In this document: positions 1 through 47,176 of the stretch, piece by piece
How positions within the stretch are numbered: position 1 is the first letter of the stretch
How the letters are laid out: every line of letters starts with the position of its first letter
Assembly (NCBI GenBank): GCA_947174185.1
Contig: CAMWHY010000003.1
Span: forward strand, 1-47,176
Source: an uncultured Lachnospiraceae bacterium
Lineage (GTDB): Bacteria > Bacillota > Clostridia > Lachnospirales > Lachnospiraceae
DNA length: 47,176 nt
Reading direction: 5' to 3'
Program-made: the position numbers and the translations under genes
Notes under the pieces: model-generated
The model's input: only the letters and a program-made list of their open reading frames with translations
The model's database searches: none
Told to the model about the DNA's origin: nothing

Positions 1-89
1 ATAATCTTTCTATATCAGCAAGCAAGCGGGCAGTCAATTATCTACATAATTCTTATATTCACACGTAATATTCTATTCCTTTAGACCAA

Positions 90-968
90 TCACCTTGCAT
101 TTCGACACAAATCTTCCAGTTCCCCAACTGTAAAATAATAATATCTGTTGCAGAAATCACAGTGCGTCTCTATCGTCTCCCCATCTGCAATCATGGAATT
201 TAATTCTTCCCTGCCCAGACTGATCAACGCCTTTTCCACACGTTTTTTACTGCAATTGCAATAATACTGCGGCACGATCGTTTCTATGGTCTCCACAGAC
301 ATCCCGTCCGTAATCATGCGCAGGATATCCTCCGGAGAATTGCCTGCATCCAACACTGACGTAACACTGCTGATCTTCGTAAGATTCTGTTCCAGCCGGT
401 TGACCGTTTCTTCTGTGGCATCAGGCATCAGCTGAATCAAAAATCCTCCTGCCTGTCTGATACTGTAATCCCTATCCACCAGTACGCCCAGCCCTACCGA
501 AGACGGCGTCTGCTCTGAAACCGCAAAATAATAGGTCAGATCTTCCGCAATTTCTCCTGTCTGCAGCCTTGTCCTGCCGATATACGGTTCTTTTAATCCC
601 ATATCCCTGATCACCGTCAGATCGCCTGCACCGACTGCGCCGGACACATCCAGCTTACCGTTGGCCTTTAAAGGCAGATTCACCGCCGGGTTGATTACAT
701 ATCCCTTCACTCTGGAATTTGCATCTGCCGTTACCGTAATGCCGCCAATAGGACCGTCACCCGTGATTTTTATGGTAAGAAGATCATTTTCTCCCTTCTG
801 CATGGCGCCCATCATGGCGCCTGCAGTCAAAAGTCTTCCCAGCGCAGCCGTTGCAACCGGAGACGTTTTATGCTTATTCCATGCCTCCTGCACCAGTTCC
901 TTTGTATCTGCTACAAATATTCTGATCTGTGCATTTTCCGCTGCTGCCCGAAGAATCTTGTCACTCAT
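90..968 (-). CDS. hslO: Hsp33 redox-regulated chaperone
   Basis: Cytosolic holdase chaperone that is activated when oxidation releases its zinc and unfolds the C-terminal switch. The protein is about 292 aa, the usual Hsp33 length. The C-terminus has the four zinc cysteines as a CxC (YYCNCSKK) followed by a CxxC (HCDFCNRY), the redox switch of the family. The N-terminal domain keeps the typical GRLLTAGAMMG segment. The reading frame can start at a GTG at 977, but the AGGAGG just upstream is spaced correctly only for the ATG at 968, giving MSDKILRAA. It is the last gene of a minus-strand run and the stop lies 89 bp from the window edge. No clear terminator is visible in positions 1-89. Confidence 0.95.
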   Translation of the reverse strand: MSDKILRAAAENAQIRIFVADTKELVQEAWNKHKTSPVATAALGRLLTAGAMMGAMQKGENDLLTIKITGDGPIGGITVTADANSRVKGYVINPAVNLPLKANGKLDVSGAVGAGDLTVIRDMGLKEPYIGRTRLQTGEIAEDLTYYFAVSEQTPSSVGLGVLVDRDYSIRQAGGFLIQLMPDATEETVNRLEQNLTKISSVTSVLDAGNSPEDILRMITDGMSVETIETIVPQYYCNCSKKRVEKALISLGREELNSMIADGETIETHCDFCNRYYYFTVGELEDLCRNAR

Positions 969-1011
969 TCTGCCCACTCCTCCATATTTTCTCCATCAAT
1001 AGTATTCGATC

Positions 1012-1785
1012 CTAACCTTTTTTACCGCATTCCGCCGCTACTACTGTAATCCGCTCGCTGTCCTTTGTTACCGCTCCGTTCGTATCCGTATCATACGCTG
1101 CCATAAATACAAGACCTGCTTCCCGCAGGCAGTCTTTCATCTCTTCCAGCTCATACCCCCGCTGCAAATGTTCTTCTTCAGCCTTTGCATAGAGACCGCT
1201 TTTCTGATCCTTAATAAAAAAAGTCAATGCATATTCATTGATCCCGGATTCTTCGTCATACGTATTTTCCCAGATAAAACTGCCTTCCTCCCGGTTCTCC
1301 GCAATCGTCCTGTCTCCGATCACATCCCGATACTTATGTACCGTATTAAAATCAAAAACAAATAACCCTTTCGGGTCCAGATAATTATTAACCAAACGGA
1401 AGGTCTCTATCAGGTCTTCCTTCTCCAGAAGATAATTCAAACTGTCACAGATACATATGACAGCCCGCACGGTACCATATAATTCAAACTCCCGCATATC
1501 CTGACACAGATACAGGATATCAAGACCGGAAGATTCCCGTTTCCTCATCGCCACATCCAGCATATCACAGGAAGCATCCACGCCGATCATATCGTATCCC
1601 GCCTGCCCCAGCAATTCCGTCATGGTTCCTGTACCGCAGCCCAGATCCAAAACAAGACCGTCATGGATACCATACTCTTTCAAAAGTTCCACGATCCGTT
1701 CTTTCCATGCCTGATATGGAACTTCCTCCATAAACAGATCATACAAGGCAGCAAATTCTGTATACGCTCCCAACTGATCATTCAT
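1012..1785 (-). CDS. Class I SAM-dependent methyltransferase
   Basis: Predicted cytosolic small-molecule methyltransferase of 257 aa. Motif I is seen as VLDLGCGTGTMTELL, followed by the acidic end of strand beta-2 (MIGVDASCDML), so SAM binding is well supported. Its overall layout (LYDLFM near the N-terminus, CDSLNYLL and FDFNTVHKY downstream) resembles the YjiC/BcmB-like methyltransferases common in Clostridia. The acceptor cannot be read from sequence. A GGAGG lies 13 nt upstream of the ATG, rather far, so the start is reasonable but not certain. It sits 43 bp downstream of hslO's start side and 50 bp after the DUF368 gene, as part of the same co-directional run. Confidence 0.85.
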   Translation of the reverse strand: MNDQLGAYTEFAALYDLFMEEVPYQAWKERIVELLKEYGIHDGLVLDLGCGTGTMTELLGQAGYDMIGVDASCDMLDVAMRKRESSGLDILYLCQDMREFELYGTVRAVICICDSLNYLLEKEDLIETFRLVNNYLDPKGLFVFDFNTVHKYRDVIGDRTIAENREEGSFIWENTYDEESGINEYALTFFIKDQKSGLYAKAEEEHLQRGYELEEMKDCLREAGLVFMAAYDTDTNGAVTKDSERITVVAAECGKKG

Positions 1786-1835
1786 TTCTTTCTGTATTCC
1801 TCCATTCGGACCCCTTTTATTTCTCAGGGAAGCGC

Positions 1836-2711
1836 TTATTTATCCGGCGCTTCCTTAGAATCTCCGCCAAGCGCCATCGCGATAACTATGCCGACCACCA
1901 AGGCAATCAATCCGGTAGCGCCGCTGACCACATTAAATCCGGAGAAGTCATTCAACAGTACAATGGCAACCGGAGATGCCAGAATCAAACCGATAATACA
2001 CCAGAATACCACATAGGGAAATTTGCTTAACAAAACCTCAATAAGCTTTGCGATCCCCAGAATACCCACTACGACACCGAGCCCAAAGGGAACCAGCACG
2101 CCGCAGCCGCTCAGGATGCCCTGAATATCAAATGCCACCAGCGCCTTTACAAAAGCATTGATCGTCTCGATCACCGGATTATAATATCCCATCAGCATCA
2201 GCATCATAGATCCGCTGACGCCGGGAATCACCATGGTTGCCGCAGCGACGATCCCTACACCGAATATTTTGATACAGTTCACCAGTCCAAAGGACAGATC
2301 TGCCGCCCCGCCTTCGGTTCCATCCAGTACAGCCAGCACAACTACCAGTGCAAAGAAGAACAGACACCCGATGATATGCTGCGGTCGTATGGAAACTCCC
2401 TTTAACCGCCCCCAGACAGCAGGAATACCGCCTAAGATCAAACCTATAAACAATAAATTGGTCTGAATGGGGATCTTGCCTAACATCCATTCGATCAGCA
2501 TGGATAGCCCGACGATGCCAATCAGCATCCCGATGCCGATCGGCAATAAGAATACGATGCTTTTCTTAAATTCCTTGAAAATATGGGTTACCGAGCTGAT
2601 CAGCTTATCATAGATACCCATGGCTACCGCCATAGTTCCCCCGCTGACACCGGGAATGATATTGGCAATCCCGATCACTGCCCCTTTTAAAATGTCTCTG
2701 ATCCAGTTCAT
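1836..2711 (-). CDS. DUF368 polyprenyl-phosphate transporter (PopT-like)
   Basis: Polytopic membrane protein of 291 aa. DUF368 (PopT) proteins have been implicated in returning undecaprenyl phosphate across the cytoplasmic membrane for reuse in envelope polymer synthesis; that role is family knowledge, not visible here. The sequence shows the duplicated family signature: IIPGVSGGTMA near residue 19 and VIPGVSGSMML near residue 160, as expected for an internal inverted repeat with two re-entrant loops. About eight or more hydrophobic segments are present. A GGGAGG is spaced 6 nt before the ATG. Recycling of the lipid carrier would serve teichoic acid, capsule and peptidoglycan synthesis, which fits the polysaccharide genes elsewhere in the window. 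Confidence 0.88.
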   Translation of the reverse strand: MNWIRDILKGAVIGIANIIPGVSGGTMAVAMGIYDKLISSVTHIFKEFKKSIVFLLPIGIGMLIGIVGLSMLIEWMLGKIPIQTNLLFIGLILGGIPAVWGRLKGVSIRPQHIIGCLFFFALVVVLAVLDGTEGGAADLSFGLVNCIKIFGVGIVAAATMVIPGVSGSMMLMLMGYYNPVIETINAFVKALVAFDIQGILSGCGVLVPFGLGVVVGILGIAKLIEVLLSKFPYVVFWCIIGLILASPVAIVLLNDFSGFNVVSGATGLIALVVGIVIAMALGGDSKEAPDK

Positions 2712-2739
2712 AATTTTCCTCCCAAAATGATTTTTCGCT

Positions 2740-3789
2740 TTATAAATAGGACTTCAACGCATCTATCAGTGCTTTTGCCTCGTCATCTGTCCCCACCGTG
2801 ATCCGCAGGTAATTGTCGATCCTCGGCTGGGCAAAGTAACGGACATATATCTTCTTCGTCTTAAGATATTCAAACAGCTCCTTTGCCGGGTATTTCTCAT
2901 GGGTTGCAAAGATAAAATTGCTCTGGGAATCAGGAAAGGAAAATCCCAGCCCGGAAAGCTCCTTCTTCATCCACTCCCTTGTACTTATGATCATCCCCAC
3001 AATCCTTCTGAAATAATCATCATCCCTGACAGCTTCTACGCCAAGGATCAGCGAAGGACGGTTCATGGTATAAGAATTGACGGAAAATTTCACATCATTC
3101 AGGTATCGGATCAGCTCCGGCTGTCCCATCGCATATCCGATCCGCATTCCCGCCATGGCACGGGACTTGGAAAATGTCTGGATCACCAGAAGATTATCAT
3201 ACTTTTCTATCAGTTCCAGAGCGCTTTTTCCGCCAAAGTCAATATACGCCTCATCGATCATAACCACCCTGTCTTTATTATATGCCACAATCTCCTCAAT
3301 CATGGAAAGATCTTCCAAAACGCCTGTGGGCGCATTGGGATTGGGGAAAATAATACCACCATTGTCCTTCAGATAATCCTCTTTTCGTATGCGGAAATCA
3401 GCATCCAGGGGCTGCCGCTCATAAGGAATCCTGTAAAGTTCCGCCCATACATCATAAAAAGAATATGTAATATCCGGAAACAGGATTGGCTTTTTGGAAT
3501 TAAAAAAGGTCAAAAAAGCCTGTGCGATCACGTCATCCGACCCCACTCCCACAAACACCTGGGATGCATCCAAATGATAATATTCTGCCAGCGCACACAC
3601 CAGACTGTCCGCCGACGGAGACGGATATAACCGGAAATCCTCATAATCCATCTGTTCCAGCAGTCCTCTGACCCCCGGTGCAGGAGGATAAGGACATTCA
3701 TTCGTATTTAATTTAATAATATCTTTTTCTTTCGGTTGTTCCCCCGGCGTATAGGGAACCACTTTACGCACATTTTTTTCCCACTCCAT
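2740..3789 (-). CDS. hisC: Histidinol-phosphate aminotransferase
   Basis: PLP-dependent class I/II aminotransferase of 349 aa. It would convert imidazole-acetol phosphate plus glutamate to histidinol phosphate. Seen in sequence: the N-terminal LNTNECPYPP substrate-loop motif, PNPNAPTG, the DEAYIDF cofactor Asp/Tyr segment, and the Schiff-base lysine in TFSKSRAMAGMRIGY (K208 from the preferred start). ATG codons occur at 3795 and 3789; GGGAGG directly abuts the first and is correctly spaced for the second, so 3789 is preferred. No other histidine gene is nearby, so a broader role with aromatic amino acids, as some HisC paralogues have, cannot be excluded. Confidence 0.93.
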   Translation of the reverse strand: MEWEKNVRKVVPYTPGEQPKEKDIIKLNTNECPYPPAPGVRGLLEQMDYEDFRLYPSPSADSLVCALAEYYHLDASQVFVGVGSDDVIAQAFLTFFNSKKPILFPDITYSFYDVWAELYRIPYERQPLDADFRIRKEDYLKDNGGIIFPNPNAPTGVLEDLSMIEEIVAYNKDRVVMIDEAYIDFGGKSALELIEKYDNLLVIQTFSKSRAMAGMRIGYAMGQPELIRYLNDVKFSVNSYTMNRPSLILGVEAVRDDDYFRRIVGMIISTREWMKKELSGLGFSFPDSQSNFIFATHEKYPAKELFEYLKTKKIYVRYFAQPRIDNYLRITVGTDDEAKALIDALKSYL

Positions 3790-3810
3790 TTTCATCCTCC
3801 CTGTTCTGAT

Positions 3811-4470
3811 TTAATATTGGTCTTTCTGTTCCTTTGCCTTTCTGGCTCTGATTGCAGACAGTTCCTTTTCATACTCTGTCTCATATTCGAAAAGGTGGGT
3901 TTCATATGCATTGATGATCAGGGTATCCCCAAAACAATTGTACCGCTGGTACTTCCGTCCGTAATTTGCGTGTACATGTCCATGCAGAAAATATTTGGGC
4001 CGATACCGCTCCAGAAGATCAACAAACGCCTCAAAGCCCTGATGGGGCCGATCGTCTCCGTCTCCAACTCCATATGCCGGCGCATGCGTTACCAGAATAT
4101 CAAATCCTCTGTGCCTTTTCAGCTGAAACCACAGCTTTCTGACCCTGCTCCTCATCTCTTTTTGCTCATACTGATGAATTCCCAGCTTATAACGGAGAGA
4201 ACCCCCAAGTCCAAGAATCCTTATGCCCTCATGCACATAGATCTTATCTTCAATGCAGATACATCCGTCCGGAGGATGATCCCGATACCGGTCATCATGA
4301 TTGCCATGCACATACAATATCGGTGCATGCGCAAATGTGGCCAAAAACTGCAGATAATCCGGGTTCAGATCACCACAGGAAATGATGAGATCGATCCCCT
4401 CCAGCTTCCCTGGTTCATAATAATCCCAAAGATTTTTTGACTCTTTGTCTGCTATCGCTAGTATTTTCAC
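3811..4470 (-). CDS. Calcineurin-like metallophosphoesterase
   Basis: Predicted dimetal phosphoesterase of about 219 aa. Metal-binding motifs are visible in order: SCGDLNPD (GD), VHGNHDDR (GNHD), VTHAPAYG (H) and LHGHVHANYG (GHxH). The first canonical motif, DxH, reads ADKES here, so its histidine is replaced by glutamate. The substrate is unknown. The frame opens at an ATG at 4482, but that ATG is contiguous with a G-run that serves well as ribosome binding site for the GTG at 4470 (VKILAIAD), which I prefer. The stop is 21 bp before the hisC start, so the two are probably co-transcribed. Confidence 0.85.
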   Translation of the reverse strand: MKILAIADKESKNLWDYYEPGKLEGIDLIISCGDLNPDYLQFLATFAHAPILYVHGNHDDRYRDHPPDGCICIEDKIYVHEGIRILGLGGSLRYKLGIHQYEQKEMRSRVRKLWFQLKRHRGFDILVTHAPAYGVGDGDDRPHQGFEAFVDLLERYRPKYFLHGHVHANYGRKYQRYNCFGDTLIINAYETHLFEYETEYEKELSAIRARKAKEQKDQY

Positions 4471-4520
4471 GTAACCCCCCATGATTCCGCTTTATGAAAT
4501 CTCAAATCTGTAATACCCTA

Positions 4521-6464
4521 TTATACCGTATGATCGCCTGCCGCATTCACCGAAGTCTTGGATTTCACTCTCTGTAACTTCACCAGCTCCACTGCCTCGT
4601 CCTTCAGCTCGCTGATATCCGGAAGATATCCATCAATATTATCCACTAACCAGTCAAAATCAACACTATCCTTAGGGGAAAGCTCCATTCCATCTTCACA
4701 TTTTAGTACGCCCCCCTGCGCATAGATCGGTCCGGTAAAGGGATTGAGTTCCATGGACCTGAGACCGGCTCTGAGATTACGCAGCAGACGTACCGATCCC
4801 GCACTCAGATTTCTGGAATAGATCACATCTACCGCTCCGGATGACATTCCCCAGAAATAATTCAGTGCCTGTGTACCGATCACAGAGTCATCATCCTTAT
4901 AGCTTCCCCTCATGACAGAGCGGATCAGTTCCTCATAAAGTTTACCCCAATGGCGTACCGGCATCGCCAGATTCTTATGGTTGCCATCCTCCTGAATCTG
5001 GAACAACCCAAACTCCTTTTTTTCGCTTAAAAGCATATTTAAATCCCTGCCGGAAATCAGCTGGATCTGTTTTTTCTGAAACTCTTCTTTGATATCCCGA
5101 TCCTTTAAGCAGCACCATTCCAGACATACTCTGGCTCTCGGATTAGTCATCTGCACGCCCAGCGCAAACGCATCGATCTCCGCCATCGTACCGGCAATGG
5201 GATAATCCGCAAGATAACCGATATTGCCGTTCTCCACCAATGAACCTGCAATCGCGCCGCTGATAAACTTTGCCTCATACATTCTCAGATAATAGGTTCT
5301 GATATGCTTATGGTTAATATTCATGGAGCAGTTTAAAATGATCGCTTCCGGATGGCTGATTGCCACCTTCAGCGCCGAGGCTGCCAGCTTAGGAGAGGTG
5401 GCAAAAATCACCTTATTTCCAGCCTCAATGGCCGCCTCCATAACATCCTCCGCACTGTCTCCGTCAACACGTTCAATACAGCATGTCGTAATTTTATCCT
5501 TAAAGATATCCTGTATATATTTTCTTCCCAGTTCATGGGAATACGTCCATGCGGAATTCTGCACTCCTTTGTCATGAACAAATGCGATCTTCAGCACAGG
5601 AGCATCCACCGGAAAGAGCTTTGCCAGGGATATCTTTTGGGTTTCCCCGATGGGATTCAATACCAATGTCGCTTCCTCACCATTATTATACATCAGTATT
5701 TCATTCCAGATGGATACAAGATCCTTACGGATCTCTGACTGCGTTCTTTTCTTTAACTGTTCATAGCCGTAGATCTCCAGATACATGCACATGGCGTCAC
5801 CAGCAGTGATCGTCAGCTTATTCTGGGCGCGAAGCTCAAATTCCTTTTCAAACAGCGTATAAACCAGCCGGAAATCCTGCCGCTCCTCCTCTGACCATCT
5901 GCGGGAACTATCACCGGCCACATATTCCAAAAGCTTTTGAAAACCGCCTTCTTTTGTCACCCAAAGGTAATTGATCTCCGTCAATTCATAAAAATCCAGA
6001 AATTCAAAATAAATCCTACTCTCAGGGCTGTCCGACTTTTTCGGGATAACGCGGGTTACTGTTCCTGCAATACTGACCGAATCCATAAATTTAGAGACGC
6101 TGACCCGCTTATTCCCCTCCATAATATAGAATTTATTATTAAATTCATATGCCTTAACCGGATCCCTCAGACCCTCCTCTTCCAGCATATCATATAACTG
6201 TCCCCACTTTGCGGCAAACTCCGAACCGGACTCCAGAATCGGCATAAAATTGCCGGCAAACGCCGTCGTACGCCCCGCGCTGTACGTGCCTACAATAGAC
6301 TTGATGGGAATTTCCACAAGTCCAAGCGACATCTGCGTATCTACCTCCACATGGGACAGGATATCATCCAATACCGGAAGGTATGGATATTTTCCCTTTG
6401 CAATACAGGAACGATATTCTTTTTCCCCTAATTTTAAAGCCTTATTATATTCAATGATTGACAT
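4521..6464 (-). CDS. ParB-like / BMP (PnrA-type) domain fusion, cytosolic
   Basis: 647-aa protein with two recognisable parts. Residues about 1-200 contain MEGNKRVSV, the core of the ParB/sulfiredoxin-like fold, in a context (YEFNNKFYIMEGNKR) typical of ParB-like nucleases and their inactive relatives. From about residue 290 (LKIAFVHDKGVQNSAWTYSHELG) to the end it resembles BMP/PnrA substrate-binding proteins, which bind nucleosides; AEIDAFALGVQMTNPRARV matches the second lobe of that family. There is no signal peptide or lipobox, and no ABC transporter gene adjoins it, so it should be cytosolic. A ligand-sensing regulatory role is an inference. The ribosome binding site is AAGGGA, 12 nt from the ATG. 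Confidence 0.72.
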   Translation of the reverse strand: MSIIEYNKALKLGEKEYRSCIAKGKYPYLPVLDDILSHVEVDTQMSLGLVEIPIKSIVGTYSAGRTTAFAGNFMPILESGSEFAAKWGQLYDMLEEEGLRDPVKAYEFNNKFYIMEGNKRVSVSKFMDSVSIAGTVTRVIPKKSDSPESRIYFEFLDFYELTEINYLWVTKEGGFQKLLEYVAGDSSRRWSEEERQDFRLVYTLFEKEFELRAQNKLTITAGDAMCMYLEIYGYEQLKKRTQSEIRKDLVSIWNEILMYNNGEEATLVLNPIGETQKISLAKLFPVDAPVLKIAFVHDKGVQNSAWTYSHELGRKYIQDIFKDKITTCCIERVDGDSAEDVMEAAIEAGNKVIFATSPKLAASALKVAISHPEAIILNCSMNINHKHIRTYYLRMYEAKFISGAIAGSLVENGNIGYLADYPIAGTMAEIDAFALGVQMTNPRARVCLEWCCLKDRDIKEEFQKKQIQLISGRDLNMLLSEKKEFGLFQIQEDGNHKNLAMPVRHWGKLYEELIRSVMRGSYKDDDSVIGTQALNYFWGMSSGAVDVIYSRNLSAGSVRLLRNLRAGLRSMELNPFTGPIYAQGGVLKCEDGMELSPKDSVDFDWLVDNIDGYLPDISELKDEAVELVKLQRVKSKTSVNAAGDHTV

Positions 6465-6497
6465 ACGAAATCACAGTCCCTTCTGAACACAAAATAT

Positions 6498-8030
6498 TTA
6501 TTGATGCAGCCTTCTAGATAGATACGCCATTACCGCCAATCCTGCCAGCGTAAATATCACCCCATTAACCGGTGCAACGACCAACTCATAGATTTTCCCC
6601 GGCAATGCAGATGACAGATATACAAACGCATTGGCTGCCATATGAAATACTACCGACAGCCAGAAATTACCCGACCAGTACAATACCAGCGCCAGTCCGA
6701 GCCCCATCAACGCAGCATAGATACCCTGCAAAAGATTCCCGTGAAAAAAGCCGAAAAAGACCGCTGTCAGACATACTGCCATTGGAGCTCCCATGAATCG
6801 TGAGATCCTGCCATAGATCAGCCAGCGGAACAACAGTTCCTCTGCGATGGGGGTAACAATAACATACAGCAGCACCGCCAGTGCAAGAGGGATCTGAGCC
6901 TGAACGGTGGCTTCGGCAAACCGTTCGGGATCGCCGTCTATTGCCATATAGATATTAGATATGGCAAGATTTAGTCCCATCGCCAGCAATGCCCCTGCCA
7001 GAATCGTCCATCCATAATATACTGCCCTCACACGTCTTAACGGCATCACATCCTTGCGGCGGAAGAAAAAATATAATACGGCTGCCGTACAAACCAGCGC
7101 TGCCACCCTGATGCATGCCGCCAGTGTAGAGGAGTGTCCGGTCATGGCAAGTGACAACTCTTCTATGCCCATGCCGGTCATAAAATCTACCAGCTTCCTT
7201 CCAAACCATGTCAACAGTTCGGCCACCAGTTCATATATCACAAATGGAACAATCATATAGATCGCCCGCAGAAACGATGAATCCCTACTGACAATCTGTT
7301 CTTCCCCCAGCAGATAACGCTCCAGTTCTTTTACCGTAGCTGCAACATACTCCGCACAACTGTGTTCCAGTTCGCCTTCCGGCGCATATCCATACGCCAC
7401 AGCCACGCCATGCAGTCCATATTCCCTTGCGCCGTTCATATCAAAAATGCGGTCCCCAACCATTGCCGTACTGCTGCGGAGAGATGCGCTTTCTTTTCCA
7501 TTCAGCCAGACGTTAGCCTGTCCTGCCTGATCTATCTTTAGATCCGGGTCCTTCAGCGCATACAACTGCAGAAGAGCTTCTTCCACAACCTCTTCTTTCC
7601 TGCTCCTTCTACCATCCAGTTCGCTTCCCACAACCACATCAAAATAGGAATCCAGATGAAAATGTTTTAAGATCCTATGCACAAATACTTCAGGCTTACT
7701 GGACGCTACTGCCAGATAACAGCCTGCATCTTTCAATTGCTTAAGCGTCTGGGGAATGCCGTCATATACCTCATTTTCAAACAACCCAATCGCGGAAAAC
7801 CGTTCCCTGTAATGAGCAATCGCCTTTTTCGCATCCGCCTTGGACATATGATAAAATTCCATAAAACTATCTTCCAGCGGCGGTCCGATAAAGGGCTCCA
7901 GCTTGTCTATATCAGGCTCCTCTATATCCATTTGATGCAGCGCATACTGGACAGATCTGCAGATCCCCTCTTTCGGATCTGTCAGCGTCCCATCCAGGTC
8001 AAACAGCACATAACGAAATCGACTATTCAC
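6498..8030 (-). CDS. HAD hydrolase fused to CPBP membrane protease
   Basis: About 510 aa with two domains. Residues about 1-235 are a HAD phosphatase of the phosphoglycolate phosphatase/pyrophosphatase type: FDLDGTLTDPKEG (nucleophile Asp), ASSKPEVF (motif II) and MVGDRIFDMNGA (motif IV). After a linker, the rest is a polytopic CPBP intramembrane protease (Abi, Rce1-like): EELLFR (EExxxR), FFGFFHGN (FxxxH) and VVFHMAANAF (HxxxN). The frame begins at a GTG at 8048, but GGAAAGG is spaced for the GTG at 8030, and the predicted promoter would leave too short a leader for 8048. It is the first gene of the leftward run. The substrates of both domains are unknown. Confidence 0.85.
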   Translation of the reverse strand: MNSRFRYVLFDLDGTLTDPKEGICRSVQYALHQMDIEEPDIDKLEPFIGPPLEDSFMEFYHMSKADAKKAIAHYRERFSAIGLFENEVYDGIPQTLKQLKDAGCYLAVASSKPEVFVHRILKHFHLDSYFDVVVGSELDGRRSRKEEVVEEALLQLYALKDPDLKIDQAGQANVWLNGKESASLRSSTAMVGDRIFDMNGAREYGLHGVAVAYGYAPEGELEHSCAEYVAATVKELERYLLGEEQIVSRDSSFLRAIYMIVPFVIYELVAELLTWFGRKLVDFMTGMGIEELSLAMTGHSSTLAACIRVAALVCTAAVLYFFFRRKDVMPLRRVRAVYYGWTILAGALLAMGLNLAISNIYMAIDGDPERFAEATVQAQIPLALAVLLYVIVTPIAEELLFRWLIYGRISRFMGAPMAVCLTAVFFGFFHGNLLQGIYAALMGLGLALVLYWSGNFWLSVVFHMAANAFVYLSSALPGKIYELVVAPVNGVIFTLAGLAVMAYLSRRLHQ

Positions 8031-8064
8031 AGAAACCAGCCTTTCCACATATTATTCCACACAA

Positions 8065-8093
8065 TTATAACATCTTAACAATAATTGGTAAAC
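8065..8093 (-). promoter_or_regulatory. Sigma-A promoter for the seven-gene leftward run
   Basis: Read on the minus strand: TTTACC (8093-8088), 17-nt spacer, TATAAT (8070-8065). The -10 box is perfect and the -35 box matches four of six positions. The predicted start near 8058 leaves about 28 nt of leader to the GTG at 8030. Confidence 0.7.
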
Positions 8094-8116
8094 TCTTTTG
8101 TAGAAAATTACAAATT

Positions 8117-8128
8117 CAAGACGTCTTG
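8117..8128. promoter_or_regulatory. 12-bp palindrome between divergent promoters
   Basis: CAAGACGTCTTG is a perfect palindrome. It lies between the -35 box of the HAD/CPBP promoter and the -35 box of the thiT promoter, 9 bp from the latter. A dimeric regulator binding here could affect both directions. This is inference only; a single 12-bp palindrome can occur by chance. Confidence 0.35.
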
Positions 8129-8137
8129 CATTCCCTA

Positions 8138-8166
8138 TTGACATTTCCAAATGATTTCCATATAAT
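8138..8166 (+). promoter_or_regulatory. Consensus sigma-A promoter for thiT
   Basis: TTGACA (8138-8143), 17-nt spacer, TATAAT (8161-8166): a perfect match to the housekeeping consensus. Transcription would start near 8173, about 30 nt before the TPP aptamer, so control is probably exercised by the riboswitch rather than at initiation. Confidence 0.88.
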
Positions 8167-8203
8167 GAGAGTCATTGCGGAACGCATGAAATATTATAAC
8201 TTA

Positions 8204-8284
8204 CGCTAGGGGTGCTCATCAGGCTGAGAAGCATTTATGCTAACCCTCATTACTTGAACCGGATAATACCGGCGGAAGGAAGCG
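8204..8284 (+). promoter_or_regulatory. TPP riboswitch aptamer (THI element)
   Basis: Contains the conserved thi-box blocks in order: AGGGGTGC, GGCTGAGA, ACCCT, ACTTGAACCGGATAATACCGGC and the GGAAGGA tail. P1 can be closed by CGCT (8204-8207) with AGCG (8281-8284). It lies between the promoter and thiT, matching the known linkage of TPP aptamers with thiamine uptake genes. Binding of thiamine pyrophosphate is expected to shut the gene off. Confidence 0.95.
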
Positions 8285-8285
8285 A

Positions 8286-8329
8286 TCGCGATTTCCTGTT
8301 TTTTAGGCAGGAACATCACGAACGTTTTT
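8286..8329 (+). terminator. Riboswitch expression-platform terminator
   Basis: The arms at 8286-8298 (TCGCGATTTCCTG) and 8308-8321 pair over about 12 bp with one bulge and one G-U, around a 9-nt loop. ACG and five T residues (8325-8329) follow. It starts immediately after the aptamer P1 strand, so it is well placed to be the OFF-state terminator. Part of the left arm could pair with the aptamer's 3' end in the ON state. Confidence 0.72.
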
Positions 8330-8364
8330 CCCTCCCGGCGTAACAACCAAAGGAGGATTTTTTT

Positions 8365-9093
8365 ATGTTACTTATGTTACGGTCACTTGTTTTTCCCACA
8401 ACAAACAGTTGGGAGGAAGACGTATTCCAACTGACGCCGTTGGGCGTGGCGCTTGTTGCTGCCCTGATCATGATACTGATCGCTCTGGCAATCTGGCTTT
8501 TTTCCAAAAAGAAAGCGGTTTCGGACAAAGCTCCAGATTCTGCACCGGGCAGTATCAAAAAAACAGCTGTCAAACAACTGACATTCTCCGCCATGGCTAT
8601 GGCGTTGGCCACGCTGCTTTCCAATGTGAAGCTATTAGATCTATTCGCAGGCGGTTCGGCAACTCTCTGCAGCATGTTCTTTATCACTCTGATCGGCTAT
8701 TTTTATGGTACAGGCGCAGGATTATTGACCGGAATAGCCTATGGTCTTTTGCAGTTTGTCATTAATCCCGTATTTTATACACTGCCACAGCTGCTCATCG
8801 ATTATCCCCTTGCCTTCGGCGCTCTGGGACTTTCCGGCCTGTTCCGGAAAAAGAAATGGGGACTTCAGACCGGTTATGTCGTCGGTATCGTCGGACGTTT
8901 GTTCTTCTCCTGGCTTTCCGGCATCCTTTTCTTTGCCAGCTATGCAGAATCCTATCAGATGCTTCCGGCATTATATTCTTTCTACTATAACGGGGCCTAC
9001 ATCGGCGCAGAAGGTCTAATCACACTCATCATCATCTCGCTTCCTCCGGTCAGGAAGGGACTGGACGCCATCAGGCACATGGCAACAGAGTAA
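8365..9093 (+). CDS. thiT: Thiamine ECF transporter S component ThiT
   Basis: Membrane S component that binds thiamine and associates with a shared ECF energising module encoded elsewhere. 242 aa. Residues about 68-235 match the ThiT/YuaJ core: about six hydrophobic helices with GGSATLCSMFFITLIGYFYG, IAYGLLQFVINPVFYTLPQLLIDYPLAFGALG and GRLFFSWLSGILFFASYA. There is an N-terminal extension with one additional predicted membrane helix (PLGVALVAALIMILIALAIW) and a charged linker; classic ThiT is about 180-190 aa. AAGGAGG precedes the ATG by 8 nt. The upstream TPP riboswitch strongly supports the thiamine assignment. It is the only plus-strand gene in the window. Confidence 0.93.
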   Translation: MLLMLRSLVFPTTNSWEEDVFQLTPLGVALVAALIMILIALAIWLFSKKKAVSDKAPDSAPGSIKKTAVKQLTFSAMAMALATLLSNVKLLDLFAGGSATLCSMFFITLIGYFYGTGAGLLTGIAYGLLQFVINPVFYTLPQLLIDYPLAFGALGLSGLFRKKKWGLQTGYVVGIVGRLFFSWLSGILFFASYAESYQMLPALYSFYYNGAYIGAEGLITLIIISLPPVRKGLDAIRHMATE

Positions 9094-9094
9094 T

Positions 9095-9131
9095 AAAAAA
9101 AGAGGGCAGGAACTTATCTTGCCCTCTTTTT
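9095..9131. terminator. Bidirectional terminator between thiT and the HD-GYP gene
   Basis: AGAGGGCA (9101-9108) and TGCCCTCT (9120-9127) form a perfect stem flanked by an A-run on the left and a T-run on the right, so it can terminate thiT on the plus strand and the convergent HD-GYP gene on the minus strand. The stem overlaps the last codons of the HD-GYP gene (stop at 9114). Confidence 0.88.
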
Positions 9132-10580
9132 CATATAATCGCTAATAATCCGTACCAGTTCCGTATCCAGCTTTCCGCTCTTCGCCATGGAATCCAAAAT
9201 CTCCAGCGCCTTATGCAATGGCATCGTACCTTTATACGGACGATCTTCGGAAGTCAGGGAATCATAGATATCTATGATCGTGAGGATTCGGGTCAGAATA
9301 CCCAGCTCATCCGCTTTTTTATGGTTTGGATAGCCGGAACCATCCAGATACTCATGATGGGAAGATGCAATTTCCTGCACCTTGTCATATTTTTCATTGA
9401 ACCGGATCTTATCCAGCATTTTGTCCGTAAACACAACATGCTGCTGTACGATCTCGCGTTCCTCATCTGTCAGGGTGCCTCTGGTGATCGAAAGAGCCTT
9501 CAGCTCCTGCTCATCCAGATAAGGGATCTCCGTTCCGTCCTTCATCACATAAGTACGCGAAGCCATATCCTTGATCCTGCGAAGTTCGCTTTCCGTAATC
9601 CGCTCTCTGATATTCATACCCGGAACCTCTGCCCTGAAATTGCTCAGCCGAAGATCAGCCATCGCCCATTCCGCATTATCCATTCTACCCTCAAGCATAT
9701 CGATCTTCATCATCAGACTGATCTTTTCCAGCTTGTTCATCAATCCTTCAAGCCGGTCGCCCAGTCTGGTTGATTTATTCATCACCTCACGCGGCGTGAT
9801 CATCTTGCCGATATCGTGAAGCATAGCCGCCATGTATAGCTGCTCGCTTTCATTCTTGTCAATATATTTATCATATTCCCCACGGGTATGAAGCGCATTG
9901 ATATGATCCACGATCTCCCTGCAGTATGCCGCCACATGCACAGTGTGATTGGCATTATACGGAGTTCTGGCGTCAATCGCCGTTGTCAGGGAAGCCACAA
10001 AGGACAGTAACAGTTCCTCCAAGTCCTGAATCAGCATCATATTGGTCAGCGCCATGGCCATCTGCGCGGTCAGAGAATTGACCATCTTCACATGCGGTTC
10101 GGAAAACGGGATCACACTGCCATCATCTTCCGTACAATTGGTCAGCTGCATAACGCCGATAACGCTCTTACCCGGCTCAAAGATCGGAACGGTCAGCAGG
10201 GATTTTGTCCTGTAATTATGTACTACATCAAATTCCTTTATGGATAAGATCTCAAATTCTTTCTCCTGATAAATATCCGGTATATTCAGGTTGACTTGAT
10301 GGGATGCCGTATAAGCCAGCAGATTGTGGGACTTGATATCGATCGCAACTTCATCTGTCGGTTCTCCTCCACGCCCCCGGTATAACCCAAGGGAACGGTT
10401 TACAGACGTAAGCTGACGAAGCCTTCCGTCATCTTCGATATAAAGGCTGCCGCCATCCGCATTGGTAAATTTCATACAGCCATCCAGAATCAGATCAAAC
10501 AGCTTAAAATAAAATCTTTCCGTGGATAACGAATAACCTAATTCCAATATATCATTAATATCATCCGTAATCTTCAACAT
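9114..10580 (-). CDS. GAF / HD-GYP phosphodiesterase
   Basis: Predicted cytosolic cyclic-di-GMP phosphodiesterase of 488 aa. Residues about 20-185 form a GAF sensor domain (DGGSLYIEDDGRLRQL, SLLTVPIFEPGKSVIGVMQL). The HD-GYP domain follows: MLHDIGKM (HD at 255-256), QQHVVFTDKML, SHHEYLDGSGYP (GYP at 416-418) and DIYDSLTSEDRPYKG, so metal ligands and the GYP motif are intact. Between HDIGK and the TDEEREI segment there is an insertion of about 95 residues, largely helical, absent from typical HD-GYP domains. The open frame continues upstream into the repeat region; I start at the ATG at 10580 (MLKITDDIND), with GAAAGG upstream, because the extra 57 residues are translated repeat. Confidence 0.85.
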   Translation of the reverse strand: MLKITDDINDILELGYSLSTERFYFKLFDLILDGCMKFTNADGGSLYIEDDGRLRQLTSVNRSLGLYRGRGGEPTDEVAIDIKSHNLLAYTASHQVNLNIPDIYQEKEFEILSIKEFDVVHNYRTKSLLTVPIFEPGKSVIGVMQLTNCTEDDGSVIPFSEPHVKMVNSLTAQMAMALTNMMLIQDLEELLLSFVASLTTAIDARTPYNANHTVHVAAYCREIVDHINALHTRGEYDKYIDKNESEQLYMAAMLHDIGKMITPREVMNKSTRLGDRLEGLMNKLEKISLMMKIDMLEGRMDNAEWAMADLRLSNFRAEVPGMNIRERITESELRRIKDMASRTYVMKDGTEIPYLDEQELKALSITRGTLTDEEREIVQQHVVFTDKMLDKIRFNEKYDKVQEIASSHHEYLDGSGYPNHKKADELGILTRILTIIDIYDSLTSEDRPYKGTMPLHKALEILDSMAKSGKLDTELVRIISDYMKKRAR

Positions 10581-10622
10581 GCTAAAGAGATACCTTTCTA
10601 CTATACAACAACACGACAACAG

Positions 10623-10900
10623 CCGCAGTGCCCCGCTCGATTCCGCTTTCTCCGTTCCACTTCGGTCCGTGCTAGGCGGACATCCCCCGGATGTCCAGCA
10701 CCGCTCCATCTCGCTCGCGGGCTTTCGCCCTATGCTCGCTCCTGTTATCACATCCGCAGTGCCCTAGCTCGATTCCGCTTTGCTCCATCTCGCTCGCGGG
10801 CTTCGCCCTATGCTCGTTCCTGTTATCACAGCCGCAGTGCCCTAGCTCGATTCCGCTTCGCTCCATCTCGCTCGCGGGCTTCGCCCTATGCTCGTTCCTG
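10623..10900. repeat. 78-bp tandem repeat, three copies, one interrupted
   Basis: Intergenic region 10581-11058 contains a unit beginning CCGCAGTGCC and including GCTCGCGGGCTTCGCCCTA. Copies begin at 10623, 10754 and 10832; the spacing of the last two is 78 bp. Copy 1 is 131 bp because it carries an extra block of about 52 bp. Copy 3 degenerates at about 10900. The unit is much more GC-rich than its surroundings and rich in short self-complementary segments. Because 78 is a multiple of three, the minus strand reads as a 26-residue repeat, but there is no ribosome binding site. It looks like a dispersed intergenic repeat family. Confidence 0.85.
10678..10696. repeat. Perfect hairpin inside the first repeat copy
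   Basis: GGACATCC (10678-10685), CCC loop, GGATGTCC (10689-10696): an 8-bp perfect stem inside the roughly 52-bp block that is unique to copy 1. It marks this block as a separate small structured insertion into the repeat. Confidence 0.6.
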
Positions 10901-10946
10901 AAATCATATGCCGCCAGTATGCAAGCATCCTGCGGCATATGATTTC
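10900..10946. repeat. 15-bp perfect inverted repeat closing the repeat array
   Basis: GAAATCATATGCCGC (10900-10914) and its exact complement (10932-10946) flank a 17-nt loop that itself holds ATGCAAGCAT. It lies where repeat copy 3 loses similarity, about 110 bp after the addA stop. There is no T-run on either strand, so it is not a standard terminator. It could be a cruciform, an RNA-processing hairpin or an element terminus. Confidence 0.6.
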
Positions 10947-11058
10947 ACTCACTCGCGCACTGCTCATTGCTTTCGCGTACATTATACCAAATATTTGCCT
11001 TCTTGGCTATTGTTTTTTATGCAGTTCGGACGCATTCTCCTGCATCGTCGATTTCCCT

Positions 11059-14000
11059 TCAGACCTTTAGAGAGGTTTCCAGTGCAAAAGAGTAAATCAA
11101 CCTTTCTTTCACATGTTTTTGTGTGATCTGCTCCAGCGCACGGGCATACAATTCCATCTGGATATGATACCTTGATCTCAGTTCCTCCTCTTCCGCTACC
11201 CTGTCCGTCTTATAATCCAGCAGCACCAGTCCGTCCTCTTCCTCAAAATAGACGTCGATAACCCCCTGCACCAGAACCGTCTCCTCCTGCGGGAATTCCT
11301 CCTTGATCTCCTTTGCGGGAATCCCTATAAAAAATGACTTTTCCTTATACAGTCTGCCTTCCCTGTCAGCCTTGATCATCCGCCCGGCAAGATCGGACGC
11401 CAGGAAATGCACGCACTTTCTGACACTGATCAACTCCGCCGCTTCTTTTGTCAGCTTTCCGGATGCAATATTTTTTTCTATGATCTGTTCCACCTGGGCT
11501 TCTTCAGGGATCGTCCGCAATTCTCTGTATTCTATCAGCTCCATAATCCTGTGAACTGCGGTTCCCCGCTTACTTCCCAGAGAAGCTTCCTGTTCTCCCC
11601 GCACAAACTTTGGCACATACGCTTCCTTCAGCTGCGTATCAAACATCTGATAGGCCTCTGTATCCTCATAAGCCGCCTTTTTCAATTCTGATACGGTGGT
11701 CTTTGTATACAATCCTGTCAGTTCCGGATAAGGGTAAGTTTCAGAAAACCGTTCCTCCAGAATCTTCTCCCATAAGGGATCGGCCTGTATTCCGATATCC
11801 TTCAGCGTCTCTTTTGACACCGCAGTGATCAGTTCCTCCTTCTTTGTATGCGCTACGATATCTTCCATTTTACTGCCTACGATATATTTTTCCCCCTGAC
11901 CGCTTCCAAGATAGGCTGCCAGCAGAAAGTCCAGATACGTGGAATACTGCAGGATATTATCATAATCTGCTGATCCGCTCTTCCCCCATTTTTCCACTGT
12001 CTTCTCAAAATCGTTTACACTGCCGGTCATGATCAGCTTTTCTTTTGCCCGGGTCATAGCGACATACAGAATCCTCATCTCTTCTGAAATTGCGTCCGCC
12101 AGGATTTTATCAGCAATCGCCTTTTTCAATATCGTCGGCCGTCTGATACGAAGTACGGGATCGATATGATCCAGTCCAATGCCATACTCCGATTCCAACA
12201 TGACAGGCTTTGAGACATCCTTCCGGTTGATCTTCTTACCCAGTCCGCACAAAAAGCACACGGGAAACTCCAATCCCTTGCTCTTATGGATGGTCATGAT
12301 CCTGACCACATCCGCATGCTCGTCCAATATACCTGCTTCCCCATAGTCCACCTCCTGTGCTTTCAGCTGGCTGATATAGCGCACAAAATGAAACAGTCCG
12401 TGATAACTCGTCGCTTCAAAATCAGATGCCCGTTCTAAAAGCATCATCAGATTGGCACGACGCTGCATCCCTCCCGGAAGCGCTGTGACATAGTCCAGAT
12501 AACCGGTCTTTTCATAAAGTTCCTCCAGCAGTTCCCTGATCCCGGTATATTTTGCTTTCCTGCGGTATTTGGCAATCATATCAAGCAGTGCGGCAGTCTT
12601 CGCTTCCAACTGCATTGCAGCGGCATCCTCCTGATAGCTGCATACATCATCATACAGACACCTGCATCCGTCCTTCCGATTTCTTCCCGACTTGATCTTC
12701 GCCGCTTCCTCCTCCGTAAACCCGCCGATATAAGAAGTCATCATGCCATACAGCGGAATATCCTGTCTGGGATTGTCCAGTACCTGAAGGACACTCATGA
12801 TCGTCCTCACTTCCAATGTGGAAAAATATCCCGTCTTCGTTGCGGAATAAACCGGAATCCCCTGCTTTTCAAAAACCTTGCGTATCGCCTCTTCCTGATC
12901 GTCCATGGCGCGCAGCAGGATCACAATATCGGCATAAGACACCGCCCTGGAAGTTTTGCTTTTGGGGTCATAAATCTGAAAAGACTGCTTCATCATGTCC
13001 CGTATCCTGCCGGCAATATAATATGCCTCCAGTTCTTTTGCATTCCCTGCGTCTATTGCGTCATCATATTCCTTTGGCTTTTCGATCAGGACAAGCTCCG
13101 TATTCTGCTGTTGTCCTTCGACTGCAGGGTATTCCGCCCCAGGATACAGTCTTGCCCGCTCATCATAAGGCACGCCCGCGTTTTTTCCAGTCATGATCTT
13201 TTCAAAGACATCATTGACGCTGTCCAGCACTTCCCTGCGGCTTCTGAAGTTGCGGTTCAGATCGATACGAATATTGCCCCCGGCCTTTTCCTGAAACAGC
13301 ATATACTTCTCCATAAAGATCTCCGGTCTGGCCAGACGGAAACGGTAGATGCTCTGTTTCACATCACCCACCATAAAATAATTATCCTCTCTGGCAACCG
13401 TCTTTAAAAGATACTCCTGCACATAATTGCTATCCTGATATTCATCCACCATCACACAGGCAAAGTAATCCTGATATTCCTTCGCCGCTCTTGTAGGAAC
13501 CAGCGTCCCATCCTCTGACTTATGCAGAAGGATCTCCAGCGCAAGATGCTCCATATCAGAAAAATCCACAACATTTCTCTCCCGCTTATGAAGCCCAAAA
13601 CGCTCTATAAAATCTCCTGTAAGACGTATCAGCGCTCCTGCTGCCGCCTCCGCCCCTTGCTGCGCGGCAAGGATATGGTCAGATGTATCATAATAACAGC
13701 CGGACAGCCTCTCCAGAATCATTTTTACGCTTTCCCGGCAAGTTTTCACCCTGTCGCAAAGCTCCTTATCATCTGATTTCTTCGCCCTGCCAAAGCCCGG
13801 CATCCTGGTCCCGTGCAAAAGCTCATATCTGCGGTCAAATGCTTTATTCCTTTTCAACTCCGTCAGAAGTGACTTCTGCGCTTCAATCGCCGCCAGATAT
13901 GCCAGCGGACCGTTTGTTTCCTGGCAAAGTTGGGCCGCTTCCTCTGTGATGGTCAGCCCCCGTTCTATCAACCGTTCATTTTCCGCCAGCCTGTCCCTCC

Positions 14001-14643
14001 ACCATTCTTTCCCCTCCAGTTCCTCAAAGCTCTCCACAGAATAGTTCTTTGCCGCATTCTCCAGCCAGTCCAGCGGATATGGATGGCTCATGGCATAATG
14101 ATAAAGTGAGAACGTGATCTCCTCCAAAAGCTCGTCCTTGCCATTCTCTCCGTAACATTCCGCCAGCAGAAAAAAATCCAGATCCTCTTTATCCTGATAC
14201 CGCTCCTCCAGCAGCTCGTCCAGAGTGTCCTTCATCAGAAGCTTCCGCTCCCCCTCTTCCATCACCCGAAAAGCAGGATCAAGCCCGATATCCCCAAAGT
14301 TATTCCGAAGCAGATACAGGCAGAAACTATCTATGGTAGTGATCTGCGCATTATAAAGCAGCGCCATCTGACGCAGCAGATGGCCGTCCTCCGGCGTCTG
14401 CTCCAGTTTTTCATTGATGGCTCTTCCGATCCTTTCCCGCATCTCTGCAGCAGAGGCTTTGGTAAACGTCACCACAAGCATCCGGTCGATATCAACCGGA
14501 TGCTCCCTGTCCGTGATCAGAGAGATGATCCGTTCCGTCAGTACTGCTGTCTTGCCGCTCCCTGCTGCCGCTGAAACCAGCAGGTTGGCATTTCTGGTTC
14601 GGATGGCTCTCTGTTGTTCTTCTGTATATGTAACGCTGGCCAT
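11059..14643 (-). CDS. addA: ATP-dependent helicase/nuclease subunit A
   Basis: Helicase and nuclease subunit of AddAB, the Firmicute counterpart of RecBCD, which processes double-strand breaks for RecA loading. 1194 aa from the preferred start, typical for AddA. Seen: Walker A SAAAGSGKTAVLTERI near residue 32, UvrD-family VDEYQDSNYVQ, IMTIHKSKGLEFPV and YVAMTRAKEKL, and near the C-terminus the RecB-type nuclease motif LLDYKTDR. The frame opens at 14664, but AAGGAAG is placed correctly for the ATG at 14643 (MASVTYTEEQ), which also matches usual AddA N-termini. It lies 66 bp downstream of addB and they are presumably one operon. Confidence 0.96.
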   Translation of the reverse strand: MASVTYTEEQQRAIRTRNANLLVSAAAGSGKTAVLTERIISLITDREHPVDIDRMLVVTFTKASAAEMRERIGRAINEKLEQTPEDGHLLRQMALLYNAQITTIDSFCLYLLRNNFGDIGLDPAFRVMEEGERKLLMKDTLDELLEERYQDKEDLDFFLLAECYGENGKDELLEEITFSLYHYAMSHPYPLDWLENAAKNYSVESFEELEGKEWWRDRLAENERLIERGLTITEEAAQLCQETNGPLAYLAAIEAQKSLLTELKRNKAFDRRYELLHGTRMPGFGRAKKSDDKELCDRVKTCRESVKMILERLSGCYYDTSDHILAAQQGAEAAAGALIRLTGDFIERFGLHKRERNVVDFSDMEHLALEILLHKSEDGTLVPTRAAKEYQDYFACVMVDEYQDSNYVQEYLLKTVAREDNYFMVGDVKQSIYRFRLARPEIFMEKYMLFQEKAGGNIRIDLNRNFRSRREVLDSVNDVFEKIMTGKNAGVPYDERARLYPGAEYPAVEGQQQNTELVLIEKPKEYDDAIDAGNAKELEAYYIAGRIRDMMKQSFQIYDPKSKTSRAVSYADIVILLRAMDDQEEAIRKVFEKQGIPVYSATKTGYFSTLEVRTIMSVLQVLDNPRQDIPLYGMMTSYIGGFTEEEAAKIKSGRNRKDGCRCLYDDVCSYQEDAAAMQLEAKTAALLDMIAKYRRKAKYTGIRELLEELYEKTGYLDYVTALPGGMQRRANLMMLLERASDFEATSYHGLFHFVRYISQLKAQEVDYGEAGILDEHADVVRIMTIHKSKGLEFPVCFLCGLGKKINRKDVSKPVMLESEYGIGLDHIDPVLRIRRPTILKKAIADKILADAISEEMRILYVAMTRAKEKLIMTGSVNDFEKTVEKWGKSGSADYDNILQYSTYLDFLLAAYLGSGQGEKYIVGSKMEDIVAHTKKEELITAVSKETLKDIGIQADPLWEKILEERFSETYPYPELTGLYTKTTVSELKKAAYEDTEAYQMFDTQLKEAYVPKFVRGEQEASLGSKRGTAVHRIMELIEYRELRTIPEEAQVEQIIEKNIASGKLTKEAAELISVRKCVHFLASDLAGRMIKADREGRLYKEKSFFIGIPAKEIKEEFPQEETVLVQGVIDVYFEEEDGLVLLDYKTDRVAEEEELRSRYHIQMELYARALEQITQKHVKERLIYSFALETSLKV

Positions 14644-14709
14644 GCTCTTCTTCCTTTCTTTCACTGCCTTTTATCATCAACCGGGATCGATAACAGGGTT
14701 CTCAACAGA

Positions 14710-17700
14710 CTACGAATCTGTCAGTTCCTCCGCGATCTTCTCCATCGCCTCCGTCTCACTCATATCCATATCCAGACTTTCAAATCCGGGCAGCCGTTTA
14801 TCAAAACAGCATACTTCCCGGTAGGTACAATAACTACATGCCGTATCGCCGCACGGACGGGCGTTCCGGTCTCCCTGTAATATCTCGCTCCCGATCTTCC
14901 GGATCATATGATCCGCATAATCGCTGAGCAGATTCAGGGTATCCCTCGGTATGACCTGAGACGCCGCCGTATAGCTGCCATCCTTTTTCTTTTCCAGCCG
15001 GATAACATCTGAAACATCGATATATGTCCGGTCCAGCCCTTGGATAACATCCTCATCCTCCACAAAATAACCGGACACACGCAGTTTTTCATGCATCCAC
15101 CGCTCCCATTCCTCCTGTGATATATTGGCATTCTCCTGCGCCATGATCGGATCTGTCACCGGATAATAAAATAATGCCGCCGGAATGACCTGCTTTCCCG
15201 GATTCCTTTTCTTTACACGCTCTACCGCCTGCTCCAGATAAACGGCAAGCTGCAGCTGCAGTCCATAATACAGCTGGACAAGATCGATCTTTTTATCTTT
15301 TGATTTATAATCGATCACCTTCACATAAAGCGCATCGTCCTTCTCAAAGACATCATATCGGTCGATCTTTCCGGTGAGCATCAGCTTTTCATCCTCAGTC
15401 AATCCCAGCTTCACCCGGTCTACCGATACCTCCTTACGAAAGCTATACTCCAACTCCTGCGGCACAAAGCTCCCTTTTTTCAACTGATACTGTAGATTCT
15501 GTACCGTACGAAGCAGAATCCTGCGGATCTGGGTCAGCCGGTAAGCCGTCCTTTCGTCCTGATAGATCACACTCTCCCCATAGGCCACGGCAATATTATT
15601 TAAAATATAATCGAGGATCTCCTCCGCCTGTTCCTTCGTAAAATCTATCCATGACAGTCCCTGTTCTTTCAGCTGAAGACCAAACTGCTCCAAAGCCTGA
15701 TGAAAAAAGTTTCCCATATCCATATTCCCAAAGGAATAGTCTTCCCGCTCCTTCAGCTGCATACCGTACTGCAGAAAATGCGCATAAGCGCAACGTGCAT
15801 ACGCTTCCATCCTGCTGATGCTGTTCTCCAGCACAGCGCCGTACAAAGCTCTTACGACCTCACGGTTAAGTGTTTCCGGGGTATAGTGATAAAATGCCGC
15901 GTCCCTGATTATGGAAAGCGTAGTTGCATCCCGCTTTTCATATTCCTTATACAAAGCTGCGAACATCGGCCGCATTTCCCTCTGAAGCGTCTGCCCTGCA
16001 TACTCCCGGAAAAGATGCGCAAAATATTCCCTGCTGTCCTTCAACGCCACGATCTCATCCATGACTGGCAGCATGCCGTCAACAGATTCCCTGCCGTCTT
16101 CCTCCAGCTTAGGAAACATCTTATGAAGCATTCCCACCAGATACGATGGTCTGAGAGACTTTCCCTCCGCATCCACCTGCGCATAGGAGAGCCAAAGCTG
16201 CTCTGAGGGCTTGGTCATATTCATGTACAAATACAGTCTCTGTGTATACATCTTCTGTCTTGGCGTGGGACTAAGTTCATATCCCGCATCTGCAATCATC
16301 TCGCGATCCATATCAGAGATCATGCCTCCGCCCGTATTATGTTTTGGTATGATTCCTTCATTTACGCCAACAAAAAAGAGGGCTTTCACCTGTTTCAATC
16401 TGGTACGTTCGATATCGCCAATCACTACACGGTCCGTATCCTGCGGCAGAATCCCCACCTGAAGCTCCAAAATACCTGCCTCCAGGATCTCGATAAACTC
16501 CTCTAATGACAGTTCCTCCCCTTCCAGCAAAGCAGCCATCTGCTCCAAAAGCTGCATCAGATATCCATAGATCTGATCGTATTCCCCCGCTCTGGAAAAG
16601 TCCTCCTGATCTTTAAAATACCCCACATATTCCTGCAATTTATCATAAATATTATGGTCTGCAATAAAATGATAGAGAATCTTCACCATTTCTTCTGCAG
16701 GACCGCCTTTCTTCAACGGCAGTAACGGTCCCAGCAGCTCCATCAGCGCCTCTCTTGTCTGATTGATTTGCTGCAGTGGATCCTGCGTCTGCTGCGGCTC
16801 CTGTGTATGCTGTCTCATATATGCCGGATATCGCACGAATGCCCGGCTCCATGTTTTCTCTCCACGGATCTTCAGCGCCAGCATGTAATTTTCCAATCTG
16901 TCAATCTCTTCCTCTGAAAGTCCGGTAAATCCGCATTTCAGAAAATGCACCACACTTTCATAGGAAAAATTATTACGGATCACCCTGAGTCCGCTTTTGA
17001 CATACTCTGTAAACGGATTTAACCCCAGCTTTCTATTATTGTCCAAAAAGATCGGAACATCATACCGTTCTGACATTTCTGCCGCGTAAGAGGCATAACG
17101 CTCCAGATCCCCTGTGACAATGGCAATATCCCTATACGCATACTTTTTCTCCTGAATCAGCCGGCGAATCCTGATAAATGTCTTCCGAAGTTCTTCCCTT
17201 GGGGATATTGCGGAATAAATATGTATCCCGCCCGCCTGTTCCCGATATATCCCCGTTCCTGCCCGGAACAGATGCTGTTCCAGATGCGCCAGCGCAGGCT
17301 GCGTCCGGTAACGGATAACCGGAGCCCCCTTTAGCAGAATATCCTCTCCCCTTGGTACATCCATCTCCTTCGCCAGCCTGTTCATCGTAAGAATCGTTTT
17401 TTTACTCAATGCAAAGAGGGAGGATTCCTCCGGTCCGGTCTGCTTTAGCTGTTCTATATCCTCCGCAGGCAGCGTAACCGTCAGGATCACTTCCTCACAC
17501 AATGTTAAAAGCCTGCCGATCACATGGTTCTGCACCGGCGTAAAACCGGTAAATCCATCCAAAGCAACAATACTGCCCTTGATCAACTCTGATTTATCCA
17601 ATCGTTCGGCAAGAAGATCCATCGTCTCTTCCGTGGTAATATACTTATCTCCCAGATACTTCAAAAAACTTTCATAAAGCCGGTTGATATCCTGTAGCTT

Positions 17701-18162
17701 TCCCTTGAGCACAGGTTTATCCTTTACCGCTGTGCAGAGCTTGTCCACCTGACTCACATCCAGACCGTACTGCATAAATTCAGAAATGACGGATTTCACC
17801 TCATGAACATAGCCAGTCTTTTTCAGATATCTTCCGATCACAGGAAGTTCTTCCGCCATTTCGGAAGCCAGCTTTCTCAGAATCAGATTTTTTCCGGTGT
17901 CATCCAGCGTCAGGCGTTCCGGCTGCCCCACTTCCTCAAAGATATAATGCGCCAATCTTCCAAAACTGAATATCTCTATATTCATAAATCCATGCAGCGG
18001 ATGACGTTCTATCATCTCCTTCTGCGTCTGCATGGTATATTGGTCAGGAACCAATATAAAAAAATGCCTCTCCGGCTCTTTCATGGAACGCTCTATAATA
18101 TCTTCCTGCAGGCGGCTGCTCTTTCCCGCGCCGGAACTGCCGATATAAAATCTCAGTGACAC
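14710..18162 (-). CDS. addB: ATP-dependent nuclease subunit B
   Basis: Partner of AddA, 1150 aa. Seen: N-terminal ATP-binding loop YIGSSGAGKSSRLQ, a C-terminal nuclease motif VKVIDYKSKDKK, and the iron-sulfur cluster cysteines, one in YARCAYAHF and three or more in the CGDTACSYCTYREVCC cluster, as in AddB. The frame extends to an ATG at 18210, but GGAGGAAAG lies 4-7 nt from a GTG at 18162 that gives VSLRFYIGSSGAGKS, the normal position of the family's N-terminus; I use that. A TATAAT hexamer at 18195-18190 could be part of a promoter, although no good -35 box was found. Confidence 0.95.
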   Translation of the reverse strand: MSLRFYIGSSGAGKSSRLQEDIIERSMKEPERHFFILVPDQYTMQTQKEMIERHPLHGFMNIEIFSFGRLAHYIFEEVGQPERLTLDDTGKNLILRKLASEMAEELPVIGRYLKKTGYVHEVKSVISEFMQYGLDVSQVDKLCTAVKDKPVLKGKLQDINRLYESFLKYLGDKYITTEETMDLLAERLDKSELIKGSIVALDGFTGFTPVQNHVIGRLLTLCEEVILTVTLPAEDIEQLKQTGPEESSLFALSKKTILTMNRLAKEMDVPRGEDILLKGAPVIRYRTQPALAHLEQHLFRAGTGIYREQAGGIHIYSAISPREELRKTFIRIRRLIQEKKYAYRDIAIVTGDLERYASYAAEMSERYDVPIFLDNNRKLGLNPFTEYVKSGLRVIRNNFSYESVVHFLKCGFTGLSEEEIDRLENYMLALKIRGEKTWSRAFVRYPAYMRQHTQEPQQTQDPLQQINQTREALMELLGPLLPLKKGGPAEEMVKILYHFIADHNIYDKLQEYVGYFKDQEDFSRAGEYDQIYGYLMQLLEQMAALLEGEELSLEEFIEILEAGILELQVGILPQDTDRVVIGDIERTRLKQVKALFFVGVNEGIIPKHNTGGGMISDMDREMIADAGYELSPTPRQKMYTQRLYLYMNMTKPSEQLWLSYAQVDAEGKSLRPSYLVGMLHKMFPKLEEDGRESVDGMLPVMDEIVALKDSREYFAHLFREYAGQTLQREMRPMFAALYKEYEKRDATTLSIIRDAAFYHYTPETLNREVVRALYGAVLENSISRMEAYARCAYAHFLQYGMQLKEREDYSFGNMDMGNFFHQALEQFGLQLKEQGLSWIDFTKEQAEEILDYILNNIAVAYGESVIYQDERTAYRLTQIRRILLRTVQNLQYQLKKGSFVPQELEYSFRKEVSVDRVKLGLTEDEKLMLTGKIDRYDVFEKDDALYVKVIDYKSKDKKIDLVQLYYGLQLQLAVYLEQAVERVKKRNPGKQVIPAALFYYPVTDPIMAQENANISQEEWERWMHEKLRVSGYFVEDEDVIQGLDRTYIDVSDVIRLEKKKDGSYTAASQVIPRDTLNLLSDYADHMIRKIGSEILQGDRNARPCGDTACSYCTYREVCCFDKRLPGFESLDMDMSETEAMEKIAEELTDS

Positions 18163-18201
18163 GTTCTTTCCTCCAAATGTAAAACAGTAATTATATAATG
18201 A

Positions 18202-18225
18202 AAGCGCCACGCAATGGTGACGCTT
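18202..18225 (-). terminator. Possible terminator between the sigma-like gene and addB
   Basis: On the minus strand AAGCGTCAC and GTGGCGCTT pair (one G-U) around a short loop, followed by TCATTAT. The stem is good but the T-tract is poor, so termination is uncertain. It lies about 34 bp after the sigma-like gene's stop. Confidence 0.4.
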
Positions 18226-18258
18226 ATCGTGCGCAAATCTAGTGCGGAAAACATTTTC

Positions 18259-18948
18259 CTAATGAATAGCCCTGATACGGATCTGATTAAAAATCTTCTC
18301 CGCTTCAGGATAACGATACATCTTTCCAAGCTCTGCCAGCGCCCGCAGGATCTTCTGCGAGTCAACATAAGGCATGGAATATCCCCGATCTTTACAATAC
18401 ATCCTCATCTGCTGATTCAGGACCTTTTCAATATATCCGATCCTTTTTTTGATCTTAAAGGCATCCAAATGAAGGATATCCACCAGCTTCTCCATGGGAA
18501 GATTGTTAAAATAAAACGCCAGCGCCGTCTGCCTGTGAATCTCAGGAAGATTACAGATATAATTCTCCAGCGTGCGGATATATTCTAAATCATCAATCTC
18601 ATTGCCCGGAAGATAGGCATCCGCTCCAATCGGGATCTCATAAGCTCCTGCATCTTCTGCCGCCAGCATATCCTGTCTATTTACCGCCAGCCAGTCCGCG
18701 GTGAATTGGGATACCGTTTCATTCATCCATGATGCAAACTCATTGGGATTATCCAACAGGAACGCATTTTGAACAAAATAAATATACAGTTTTTCCAGCA
18801 GGGCATCTGTCTGCTGGTCATCGCAGACAATAAAGTGTATCTGATAATACATATCATCTATAGACATTTCATAGATTCTCCAGAAATCATCTGAATGCCC
18901 CTGCATAAAATATTTTGCCGATTTCACCAGTTCATAAGTTGTATTCAA
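18259..18948 (-). CDS. Sigma-70-family-like small regulator
   Basis: 229-aa protein with the layout of a short ECF-type sigma factor. Residues about 18-90 (DDFWRIYEMSIDDMYYQIHF to MNETVSQFTADWLAVNR) resemble region 2. Residues about 122-185 (YIRTLENYICNLPEIHRQTALAFYFNNLPMEKLVDIL) resemble region 4 with its helix-turn-helix. Similarity is low and the promoter-contact residues cannot be verified, so it may be a divergent or degenerate sigma factor. No anti-sigma gene is adjacent. The start is a TTG (18948-18946) with GGGGG 7 nt upstream; that G-run lies inside the right arm of a perfect inverted repeat. Confidence 0.6.
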   Translation of the reverse strand: MNTTYELVKSAKYFMQGHSDDFWRIYEMSIDDMYYQIHFIVCDDQQTDALLEKLYIYFVQNAFLLDNPNEFASWMNETVSQFTADWLAVNRQDMLAAEDAGAYEIPIGADAYLPGNEIDDLEYIRTLENYICNLPEIHRQTALAFYFNNLPMEKLVDILHLDAFKIKKRIGYIEKVLNQQMRMYCKDRGYSMPYVDSQKILRALAELGKMYRYPEAEKIFNQIRIRAIH

Positions 18949-18952
18949 TAAA

Positions 18953-19011
18953 TTACCCCCTGTTATTGAAAACTATATAATTATTGTATCAATAACAGGG
19001 GGTAACTTCAA
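18953..19011 (-). promoter_or_regulatory. Promoter and 17-bp inverted repeat overlapping the ribosome binding site
   Basis: On the minus strand: TTGAAG (19011-19006), 17-nt spacer, TACAAT (18988-18983). The spacer is exactly one arm (19005-18989) of a perfect 17-bp inverted repeat. The other arm (18969-18953) contains the GGGGG ribosome binding site of the sigma-like gene. The arms are separated by 19 nt carrying the -10 box and the likely start point. A dimeric protein could contact both promoter and leader; read-through RNA from gatB would fold into a hairpin hiding the ribosome binding site, while RNA from this promoter would contain only one arm. Confidence 0.7.
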
Positions 19012-19038
19012 GTATTTTTTTATTTTGCAGCTGCCAAC

Positions 19039-20484
19039 TTACAGAAGTTCCTTCAGCAGTTTATTGACCGTTCCGGGATCAGCTTTTCCTTTCATGATCT
19101 TCATGGTCTGTCCTACCAGAAAACCGATCGCCTTTTCTTTCCCTGCCCGATAATCAGCTACCGACTGCGGATTGGCGGCGATGACTTCCTCCACCGTCTT
19201 TCGGAGCGCCCCTTCGTCGCTGACCTGCTTCAAACCATGTTCCTCTACATACCTTTCCGGATCGATATCCTCCGCAAACATCACTTCAAAGATTTCCTTT
19301 GCAGTCGTCTGGTTGATGACCTTCTGATCCACAATCTGAATCAGTTTTGCCAGATGCTCCGGTGCAAAGCGGATCTGATCCGCATCCATATTATTTTCCT
19401 TCAGGAGACGCATCGTCTCCACCATCAGCCAGTTGGATACCTTCTTGGGCTGTCCGCAAAGCGCCGCCGCTTCCTCAAAAATATCCGCCATCCGCTTCGT
19501 GCCTGTGATGATCTCAATATCGTATTCCGGAATGTCGTATTCCTTTTTATAACGCTCTATCTTCTCCGGTCTGAATTCCGGCTGCTTTGCCCGAAGCTCG
19601 TCAAGCCACTCTTCGGAGATCTCCACAGGGATCAGGTCCGGATCTGGGAAATACCGGTAATCCTGCGCATCCTCCTTACTTCTCATGGCATAGGATTCCA
19701 TCCTCACATCATCCCAGCGCCTTGTCTCCTGCACCACTTTTTCTCCCGCCTCCAGAAGATCGATCTGGCGGTTCTTCTCCCCTTCTATGGCATGGGTGAT
19801 CGAAGTAAAGGAATTCAGATTCTTCATCTCCGTTCTGGTGCCAAACTGCTCCGAACCGACCTCACGTACAGAAAGATTGACATCCGCACGCATGGACCCC
19901 TCCTGTAGTTTACAATCGGACGCCCCAAGATACTGGATGATCATACGCAGCTTTTCCAGATATGCGATCACCTCATCCGCACTGCGCATATCAGGCTCTG
20001 ACACGATCTCAATCAGAGGGACACCGGAACGATTATAATCTACCAGACTGCAGTCGCCCCATTCGTCATGAACAAGCTTGCCCGCGTCCTCTTCCATATG
20101 GATCTCGTGAATACCGACTTTCTTTTTGACAGCATTCTGATCAGCATCCTTTGTCTCAATCTCCACATATCCGTTACGGCAGATCGGCAGATAAAGCTGC
20201 GATATCTGATAGTTCTGCGGATTGTCCGGATAGAAGTAGTTTTTCCGGTCAAATTTACAATGTCTTGTGATATCACAATTCGTCGCCAGTCCCACTGCCG
20301 CCGCATATTCCACCACCTGTTTATTGAGCACCGGAAGGGAACCCGGCATACCGGTACAGACCGGGCAGGTGTGGGTATTGGGTTCTCCGCCAAACTGGGT
20401 TGAGCAGCCGCAGAAGATCTTTGTCTTTGTAGCAAGCTCTACATGAACTTCCAAACCTATGACTGTTTCATATTCTTTTGCCAT
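19039..20484 (-). CDS. gatB: Asp/Glu-tRNA amidotransferase subunit B
   Basis: tRNA-binding and kinase subunit of GatCAB, which converts Asp-tRNA(Asn) and Glu-tRNA(Gln) to the amides in the cytosol. 481 aa, the normal length. Seen: N-terminal EYETVIGLEVHVEL, the zinc-binding FCGCSTQFG and THTCPVCTGMPGSLP, and the GatB/YqeY tail domain at the C-terminus (FLVGQTMKIMKGKADPGTVNKLLKE). AGGGG precedes the ATG. It begins 5 bp after gatA ends, in the order aspS-gatC-gatA-gatB. The 18949-19038 region downstream holds the next gene's promoter. Confidence 0.97.
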   Translation of the reverse strand: MAKEYETVIGLEVHVELATKTKIFCGCSTQFGGEPNTHTCPVCTGMPGSLPVLNKQVVEYAAAVGLATNCDITRHCKFDRKNYFYPDNPQNYQISQLYLPICRNGYVEIETKDADQNAVKKKVGIHEIHMEEDAGKLVHDEWGDCSLVDYNRSGVPLIEIVSEPDMRSADEVIAYLEKLRMIIQYLGASDCKLQEGSMRADVNLSVREVGSEQFGTRTEMKNLNSFTSITHAIEGEKNRQIDLLEAGEKVVQETRRWDDVRMESYAMRSKEDAQDYRYFPDPDLIPVEISEEWLDELRAKQPEFRPEKIERYKKEYDIPEYDIEIITGTKRMADIFEEAAALCGQPKKVSNWLMVETMRLLKENNMDADQIRFAPEHLAKLIQIVDQKVINQTTAKEIFEVMFAEDIDPERYVEEHGLKQVSDEGALRKTVEEVIAANPQSVADYRAGKEKAIGFLVGQTMKIMKGKADPGTVNKLLKELL

Positions 20485-20489
20485 ATCTA

Positions 20490-21947
20490 TTACCCCTGCC
20501 TTTCCTGAAGCTGTTCTCGAATCTTTTCATATGTGTACGCCGCCTGAATCAGCACATTTTCATTAAAGCAGTCTGCAATCATCTGCAAACCAATCGGCAG
20601 CCCTTTGGAATCAACGCCGCAGGGAACACTGATTCCCGGAAGTCCTGCAAGATTGACCGATATCGTATAGATATCGCCAAGATACATCTTGAGCGGATCA
20701 GAAAGACTGGCTCCCAGCTTGGGGGCTGTCGTCGGGGCAACAGGTCCCAGAATAATATCATATTTTTCAAATGCATCATCAAACGCCTGCTTGATCAATG
20801 CTTTTACTTTCAAAGCTTTCAGATAATATGCATCATAATATCCGGAAGACAGGACAAAAGACCCCAGCATGATACGGCGCTTTACTTCCTCGCCGAACCC
20901 TTCGGAACGCGTCTTTTTATACATGTTATGAAGCCCTTCGTATTCCGTAGTACGGTAACCATATTTGATGCCGTCAAAACGCTCCAGATTGGAGCTTGCC
21001 TCTGCATCGGCAATGGTATAATATGCCGGTATTGCATAATCCACAAGGCTTAAATCAAATTCCTCTACAATGGCACCGTGGGCTCTGAGCTCATCCGCTG
21101 CCTTTTTCACTGCTGCAGAAACCTCAGGATCCAGACCCTCGCCAAAATAATCTCTGGGAATCCCAATCTTGATCCCCTCCACATCCTCTATAAGCGCGGC
21201 CGTAAAATTCGTATCATTGCGCAAAATAGAAGTGGAATCCTTCTCATCGGCCTTTGCAATGGTTTCCAGAACAACCGCCGTATCCGTGACATCCTTACAC
21301 AAAGGACCGATCTGATCCAGCGAGGAGCCATAGGCGATCAGTCCGTACCGCGATACTGTTCCATACGTAGGCTTCAAGCCGACAACGCCGCAGAAAGCCG
21401 CCGGCTGCCGGATCGACCCCCCGGTATCGGAACCAAGCGCAAAGAAGCATTCTTTCGCTGCAACTGCCGCCGCCGAACCGCCGGAAGACCCGCCCGGCAC
21501 ATGCTCCGGATTCCAAGGGTTTTTCGTTGCACCATATGCCGAAGTCTCCGTCGTGCTTCCCATGGCAAACTCATCCATATTCGCCTTGCCAATGATCACA
21601 ACTCCCGCTTCCTGCAGATGTCTTACCGCCTCCGCCGTATAGGTGGGCACAAAATTGCCAAGGATCTTAGATGCGCAGGTGGTCAGCATCCCCTCCGTCG
21701 TCATATTGTCTTTGATCGCCACAGGAACGCCGGCCAATGGTCCCGTCAGTTCCTTTGCGTCGATCTTTTTCTGGATCAGGTCAGCCTGCCTTAACGCACC
21801 TTCCTTATCCCATGTAATATAGCAATGATATGTTCCTTCCGTCTGCTCGATCTGCTCTATGACAGCTTCCACAGCCTCTCTGACGGATACCTCTCCGGCT
21901 TGTATCTTTTTTCCCAGCTCCACTGCCGTACAATCCAATATACCCAC
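20490..21947 (-). CDS. gatA: Asp/Glu-tRNA amidotransferase subunit A
   Basis: Glutaminase subunit of GatCAB, 485 aa, of the amidase-signature family. It hydrolyses glutamine and channels the ammonia to GatB. The Ser-cisSer-Lys triad context is visible: PVAIKDNMT (Lys), PGGSSGGSAAAVAA and GSDTGGSIRQPAAFCGVVGLKPTYG. The start is a GTG at 21947 with AGGAGG 8 nt upstream. The 66-bp gap to gatC contains a small structured insertion flanked by direct repeats. Confidence 0.97.
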   Translation of the reverse strand: MGILDCTAVELGKKIQAGEVSVREAVEAVIEQIEQTEGTYHCYITWDKEGALRQADLIQKKIDAKELTGPLAGVPVAIKDNMTTEGMLTTCASKILGNFVPTYTAEAVRHLQEAGVVIIGKANMDEFAMGSTTETSAYGATKNPWNPEHVPGGSSGGSAAAVAAKECFFALGSDTGGSIRQPAAFCGVVGLKPTYGTVSRYGLIAYGSSLDQIGPLCKDVTDTAVVLETIAKADEKDSTSILRNDTNFTAALIEDVEGIKIGIPRDYFGEGLDPEVSAAVKKAADELRAHGAIVEEFDLSLVDYAIPAYYTIADAEASSNLERFDGIKYGYRTTEYEGLHNMYKKTRSEGFGEEVKRRIMLGSFVLSSGYYDAYYLKALKVKALIKQAFDDAFEKYDIILGPVAPTTAPKLGASLSDPLKMYLGDIYTISVNLAGLPGISVPCGVDSKGLPIGLQMIADCFNENVLIQAAYTYEKIREQLQERQG

Positions 21948-21963
21948 AGCCTTACCTCCTGAA

Positions 21964-22013
21964 CACTATTTCTTATAGGCAATTGCGAAACGCCCTATGT
22001 TGCACTATTTCTT
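21964..22013. repeat. 28-bp structured insert flanked by 11-bp direct repeats
   Basis: CACTATTTCTT occurs at 21964-21974 and again at 22003-22013, immediately after the gatC stop. Between the copies are 28 bp starting ATAGGCAATTGCGAAAC, whose ends ATAGG and CCTAT can pair. The same 17-mer, ATAGGCAATTGCGAAAC, occurs at 27044-27060 near another gene end. The layout resembles a very small mobile or recombination-generated element with a target duplication. Confidence 0.6.
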
Positions 22014-22307
22014 TTAGTCAAAAGTCCTTGGAACCACAAAAGTTCCGTCCTTTTCCTCCGGCGCATTGGCAAGGATATGCTCCCTGTCGTCCCCGTTTGT
22101 CACCACATCCTCACGAAATCTGTTGCATAACGGATGTACATGGCTCATGGGCTCTACGCCATCCGTATCCAGCTCTCCCAGTTGATCGATATAATCAAGC
22201 ATTTCCTCAAGATCTTTTTTCGCCTGCTCCTTCTGCGCCGCATCCAGCTCCAGCTTGGACAGGATGCCGACATATTCTATTGTTTCATCAGTAATTACAT
22301 TTGCCAT
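22014..22307 (-). CDS. gatC: Asp/Glu-tRNA amidotransferase subunit C
   Basis: Small subunit that stabilises the GatA-GatB interface; 97 aa, the standard size. It shows the family's pattern: [59 protein letters not shown] precedes the ATG. It lies 19 bp after aspS, so it belongs to the aspS transcript. Confidence 0.95.
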
Positions 22308-22326
22308 AGAGCTATCCCTCCTTGCC

Positions 22327-24072
22327 TCAGTCTCTTACCTTAATGTGCACTTCTCTCAGCTGCTGTTCGGTCACTTCATTCGGCGCGCCGCACATCAGAT
22401 CCTGTGCAGTGCCGCTCATGGGGAACGGAATGACTTCACGGATATTTTCTTCCTGACGAAGCAGCATGATCATACGGTCCACTCCCGGCGCCATACCTGC
22501 GTGGGGCGGTGCGCCGAACTGAAACGCATTGTACAATGCGCCGAATTTACTCTTTAATACTTCCTCATCATATCCTGCAATTTCAAATGCTTTGACCATA
22601 ACCTCCATATCGTGGTTACGGACTGCACCGGAAGAAAGCTCCACGCCGTTGCAGACGATATCGTACTGGTATGCCAGAATCTCCAGCGGATCTTTTTCCT
22701 GCAATGCTTTCAGACCGCCCTGCGGCATAGAAAACGGATTGTGCGTAAATCCGATCTTCTTCTCCTCCTCATTATATTCATACATGGGAAAATCATTGAT
22801 ATAGCAGAAACGGTACGCATCCTTCTCAATCAGATCCAGCTTCTCGCCAAGTTCTGTTCTGATCTGTCCTGCATACAGATTGGCCCTTTCCTCCTTATCC
22901 GCGATAAAGAAGATCGTATCTCCAACCTCCAGACCTGCCAGTTCACGGAGCACTGCTTTCTTTTCCTCCGGAATGAATTTATCGATGGGTCCCTTATAGG
23001 AAAGATCCTCCATCACTTCCAGATAGCCTAAGCCGCCCATACCGATGGAATTGGCAAATTTTAATAATTTCTCATGAAAGCCCTTGGACATCTCGGCATG
23101 CACCTTGATTCCGCGGACTGTCCTGCCGTGGAACATTTTAAATGTACACTCCTGAAAGAAATCCGTCAGATCGATGATACGCAAAGGGTTACGGAGATCC
23201 GGCTTATCCGTGCCAAACTCGATCATGGCCTGTTTATAAGGGATCACCGGATAAGGCGCCTTTGTAATCTTAGCGCCCTCAGGTGCAAATTTCTCAAATA
23301 CTGCCGTCAATACTTCCTCTCCTACTGCAAAGACGTCCTCCTGTGTGGCAAAACTCATTTCAAAATCCAGCTGGTAAAATTCACCCGGAGAACGGTCCGC
23401 CCTGGCGTCCTCATCACGGAAGCACGGTGCAATCTGGAAATACTTATCAAACCCTGACGCCATCAATAGCTGCTTGTATTGCTGCGGTGCCTGCGGCAGC
23501 GCGTAAAATCTGCCCTTATATTTTCTGGAAGGCACGATGTAATCTCTGGCGCCTTCCGGAGAAGATGCACAGAGGATCGGCGTCTGAATCTCCAAAAATC
23601 CCATCTGCGTCATCTTTTCACGCAGATAAGAGATCACTTTGGAACGGAAGATCATTGCCTCCTTGACCTTCTGGTTACGAAGGTCCAGATAACGATATTT
23701 CAGACGCAGGTCTTCCCTGATCTCTTTTGATGTCATGATTTCAAAGGGCAGCTGCTTATATACCTTTCCAAGCACATCGACTGATGCGGCTTCGATCTCA
23801 ATCGTTCCGGAAGGGATCTTGGGATTGTAAGTATCCTCGGAACGCTGCTCTACCTTACCCTGAATGGACACGCAGTCCTCCTTGGTCAGACCGTCCAACA
23901 GGGACGTATCACGAAGAACCACCTGTACTACGCCGTACATATCCCGAAGATCGATAAAGGATACTCCGCCATGATCGCGGATATTCTCTATCCATCCGGC
24001 TACCCGTATCGTCTTATCAATATCAGATTCTGTAATCTGATCCAATGTTACCTCTCTGTAAATCGTACTCAT
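22327..24072 (-). CDS. aspS: Aspartyl-tRNA synthetase, bacterial type
   Basis: Class IIb aminoacyl-tRNA synthetase of 581 aa. Seen: N-terminal OB-fold anticodon domain ([23 protein letters not shown]), class II motif 2 ([24 protein letters not shown]), a GAD insertion domain, and motif 3 ([13 protein letters not shown]). The open frame runs a further 67 codons upstream, but those translate the T-box leader; GGGAG lies 7 nt before the ATG at 24072 ([10 protein letters not shown]). The operon partner gatCAB suggests this enzyme may be non-discriminating and also charge tRNA(Asn), which GatCAB would then amidate. That is inference; the anticodon-recognition residues were not tested. Confidence 0.96.
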
Positions 24073-24137
24073 ATTTCTTCTCCCTTCCATAACCAGCCTC
24101 CATGCTGCGACTGTTTTTATTGCTCTGTTTTTTGCAT

Positions 24138-24420
24138 AAAAAATCCCGGGACACAATATCATTGTATCCCGGGACGGATTATCATAATCCGCGGTACCAC
24201 CCGCATTGAAATGAATGCTTCCTATCCGCATTCTATTTCCACTCAAAACACGTAACGTGTGCTGACGTACCATCCTAACGTATGCCCTCAGATGGTCTGC
24301 TCCGGAGCGTTCCCTATCCTGTTCCTGACCGGCTGCGCTTTCAGTCTATGACGCAGCCTCCCTGATGCCTTCGCCAGGCAGAGTCTCCTTCTTAGCATTT
24401 TCCTGTTATATATCTATACA
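24138..24420 (-). promoter_or_regulatory. T-box leader of aspS-gatCAB with terminator
   Basis: The T-box core GGGTGGTACCGCGG is at 24202-24189 (minus strand). It is followed by a terminator hairpin, arms near 24175-24165 and 24153-24143 built on GTCCCGGGATAC, and an uninterrupted T-run at 24143-24138. Upstream are Stem I-like elements including a hairpin formed by GGCTGCG and CGCAGCC and the linker GCTCCGGAGC. A possible specifier is GAU (Asp) at 24318-24316, where the 3' side of a putative Stem I emerges; this position was placed by eye. Uncharged tRNA would stabilise the antiterminator and switch the operon on. Confidence 0.92.
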
Positions 24421-24426
24421 GAAATC

Positions 24427-24455
24427 ACTATATCATTTATAAAGCAGAAACTCAA
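24427..24455 (-). promoter_or_regulatory. Promoter of the aspS T-box operon
   Basis: TTGAGT (24455-24450), 17-nt spacer, TATAGT (24432-24427) on the minus strand. The -35 box overlaps the TGA stop of the upstream diguanylate cyclase gene (24454-24452). The predicted start near 24420 gives a leader of about 350 nt. Confidence 0.75.
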
Positions 24456-26158
24456 GAATTATTTTTCTTATTTTTCATGTTTTTCTTATTTTCATACATT
24501 CTAGCATCGGCAATCTCAAATAGTTCTGCCAGTGTCTTCTCAGCGCAGCTTTCATCATAAACCGCATAACCGCTTGCAATACTTAAATCATAGCCCCTGT
24601 TCTGTTGGCTGTTATAAGCGTTCAGCTCCTCTTGCAAACGTTCGATAGCCTGCCCACACCGCTCAGCAATCTGCTCTCCTAATATAAATACTACAAATTC
24701 ATCGCCGCCGATACGATAGCAGTCGCCTTTTTCCTGTGTAAAGGCGCGGCTGATCGATTCCGCTCCCTTTTTGATCATCTGGTCGCCTTCACTATGCCCC
24801 AGCGTATCATTGACCCATTTTAAATTATTAACGTCAAATACAACGATCCCTATGCTGCCTTCTTCATGCTTTCTCTTTTCAAACTCCTCCATCTTTTCCT
24901 GAAATGCAGTGCGGTTACCGATTCCTGTCAGACCATCCATATAAGCAAGCTGGCTGACAAAATCCACATGGACTCCCTTGCGCACCGCTTCCACCGTCCT
25001 TTTCATACTGGAACCGCCGAAGCAGATGATCCAGATCAGCAGTCCGAACCGGATAAACATGGCGTTATCGCCGCCGGTCTTTAAATAATAACGGAAAACA
25101 TCAATCGCCGCCGTAACCGCAATGGAAATCAGACCGAGCCCCCGGGCAACCTGATATGTACGATTCCCCTGTTCACCCAGAAACTTAAAAGAATTTCTAA
25201 CGCCGCTATAAAACAACATTATAGCCGCCAATATCAAAATAGCATGTGCCATTGTCAGTGTCTCATGATAATCCATGATCCCCAAGAAATGAAGCACCGT
25301 ACACGCAATAAACTGTAGGGCGGAAAGAAAACAGATGCCCCTGATCAGCTTCTCAGGTTTCTGCTCAAAGGAGGCATTCAAATAAAGCATCAGAGGGATC
25401 GTAAATAGCGGGATCAATCCGCAGCTTAACAGCTGGATCATCCTGCTGTCACCGAAAAATATCTGCAGCAGATTGGTTTCCGTAAAACACCATGCGCCGA
25501 TCATAAACGCGAAAACGCCAAGATATAACAGCTCGTGGTTCTTCTCTTTCTGCATGTTCACCGGAATATCCAATACCATCAGGATTATTCCAATCAACAT
25601 GATCAGCCCTGCCGTAATGGCAGCAACCGCTTTTTCCGCAACGATATCCAATAGCTGCCCTGCCGCCATTCCAATCACCACGTGATCGATACATGCCGTG
25701 GCGTTTTCATAGACGATCATAAACCTGATTTCTACCATTTTTCCCGCATCGTCCGGAAATAAGGGGATAAAGTTCCATCTGGTCCCCTGAGATTTCATAT
25801 AAACGATATTGTCCTCATGGTACGGTTCATACCTGAGTTTTCCGCCCACATAAACCTGATAATTGATATTTTTGGACCGGAAACACAAAAATGCAATATC
25901 CCTAAGCTGCTGCGGAAGCTTATAATAAACGGAAGTCTCCTGATAAGGAGCAATTCCCTCGATCCGCTGTAAATGGGAAAGATCAGCTTCATCCCCACCC
26001 GTCAGAAACCATCCCTCTTCCACCGGAATATTACCCTGTGCCAGATCATCCCGCATCTGGGGGCCCTTATAGTAGATCACTGCCCATAGCAAAAGAATGG
26101 CAAAACATGAGACCATGATCACATATATCATTTGAATTAAATGACTGCCTTTTTTCAT
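24452..26158 (-). CDS. Membrane diguanylate cyclase (GGDEF)
   Basis: 568-aa membrane sensor enzyme predicted to make cyclic di-GMP. One N-terminal membrane helix (residues about 10-28) precedes an extracytoplasmic beta-rich region of about 140 residues. Seven or so further helices (about 175-385) follow, similar in arrangement to 7TM-DISM sensors. The cytosolic GGDEF domain begins at about 400 (LAYMDGLTGIGNRTAF) with intact active-site GGDEF at 484-488. The RxxD inhibitory site expected five residues upstream is absent (the segment reads QEKGDCYRI), so product feedback there is unlikely. The ribosome binding site is weak. With the HD-GYP protein it gives this window both synthesis and breakdown of cyclic di-GMP. 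Confidence 0.88.
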   Translation of the reverse strand: MKKGSHLIQMIYVIMVSCFAILLLWAVIYYKGPQMRDDLAQGNIPVEEGWFLTGGDEADLSHLQRIEGIAPYQETSVYYKLPQQLRDIAFLCFRSKNINYQVYVGGKLRYEPYHEDNIVYMKSQGTRWNFIPLFPDDAGKMVEIRFMIVYENATACIDHVVIGMAAGQLLDIVAEKAVAAITAGLIMLIGIILMVLDIPVNMQKEKNHELLYLGVFAFMIGAWCFTETNLLQIFFGDSRMIQLLSCGLIPLFTIPLMLYLNASFEQKPEKLIRGICFLSALQFIACTVLHFLGIMDYHETLTMAHAILILAAIMLFYSGVRNSFKFLGEQGNRTYQVARGLGLISIAVTAAIDVFRYYLKTGGDNAMFIRFGLLIWIICFGGSSMKRTVEAVRKGVHVDFVSQLAYMDGLTGIGNRTAFQEKMEEFEKRKHEEGSIGIVVFDVNNLKWVNDTLGHSEGDQMIKKGAESISRAFTQEKGDCYRIGGDEFVVFILGEQIAERCGQAIERLQEELNAYNSQQNRGYDLSIASGYAVYDESCAEKTLAELFEIADARMYENKKNMKNKKNNS

Positions 26159-26213
26159 ATCAACGATTCAACCTACGCTCTCTATAACACAATATCATAT
26201 CGGCACAGTCCCT

Positions 26214-26230
26214 ATATCCTATTAGGATAT
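26214..26230. promoter_or_regulatory. 17-bp palindrome upstream of the diguanylate cyclase gene
   Basis: ATATCCTA-T-TAGGATAT is a perfect palindrome centred about 64 bp before the ATG at 26158. There is no T-run, so it is more operator-like than terminator-like. No clear promoter pair was identified around it. Confidence 0.4.
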
Positions 26231-26290
26231 TCTTCTGCAATCTTTGTTATGTAAACCAATTCCATATTTCATAGACAGACGCGAATCTAT

Positions 26291-26944
26291 CTAGATCGAA
26301 GGAGCATATATTTTATCGAGCTCAACGACGGTCCCATTACCATCCCGGATATCCACAATGGAAACGGAACAGTTCGCCGGCACCCCGGTCCTCCAGATAT
26401 TCGTCTCGCCATCTTCAAAAAAATGCGACAACAGGCATCTTCCGGCAGCTCCATGAGTGGAGATCAGGATATTTTTTTCCGCATAGTCACTACGGGCGGA
26501 TAACTCCCGCAAAAATAATCCCGTTCGTTCCCTGACCTGCGAAAACGTCTCCCCTCCGGGAAACTGCGGAATGTTTAGTGGATCATGAAAAAACCGCTCC
26601 ATATGGTCTTCCGGCAGCACCTTACTGTCCAGAACGCATTCCCCTTCCCATTCGCCAAAAGAAATCTCCTGAATCCTATCATCCGTAATGATCGGTATAT
26701 CCGGTATGTTTCCGTTCCCCTTCGAACCGGAAAGAGCCCTGCCTCTCAGAACGCATTTTGCCGTCTCCAGTGCTCTGGTCAGCGGACTTGAAATCACAAC
26801 GTCAATCGGAACATCCGCCATTCCTTCGCCCGTCCTCAAAGCCAGTTCTATCCCTTCTTCCGCCAACGGTATATCCGTCTGTCCCTGCATACGCTTTGCT
26901 TTATTCCATGCGGTCACCCCATGACGGATAATATATAACCTCAT
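26291..26944 (-). CDS. Histidine phosphatase family protein
   Basis: 217-aa phosphohydrolase of the phosphoglycerate mutase-like clan. Catalytic RHG is at residues 7-9 in YIIRHGVTAWNKAKRMQGQTDIPL, with the second arginine in SSPLTRALETA, the acid in FGEWEG, and the second histidine in STHGAAGRCLL. These are the four expected catalytic-core elements, so it is probably active. Candidate roles include a cofactor-independent small-molecule phosphatase or alpha-ribazole phosphatase; sequence alone does not decide. AAAGG lies 11 nt before the ATG. Confidence 0.88.
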   Translation of the reverse strand: MRLYIIRHGVTAWNKAKRMQGQTDIPLAEEGIELALRTGEGMADVPIDVVISSPLTRALETAKCVLRGRALSGSKGNGNIPDIPIITDDRIQEISFGEWEGECVLDSKVLPEDHMERFFHDPLNIPQFPGGETFSQVRERTGLFLRELSARSDYAEKNILISTHGAAGRCLLSHFFEDGETNIWRTGVPANCSVSIVDIRDGNGTVVELDKIYAPSI

Positions 26945-27045
26945 AAACTCGCCATACCTTTCTTAAACTTCCTGCTGTTCGTCCTTCTGAATTCTGCTTC
27001 CAAACGACCTGACTTCCAGAACTTTTACATTTTTTACATTAAGAT

Positions 27046-27077
27046 AGGCAATTGCGAAACTGCATCCACAATTGCCT
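27046..27077. repeat. Hairpin containing the dispersed GGCAATTGCGAAAC motif
   Basis: AGGCAATTG (27046-27054) and CAATTGCCT (27069-27077) form a perfect 9-bp stem with a 14-nt loop. It lies in the 256-bp gap 26945-27200 that separates the dehydrogenase gene from the histidine phosphatase gene. T residues follow only on the plus strand, where no gene ends, so a terminator role is doubtful. The left side shares 17 identical bases (27044-27060) with the insert after gatC. Nothing else is evident in this gap. Confidence 0.55.
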
Positions 27078-27200
27078 TTTCACTTTTCTTAAAATTAATA
27101 TACCAAATCATTTCTTTCCACGCAAGTAAAAATATATCCCCCATCGATATTGACATCATCCGTCCAAAAATCCCGTTTCATTCTCCCTAATTCCAGATGA

Positions 27201-28424
27201 TCAGGATTTTAACATAATCTTCAGATATTCTTCTGTTTTTCCACGCATCAGCTCAAATCCCCTGATCAGACCATCAAAATCATAGCGATGTGTAATCATC
27301 TGTTCCGGATGCACCTTTCCCAACGCAAGCCGATTCAAAACATACTGCCAGTCGTCTTCCTGTGCATTGTCACCACAATCATCATATGACAATATTTTAG
27401 CCGGGTTCCGGTGATCAGACACTCCGTCACCGGAAGTTTTATAATATGAGGAATTCCATGTACCGAAAAGTGTCAGCTGATTTCTTAAAATCTTCCAATA
27501 AGTCTGCCGATCCAGTATCATATCAGAGGCCGGATTGCCAATCAACATAACTCTGCCGCCGGGTGCCGTATGGTTGACTGCCAGATTCACTGTTTCATTC
27601 ACACCGACACATTCAAAAAAAACGTCAATAACTTTTTCCCGGGCGCATTGTTCCAGCCATACATCTGCCCCTCCATCTCTGCTGTCATAGAACTGTCCCT
27701 CGGATATCCCCAGCGCAAGAGCTTTTTCTTTTTGGATGTTTTTATTGCCGATGACAAGGATATCATCATACCCGGCTTCCTTTAAAAACATTAAAAGAAA
27801 TAGCCCAATCGTTCCTAAACCACAAATTGAAATCCTCAAATCTGTATTCCATTTTTTATTTTCTGTCTGTTGTTTCCCGGTTACTTGCAAAACTTTCCGC
27901 ATGGCATGAACTGCCACCGCCATCGGCTCCATCATTGCTGCCTGTTCAAAAGTCACTTCCTCCGGCAGTTCGATCAGATTCCACACCGGCACACTGACAT
28001 ACTCTGCAAAGCCTCCATCCCTTCTTGAGCCAAGATAGCTATAATTCCTGCACATTTCATATCGTTTCTGTCTGCATGGCAGACATTTTCTACATGGGAT
28101 CAACGGAAAAATCCCCACTCTCTTCCCGATCCATGAAGTATTTTGATCTTCGTGCATACCTTCCCCTGCATTGCAGGATTCTGTCTGAGCATACGCCCCT
28201 TTCGCCGCAGCGCTCCCAGCCTTCACCACGATACCGGAATACTCATGTCCCGGAATCAGCGGATAGGAATAGGTGCCATGATAATAAATACGGGAAATAT
28301 CAGAGCCGCAGATCCCCGCCGCCTTTACCTGAACGATCACTTCCTCTGGTCCGGGCACAGGCTGTTCCACCTCTTCTATCCCAAATTTGCCGATATCCCT
28401 TAATACATAAGCCTTCAACTGCAT
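27201..28424 (-). CDS. Zinc-dependent medium-chain dehydrogenase (TarJ-like candidate)
   Basis: 407-aa NAD(P)-dependent alcohol dehydrogenase. Seen: catalytic zinc site CGSDIS and GHEYSGIVV, structural zinc cluster CRKCLPCRQKRYEMC, and the Rossmann glycine motif CGLGTIGLFLL. An extra segment of about 25 residues (near 74-99) lies between the GHE region and the structural zinc loop. AGGAG is positioned 4 nt before the ATG. It overlaps the cytidylyltransferase gene by 10 bp, and that gene overlaps an epimerase gene, so reduction of a pentulose 5-phosphate or its CDP derivative to a pentitol, as in TarJ, is the best guess. Galactitol- or sorbitol-type dehydrogenases are alternatives. Confidence 0.8.
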   Translation of the reverse strand: MQLKAYVLRDIGKFGIEEVEQPVPGPEEVIVQVKAAGICGSDISRIYYHGTYSYPLIPGHEYSGIVVKAGSAAAKGAYAQTESCNAGEGMHEDQNTSWIGKRVGIFPLIPCRKCLPCRQKRYEMCRNYSYLGSRRDGGFAEYVSVPVWNLIELPEEVTFEQAAMMEPMAVAVHAMRKVLQVTGKQQTENKKWNTDLRISICGLGTIGLFLLMFLKEAGYDDILVIGNKNIQKEKALALGISEGQFYDSRDGGADVWLEQCAREKVIDVFFECVGVNETVNLAVNHTAPGGRVMLIGNPASDMILDRQTYWKILRNQLTLFGTWNSSYYKTSGDGVSDHRNPAKILSYDDCGDNAQEDDWQYVLNRLALGKVHPEQMITHRYDFDGLIRGFELMRGKTEEYLKIMLKS

Positions 28425-29128
28425 TCTCTCCTATCATGGTCTCTTACTGCTTTTCCCTGCTGTATGATCTGCCGGAATTTTTCCAGATCCGCCATCGTCG
28501 TGATCTTAAAGTTCCCTTCATCCCCCGGAATCGGCACTGCATCCATCCCTGCTTCCAATGCAGCCTGCAAGGAGCCGGTAATATGAAGAATCCTGTCAGG
28601 CAGCAACCCCTTTACAGCCTCATAATACCGCCCAAGCAAAAAACCTTCCGGCGCCTGCCCGGCAGCAAGCTTTGCCCGTTGGGCTGTTCCGGTAAATTTA
28701 CCATTTTCATATAGATATATTGTATCTTTCAATGGGAGAATCGGCGTAACTGCCTCATGATTTTTTAATGTCTTTAGAATCTCCGTAATCGTCGCGCTGC
28801 CCACCAACGGTCTTGCAGCATCGTGTATGATCACATGGTCTTTGGGATCAGCATATGTCAGAATGTCTGCCAATCCATTCAAAATAGAATACTGCCGGTT
28901 TGCTCCGGGTCTGGAAAATCCCGCCAGTTTCTTTCCCGCATATTGTGATATCAGATCATGCCAGCTCTCATCCGCCACAATCTGGACCCGCTCTATCATC
29001 TCATGTTCTTCAAAAATGTCCAATACATAAGAAATGATGGGTCTATCCTCTACTCTGATATACTGTTTGGGGATATCCGTCCCCATCCTTGCACCTGTAC
29101 CACCGGATAAAATCAGTGCGATATTCAT
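28415..29128 (-). CDS. IspD/TarI-family cytidylyltransferase
   Basis: 237-aa nucleotidyltransferase that would attach CMP from CTP to a sugar- or polyol-phosphate. Seen: NTP-binding LILSGGTGARMGTDIPKQY, RPGANRQYSILNGL, VIIHDAARPLV and the C-terminal GDEGNFKITTMADL. This is the IspD fold. Context favours the TarI/Bcs1 branch (pentitol or pentulose 5-phosphate) over isoprenoid IspD, since the neighbours are a pentulose-phosphate 3-epimerase and a TarJ-like dehydrogenase rather than ispF. The ATG shares its A with the TGA of the preceding gene, suggesting translational coupling. Confidence 0.83.
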   Translation of the reverse strand: MNIALILSGGTGARMGTDIPKQYIRVEDRPIISYVLDIFEEHEMIERVQIVADESWHDLISQYAGKKLAGFSRPGANRQYSILNGLADILTYADPKDHVIIHDAARPLVGSATITEILKTLKNHEAVTPILPLKDTIYLYENGKFTGTAQRAKLAAGQAPEGFLLGRYYEAVKGLLPDRILHITGSLQAALEAGMDAVPIPGDEGNFKITTMADLEKFRQIIQQGKAVRDHDRRECS

Positions 29129-29790
29129 CAGAATTTCAACTCCCTTATCCCCTTTAAGACGTCTCCATAGGATCTGCCCCGCCCAAAAAGAAGCGTTGTT
29201 CCCAGTACAAAACCATCCATTCCCTTTGGAGCAAACTCCCGGATCTTATCCGCACTGCAGGCTCCATCCCAAAATAGTTCAAAATGCATCTCCTCTTTAA
29301 GCGCTAATAGCTTATCGATCTTTTTCCCCATATAGGGAAGATACATCTGACCAGCATTGCCGGGATTCACTGTCATGACAAGCACTTTTTTTACGATGCG
29401 CAGCATTTCCATAATATATTCCACACTAGTTCCCGGATTAATGGCAATTCCCGGAATCATTCCGGCATTAATAATCTTTTGGAGAGTGGTAGAGGCATGG
29501 TATTCTGCTTCCGGGTGAATATAAACTGTATCTCCCTTACGCAGCGCACCTAAGAAAATTTGAATATTGGAATTGGGATGCTCTATCATAAGATGAACAT
29601 CCAGCGGAGTCTTTGTGGCAGAGGCAATAAACTGCAAATCATTGTAAGACATCGCAAAATTGGGTACGAACCGTCCATCCATAATATCAATATGAAAGGA
29701 ATCAATCCCACCCTCTTCCAGAGCCCTTACTTCTTTTTCAAGGCAGCCGTAATTAGCACACATCATTGAGGCTGTTAATTTAAAATTCAT
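29128..29790 (-). CDS. Ribulose-phosphate 3-epimerase-like enzyme
   Basis: 220-aa TIM-barrel protein of the Rpe/AlsE family. Metal and catalytic elements are present: FHIDIMDGRFVPNF, PLDVHLMIEHP, YIHPEAEYH, TVNPGNAGQMY and the final Asp in FWDGACSADKI. It departs from housekeeping Rpe in the last two motifs (usually VNPGFGGQ and VDGGI), so it may be a specialised paralogue acting on a pentulose or hexulose phosphate. As first gene of an overlapping trio with a cytidylyltransferase and a dehydrogenase, a role in supplying xylulose 5-phosphate (or ribulose 5-phosphate) for a CDP-pentitol is inferred. The 212-bp upstream gap (29791-30002) is AT-rich; no firm promoter was seen. Confidence 0.82.
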   Translation of the reverse strand: MNFKLTASMMCANYGCLEKEVRALEEGGIDSFHIDIMDGRFVPNFAMSYNDLQFIASATKTPLDVHLMIEHPNSNIQIFLGALRKGDTVYIHPEAEYHASTTLQKIINAGMIPGIAINPGTSVEYIMEMLRIVKKVLVMTVNPGNAGQMYLPYMGKKIDKLLALKEEMHFELFWDGACSADKIREFAPKGMDGFVLGTTLLFGRGRSYGDVLKGIRELKF

Positions 29791-30002
29791 CTTTGGGAGT
29801 TCTCCCTATTTTTATCATCCATCTGCAATATAAAAGCATTTCCATAAATATTAAATCTACTTTTATATTTTTCCTCTCTTTTTACGCATCTCGAATTATT
29901 AAATGCACGTTTAATTTCTATAGATAATCTATTCGTCAGTTCCCCTATTTATAGAAAAGTAATATACTTCCCTCACTATATAGGTACGTCATTGGCTATT
30001 TA

Positions 30003-31703
30003 TTAATAGTAAGCTCCCGCTTCCACTTCGACAATCGTAATTCCAGTCTGCACTGACGTACTGCTGTCCGACAGTTCGGAAACTGTCTCCGCGGGTGCCT
30101 GTGAAGACATACTGCTTCCTGTAGTCCCAGCATCGTCTCCTGATACATTGCTGCCTGCCGAATCAATCGTCTCTGCAACGTCAGCACTACTGCCATCTTC
30201 TGTCTGCGCAGTTTCTGTCTCTATATCTGTAGCATCATCATTATCTGTCAATACACTGTCTTCTGTTTCACCATGATTATCTGTAACATTATTTTCCGAT
30301 ATCACATTGCCCAAATCATCTGCAGATTCATGGTGATCTTCTCCAGTTTCTTCTATATAATTGTTTTCCACATTCTGCACTTCCGAAGGCAGAACTTCCC
30401 CGTTTTCTGATACGTTGTTATCTGATTCGCCGTTCATTAAGATACTGTTATCCGATACGTCGTTCATTGAGACACTGTTATCTGATACACTGTTCATTGA
30501 GATACTGTTATCTGATACACCGTTCATTGAGATACTGTTATCCGATACACCGTTCATTGAAATACTGTTATCCGATACACTGTTCATTGAGATACTGTTA
30601 TCCGATACACCGTTCATTGAGATGCTGTTATCTGATACACTGTTCATTGAGATACTGTTATCCGAAATACTATTGTCTGATACAGTATCTTCATTGTTTA
30701 CAATTGGGTCCACTTTCCATGTCACAACAATCTGCGGAAGCTCAGCAAGATACTCCCAACTGCCGTTTGGATTACATGCCCCCGTCAGACCAAAGGAATA
30801 TTGCTCCTCTCCAGCTCCTTCGATCGCTTCATCCATTGATATCTGTCCCATCTCATAAATAATCTTTACTTCTCCACTTTCTGAAAGCGGAACCACATTG
30901 CCCTTATCATCCACCAATGCTAAATAAAGACTATTCCTGTTATCCCCTTTAAAGGTAGGATCATTCGTTAAGGAAATAGTATCATGATTCTGCAGACTTG
31001 CCGTCAATGTAATCATGACCGGTACTGTACTCTGGCTCGTAATCGTCAGTTGATCACTTCTGCTGGAATAATCGTATCTTCCTTCCGTATTTCTAAAATA
31101 AAGCGTACTTCCTTCTTCAAAAGAAATATTACCATATTTTACACCATTCGTAGCGGTGATCAAACGCTGCGGATCTATAATATAATCAAAGGGCTGTACG
31201 CCGTATTCACTAATCGCAGGCTGATCTATGGCTACAATTTCTTCCTCTGTTACAACAGGCGAAACCGTGTTTCTCCTAATGACAGAATCACTTTCTGCTT
31301 CAGAGTCTTCCGCTTTAGCGCTTTCCACTTCTGCAACGGCATCTTCCGTATCAGAATTTTCCGTATCTACAACAGCTTCTTCTGTATCATGGTTTTCCGT
31401 TTCTACAACAGCTTCTTCTGTGTCAACGTTTTCCGTTTCTATTTCCATAAAAACATCTTCAGTTTCTGTACTTTGCGTTTCCGAAATAGCATTTCCTGTA
31501 TCAGTGCTTTCCGTTTTCATAATTACATTTTCTATATCAACGCTATCAATATCAACATTATCAATTTCTACAATAGTACTTTCTGTGGAAACGCTGGAAG
31601 TATCTGCCCCAGATGCAGCCGCATAGCAAGAAAACCCTTGCAACAGAAGGGTTGAAATAATGCATACAAATACGATTAGGTTTTTCCAGAGATAATTTCT
31701 CAT
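30003..31703 (-). CDS. Secreted repeat protein sharing a domain with the 45.4-46.3 kb protein
   Basis: About 566 aa. The first 30 residues from 31703 (MRNYLWKNLIVFVCIISTLL, ending CYAAA) form a signal peptide; the frame also opens at 31751, but that ATG has a cramped ribosome binding site. An acidic region follows with 12-residue repeats like TENxDTEEAVVE, then a beta-rich domain (DPQRLITATNGVKYGN to LPQIVVTWKVDP), then nine 10-residue repeats of the type SDNSISMNGV, and an Asp/Ser/Thr-rich tail. There is no LPXTG or membrane anchor. The beta-rich domain aligns by eye with the protein at 45357-46343. Ser/Asn/Thr-rich repeats next to glycosyltransferase genes suggest a glycosylated surface protein. 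Function is otherwise unknown. Confidence 0.8.
   Translation of the reverse strand: MRNYLWKNLIVFVCIISTLLLQGFSCYAAASGADTSSVSTESTIVEIDNVDIDSVDIENVIMKTESTDTGNAISETQSTETEDVFMEIETENVDTEEAVVETENHDTEEAVVDTENSDTEDAVAEVESAKAEDSEAESDSVIRRNTVSPVVTEEEIVAIDQPAISEYGVQPFDYIIDPQRLITATNGVKYGNISFEEGSTLYFRNTEGRYDYSSRSDQLTITSQSTVPVMITLTASLQNHDTISLTNDPTFKGDNRNSLYLALVDDKGNVVPLSESGEVKIIYEMGQISMDEAIEGAGEEQYSFGLTGACNPNGSWEYLAELPQIVVTWKVDPIVNNEDTVSDNSISDNSISMNSVSDNSISMNGVSDNSISMNSVSDNSISMNGVSDNSISMNGVSDNSISMNSVSDNSVSMNDVSDNSILMNGESDNNVSENGEVLPSEVQNVENNYIEETGEDHHESADDLGNVISENNVTDNHGETEDSVLTDNDDATDIETETAQTEDGSSADVAETIDSAGSNVSGDDAGTTGSSMSSQAPAETVSELSDSSTSVQTGITIVEVEAGAYY
30400..30683 (-). repeat. 30-bp coding tandem repeats (SDNSISMN units)
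   Basis: Nine 30-bp units encode SDNSISMNSV or SDNSISMNGV; six or seven are near identical and the last two toward the C-terminus are degenerate (SDNSILMNGE, SDNNVSENGE). A partial unit SDNSI precedes them. Near-identical DNA between units implies recent expansion or gene conversion, so copy number is likely to vary between strains. Confidence 0.9.
31333..31441 (-). repeat. 36-bp coding tandem repeats in the acidic N-terminal region
   Basis: Three units of about 36 bp encode variants of ENxDTEEAVVET. They give a highly negatively charged, probably unfolded stretch between the signal peptide and the folded domain of the secreted protein. More divergent relatives continue toward the signal peptide. 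Confidence 0.75.
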
Positions 31704-31797
31704 CCTGATCTTTTCATCTCCTAAAATTAAGTTCCCAGAATTAAGTTCCATCTTCTCCAGCTTCTTAATACTAACTACATTTAACCGCTGTATTGTT

Positions 31798-31826
31798 ATT
31801 CTATCATAAAAGCCTTAATATAACAA
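31798..31826 (-). promoter_or_regulatory. Promoter of the secreted repeat protein gene
   Basis: On the minus strand TTGTTA (31826-31821), 17-nt spacer, TAGAAT (31803-31798). The predicted start near 31791 gives a leader of about 88 nt to the ATG at 31703, so this gene is transcribed independently of the glycan operon. The rest of the gap, 31827-32251, is very AT-rich with several A/T runs and a small inverted repeat (AGTCAA-AA-TTGACT near 31892); no gene or convincing terminator was found in it. Confidence 0.7.
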
Positions 31827-32251
31827 GGGTTGGACGCTTTCGGCAGTCTCGGTTTCTTTGGTTCATCTTTCATTTTTCAAATCGGAGAAATAGTCAAAAT
31901 TGACTCCTTAAAATTCCTATTTTTTCCGCAGTAGCAAAGTAGTTAAATTTTAATATAACATTCTGAAATTACTCCCCCGGAAATATTAATAAAATTTTTT
32001 AATAATTTTAATATTTTTTTTATATATTTTCTTTTTGAAAAACTTTAGAATAACCTTGTAGTGAATTATTATTTTTTTATTACTTTTTTGTATTTACCGC
32101 CCATTAGAAATTCTATTTCTCCCATTATATATCCTTTAAATATAGACTTTTCCAAGTTAATTAAATCGTGTTATAACTATATAATCTATTTCATCAATAT
32201 AAAACAATCCACAGACAATAGATCATCAGACAGAGGAAACGCAATAAGCTA

Positions 32252-33322
32252 TTAAGTGTTATGTTTCATAAACTCCGAATACTGATTCTGCGTTTTTCCC
32301 CTGTTCTCCCGTTCCTCTTCTTCCATCCATCCACCAAAGAAATAGTGAATAGATACCGTATGCTCTTTGATCTTTTCCTCACAGCTCAAATAATCATATG
32401 GATGAAATACACTTGCCGGATATACGGTCATATCATTGATAATTTGTAATGTATTGTCAATTCTCATTCCATGCCGGATAAAAGGCATTGTTTCATACAA
32501 TCCGTTTGTTTCTATGTTCAAGCTCCCGTCACTCATTACAAATGGAAATTTCAACCGATAGTCAAGCATTTCCTGTATCATAGGATGATGGGGAACTGCG
32601 CCAATACCGCCGCCGGAATTAATGTTACCCCATTGTTCTACACCAACAAAGCCTTTCTGATGCAGAAAATCATCCAGTGGTTTCAACAGTTTTACATCCG
32701 TGTCCAAATAAATGCCGCCATACTCATATAAGATATCCAGCCTTGCTACATCAGTAACAAATCCCCATTTTTTATGCTCCGCCGCCTGTCTGGTATATTC
32801 ATACTTATCAATATCAAAGTTGTTTTCATCCCATCGTAATATCTCATAATCAGGGCAATACTGGTTCCAACTTTCCATACATTCTTTTAGAAAATCCGGA
32901 AGTTCCTTACCTCCAAACCAGCAATAATGGATTTTCTTTGGGATCTTTGGCCGTTGGTCGATCATCTGCATCATGGGAACGATATAACAGTCTACATCAG
33001 TAAGCGCTTCTATGCCATCAAGAAAATTCACAACAGAATAGAATTTACTATTAGTAAGCAAAACCACCGCATCTTTAGAAATCCTTTTCAGCACCTCCGG
33101 CAGCCTGATTTCATACTCATAGGTTCCGATCACAACGCTCTTTCCCGTTTTACGCTCATCTATATCCACGTAACACTCCACATAATCGTGCAGCTGGTAT
33201 GTATTAACAATGTAGGGGACAACTATCTGGCCAATCATGCCTGCGCCATATACAAAAATACGGCTGTTTCGTTCCTTTATATTTTTCGCAAACTCCAGAT
33301 AAGTGGTCCTTTTCAAATTCAT
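32252..33322 (-). CDS. Rossmann module fused to a GT32 glycosyltransferase
   Basis: 356 aa. Residues about 18-105 are the small Rossmann-like module that recurs in this locus (RIFVYGAGMIG at 21-31). From about 124 it is a GT32/Gly_transf_sug glycosyltransferase of the OCH1/capsule type: KIPKKIHYCWFGGKELP, DVARLDILYEYGGIYLDTDV (DxD at 207-209), EQWGNINSGGGIGAVPHHP and a C-terminal HYFFGGW. It would transfer a hexose from a nucleotide sugar in the cytosol. It is the last gene of the locus. AAAGGAG lies 11 nt before the ATG. No terminator is evident after it. Confidence 0.85.
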   Translation of the reverse strand: MNLKRTTYLEFAKNIKERNSRIFVYGAGMIGQIVVPYIVNTYQLHDYVECYVDIDERKTGKSVVIGTYEYEIRLPEVLKRISKDAVVLLTNSKFYSVVNFLDGIEALTDVDCYIVPMMQMIDQRPKIPKKIHYCWFGGKELPDFLKECMESWNQYCPDYEILRWDENNFDIDKYEYTRQAAEHKKWGFVTDVARLDILYEYGGIYLDTDVKLLKPLDDFLHQKGFVGVEQWGNINSGGGIGAVPHHPMIQEMLDYRLKFPFVMSDGSLNIETNGLYETMPFIRHGMRIDNTLQIINDMTVYPASVFHPYDYLSCEEKIKEHTVSIHYFFGGWMEEEERENRGKTQNQYSEFMKHNT

Positions 33323-33351
33323 TGCAGCAATAACTCCTTTGATTCCTTAAT

Positions 33352-34425
33352 TCAACGCGGCATTGCATATAAGACAGTCTCACTCGCGCCATTCGCGTGA
33401 TGCCTTACGTACAGCTTGTATTCCGGAACAAGTTCCTTGATATATAATGGAATTTCATACATATCCGCAGCCTTATGATAAATACAAATTGCAAGTTTTG
33501 GTTTACAACGCTGAATGGTATGCCTTGCTCCCTTTAGCGACTCCAATTCTGACCCCTCAACGTCCATTTTTATAAAAGTAACATTCTCATCAGATGCTAT
33601 AGCATCATCTATCGCCATCACTTCAATGCTTGTCCCGCCACTCTCTGAAATATGAGATCTTCCATCAGAAGAAGCATCGAAGCTGATTGTCTTATTCTCG
33701 CTCCATGTTCCTTTCCCAATGATTTTCACAACCCCATCTTCAAAATGTAAATTTGCCACTTTTTCACATTTGGCATAATTATTCAGGTCAGGTTCAAATG
33801 CGTAAACCCTCTCCAGAGTCTTACAGTGGTCTTTCAGTCTGATGGAAGATGATAAATCACAGCATCCCGCATCCACAAATATCTCCTTCTCCTCAAATGT
33901 CATAAAGTCTGGATTAAAATACTGCTCCTCCTGTGCCACAAAAATATAAGGACCAACACTAAATATCCGTTTTTCCTCTATTCCATTCTTCATTAAATCA
34001 TTTTTTATTTCCGGAAAATATTTTGTAGAGGTAATAATGATGCTGCTTTCCTGATCCTCCAAAAGTTCCTCCGGCGCAATCACCTTATAACCTTTAAAGT
34101 TATTCTTTCGTTTTTTTTCATCAGAATCACAAAAGCACTTTAACCGCTTATCATTTTCAAAGTAATGAAATGTAGCGTGGGCGCCCTCACCAACCCCATA
34201 TAGGATAAAAGGCCGATCCTGTGGAATCCTTGCAAGAAGATTTGGAATTTCCGTATCGTTCAAAATTGCCAGATCGGGAACATACCGGTCAACAATATAT
34301 CTCATATAATGATATTCCCCAGTAATCAGGAAATTCAGCCGGTTCAGATAAATATCTTTCGATTCCTCATCCTCCAGCCAGCTGTATATTCTACGAAAAT
34401 CAGAAACTACTTTTGACGCATGCAT
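33352..34425 (-). CDS. Rossmann module fused to an FkbM-family methyltransferase
   Basis: 357 aa. An N-terminal helical part (1-70) precedes the Rossmann-like module (FILYGVGEGAHATFHYF, with YGVGEG at 76-81, and IIITSTKYFPEI later). The FkbM methyltransferase domain runs from about 180: EIFVDAGCCDLSSSIRL (motif I variant), VYAFEPDLNNYAKC, and the signature IKMDVEGSELESLKGA at 286-300. FkbM enzymes methylate sugar hydroxyls or related groups. GGGAGG is 6 nt before the ATG. It lies 14 bp after the Stealth gene. Confidence 0.86.
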   Translation of the reverse strand: MHASKVVSDFRRIYSWLEDEESKDIYLNRLNFLITGEYHYMRYIVDRYVPDLAILNDTEIPNLLARIPQDRPFILYGVGEGAHATFHYFENDKRLKCFCDSDEKKRKNNFKGYKVIAPEELLEDQESSIIITSTKYFPEIKNDLMKNGIEEKRIFSVGPYIFVAQEEQYFNPDFMTFEEKEIFVDAGCCDLSSSIRLKDHCKTLERVYAFEPDLNNYAKCEKVANLHFEDGVVKIIGKGTWSENKTISFDASSDGRSHISESGGTSIEVMAIDDAIASDENVTFIKMDVEGSELESLKGARHTIQRCKPKLAICIYHKAADMYEIPLYIKELVPEYKLYVRHHANGASETVLYAMPR

Positions 34426-34439
34426 ACTAGTCCTCCCAA

Positions 34440-35456
34440 CTATTTTTCAAAGGATGACTTTTCCGGCAGGACACTTTCCAATGCACGGTTAATCTCATCC
34501 CGTATCTCCACAAACTCCTCCGGCGTGCAGTCCTCCGTCAGACACACCATCTGATGTGGTTGATCAACAATATCCTCCGCTACCTTTTTATAGTTATCTA
34601 TAGTTACCAAATATGGCTCCCCCAAGGTCTTTCTTGGAATGAAGTCGCCTGTGCATAACTGCCAATACCGGACGATACACTGGCTCAAATCCGTATAGCC
34701 ACGAAAATGATTGGAGGAAGCCAGCGCCAGCCTTTCCGGCTCTATCTCCCATAAATGCCGCAAAACTGATTTTTTTAAAGCAACCGGCATGTGTCTGTCA
34801 TGAAAGCCAACAAAATGATTCCAATAACTCAACCCCTCTGTCCTTTGCAGCAGCTCTCCATACCCGTCATAAAACCATTTCTCCCTGTTTTTCTCCTGAA
34901 CTTCTCTTTTCTGAAAATGCCGGTTAATAAAAAGCAGGTTATTGATTTTCACCATACAGGAATATTCTGTAATCTGTCCTACATCCACCGGCATAATAGG
35001 CGATTCCACCGCTTCGTCGCATACCATTTGGTTCTGAAAATAATAATCTTCCCGAATCTCTGACAACGGGAAAATATCGTCATTAAATAAAATAAAATTC
35101 TCTGACAATTCATCAATCCTAAAATAGTTCATCTCTATGGTGTTAGAATTGAAGGTCGGCAGATACTCCTTAGGGATATAGTCCTCATGCTTAATCAGTT
35201 TTAATTTCGGATGATCAGGATTCAGGAAATCAGGAATCTGTCCGCATGTCACCAGAAAAACTTTACGCACCCACGGCATATATCGTTCAATCCCCCGGAA
35301 AATAAGATGAAGGTTATCCCAGCTTTCATAGCGCACATTGGAATTGGCATTGATATCCATTCCACAGCTTACTGCATATTCATTTTTCTTTTCCTGCCAA
35401 CGAATGTCGCTGCTATCTACCCACGGAATGATAATATCAATCGGATGGCTGCTCAT
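34440..35456 (-). CDS. Stealth-family sugar-phosphate transferase
   Basis: 338 aa. Stealth proteins transfer a sugar 1-phosphate from a UDP-sugar to a sugar hydroxyl, forming phosphodiester-linked glycans. Conserved regions are visible: CR1 as PIDIIIPWVDSSDIRWQ; CR2 as YESWDNLHLIFRGIERYMPWVRKVFLVT, then YLPTFNSNTIEMNYFRIDELSENFILFNDD; CR3 as FHDRHMPVALKKSVL; and a CR4-like segment SSNHFRGYTDLSQCIVRYWQL. ATG codons occur at 35462 and 35456; GGGGG abuts the first and is 6 nt from the second, which I choose. The gene starts at the stop of the preceding methyltransferase gene. It is one of the few members of the locus without the Rossmann module. Confidence 0.9.
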   Translation of the reverse strand: MSSHPIDIIIPWVDSSDIRWQEKKNEYAVSCGMDINANSNVRYESWDNLHLIFRGIERYMPWVRKVFLVTCGQIPDFLNPDHPKLKLIKHEDYIPKEYLPTFNSNTIEMNYFRIDELSENFILFNDDIFPLSEIREDYYFQNQMVCDEAVESPIMPVDVGQITEYSCMVKINNLLFINRHFQKREVQEKNREKWFYDGYGELLQRTEGLSYWNHFVGFHDRHMPVALKKSVLRHLWEIEPERLALASSNHFRGYTDLSQCIVRYWQLCTGDFIPRKTLGEPYLVTIDNYKKVAEDIVDQPHQMVCLTEDCTPEEFVEIRDEINRALESVLPEKSSFEK

Positions 35457-35458
35457 TT

Positions 35459-36418
35459 TCATCCCCCAATCTTATATATATTTAACAACGGATCATAAAG
35501 ATCCACCCTGACCTGACGATAAAGCTGTACTTTGCCGTCTTCCACAATTGCTTTATGGTAAAATGGATTTCCATATACAAGGAAAATATCCCGATTTCTT
35601 CTTTCCCAGCTTTCAAGGATATTATTGATGACTTTCCGCACCCCTTCTTCTCCAAACGGATTATAAAGGAAGAAAATACTGTAACCATCAATATCCTTGT
35701 ACTCTGTTGCATCCCCCGTTATAATATCCGCAGAGACGTTCAATTCCCTCATATTATTTCTGCAGATCTTTGCGATATCAGCATTCCATTCCACACCACC
35801 GACTTTTACCATGTCACTCATTACTGCCATCAATAGAATCTGTCCTTTGCCACACCCTATGTCCATAAAACTTTTTTCACAAGGCAGCATTCTTATTTCT
35901 TCAAAAACACGGTCAATAGAGGAATGATCAAAGGGCTTGCTTTCATAGTAGTCTCCACTGTATAAATCGGGTCTGTCTTCCTTTGTTACATAAGAAAAAT
36001 CAAGATTTGTATGACTTTTTTCCAGATACTCCAGATAACTTCCCCCAACCTCGCTGCGAACATCAAAATAGTCCTTGTCCTTTTCACAGCCAAGTTCTGC
36101 AAGCAACTTTTCTACTCCCTCATCTTTTCGGATCGTGAGCAGGATGATATATTCTTTCGGGTTAATATACTGTAAAATAGACGACCGAAATATAGTTGCC
36201 CATTTATCTCCGCAGGGCAGCGTAATATATTCGTCAATGTAATAATCAACAGGCATCCTTCCATCCACATCATAGAGCAAATGTGTCAGAAATGCACCGC
36301 CCTTACCGCATCCCCAGACAATCAGTTTTCTTTTCTGCCGAATCGCATATGTCACAAGATCCGATACATATGCATACATATCTCCTACAAGGTTTTTTCT
36401 TTTCTCACTGATCTGCAT
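35459..36418 (-). CDS. Rossmann module fused to a class I methyltransferase
   Basis: 319 aa. The module is at about 30-120 (KLIVWGCGKGGAFLTHLL). A SAM methyltransferase follows: SFMDIGCGKGQILLMAVM (motif I near 184-191), GGVEWNADIAKICRNNM (motif II acidic residue) and YSIFFLYNPFGEEG, where NPF resembles the NPPF/NPPY loop used by enzymes acting on N or O positions. The acceptor is unknown. The gene starts 3 bp after the PIG-L gene stop and has a weak ribosome binding site, so translational coupling is likely. Confidence 0.83.
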   Translation of the reverse strand: MQISEKRKNLVGDMYAYVSDLVTYAIRQKRKLIVWGCGKGGAFLTHLLYDVDGRMPVDYYIDEYITLPCGDKWATIFRSSILQYINPKEYIILLTIRKDEGVEKLLAELGCEKDKDYFDVRSEVGGSYLEYLEKSHTNLDFSYVTKEDRPDLYSGDYYESKPFDHSSIDRVFEEIRMLPCEKSFMDIGCGKGQILLMAVMSDMVKVGGVEWNADIAKICRNNMRELNVSADIITGDATEYKDIDGYSIFFLYNPFGEEGVRKVINNILESWERRNRDIFLVYGNPFYHKAIVEDGKVQLYRQVRVDLYDPLLNIYKIGG

Positions 36419-36421
36419 CTA

Positions 36422-37468
36422 TCAATCACCCATACCTTCCAACAGACTCCTTAAAGAGTATATTTTTTCGAAACCAAATGCTTTTAAGTTCCTCTCAATC
36501 TCCGGATATTCATAAATTACCGTTACAATTACCGGCAATCTGTGATCCGCTTTTTCTAAAGGAATGACTGGTATTTTACCGCCGTCAAACTGCCCTGCCC
36601 TGCGGTCTATGACCGCTTCTATATGGATCTTGGTGCCAGACAATTCCCGTATCAGAAGTTTTCCAAGTTCTCCATATCCATAGATATAAGTTGTTGTAAT
36701 TCCGTTCTTCAACAACTCGTCAACTATCCTGATGCTCTCTAAAAGCCTCAAAATCCATCTTTTTAATACCCAGCCGTTGACACGTTCCTTCTGTAATAAT
36801 ATCTCTGTCTCCGAAATCACCGAATCTGTTTTTTCAGATAAATCTATCTCCTCATATACCTCTATTTTCTTTCCCGGCATACGATAAAGCGTCCCCCGGT
36901 AACACGCGCATTGTTCTGCCAAAACATCATAGGGAAGTTCCTTTAATTGCGACTGGTGCAGACGAATCAGCTCACATTTTCCCTGCACAGCATCGGAAAT
37001 ATCCAAAAAATGCGTAGGCGACTGCAAAGGTGTATGAACTTCATATAGGTAACACTCCGGCATCTCTTCAGAAGCCACCTTTTTTGCCGCCTCCTTTACG
37101 CACAGGAACGCCGCTTTATGGTCGGGATGGTCATCCGATAATCCGGTAACGAAAATCTTGCTATATTCCTTCAAAGAGATTTCGGTCATACAGTCTGTAT
37201 GGGAAAGCAGGGTTCCGTCTTCTATGTCAAGCATTCTAAAACAGCCGACATTCAGCCGCTTCATTTCATTAAGAAATTCCTGTTTTCTGATTTGTTTTTC
37301 CTTCTCAGGCGCAGTATCTCCCTGACCCTGTCTTCCATCAGTCAATACAATGACTTCACATTGTTTTGCATACTGCAGCAAAACTCCACCGGGACCGATA
37401 CACTCATCATCCGGGTGCGGTGCAATAATCAATATCCTGTCATTCTCCCTAATGTCAAGCGCCTTCAT
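36422..37468 (-). CDS. PIG-L deacetylase fused to the Rossmann module
   Basis: 348 aa. The N-terminal half is a zinc-dependent PIG-L/LmbE deacetylase: LIIAPHPDDECIGPGG (HPDDE at 18-22) and SDDHPDHKAA (HPDH at 114-117), so the metal site is intact. Such enzymes remove acetyl from N-acetylated sugars. The C-terminal third is the recurrent module (YIYGYGELGKLLIREL, with YGYGELG at 263-269; then IEAVIDRRAGQFDGGKIPVI). GGAGG precedes the ATG. It overlaps the acyltransferase-like gene by 14 bp. Confidence 0.88.
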   Translation of the reverse strand: MKALDIRENDRILIIAPHPDDECIGPGGVLLQYAKQCEVIVLTDGRQGQGDTAPEKEKQIRKQEFLNEMKRLNVGCFRMLDIEDGTLLSHTDCMTEISLKEYSKIFVTGLSDDHPDHKAAFLCVKEAAKKVASEEMPECYLYEVHTPLQSPTHFLDISDAVQGKCELIRLHQSQLKELPYDVLAEQCACYRGTLYRMPGKKIEVYEEIDLSEKTDSVISETEILLQKERVNGWVLKRWILRLLESIRIVDELLKNGITTTYIYGYGELGKLLIRELSGTKIHIEAVIDRRAGQFDGGKIPVIPLEKADHRLPVIVTVIYEYPEIERNLKAFGFEKIYSLRSLLEGMGD

Positions 37469-38597
37469 CTATCCTCCGTTGATAATCCATGATGATCTTT
37501 TCTAAAATACTGTTCCAGTAATATACCTTTTCAAATCGGACTGCCAGAGCTTTCTCCACTTCTTCATCTTTGTTGTTCAACGTAATCAGTATTGCGTCTG
37601 CTTCCGGCAATTCATCTTCCGGTGAATATATTCTGATGTTCTCCGCGTCCGTTACTTTCCGATCGATTCCATAACCCACCGATAATGCGAGATTCTTTGA
37701 CAACTGCAGAAAGGAATGTCCGCAAACCCCGTAGCCGTAAAACCCTACGGAATCAATTTCCCTCTCTTGAAAGAATGCATTGATACCGTCGATCATTTCT
37801 TTACGGTAAATTGTGCCGCTATAGGCGGTGAAAGCCTCCGCCCCAAATCTTTTCTTATATATGTAACTTCCCCCGCCTAAATACAAGTATCTGCACTTTC
37901 GTTTAATAAGTTCTTCCATAAACTTCACATACATCAATAATCCCGGCGAGTATTCCTTTAACTCTGTATTATAGCTGAAGTTTTCAAAAAAAACGATATC
38001 CTCTGTCTGGCAAAAGAACGCTACTGCAACTTGGGTATCTCCTGCTTTCATCAACATTGCATCCGTCACATAATACCTGTCCAGATATTCCGATGCCGAC
38101 ATCCTATAATCTGTGCCATGGGTTTCTTTTTTCCATCTAAAATAGGTATCTACAATATGGTCCGGTATTTCATTTCTCGAATAAATTTCTATTCTTAAAT
38201 CTCCAACCCTTTCATCCAGCCACCTGAGCTTCCTTCGGATCGTTGCCCTGTCCCTGCGTTCCGCACGGTTCATCAGTTCATCAAAATCACCGGGAAGCGG
38301 CACCCGGATATCATTCACTTCTTCCAGAAAGTTGCCATAAGGATTGCCACATCTCGTCAACTCAATTGCACAGATCTGTTGATCTACAAAACACTCTTCA
38401 ATTACCCTGTCAAAGATATCCTGCGGCAGAGGTTTTCCCCAGATATTTATTTTGGCATTGACTCCCTCCGTATGGATATCCAGACAGTATTTTGTATCTG
38501 AGTCACAAAAAGAAATCCCATGATTTCCTTCCTTAAAAATAAGGTCAAAACGGTTATAAATTAAATTGTCTGTATCAAACCTTGCCTGTTCGTTCAT
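37455..38597 (-). CDS. FemAB/GNAT-like acyltransferase fused to the Rossmann module
   Basis: About 380 aa. Residues about 100-275 are a GNAT domain of the Acetyltransf_6/FemAB-like group: RATIRRKLRWLDERVGDLRIEIY, then EYSPGLLMYVKFMEELIKRK and YLYLGGGSYIYKKRFGAE. It could transfer an acyl or aminoacyl group to a sugar amine; the deacetylase next door might expose such an amine, and the ligase/carrier pair might supply the donor. The C-terminal part is the recurrent module (VGFYGYGVCGHSFLQL, YGYGVCG at about 287-293). The frame opens at 38615, but GGAG is 8 nt from the ATG at 38597. Confidence 0.8.
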   Translation of the reverse strand: MNEQARFDTDNLIYNRFDLIFKEGNHGISFCDSDTKYCLDIHTEGVNAKINIWGKPLPQDIFDRVIEECFVDQQICAIELTRCGNPYGNFLEEVNDIRVPLPGDFDELMNRAERRDRATIRRKLRWLDERVGDLRIEIYSRNEIPDHIVDTYFRWKKETHGTDYRMSASEYLDRYYVTDAMLMKAGDTQVAVAFFCQTEDIVFFENFSYNTELKEYSPGLLMYVKFMEELIKRKCRYLYLGGGSYIYKKRFGAEAFTAYSGTIYRKEMIDGINAFFQEREIDSVGFYGYGVCGHSFLQLSKNLALSVGYGIDRKVTDAENIRIYSPEDELPEADAILITLNNKDEEVEKALAVRFEKVYYWNSILEKIIMDYQRRIDEGA

Positions 38598-38598
38598 C

Positions 38599-39921
38599 TT
38601 AAACACTCCATACAATAGCTTCCTCAGCTATCCCCTTCGCCAAAAGAAATTCCCTGACCGCCATCGCCGTTTTCTTTTCCTCAATTGCAATCACTATCTT
38701 ATCCGCAGTTCCCGGAATGATTTCATCCGGAACGCTGACCAAACCTTCCAAATCCTTTAACATTGCTGCTTTCGCATCAAACCAGCCAACAATTTCATAA
38801 TTTGAATGCTTCTTTAACTGCCGATAATAACTCCGGCCTATGTTACCTGCCCCGTAAATGGCAATCCGATGATATCCTTTGATCCGCCGGAATGGAAAGG
38901 GAAACTGTTCCCCACTATCTCTCTGTAGTTTCTTCATTTTCCAAAAGAGATACTCCTTGGCGTCCCCATTCATAATCTGCCGGTATTCCTCCACTCTAGA
39001 AATCATGTCATCCTCTGCCATCTCATCTATACCAAACTCTGGAAATACCGTATTTTTGACAAAGTCATATACTTTCTCAAAATTAGAAAGGCTTCTCTGT
39101 GCCTCCACCAACCCGACATAACGTATCAAAATCTGATTCAAAAAGCTGCGTTGTACGATCTCATATCGTCCCCGCTCCTGCAATCCTGCTTTCAGATATC
39201 TCGCAGTTGATATAATATCCTCCACATCGATCTCTGCTTCGCCAAATCCCTGCAGACTTACAGGATTATTGATCCGATATGTTACTAGTTTGTCAGGAAT
39301 CCAGCTGATCCTTTCTGCCAATGCCATAGACAAGCAGACAAAATACTCGTCGTTATCCCGTTTTGAGTCTTGAAAAAAAAGACCTTCCCGTTCAATAAAT
39401 TCTTTTTTGTATAATTTGTTTTGTGGTCCGGAAAATGCAAAATTAAGGATATAATCCGGAATATCCCTGTAAGAAACCGTCCCTTGTTCTTCAAACTCAC
39501 GCACATAGGACGTCCGCAGATAACCGACTGCATCTATGTATTCACATGTGGCGTTATCATAACTGCGAATATCGCAGACCACAATATCGGAGCGATGCCT
39601 CCGGGCAGACGTAACCATTTGCTTTAGCATATCCTGCTCGCAAAAATCATCCCCGTCAAAAAAGAGCAGATACTCCCCCCCAGCATATTTCATTCCGTTA
39701 TTTCTAGCCACGCCCGCATATTGGTTAGACTGTCTGATCAGGCTTATGCGGCTGTCTTTTTTTACATATGCCTCTATGATTTCTGCCGTATCGTCCGTAG
39801 AACCGTCATCGACACAGATAATCTCAAAATCCGTATATGTCTGCTTCCTAAAGGAATCAAGACATTCTTCTATGTAATCTGAAATATTGTAGCAAGGTAT
39901 AATCACAGATATCTCCGGCAT
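38599..39921 (-). CDS. GT2 glycosyltransferase with C-terminal Rossmann module (a)
   Basis: 440 aa. Residues 1-230 are a GT-A fold family 2 glycosyltransferase: ISVIIPCYNISDYIEECLDS, IICVDDGSTDDTAEI, ARNNGMKYAGGEYLLFFDGDD (nucleotide-sugar/metal DGDD at 89-92). A helical segment follows. The C-terminal 90 residues are the recurrent module (HRIAIYGAGNIGRSYYRQL, YGAGNIG at 356-362; WFDAKAAMLKDLEGL). GGGAGGAAGG precedes the ATG. Its stop is 1 bp upstream of the acyltransferase start. It is paralogous in layout to the next GT2 gene. Confidence 0.87.
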   Translation of the reverse strand: MPEISVIIPCYNISDYIEECLDSFRKQTYTDFEIICVDDGSTDDTAEIIEAYVKKDSRISLIRQSNQYAGVARNNGMKYAGGEYLLFFDGDDFCEQDMLKQMVTSARRHRSDIVVCDIRSYDNATCEYIDAVGYLRTSYVREFEEQGTVSYRDIPDYILNFAFSGPQNKLYKKEFIEREGLFFQDSKRDNDEYFVCLSMALAERISWIPDKLVTYRINNPVSLQGFGEAEIDVEDIISTARYLKAGLQERGRYEIVQRSFLNQILIRYVGLVEAQRSLSNFEKVYDFVKNTVFPEFGIDEMAEDDMISRVEEYRQIMNGDAKEYLFWKMKKLQRDSGEQFPFPFRRIKGYHRIAIYGAGNIGRSYYRQLKKHSNYEIVGWFDAKAAMLKDLEGLVSVPDEIIPGTADKIVIAIEEKKTAMAVREFLLAKGIAEEAIVWSV

Positions 39922-39935
39922 TTCCTTCCTCCCAT

Positions 39936-41351
39936 TTACAAAATATCAAGAATACCATCTTTTTCACAGAAAATGGCAAATATATCCTCCTTGTATTGCG
40001 GATAAAAACTTATCATCCGTGTCCTACCGCAAACCTTTGATAAGTTGTCAAGCATCTCATCATTGTAGATATAACTTGATACGATGATAGCATCAAAAGA
40101 ATCATCGATTGCCGTATAGGAAATTTCCCTCATCCCCTCCTTGTAACCGAGTGGGTTTTCTGAAGTAATATAAATAATCATTGCATCGATTGTTCCTATC
40201 AGTTTTTTATAAATAGCAAACAACCCCTGCGTATGCTTTCCCGCACCATAAATACCAACTTTTTCACCACTCCTGTTAAACGGAAGCTGTTGCAATACTT
40301 CCACATATTTCTCCCGGAGTATATTAATCGTCTGGGAAAATATCCCTTCCAAAGATGCATCGTATAGATCCATCTGTTTCAAGCTATTTAAATCTAACAC
40401 ATAATCCAGAAACATATCTAAGTTTAATCTGTCTGATCTTTCTATAAGGGATTTTCCTATTCTTATAAATGCATCAAACAAATTTAATTCCAGATACATT
40501 TGTTTGCAGGATTTGATAAAATCATCCAATTCCCCATGCGACAACATACGTTTAAATATATGTTTATTTCCCGCAACAGCAAGGCGTAAGAAGCTTCTCT
40601 CATAAATGGTATAACTATTTCTATCTTGCAACTCCCTATATAAATCTTTCATTACATATGAATATAGCAGTGGTGTTTCATAATGACCATTTTGCAAATT
40701 GGATGTAATCCCCACTCTATGATGCACCAAAACCTCAGCTATATATGTAATCTGTTGCGCCAAAGCGATTTGCATATTTACAAAGTATATATCGTTATTT
40801 CTTGGGATAGAATGAAACTCTATTTTGTTTTCTTCAATAAATGCAGTGCGAAATAATTTTCCCCATGGCACCGATGTCGATGCCTGAAAAAGAACATCCG
40901 AAATTTCAGACGGATGAAAAGGGCATACATTTGGCATATAATATTGATTTAAATATCTGTTTTTTGAATAAATAGATCTGCCACTCTCATTATGGTAATC
41001 ATCTGCATCGCAAAAGCAGACATCACACTTTTTCTCCTCGCATTTATTTAACATCTTTTCAATCATATCCGGAGACAAAAAATCGTCACTGTCCAAAAAG
41101 CAAAGATACTCCCCTGCTGCATGTTTTATCCCCGTATTTCTTGCCTGTCCGGCATTTGCCCTTGACTGACGGAGCAATCGGAATCTAGAATCTCTTTCTG
41201 TAAATTTCCTGACAATATCTTCAGAGCCATCCTCCGATCCATCGCTAATACATAAAATTTCTATGTCCTTGTATGTTTGTACCTGAACAGAAAATAAACA
41301 CTGCTCAATATATTTTTCTGAATTATAGAATGGCACAATAATTGAGACCAC
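39936..41351 (-). CDS. GT2 glycosyltransferase with C-terminal Rossmann module (b)
   Basis: 471 aa. GT-A family 2 domain: SIIVPFYNSEKYIEQCLFS, ILCISDGSEDGSEDIVRKF, ARNTGIKHAAGEYLCFLDSDD (DSDD). A long helical middle region follows, then the recurrent module near the C-terminus (EKVGIYGAGKHTQGLFAIYK, about residue 366 onward). The frame opens at 41423 but those 24 codons lack family similarity; AAGGAG lies 8 nt before the GTG at 41351, which places VVSIIVPFYN at the N-terminus, so I choose it. This leaves a 95-bp gap after the propeller-like gene. Confidence 0.85.
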   Translation of the reverse strand: MVSIIVPFYNSEKYIEQCLFSVQVQTYKDIEILCISDGSEDGSEDIVRKFTERDSRFRLLRQSRANAGQARNTGIKHAAGEYLCFLDSDDFLSPDMIEKMLNKCEEKKCDVCFCDADDYHNESGRSIYSKNRYLNQYYMPNVCPFHPSEISDVLFQASTSVPWGKLFRTAFIEENKIEFHSIPRNNDIYFVNMQIALAQQITYIAEVLVHHRVGITSNLQNGHYETPLLYSYVMKDLYRELQDRNSYTIYERSFLRLAVAGNKHIFKRMLSHGELDDFIKSCKQMYLELNLFDAFIRIGKSLIERSDRLNLDMFLDYVLDLNSLKQMDLYDASLEGIFSQTINILREKYVEVLQQLPFNRSGEKVGIYGAGKHTQGLFAIYKKLIGTIDAMIIYITSENPLGYKEGMREISYTAIDDSFDAIIVSSYIYNDEMLDNLSKVCGRTRMISFYPQYKEDIFAIFCEKDGILDIL

Positions 41352-41446
41352 TGAATATTCTCCTTCTTTTTGACTCAAACTTCCCACACATAATACGGGA
41401 TTCTGTCCCAGAGCCTTCTGCATATATTAGAGAGCCATGAACAAAG

Positions 41447-42589
41447 CTATGATATACCACCATCCTTCACAATTTTCAAAAACTCTTTCAATTGAAGTGT
41501 CTCATCCGTGATATATGGTTTTTTCTTCAACCCATTCCAATATCTATATTCGTATTCTTTATCAGAAATCTCTATCCGAAAACTTTCAATACTTTGATCT
41601 TGAGTATCATAGATCAACCATTTCCTATTCCACCTTGTATGAAATATAATTTTTTCTTTTTCTTGACCTATAAGAATTACAGAAGCAGACTCTGTTCCAT
41701 ATGTAATAGAAGTCTCTCCTATAGCATTCATAATCTTCTCACACGGTTCAACTATCTTCTTCTGCATGTTTACCCTATAAACAGCATTCCCATTCATCTG
41801 ACACAAATAAATAAATCCACCAGACTCCAGAGGATTCCACCAACAGATATGTTTCGATTGATTTTTTTGAATCACAATTTCATCCATAAATCCGTTTTTC
41901 GGCGACCACAAAAACAGACTTTCTCTATTGTCCAATGAAGCCATAACCCATATTTTTTCGCCGACACGGACAATTCCATGTATCATTTTTATATCGTTGT
42001 GTTTTTCATAAACCGTCACTCTGTCTGTCAAAAGATCCAACCCAAACAAAGTCCCTGAAGCTCTCCCCGGAATATATACATTTTCCCCATCCCGCAAATA
42101 ACCATATGCAAAATAAGGTGATGTATCATTCTCCGGAATAAAATCCTGCACTTCCCTAATCCATGTATCTAAATACGACGTTTTACAATTGACTGCATTG
42201 ATCTTCAAAATAGCAGGGTAACTTAGCCCCAGCAAATAAATATTATTAGTATCTGAAAAACCTATCCCAAACTTTTTCTCCGCTAGATATTTTTTTTTCG
42301 TTTTTATAGTTGGCTGCATAACTCTTGTATACATTAAACTGTCTTTTTCAAAATCATAGAGAATTACATTATCTGATCCGGAAGGTATCAATACCAGATT
42401 ACCTCCCACCTGACAAACAGTCCAATACTCCCCAGAAGACAAAAAATCATATTCATCCATCCACCTTATGGCCTCTGCTTTCCTCCGTTGAAAATCCACT
42501 GAAAAAATTGCATTACAATCTATAGCGATGGCATATAATTTACCTTCTTTGATGATTCCCTGCACACAACTAAAATAATTCTTCTTCAT
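41447..42589 (-). CDS. Uncharacterised propeller-like protein
   Basis: 380 aa with no signal peptide. I do not recognise a family with certainty. The sequence is a series of beta-rich units of about 45-55 residues with recurring patterns such as GKLYAIAIDCNAIFSVDF, GGNLVLIPSGSDNVILYDF, GRASGTLFGLDLLTDRV, GEKIWVMASLDNRESLFLW and GFIYLCQMNGNAVYRVNM, as in six- or seven-bladed beta-propellers. It may be a glycan-binding or scaffold protein of the locus. It lacks the Rossmann module. GAGG lies 8 nt before the ATG. Confidence 0.65.
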   Translation of the reverse strand: MKKNYFSCVQGIIKEGKLYAIAIDCNAIFSVDFQRRKAEAIRWMDEYDFLSSGEYWTVCQVGGNLVLIPSGSDNVILYDFEKDSLMYTRVMQPTIKTKKKYLAEKKFGIGFSDTNNIYLLGLSYPAILKINAVNCKTSYLDTWIREVQDFIPENDTSPYFAYGYLRDGENVYIPGRASGTLFGLDLLTDRVTVYEKHNDIKMIHGIVRVGEKIWVMASLDNRESLFLWSPKNGFMDEIVIQKNQSKHICWWNPLESGGFIYLCQMNGNAVYRVNMQKKIVEPCEKIMNAIGETSITYGTESASVILIGQEKEKIIFHTRWNRKWLIYDTQDQSIESFRIEISDKEYEYRYWNGLKKKPYITDETLQLKEFLKIVKDGGIS

Positions 42590-42638
42590 CTTTCATTCCT
42601 CAAAAATATCACTGCACTGCCTTCGATCCTTTTTTCTG

Positions 42639-43586
42639 TCAGATCTCATATTCTCCATTAATCCATCCCAACAAATCAAACCAGGATTCTATTACCATGT
42701 CGTTATCATGAAAGTGTTCATGTTCAACGTATATACAACCCGGTAGATTTTTGCCAGAATATAGATAATTCTTCATGAGCAGCAGATGTTTCGTTTTCAA
42801 CGAACAAAATTCTTCTGCAACCTGATAAGGAAGCTCCATATTAAAAGGTGTAGGTTTTTTATAAGACATTATATAAATTATGTTATTCCAGTCAATCCAT
42901 TTCCTCATTCTGTTCCATCTATGGATCGCTTGAGATTCATCTTCCTCGTAGGCAAATATAACCTCCACATCTCTTACCCGTCCTACAGGTCTGATTCCGT
43001 CCCGAACTTTTGTCCAGTAGCCAAATACCATATCTTCCGAAAGATAATCTTTCGGATTTCTGCATATCTTCATAAATCCTTCCGCAGAAATACCCGTGTT
43101 AATGGTGGGGGAAGGCATACCCTTTCCTAAAGCTTTGTATATAAATCCCGCAGTACACCGGTCAGAAAGTATGGTAGGAATCTCCGCTGTAATCAGTTTT
43201 GCACGAAAATAAGACAAAAACTCATTGATATTATACCTTTTTGTACCTGAAGACAGATGCCTATAAATAGGGACCATGCAGACCGCATCTATATTTTCTG
43301 CGTACCAAGGCAATTCCGCCATCACACTGTCCGCCCGAAACGTTGCTACGATAATCCTTAATTTCATTTTGGGCAGCGAACGCAGCATTTCCGGATGAAT
43401 CATTTTCTTCCCCAACACAAAACATCCATCCCTGTCTGTCACCTTATCAATAAATCCCTCAAAATCTATACCGCATTTCTGCATAAATCGTGCCGTCCAC
43501 GTTCCATATTCCCCGGCGCCATAAATATAAATAGGAGCACTTTCCTCCTCAAAAAAAGCTTTTGTATCGTTGGTTACACTGATCAT
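42639..43586 (-). CDS. Rossmann module fused to a DUF1919 domain
   Basis: 315 aa. The module is at about 14-110 (APIYIYGAGEYGTWTARFM, YGAGEYG at 22-28). The remainder matches the DUF1919 pattern known from exopolysaccharide loci: LSDRCTAGFIYKALGKGMPSPTINTGISAEGFMKICRN, then DYLSEDMVFGYW and VEVIFAYEEDESQAIHRWNRR-like spacing (actual residues RWNRMRKWI). The catalytic role of DUF1919 proteins is unproven; acyl or glycosyl transfer has been suggested by context. The ATG overlaps the carrier protein stop by 4 bp (ATGA), implying translational coupling with it. Confidence 0.8.
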   Translation of the reverse strand: MISVTNDTKAFFEEESAPIYIYGAGEYGTWTARFMQKCGIDFEGFIDKVTDRDGCFVLGKKMIHPEMLRSLPKMKLRIIVATFRADSVMAELPWYAENIDAVCMVPIYRHLSSGTKRYNINEFLSYFRAKLITAEIPTILSDRCTAGFIYKALGKGMPSPTINTGISAEGFMKICRNPKDYLSEDMVFGYWTKVRDGIRPVGRVRDVEVIFAYEEDESQAIHRWNRMRKWIDWNNIIYIMSYKKPTPFNMELPYQVAEEFCSLKTKHLLLMKNYLYSGKNLPGCIYVEHEHFHDNDMVIESWFDLLGWINGEYEI

Positions 43587-43825
43587 TTCGGTTCCTCCGG
43601 ATCATATTTACTCTTTACAAGTTCCACAATGGAATTCATACAGGAAAAGTGATCCAGATCAGCAATCTCTTTTGGAAGAAATGTGATCTGAAATTCATCT
43701 TCCAAACTACAGATCAGATCCATAAGCTTATAAGAATCCATCATCGCAAGTAGTTTCTCCTCCGGTGTTATCTGCTTACCACATGTTTCTTCACACAACT
43801 GCTGTATTTTATTTCTGATGTCCAT
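43583..43825 (-). CDS. Acyl carrier protein-like protein
   Basis: 80-aa carrier of the ACP/PCP/DltC fold. The phosphopantetheine attachment site is MMDSYKLMDL, with Ser31 following Asp30 as in the DS motif, so loading by a phosphopantetheinyl transferase is plausible. Helix II-like LMDLICSLEDEFQITF follows. GAGG lies upstream of the ATG. It overlaps the ligase gene by 17 bp and the DUF1919 gene by 4 bp, so all three are translationally linked. It probably receives an acyl or aminoacyl group from the ligase. Confidence 0.86.
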   Translation of the reverse strand: MDIRNKIQQLCEETCGKQITPEEKLLAMMDSYKLMDLICSLEDEFQITFLPKEIADLDHFSCMNSIVELVKSKYDPEEPK

Positions 43826-45212
43826 CTGTCATTTCCTCTATTTTTTTATAATTTATTTTTCCGGTATCATATCTGGGAATTTCCGCCATCCAGCAACAGG
43901 TAATCCATTTCTTCGGAATCTTCATGTTCCGGTCGAGCAACAATTTGATATCATTATCTCTATCCCGTTCTGTTCCCGTATAACCGATAACGATATGGTT
44001 ATCCATGCCAATGCAGGCAAATTCCACATCCGAATACTCGTTATACAGATATTGTTCAAGATCGTCAAGACTTACTCTTTTATCCAGAATTTTCACATAC
44101 CTTGTTATACGCCCGCGCAGAAAGATACATCCAGCTTCATCAATGTATGCTATATCACCAGTATGTATCATCCCATGATTTACATCCTCTTTCATCAGAT
44201 GTTCGCGACAGCTTGCGTATCCCATACAGATGCTTTTGCTTTTAATGATCAGTTCCCCGGTATCAGCATCTATCATCGGTTCCATATTATCAAAAGCCTT
44301 TCCAACTGACCGCAGTTTGATACTATTCACATCAAAATTCATACCTGCAATGATACAGGTACATTCTGTCTGTCCATATCCAATCCAGAACTTGTCCTTC
44401 ATAAGTTTCACTAATTCTATCTGATTCTGTTCGGACATTTGTCCACCACCGGACATGGCATAGTTTAAGTTTTCCATCGTCTGTTCATCCCAGAAACAAA
44501 CCCTTTTAAGCATATCATATACATATGGCGTTGCCGCAAAATTATTAATCTTGGCACGAATAAACAATTCCCTAAAGTTTTTGCCGAGCACCATCTCATC
44601 CGAAACATACAGCGTCGCACCACAGTGCCAGTGCCAGAGGCAAAACGCAAAACCATAAGTATGGTTAACAGGCAACGGAGAAAGCCCCCTCTGTCCGCTT
44701 TCCATAGATAAATGTCTGACTGCATATTCTGAGTTATCATACAAATTTTCATAACTAAGTTTTACCAGTTTCGCGCTCCCTGTAGTTCCACTGGTAGATA
44801 AAAGCAGCGACACGTCCGGATGAATGTCGCACTTTTCATAACCTGTTTTCAAAAGAGCATGACTATCCAAATCCAGTCCCTGGCAAGGCGTATAGATATC
44901 TGCTTTTTTATGCTCCTTGGGGCAATAAATATATTGGGGTTGATATAAGGAGATTAAATTATCCAACAGTTTATCATCAATATCGGCAGATAAAAGCAAT
45001 GGCACACGATTTAGATACAGAGTCATATAGATCATTTCCATTGTTTCCATTTGATGATCGCACAACAAATACACAAGACTGCGTTCTTCCATATAACCGG
45101 CAATTTTTTCTGCCTTCTCTCCCAGTTCTCTATAGCTGATCGCTTTTCCTTTTCCATCAGTAATGGCAATCGCTTCCGACTGCATCACTTCCTTTCTGAA
45201 AACAGCTTTCAC
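43809..45212 (-). CDS. AMP-forming acyl/aminoacyl ligase
   Basis: 467 aa ANL-superfamily adenylating enzyme. Seen: P-loop LLLSTSGTTGSAKL (about 136-149), NFAATPYVYDML, YGQTECTC, MIHTGDIAYIDEAGCIFLRGRITRYVKI, and a C-terminal DTGKINYKKI with the catalytic lysine. It would activate a carboxylate with ATP and load it on the adjacent carrier protein, as DltA does for DltC; the substrate cannot be read. The frame opens at a TTG at 45236; AAGGGAG lies 10 nt before the GTG at 45212, which I use. First gene of the glycan locus, 58 bp after a hairpin terminator. Confidence 0.88.
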   Translation of the reverse strand: MKAVFRKEVMQSEAIAITDGKGKAISYRELGEKAEKIAGYMEERSLVYLLCDHQMETMEMIYMTLYLNRVPLLLSADIDDKLLDNLISLYQPQYIYCPKEHKKADIYTPCQGLDLDSHALLKTGYEKCDIHPDVSLLLSTSGTTGSAKLVKLSYENLYDNSEYAVRHLSMESGQRGLSPLPVNHTYGFAFCLWHWHCGATLYVSDEMVLGKNFRELFIRAKINNFAATPYVYDMLKRVCFWDEQTMENLNYAMSGGGQMSEQNQIELVKLMKDKFWIGYGQTECTCIIAGMNFDVNSIKLRSVGKAFDNMEPMIDADTGELIIKSKSICMGYASCREHLMKEDVNHGMIHTGDIAYIDEAGCIFLRGRITRYVKILDKRVSLDDLEQYLYNEYSDVEFACIGMDNHIVIGYTGTERDRDNDIKLLLDRNMKIPKKWITCCWMAEIPRYDTGKINYKKIEEMTDGHQK

Positions 45213-45269
45213 TATATTATATCTCCCTTCAACCAATTCCTAAAAAATATTTTATTTTTCATGACTTAA

Positions 45270-45308
45270 AAGGAACTGTGTACTAATTGCTTAGTACAAC
45301 AGCTCCTT
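45270..45308 (-). terminator. Terminator/attenuator after the secreted domain protein gene
   Basis: Arms 45308-45291 and 45286-45270 pair over 16-17 bp with one mismatch and one bulge around a 4-nt loop, followed on the minus strand by a short T-run (CCTTTTAA). Expected to stop most transcripts after the abundant secreted protein gene and let some read through into the glycan locus, for which no strong separate promoter was seen. Confidence 0.75.
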
Positions 45309-45356
45309 CTTTCATTTAACTAACGACTTATTGTAAAAACCACTCACTAACAACTA

Positions 45357-46343
45357 TTACTGTACAGTATAAGATGCTTTATACCGAGTGCCGTTAACCG
45401 TGTATGTTACATCAAGAGTTGCACCCTTTGCTACACTGATTCCTGCTGCAGTAAGATCGGATGCCTTTACTGCTACATAACCACTAATCAAAGATGCATT
45501 TGCGGTAACATCCACGCCATTTACGACAACACTGGTTGCATTGGTCTCAAAAGAAGCATTATCTACGCCCTTTAATGCAAGCCAGCTTGCATTCTGGTAC
45601 TTAAGCACATTTGCAGTACCAACCACACCTGACGGATCATCATATCTCCATGTAACAGTAAGCGTAGGTGCTGTCACACCTTCTGCAGACGCCTCGTTTG
45701 CAGCGCCAGTCAGGCAGAAAGATGCTGATTTCCATGCAGCAGGACTGTCAATCGGTGCATATACATAATCACCGCTAACAACGTCAACCTTGAAATTATC
45801 CGCAATACCGTCAATCGTAACCGTAGTGGATACTTTCTCACCTGCAACGATCGGAGTTTCTTCAGTACCAACCTTCAGTGCAAGATACAACTGTGCGTCA
45901 TCACCTGTAAAGGAATTTGAGCTAACAAGTGCAACGTCTGACGCTGCTTCAGAAGCCTCTACCTCAACTGTCAGATTAATGCTAACACTACTTTCATTTG
46001 TAACTTTCAGTGATTCACTTGTATTAGCATAGTTGCCTGATACGTTAAAGTAAACGCCTGTGTCATTAGCTGCAGCCGGGAATGTTGCATCTCCATACTT
46101 CGCACCGTCTGTCTCCTGAATCAACCGCTCTAAGTCCATAGTATACTCGAACATAGTTGAATCTGCGGAAACGGTAGGAAGTACAACCTTAACTACCTGT
46201 CTGTTAAGATGTCCTTCATTGATACCATCACCAGTAGCGGTGCCGCTCGTTGCATCACTAGCCAATGCTGTGATAGCGCCTCCAAGTGTCATGATTGCAG
46301 CAAGAGCAAGTGCTGTGAATCTTGCCAGTTTCTTTTTGTGCAT
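45357..46343 (-). CDS. Secreted beta-rich domain protein, paralogue of the 30.0-31.7 kb protein
   Basis: 328 aa. Signal peptide at residues 1-29 (MHKKKLARFTALALAAIMTL ending ALASDA). The main domain (YTMDLERLIQETDGAKYGDATF to APTLTVTWRYDDP) matches by eye the beta-rich domain of the other secreted protein: shared elements are xRLIxxTxGxKYG, FxGDxxxLYLAL, FxLTGAxN and VTWxxDP. A C-terminal Ig-like portion follows (FETNATSVVVNGVDVTAN to the end). No LPXTG anchor is seen. The frame extends to 46403, but AGGAGG is 9 nt from the ATG at 46343. It is likely a highly expressed surface or fibre protein; function unknown. Confidence 0.82.
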   Translation of the reverse strand: MHKKKLARFTALALAAIMTLGGAITALASDATSGTATGDGINEGHLNRQVVKVVLPTVSADSTMFEYTMDLERLIQETDGAKYGDATFPAAANDTGVYFNVSGNYANTSESLKVTNESSVSINLTVEVEASEAASDVALVSSNSFTGDDAQLYLALKVGTEETPIVAGEKVSTTVTIDGIADNFKVDVVSGDYVYAPIDSPAAWKSASFCLTGAANEASAEGVTAPTLTVTWRYDDPSGVVGTANVLKYQNASWLALKGVDNASFETNATSVVVNGVDVTANASLISGYVAVKASDLTAAGISVAKGATLDVTYTVNGTRYKASYTVQ

Positions 46344-46415
46344 AACTTTTTTCCTCCTTGATTTAATTTGTATGCTTTTAATGCCCGTCATCCTGACAGG
46401 CAAAAGATACCTTTG

Positions 46416-46952
46416 TTAATTCTCCACTATGATTGTGAAGCCGACCCGTAATGTACTTATCGTATTCTGATCTTCATCCACCAGATGATATACCATTATA
46501 CAGTCATAAGTTCCAGCATCCAAAACAGTATCAAGCGCAATATTTTCCATCTTCGCCCCGATAGGTATCACCGGCGACTCTAGGATTGGCGTGCTCTCAT
46601 CTGATGAAAGGAATACATCAAAATAGACGTCATTCGTGTTATCTGCATCATTCTCAACATATGCATCCTCTGAAATAGCGTCTCCCGAAGAAAAATGCCA
46701 TGTTGTTGTCATTTTTGATGCATAATAACCCGGAGCAACATAATCCCGATTTACCATTTCCTCAGCAACCGCTTCGGCATTCTCCTGTGTCACAACAACA
46801 TTACGTCTGGTTTCTTCTTGCGGTTCTTCCTGTCCGCGGCCAAGCAGAATAATCACCACTACTAACAGGACAATGATAATTGCAATTCCAGCGAAAATAC
46901 CAATCTTAACGCCTTGTCCTAATTTTTCTGCACCATCTGTATCTTTAGCCAC
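46416..46952 (-). CDS. Single-pass membrane protein with an extracytoplasmic beta domain
   Basis: 178 aa. Residues about 16-39 form one membrane helix (IGIFAGIAIIIVLLVVVIIL) after a short charged cytosolic N-terminus; an acidic linker and a beta-rich outer domain (YFDVFLSSDESTPILESPVIPIGAKMENIALDTVLDAGTYDC) follow. The start is GTG with GGAGG 9 nt upstream. It is 72 bp upstream of the secreted domain protein gene and on the same transcript, so it may anchor or present that protein. No family recognised. Confidence 0.75.
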   Translation of the reverse strand: MAKDTDGAEKLGQGVKIGIFAGIAIIIVLLVVVIILLGRGQEEPQEETRRNVVVTQENAEAVAEEMVNRDYVAPGYYASKMTTTWHFSSGDAISEDAYVENDADNTNDVYFDVFLSSDESTPILESPVIPIGAKMENIALDTVLDAGTYDCIMVYHLVDEDQNTISTLRVGFTIIVEN

Positions 46953-47143
46953 TCTCTAGTACCTCCGAATATTAATGCCGTCCGCAGAGGTTTGATTACC
47001 TCATCTGTAAATTATATGATACTCATTTAAGCCTTAATAGCAAATTCATCCGTATGCTCAAATCGTACATTCCTTGTAATTTATTAAATATGATATATAT
47101 ACTTCTTAATATCCAAAATCAGAACATCCTAAATGTTATAATC

Positions 47144-47172
47144 AATATACCAAATATTCTCATTACTGTCAA
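47144..47172 (-). promoter_or_regulatory. Strong sigma-A promoter for the surface-protein/glycan transcript
   Basis: TTGACA (47172-47167), 17-nt spacer, TATATT (47149-47144) on the minus strand, five of six plus a perfect -35. The start near 47137 leaves a leader of about 185 nt before the GTG at 46952. Within the leader ACCTC upstream can pair with the GAGGT of the ribosome binding site; no known riboswitch class was recognised. Confidence 0.8.
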
Positions 47173-47176
47173 TAAA

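Follow-up and report, generated by a model that had tools for sequence, protein, structure and literature searches.

Within the window, a stretch of 47,176 nucleotides from an uncultured Lachnospiraceae bacterium, ten genes lie on the minus strand between 32252 and 43586, several of them overlapping by a few bases. Eight of the ten encode a homologous Rossmann-like module of about 90 residues (the segments measure about 90-105 residues). The catalytic parts recognized by Pfam comprise a GT32, an FkbM methyltransferase, a Stealth domain, a PIG-L deacetylase, a GNAT domain (Acetyltransf_6), two GT2 domains and DUF1919, and the second methyltransferase (MT2) gives Pfam matches below the cut-off. 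The Stealth protein we take, from its family, to be a sugar-phosphate transferase. An earlier, sequence-only reading of this DNA had described unrelated catalytic partners with the module at either end, a description that the domain layout of the eight proteins supports (Table 1). The coding overlaps at 38599-38615, 37455-37468 and 35459-35462, as placed by mechanical ORF starts, are compatible with coupled translation. From its position, the AMP-binding ligase upstream of the run may belong to the same pathway.

Table 1. The module-bearing gene run and its neighbors. E values are those obtained with the module profile built without window rows; aa, residues of the encoded protein.
Feature	Position in window	Strand	Remarks
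Ribulose-phosphate 3-epimerase, IspD-like cytidylyltransferase, zinc alcohol dehydrogenase	27201..29790	-	trio follows the locus
Secreted-looking protein with Ser/Asn-rich repeats	30003..31751	-	adjoins the gene run; 30-base repeats encode the units
Module in GT32 protein	32963..33280	-	gene 32252-33322; N-terminal, aa 15-120; E 2.7e-8
Module in FkbM methyltransferase (PF05050)	33913..34230	-	gene 33352-34425; aa 66-171, after a ~65-aa leader; E 9.8e-22
Stealth-family protein, no module	34440..35462	-	same gene run
Module in MT2	36029..36346	-	gene 35459-36418; aa 25-130; weakest of the eight
Module in PIG-L deacetylase	36425..36712	-	gene 36422-37468; C-terminal, aa 253-348; E 2.4e-14
Module in GNAT (Acetyltransf_6) protein	37458..37769	-	gene 37455-38615; C-terminal, aa 283-386; E 1.4e-7
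Module in GT2a	38602..38886	-	gene 38599-39921; C-terminal, aa 346-440; E 5.1e-13
Module in GT2b	39963..40280	-	gene 39936-41423; C-terminal, aa 382-487; E 8e-6
Gene of no assigned family, no module	41447..42589	-	same gene run; homologue in another module locus (L043)
Module in DUF1919 protein	43236..43553	-	gene 42639-43586; N-terminal, aa 12-117; E 2.2e-12; domain order as in PDB 2g6t
AMP-binding (adenylate-forming) ligase, no module	43809..45236	-	upstream of the run

The epimerase, cytidylyltransferase and alcohol dehydrogenase trio occurs in full in L056, L057, L073, L084, L097 and L117, and the epimerase is found in ten other loci at 72-81% identity. Together with the Stealth protein, the trio suggests that the locus makes a phosphopentitol-containing, CDP-pentitol-dependent phosphoglycan of the cell surface. 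On either side of the locus lies one of two related secreted-looking proteins (30003-31751 and 45357-46403; E 3e-11 to each other), which have relatives in seven other loci and are perhaps candidate acceptors of the glycan.

The modules form one Rossmann-like family

A module profile built without window rows recovers all eight window modules at E values from 1e-21 to 0.004, with the next window ORF at E 1.5. Together with leave-one-out profiles, it rules out chance GxGxxG motifs and confirms the claim of the sequence-only reading that eight genes of the locus share one module, in a run that holds ten genes. No Pfam or NCBIfam model exceeds its cut-off over these eight segments. The best window score for PF22674 (C2185-like_N) is that of the FkbM module, at 19.6 bits against a cut-off of 27, and PF17836 (PglD_N) reaches 23.1 bits in the GT2a module and 17.0 bits in the DUF1919 module against a cut-off of 23.4, all below threshold. 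At E <= 0.01 the two models match 8 and 24 of 120 modules, respectively. Membership among NAD(P)-dependent oxidoreductases or SDR proteins finds no support in the searches, in which no oxidoreductase family rose over its cut-off, and the modules, at about 90-105 residues, are joined to other catalytic domains.

AlphaFold models of two modules, those of the PIG-L protein (AF2 pLDDT 91.2, pTM 0.83) and of MT2, the weakest of the eight, adopt one fold. Its structural neighbors are 2g6t, the Rex NADH domain, the WbaP regulatory/dimerization domain and 3nkl, and a modelled module matches both residues 1-99 of 2g6t and the WbaP DUF; Foldseek alone returned no match under E 0.001. The structural comparison with Rossmann families proposed on sequence grounds has yielded two predicted models that share a fold and lie near known Rossmann-like domains. 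Kinship in sequence or fold extends to the N-domains of PglD and VioB and to the C-terminal domains of sugar C-methyltransferases (TcaB9 and the mycarose methyltransferase). By sequence for all eight and by fold for two, the segments belong to a single family of small accessory modules, Rossmann-like and non-catalytic, of the CapD-N / PglD-N / WbaP-DUF / 2g6t-N type.

The fold is already known, and fusions of the module to DUF1919 (2g6t) and to FkbM (2py6, a single fusion from Methylobacillus) are solved precedents. The window DUF1919 protein resembles 2g6t, a C. acetobutylicum protein that we presume from the Pfam name to be CAC2185, in its domain order; the difference is that in the window the module is borne by many enzymes of one locus. 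The cytoplasmic DUF of WbaP (PF13727), present in large monotopic phosphoglycosyl transferases and also in CapD/PglF-type dehydratases (3nkl), has the fold in common with the modelled window modules, but PF13727 itself matches none of the eight at E up to 5 and none of 120 module rows at E up to 0.01. The N-terminal domain of PglD, NeuD and VioB (PF17836) sits before a sugar acetyltransferase domain and is alike in sequence, whereas the partners in the window are different enzymes. Rex has a similar Rossmann fold in its NADH-sensing domain but also a DNA-binding domain, and no DNA-binding Pfam domain was reported among the ten locus proteins.

The best-conserved columns of the module include [YFW]GxG and the strand-2 Asp. 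The predicted pocket motif is intact in seven of the eight window modules, the GT2b module having lost the third Gly and the strand-2 Asp. Across the family, Gly, Gly and Asp/Glu are intact in 257 of 394 modules, leaving about a third (137/394) without the full motif. A precedent for such a pocket comes from WbaP, where most dimer contacts fall within the DUF, the DUF is stabilized by UMP, UDP and UTP, and UMP inhibits the enzyme with an IC50 of 4.1 uM (from an excerpt of PMC10942596). In EpsZ, the DUF has been modelled as a dimer interface that is completed by the partner EpsW (from an excerpt of PMC12802240).

Distribution of the module within and among genomes

Eight of the nine module matches (E<1e-3) in the window's genome, which is 97% complete, lie inside the locus, bearing out the earlier view that the module is concentrated there; the ninth, C4:15585, is a single fusion elsewhere. 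The sequence-only reading had named similar modules occurring equally often in single enzymes unrelated to glycan loci as evidence that would speak against it. Single fusions do exist (C4:15585, 2g6t and 2py6), yet most matches in the genome remain in the locus. Of 38 GT2 matches in this genome two have the module, both in the locus; since 36 lack it, the module is no general feature of the genome's glycan enzymes.

A similar partition is seen in six genomes of the same genus when module and GT2 are paired by contig, position and open-frame length. Among the best 150 of 265 GT2 matches, the module is present in 13/13 inside loci with at least three module matches and in 0/137 outside; with the locus defined by at least two non-GT2 module matches, the same best 150 give 10/10 versus 3/140. 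The strict all-or-none tagging first suggested by the former count is weakened by the fetched loci: here the module is present in 65 of 92 GT2 genes that have three or more further module genes nearby versus 5 of 25 in the rest of these loci (Fisher 7e-6, ancestry uncorrected), and the other 27 of the 92 lack it. A phylogeny-controlled independent pairs test of module against locus density, with 6 supported pairs only, was not significant.

Comparative material consisted of 80 named loci baited with an FkbM protein bearing the module and 14 further stretches, one from the window's genome, which with the window make 95 loci. These hold 420 module matches in 414 of 2320 ORFs, the first two figures being slightly high because L044, L045 and L047 duplicate parts of L085, L076 and L068. 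These three duplicates were left out of the nearest-neighbor, small-protein list, pocket-motif and GT2 tree and pair analyses, and identical rows were removed before the nearest-neighbor comparison and the GT2 tree. The module is N-terminal in 166 of the 420 matches, C-terminal in 154, in the middle in 90 and alone in 10. Module proteins occur in 69 of the 80 named loci; 54 of the 80 have three or more, 31 five or more and 13 eight or more, counts that are not frequencies because the FkbM fusion served as bait. A locus can contain up to 11 module genes, and in L044, L072 and L101 ten follow in a row (counting genes that reach about 150 codons); the recurring loci are mostly from Lachnospiraceae. 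A random sample of 119 from the 262 non-bait module proteins matches 67 Pfam families, many of them overlapping, at E <= 1e-4, and the main partners among the 25 listed are GT2, GT4, DUF4422, methyltransferases, FkbM, radical SAM, HAD, LicD, TupA, Glyphos_transf, RgpF and DUF1919.

Such loci also appear without bait. Five of 34 other genomes of the same genus have at least three module matches on one contig, and in a phylum sample of 119 genomes at least three besides the window's own have at least three matches within 20 kb, among the matches listed (E up to 5e-7). Many other matches in the phylum sample come from reading frames about 200-250 or 620-680 codons long, sizes that would fit Rex/NeuD and CapD-type proteins. 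The search for other loci with three or more fusions, suggested by the sequence-only reading, has thus found many, in both the baited and the unbaited sets. It is this locus-wide pattern that is new, the fold and single fusions being known, and no report of the module as a locus-wide tag was recognized in the open PMC literature.

Ten loci contain, in addition, 12 proteins without a catalytic domain, 158-176 residues long, each composed of a hydrophobic N-terminal membrane helix (hydropathy averaging more than 1.6 across 18 residues), a conserved segment with invariant Trp and Lys, and the module. No Pfam family covers the whole protein, and single members match Rossmann-type models weakly. 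Each locus with such an anchor has 4-10 module proteins, anchor included. A search of 194 relatives, not bait-chosen but possibly overlapping the baited genomes, places the anchor family in 18 genomes, with some members longer or without the membrane helix. Other module matches lie within about 11 kb of a family member in five of six genomes checked among the 18; in the sixth, G220, the family match is the lone module match on its contig. In G254 the forms beside other modules lack the membrane helix. The Gly, Gly and Asp/Glu motif is intact in 3 of 12 anchors versus 257 of 394 modules overall, and the second pocket Gly is present in 3/12 anchors versus 324/382 other modules (Fisher 1.1e-5). 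The window's own genome, 97% complete, yielded no anchor protein; in L056, its nearest named relative, an anchor gene lies just before GT2a.

For 57.9% of modules the closest relative sits on an enzyme of the same partner family, versus 19.4% in shuffles, and for 5.1% (20/394) it lies in the same locus, versus 1.4%. Since nearest relatives are mostly of the same enzyme kind and seldom of the same locus, the locus seems to have been assembled from genes already fused, and the earlier proposal that independent fusion had been selected at the locus finds no support. We also reject the idea that one module was recently copied within the locus, as nearest neighbors usually sit on the same partner in a different locus; some local copying may have occurred, because 20/394 exceeds all 500 shuffles (largest 3.8%). 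In a FastTree tree of 146 GT2 domains the module state changes 19 times versus a shuffled mean of 48.9, and at least 10 times once weak branches are collapsed, which indicates repeated gain or loss. Most fusions are thus old and descend with their enzyme; gains or losses have occurred repeatedly, and the loci collect tagged enzymes.

Docking, sensing or inheritance

Eight tagged enzymes side by side, and similar related loci, suggest that the module is a shared docking or sensing tag of one sugar pathway. Our main reading, at a probability of roughly 0.4, is that by analogy with WbaP and EpsZ it may be a common docking or nucleotide-responsive domain that gathers the enzymes of one surface-glycan pathway. 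The locus would encode such a pathway, modules on different enzymes would pair with each other and, in relatives, also with the small membrane-anchored module protein. Through the mostly retained pocket, levels of an NMP, NDP or NDP-sugar might adjust pairing or activity, much as WbaP responds to uridine nucleotides, and the enzymes would end up loosely clustered at the membrane, building one glycan. Docking is favored because of the homology and fold, the concentration in the locus, its recurrence, the anchored stand-alone modules, the conserved pocket, the WbaP and EpsZ precedents and the coding overlaps. Against it count the lack of an anchor in the window's own genome, the single fusions elsewhere, the 137 of 394 incomplete pockets and the non-significant pair test. 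Tagging is, moreover, not all-or-none, because 27 of 92 GT2 genes in dense neighborhoods are module-free, and plain inheritance also fits because the modules travel with enzyme families. A partial parallel is the Bcs3 capsule polymerase of H. influenzae type b, which holds enzymes of one pathway together and likewise involves CDP-ribitol chemistry; Bcs3 joins its enzymes in one chain, whereas the window has separate chains with a common domain (from an excerpt of PMC10299916).

A bolder version of docking, possible but doubtful, would make the module a 'membership tag' of the pathway, a self-recognizing docking domain that unrelated glycan enzymes acquired on recruitment to one kind of locus, with module-module contacts on the small membrane-anchored proteins creating a nucleotide-gated assembly line.

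The main rival to docking is sensing in cis without cross-enzyme assembly, in which the module only regulates or dimerizes its own enzyme on a shared nucleotide (e.g. UMP, UDP or CMP), giving a common feedback signal and no complex. WbaP does homodimerize through its DUF and is inhibited by UMP (from an excerpt of PMC10942596), the pocket motif is intact in 7/8 window modules and 257/394 overall, and some of the close structural matches, Rex for one, bind nucleotides. Such sensing nevertheless leaves unexplained the membrane-anchored modules without a catalytic domain, nine of whose 12 members lack the second pocket glycine, and methyltransferases and a deacetylase would have no obvious need of uridine-nucleotide feedback; we hold sensing in cis to be unlikely.

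Quite unlikely is plain hitchhiking, with the module as an ancient appendage, neutral for the most part or stabilizing, of certain enzyme subfamilies that happen to be traded between similar glycan loci. Nearest modules do share partner family far more often than locus, like module states cluster together on the GT2 tree (19 changes versus 48.9), and the pair test with its 6 supported pairs gives no phylogeny-independent link. However, even with at least 10 state changes after weak branches are collapsed, module presence follows locus type (65/92 dense versus 5/25 sparse, Fisher 7e-6, ancestry uncorrected), and strong motif conservation and stand-alone anchored modules also speak against a passive appendage. 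Least probable is a substrate-handling role, in which the module, as the tailoring or donor-binding half of each enzyme, would capture the sugar-nucleotide or acceptor carrier and hand it to the catalytic domain: kinship with the PglD/VioB N-domains and with the C-terminal domains of TcaB9 and the mycarose methyltransferase fits this, but GT2- and GT32-type enzymes possess their own donor sites, 36 of the 38 GT2 matches in the genome lack the module, and SAM- and hydrolase-type partners take no sugar-nucleotide donor.

The locus bears on how surface-glycan enzymes stay together and keep to a single glycan when dozens of similar transferases are present. Should the module prove to be a tag for docking or shared sensing, sequence could reveal which proteins belong to a pathway, and the anchored module proteins of related loci are a concrete candidate scaffold. 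The membership tag, if true, would be a bacterial surface-sugar counterpart of the docking domains in modular synthases.

Genes in and around the locus

The epimerase, IspD-like and alcohol dehydrogenase trio of the window recurs in six further module loci; the epimerase is 72-81% identical. Homologous secreted-looking proteins border the locus on both sides, and the Ser/Asn-rich repeats of one derive from a 30-base DNA repeat (8.3 copies, 30416-30665). The product of the module-free gene at 41447-42589, which has no family assignment, has a distant homologue in module locus L043. The undecaprenyl phosphate translocase-like gene lies ~30 kb from the locus. Elsewhere in the window, a single chain starts with an HAD hydrolase domain and ends with an Rce1-like (CAAX protease) domain, a combination that seems unusual.

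Features of the window and of comparison loci from relatives (L numbers)
Feature	Position	Pfam
Epimerase, IspD-like, alcohol dehydrogenase trio	27201-29790	
Module-free gene inside locus	41447-42589	
Secreted-looking, Ser/Asn-rich repeats	30003-31751	
Secreted-looking, homologue of preceding	45357-46403	
HAD hydrolase/Rce1-like (CAAX protease) fusion	6498-8048	
Undecaprenyl phosphate translocase-like	1836-2711	PF04018
Anchor-type small protein	L117:6011-6487	
Anchor-type small protein	L117:1601-2089	
Anchor-type small protein	L056:4020-4496	
Anchor-type small protein	L135:14148-14624	
Two module matches, single chain	L116:17211-19565	
Two module matches, single chain	L103:6226-7611	
Two module matches, single chain	L107:8825-11077	
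Two module matches, single chain	L107:5588-7483	
Two module matches, single chain	L069:5592-7124	
Two module matches, single chain	L069:7009-8655	

Small anchored and double-module proteins

The anchor-type small proteins (the four tabulated and eight further in fetched module loci) consist of a membrane helix, a conserved Trp/Lys stretch and the module, with no catalytic domain; Pfam holds no family dedicated to them, and most have lost the second glycine of the predicted nucleotide pocket. The double-module chains offer handy material for probing module-module contact.
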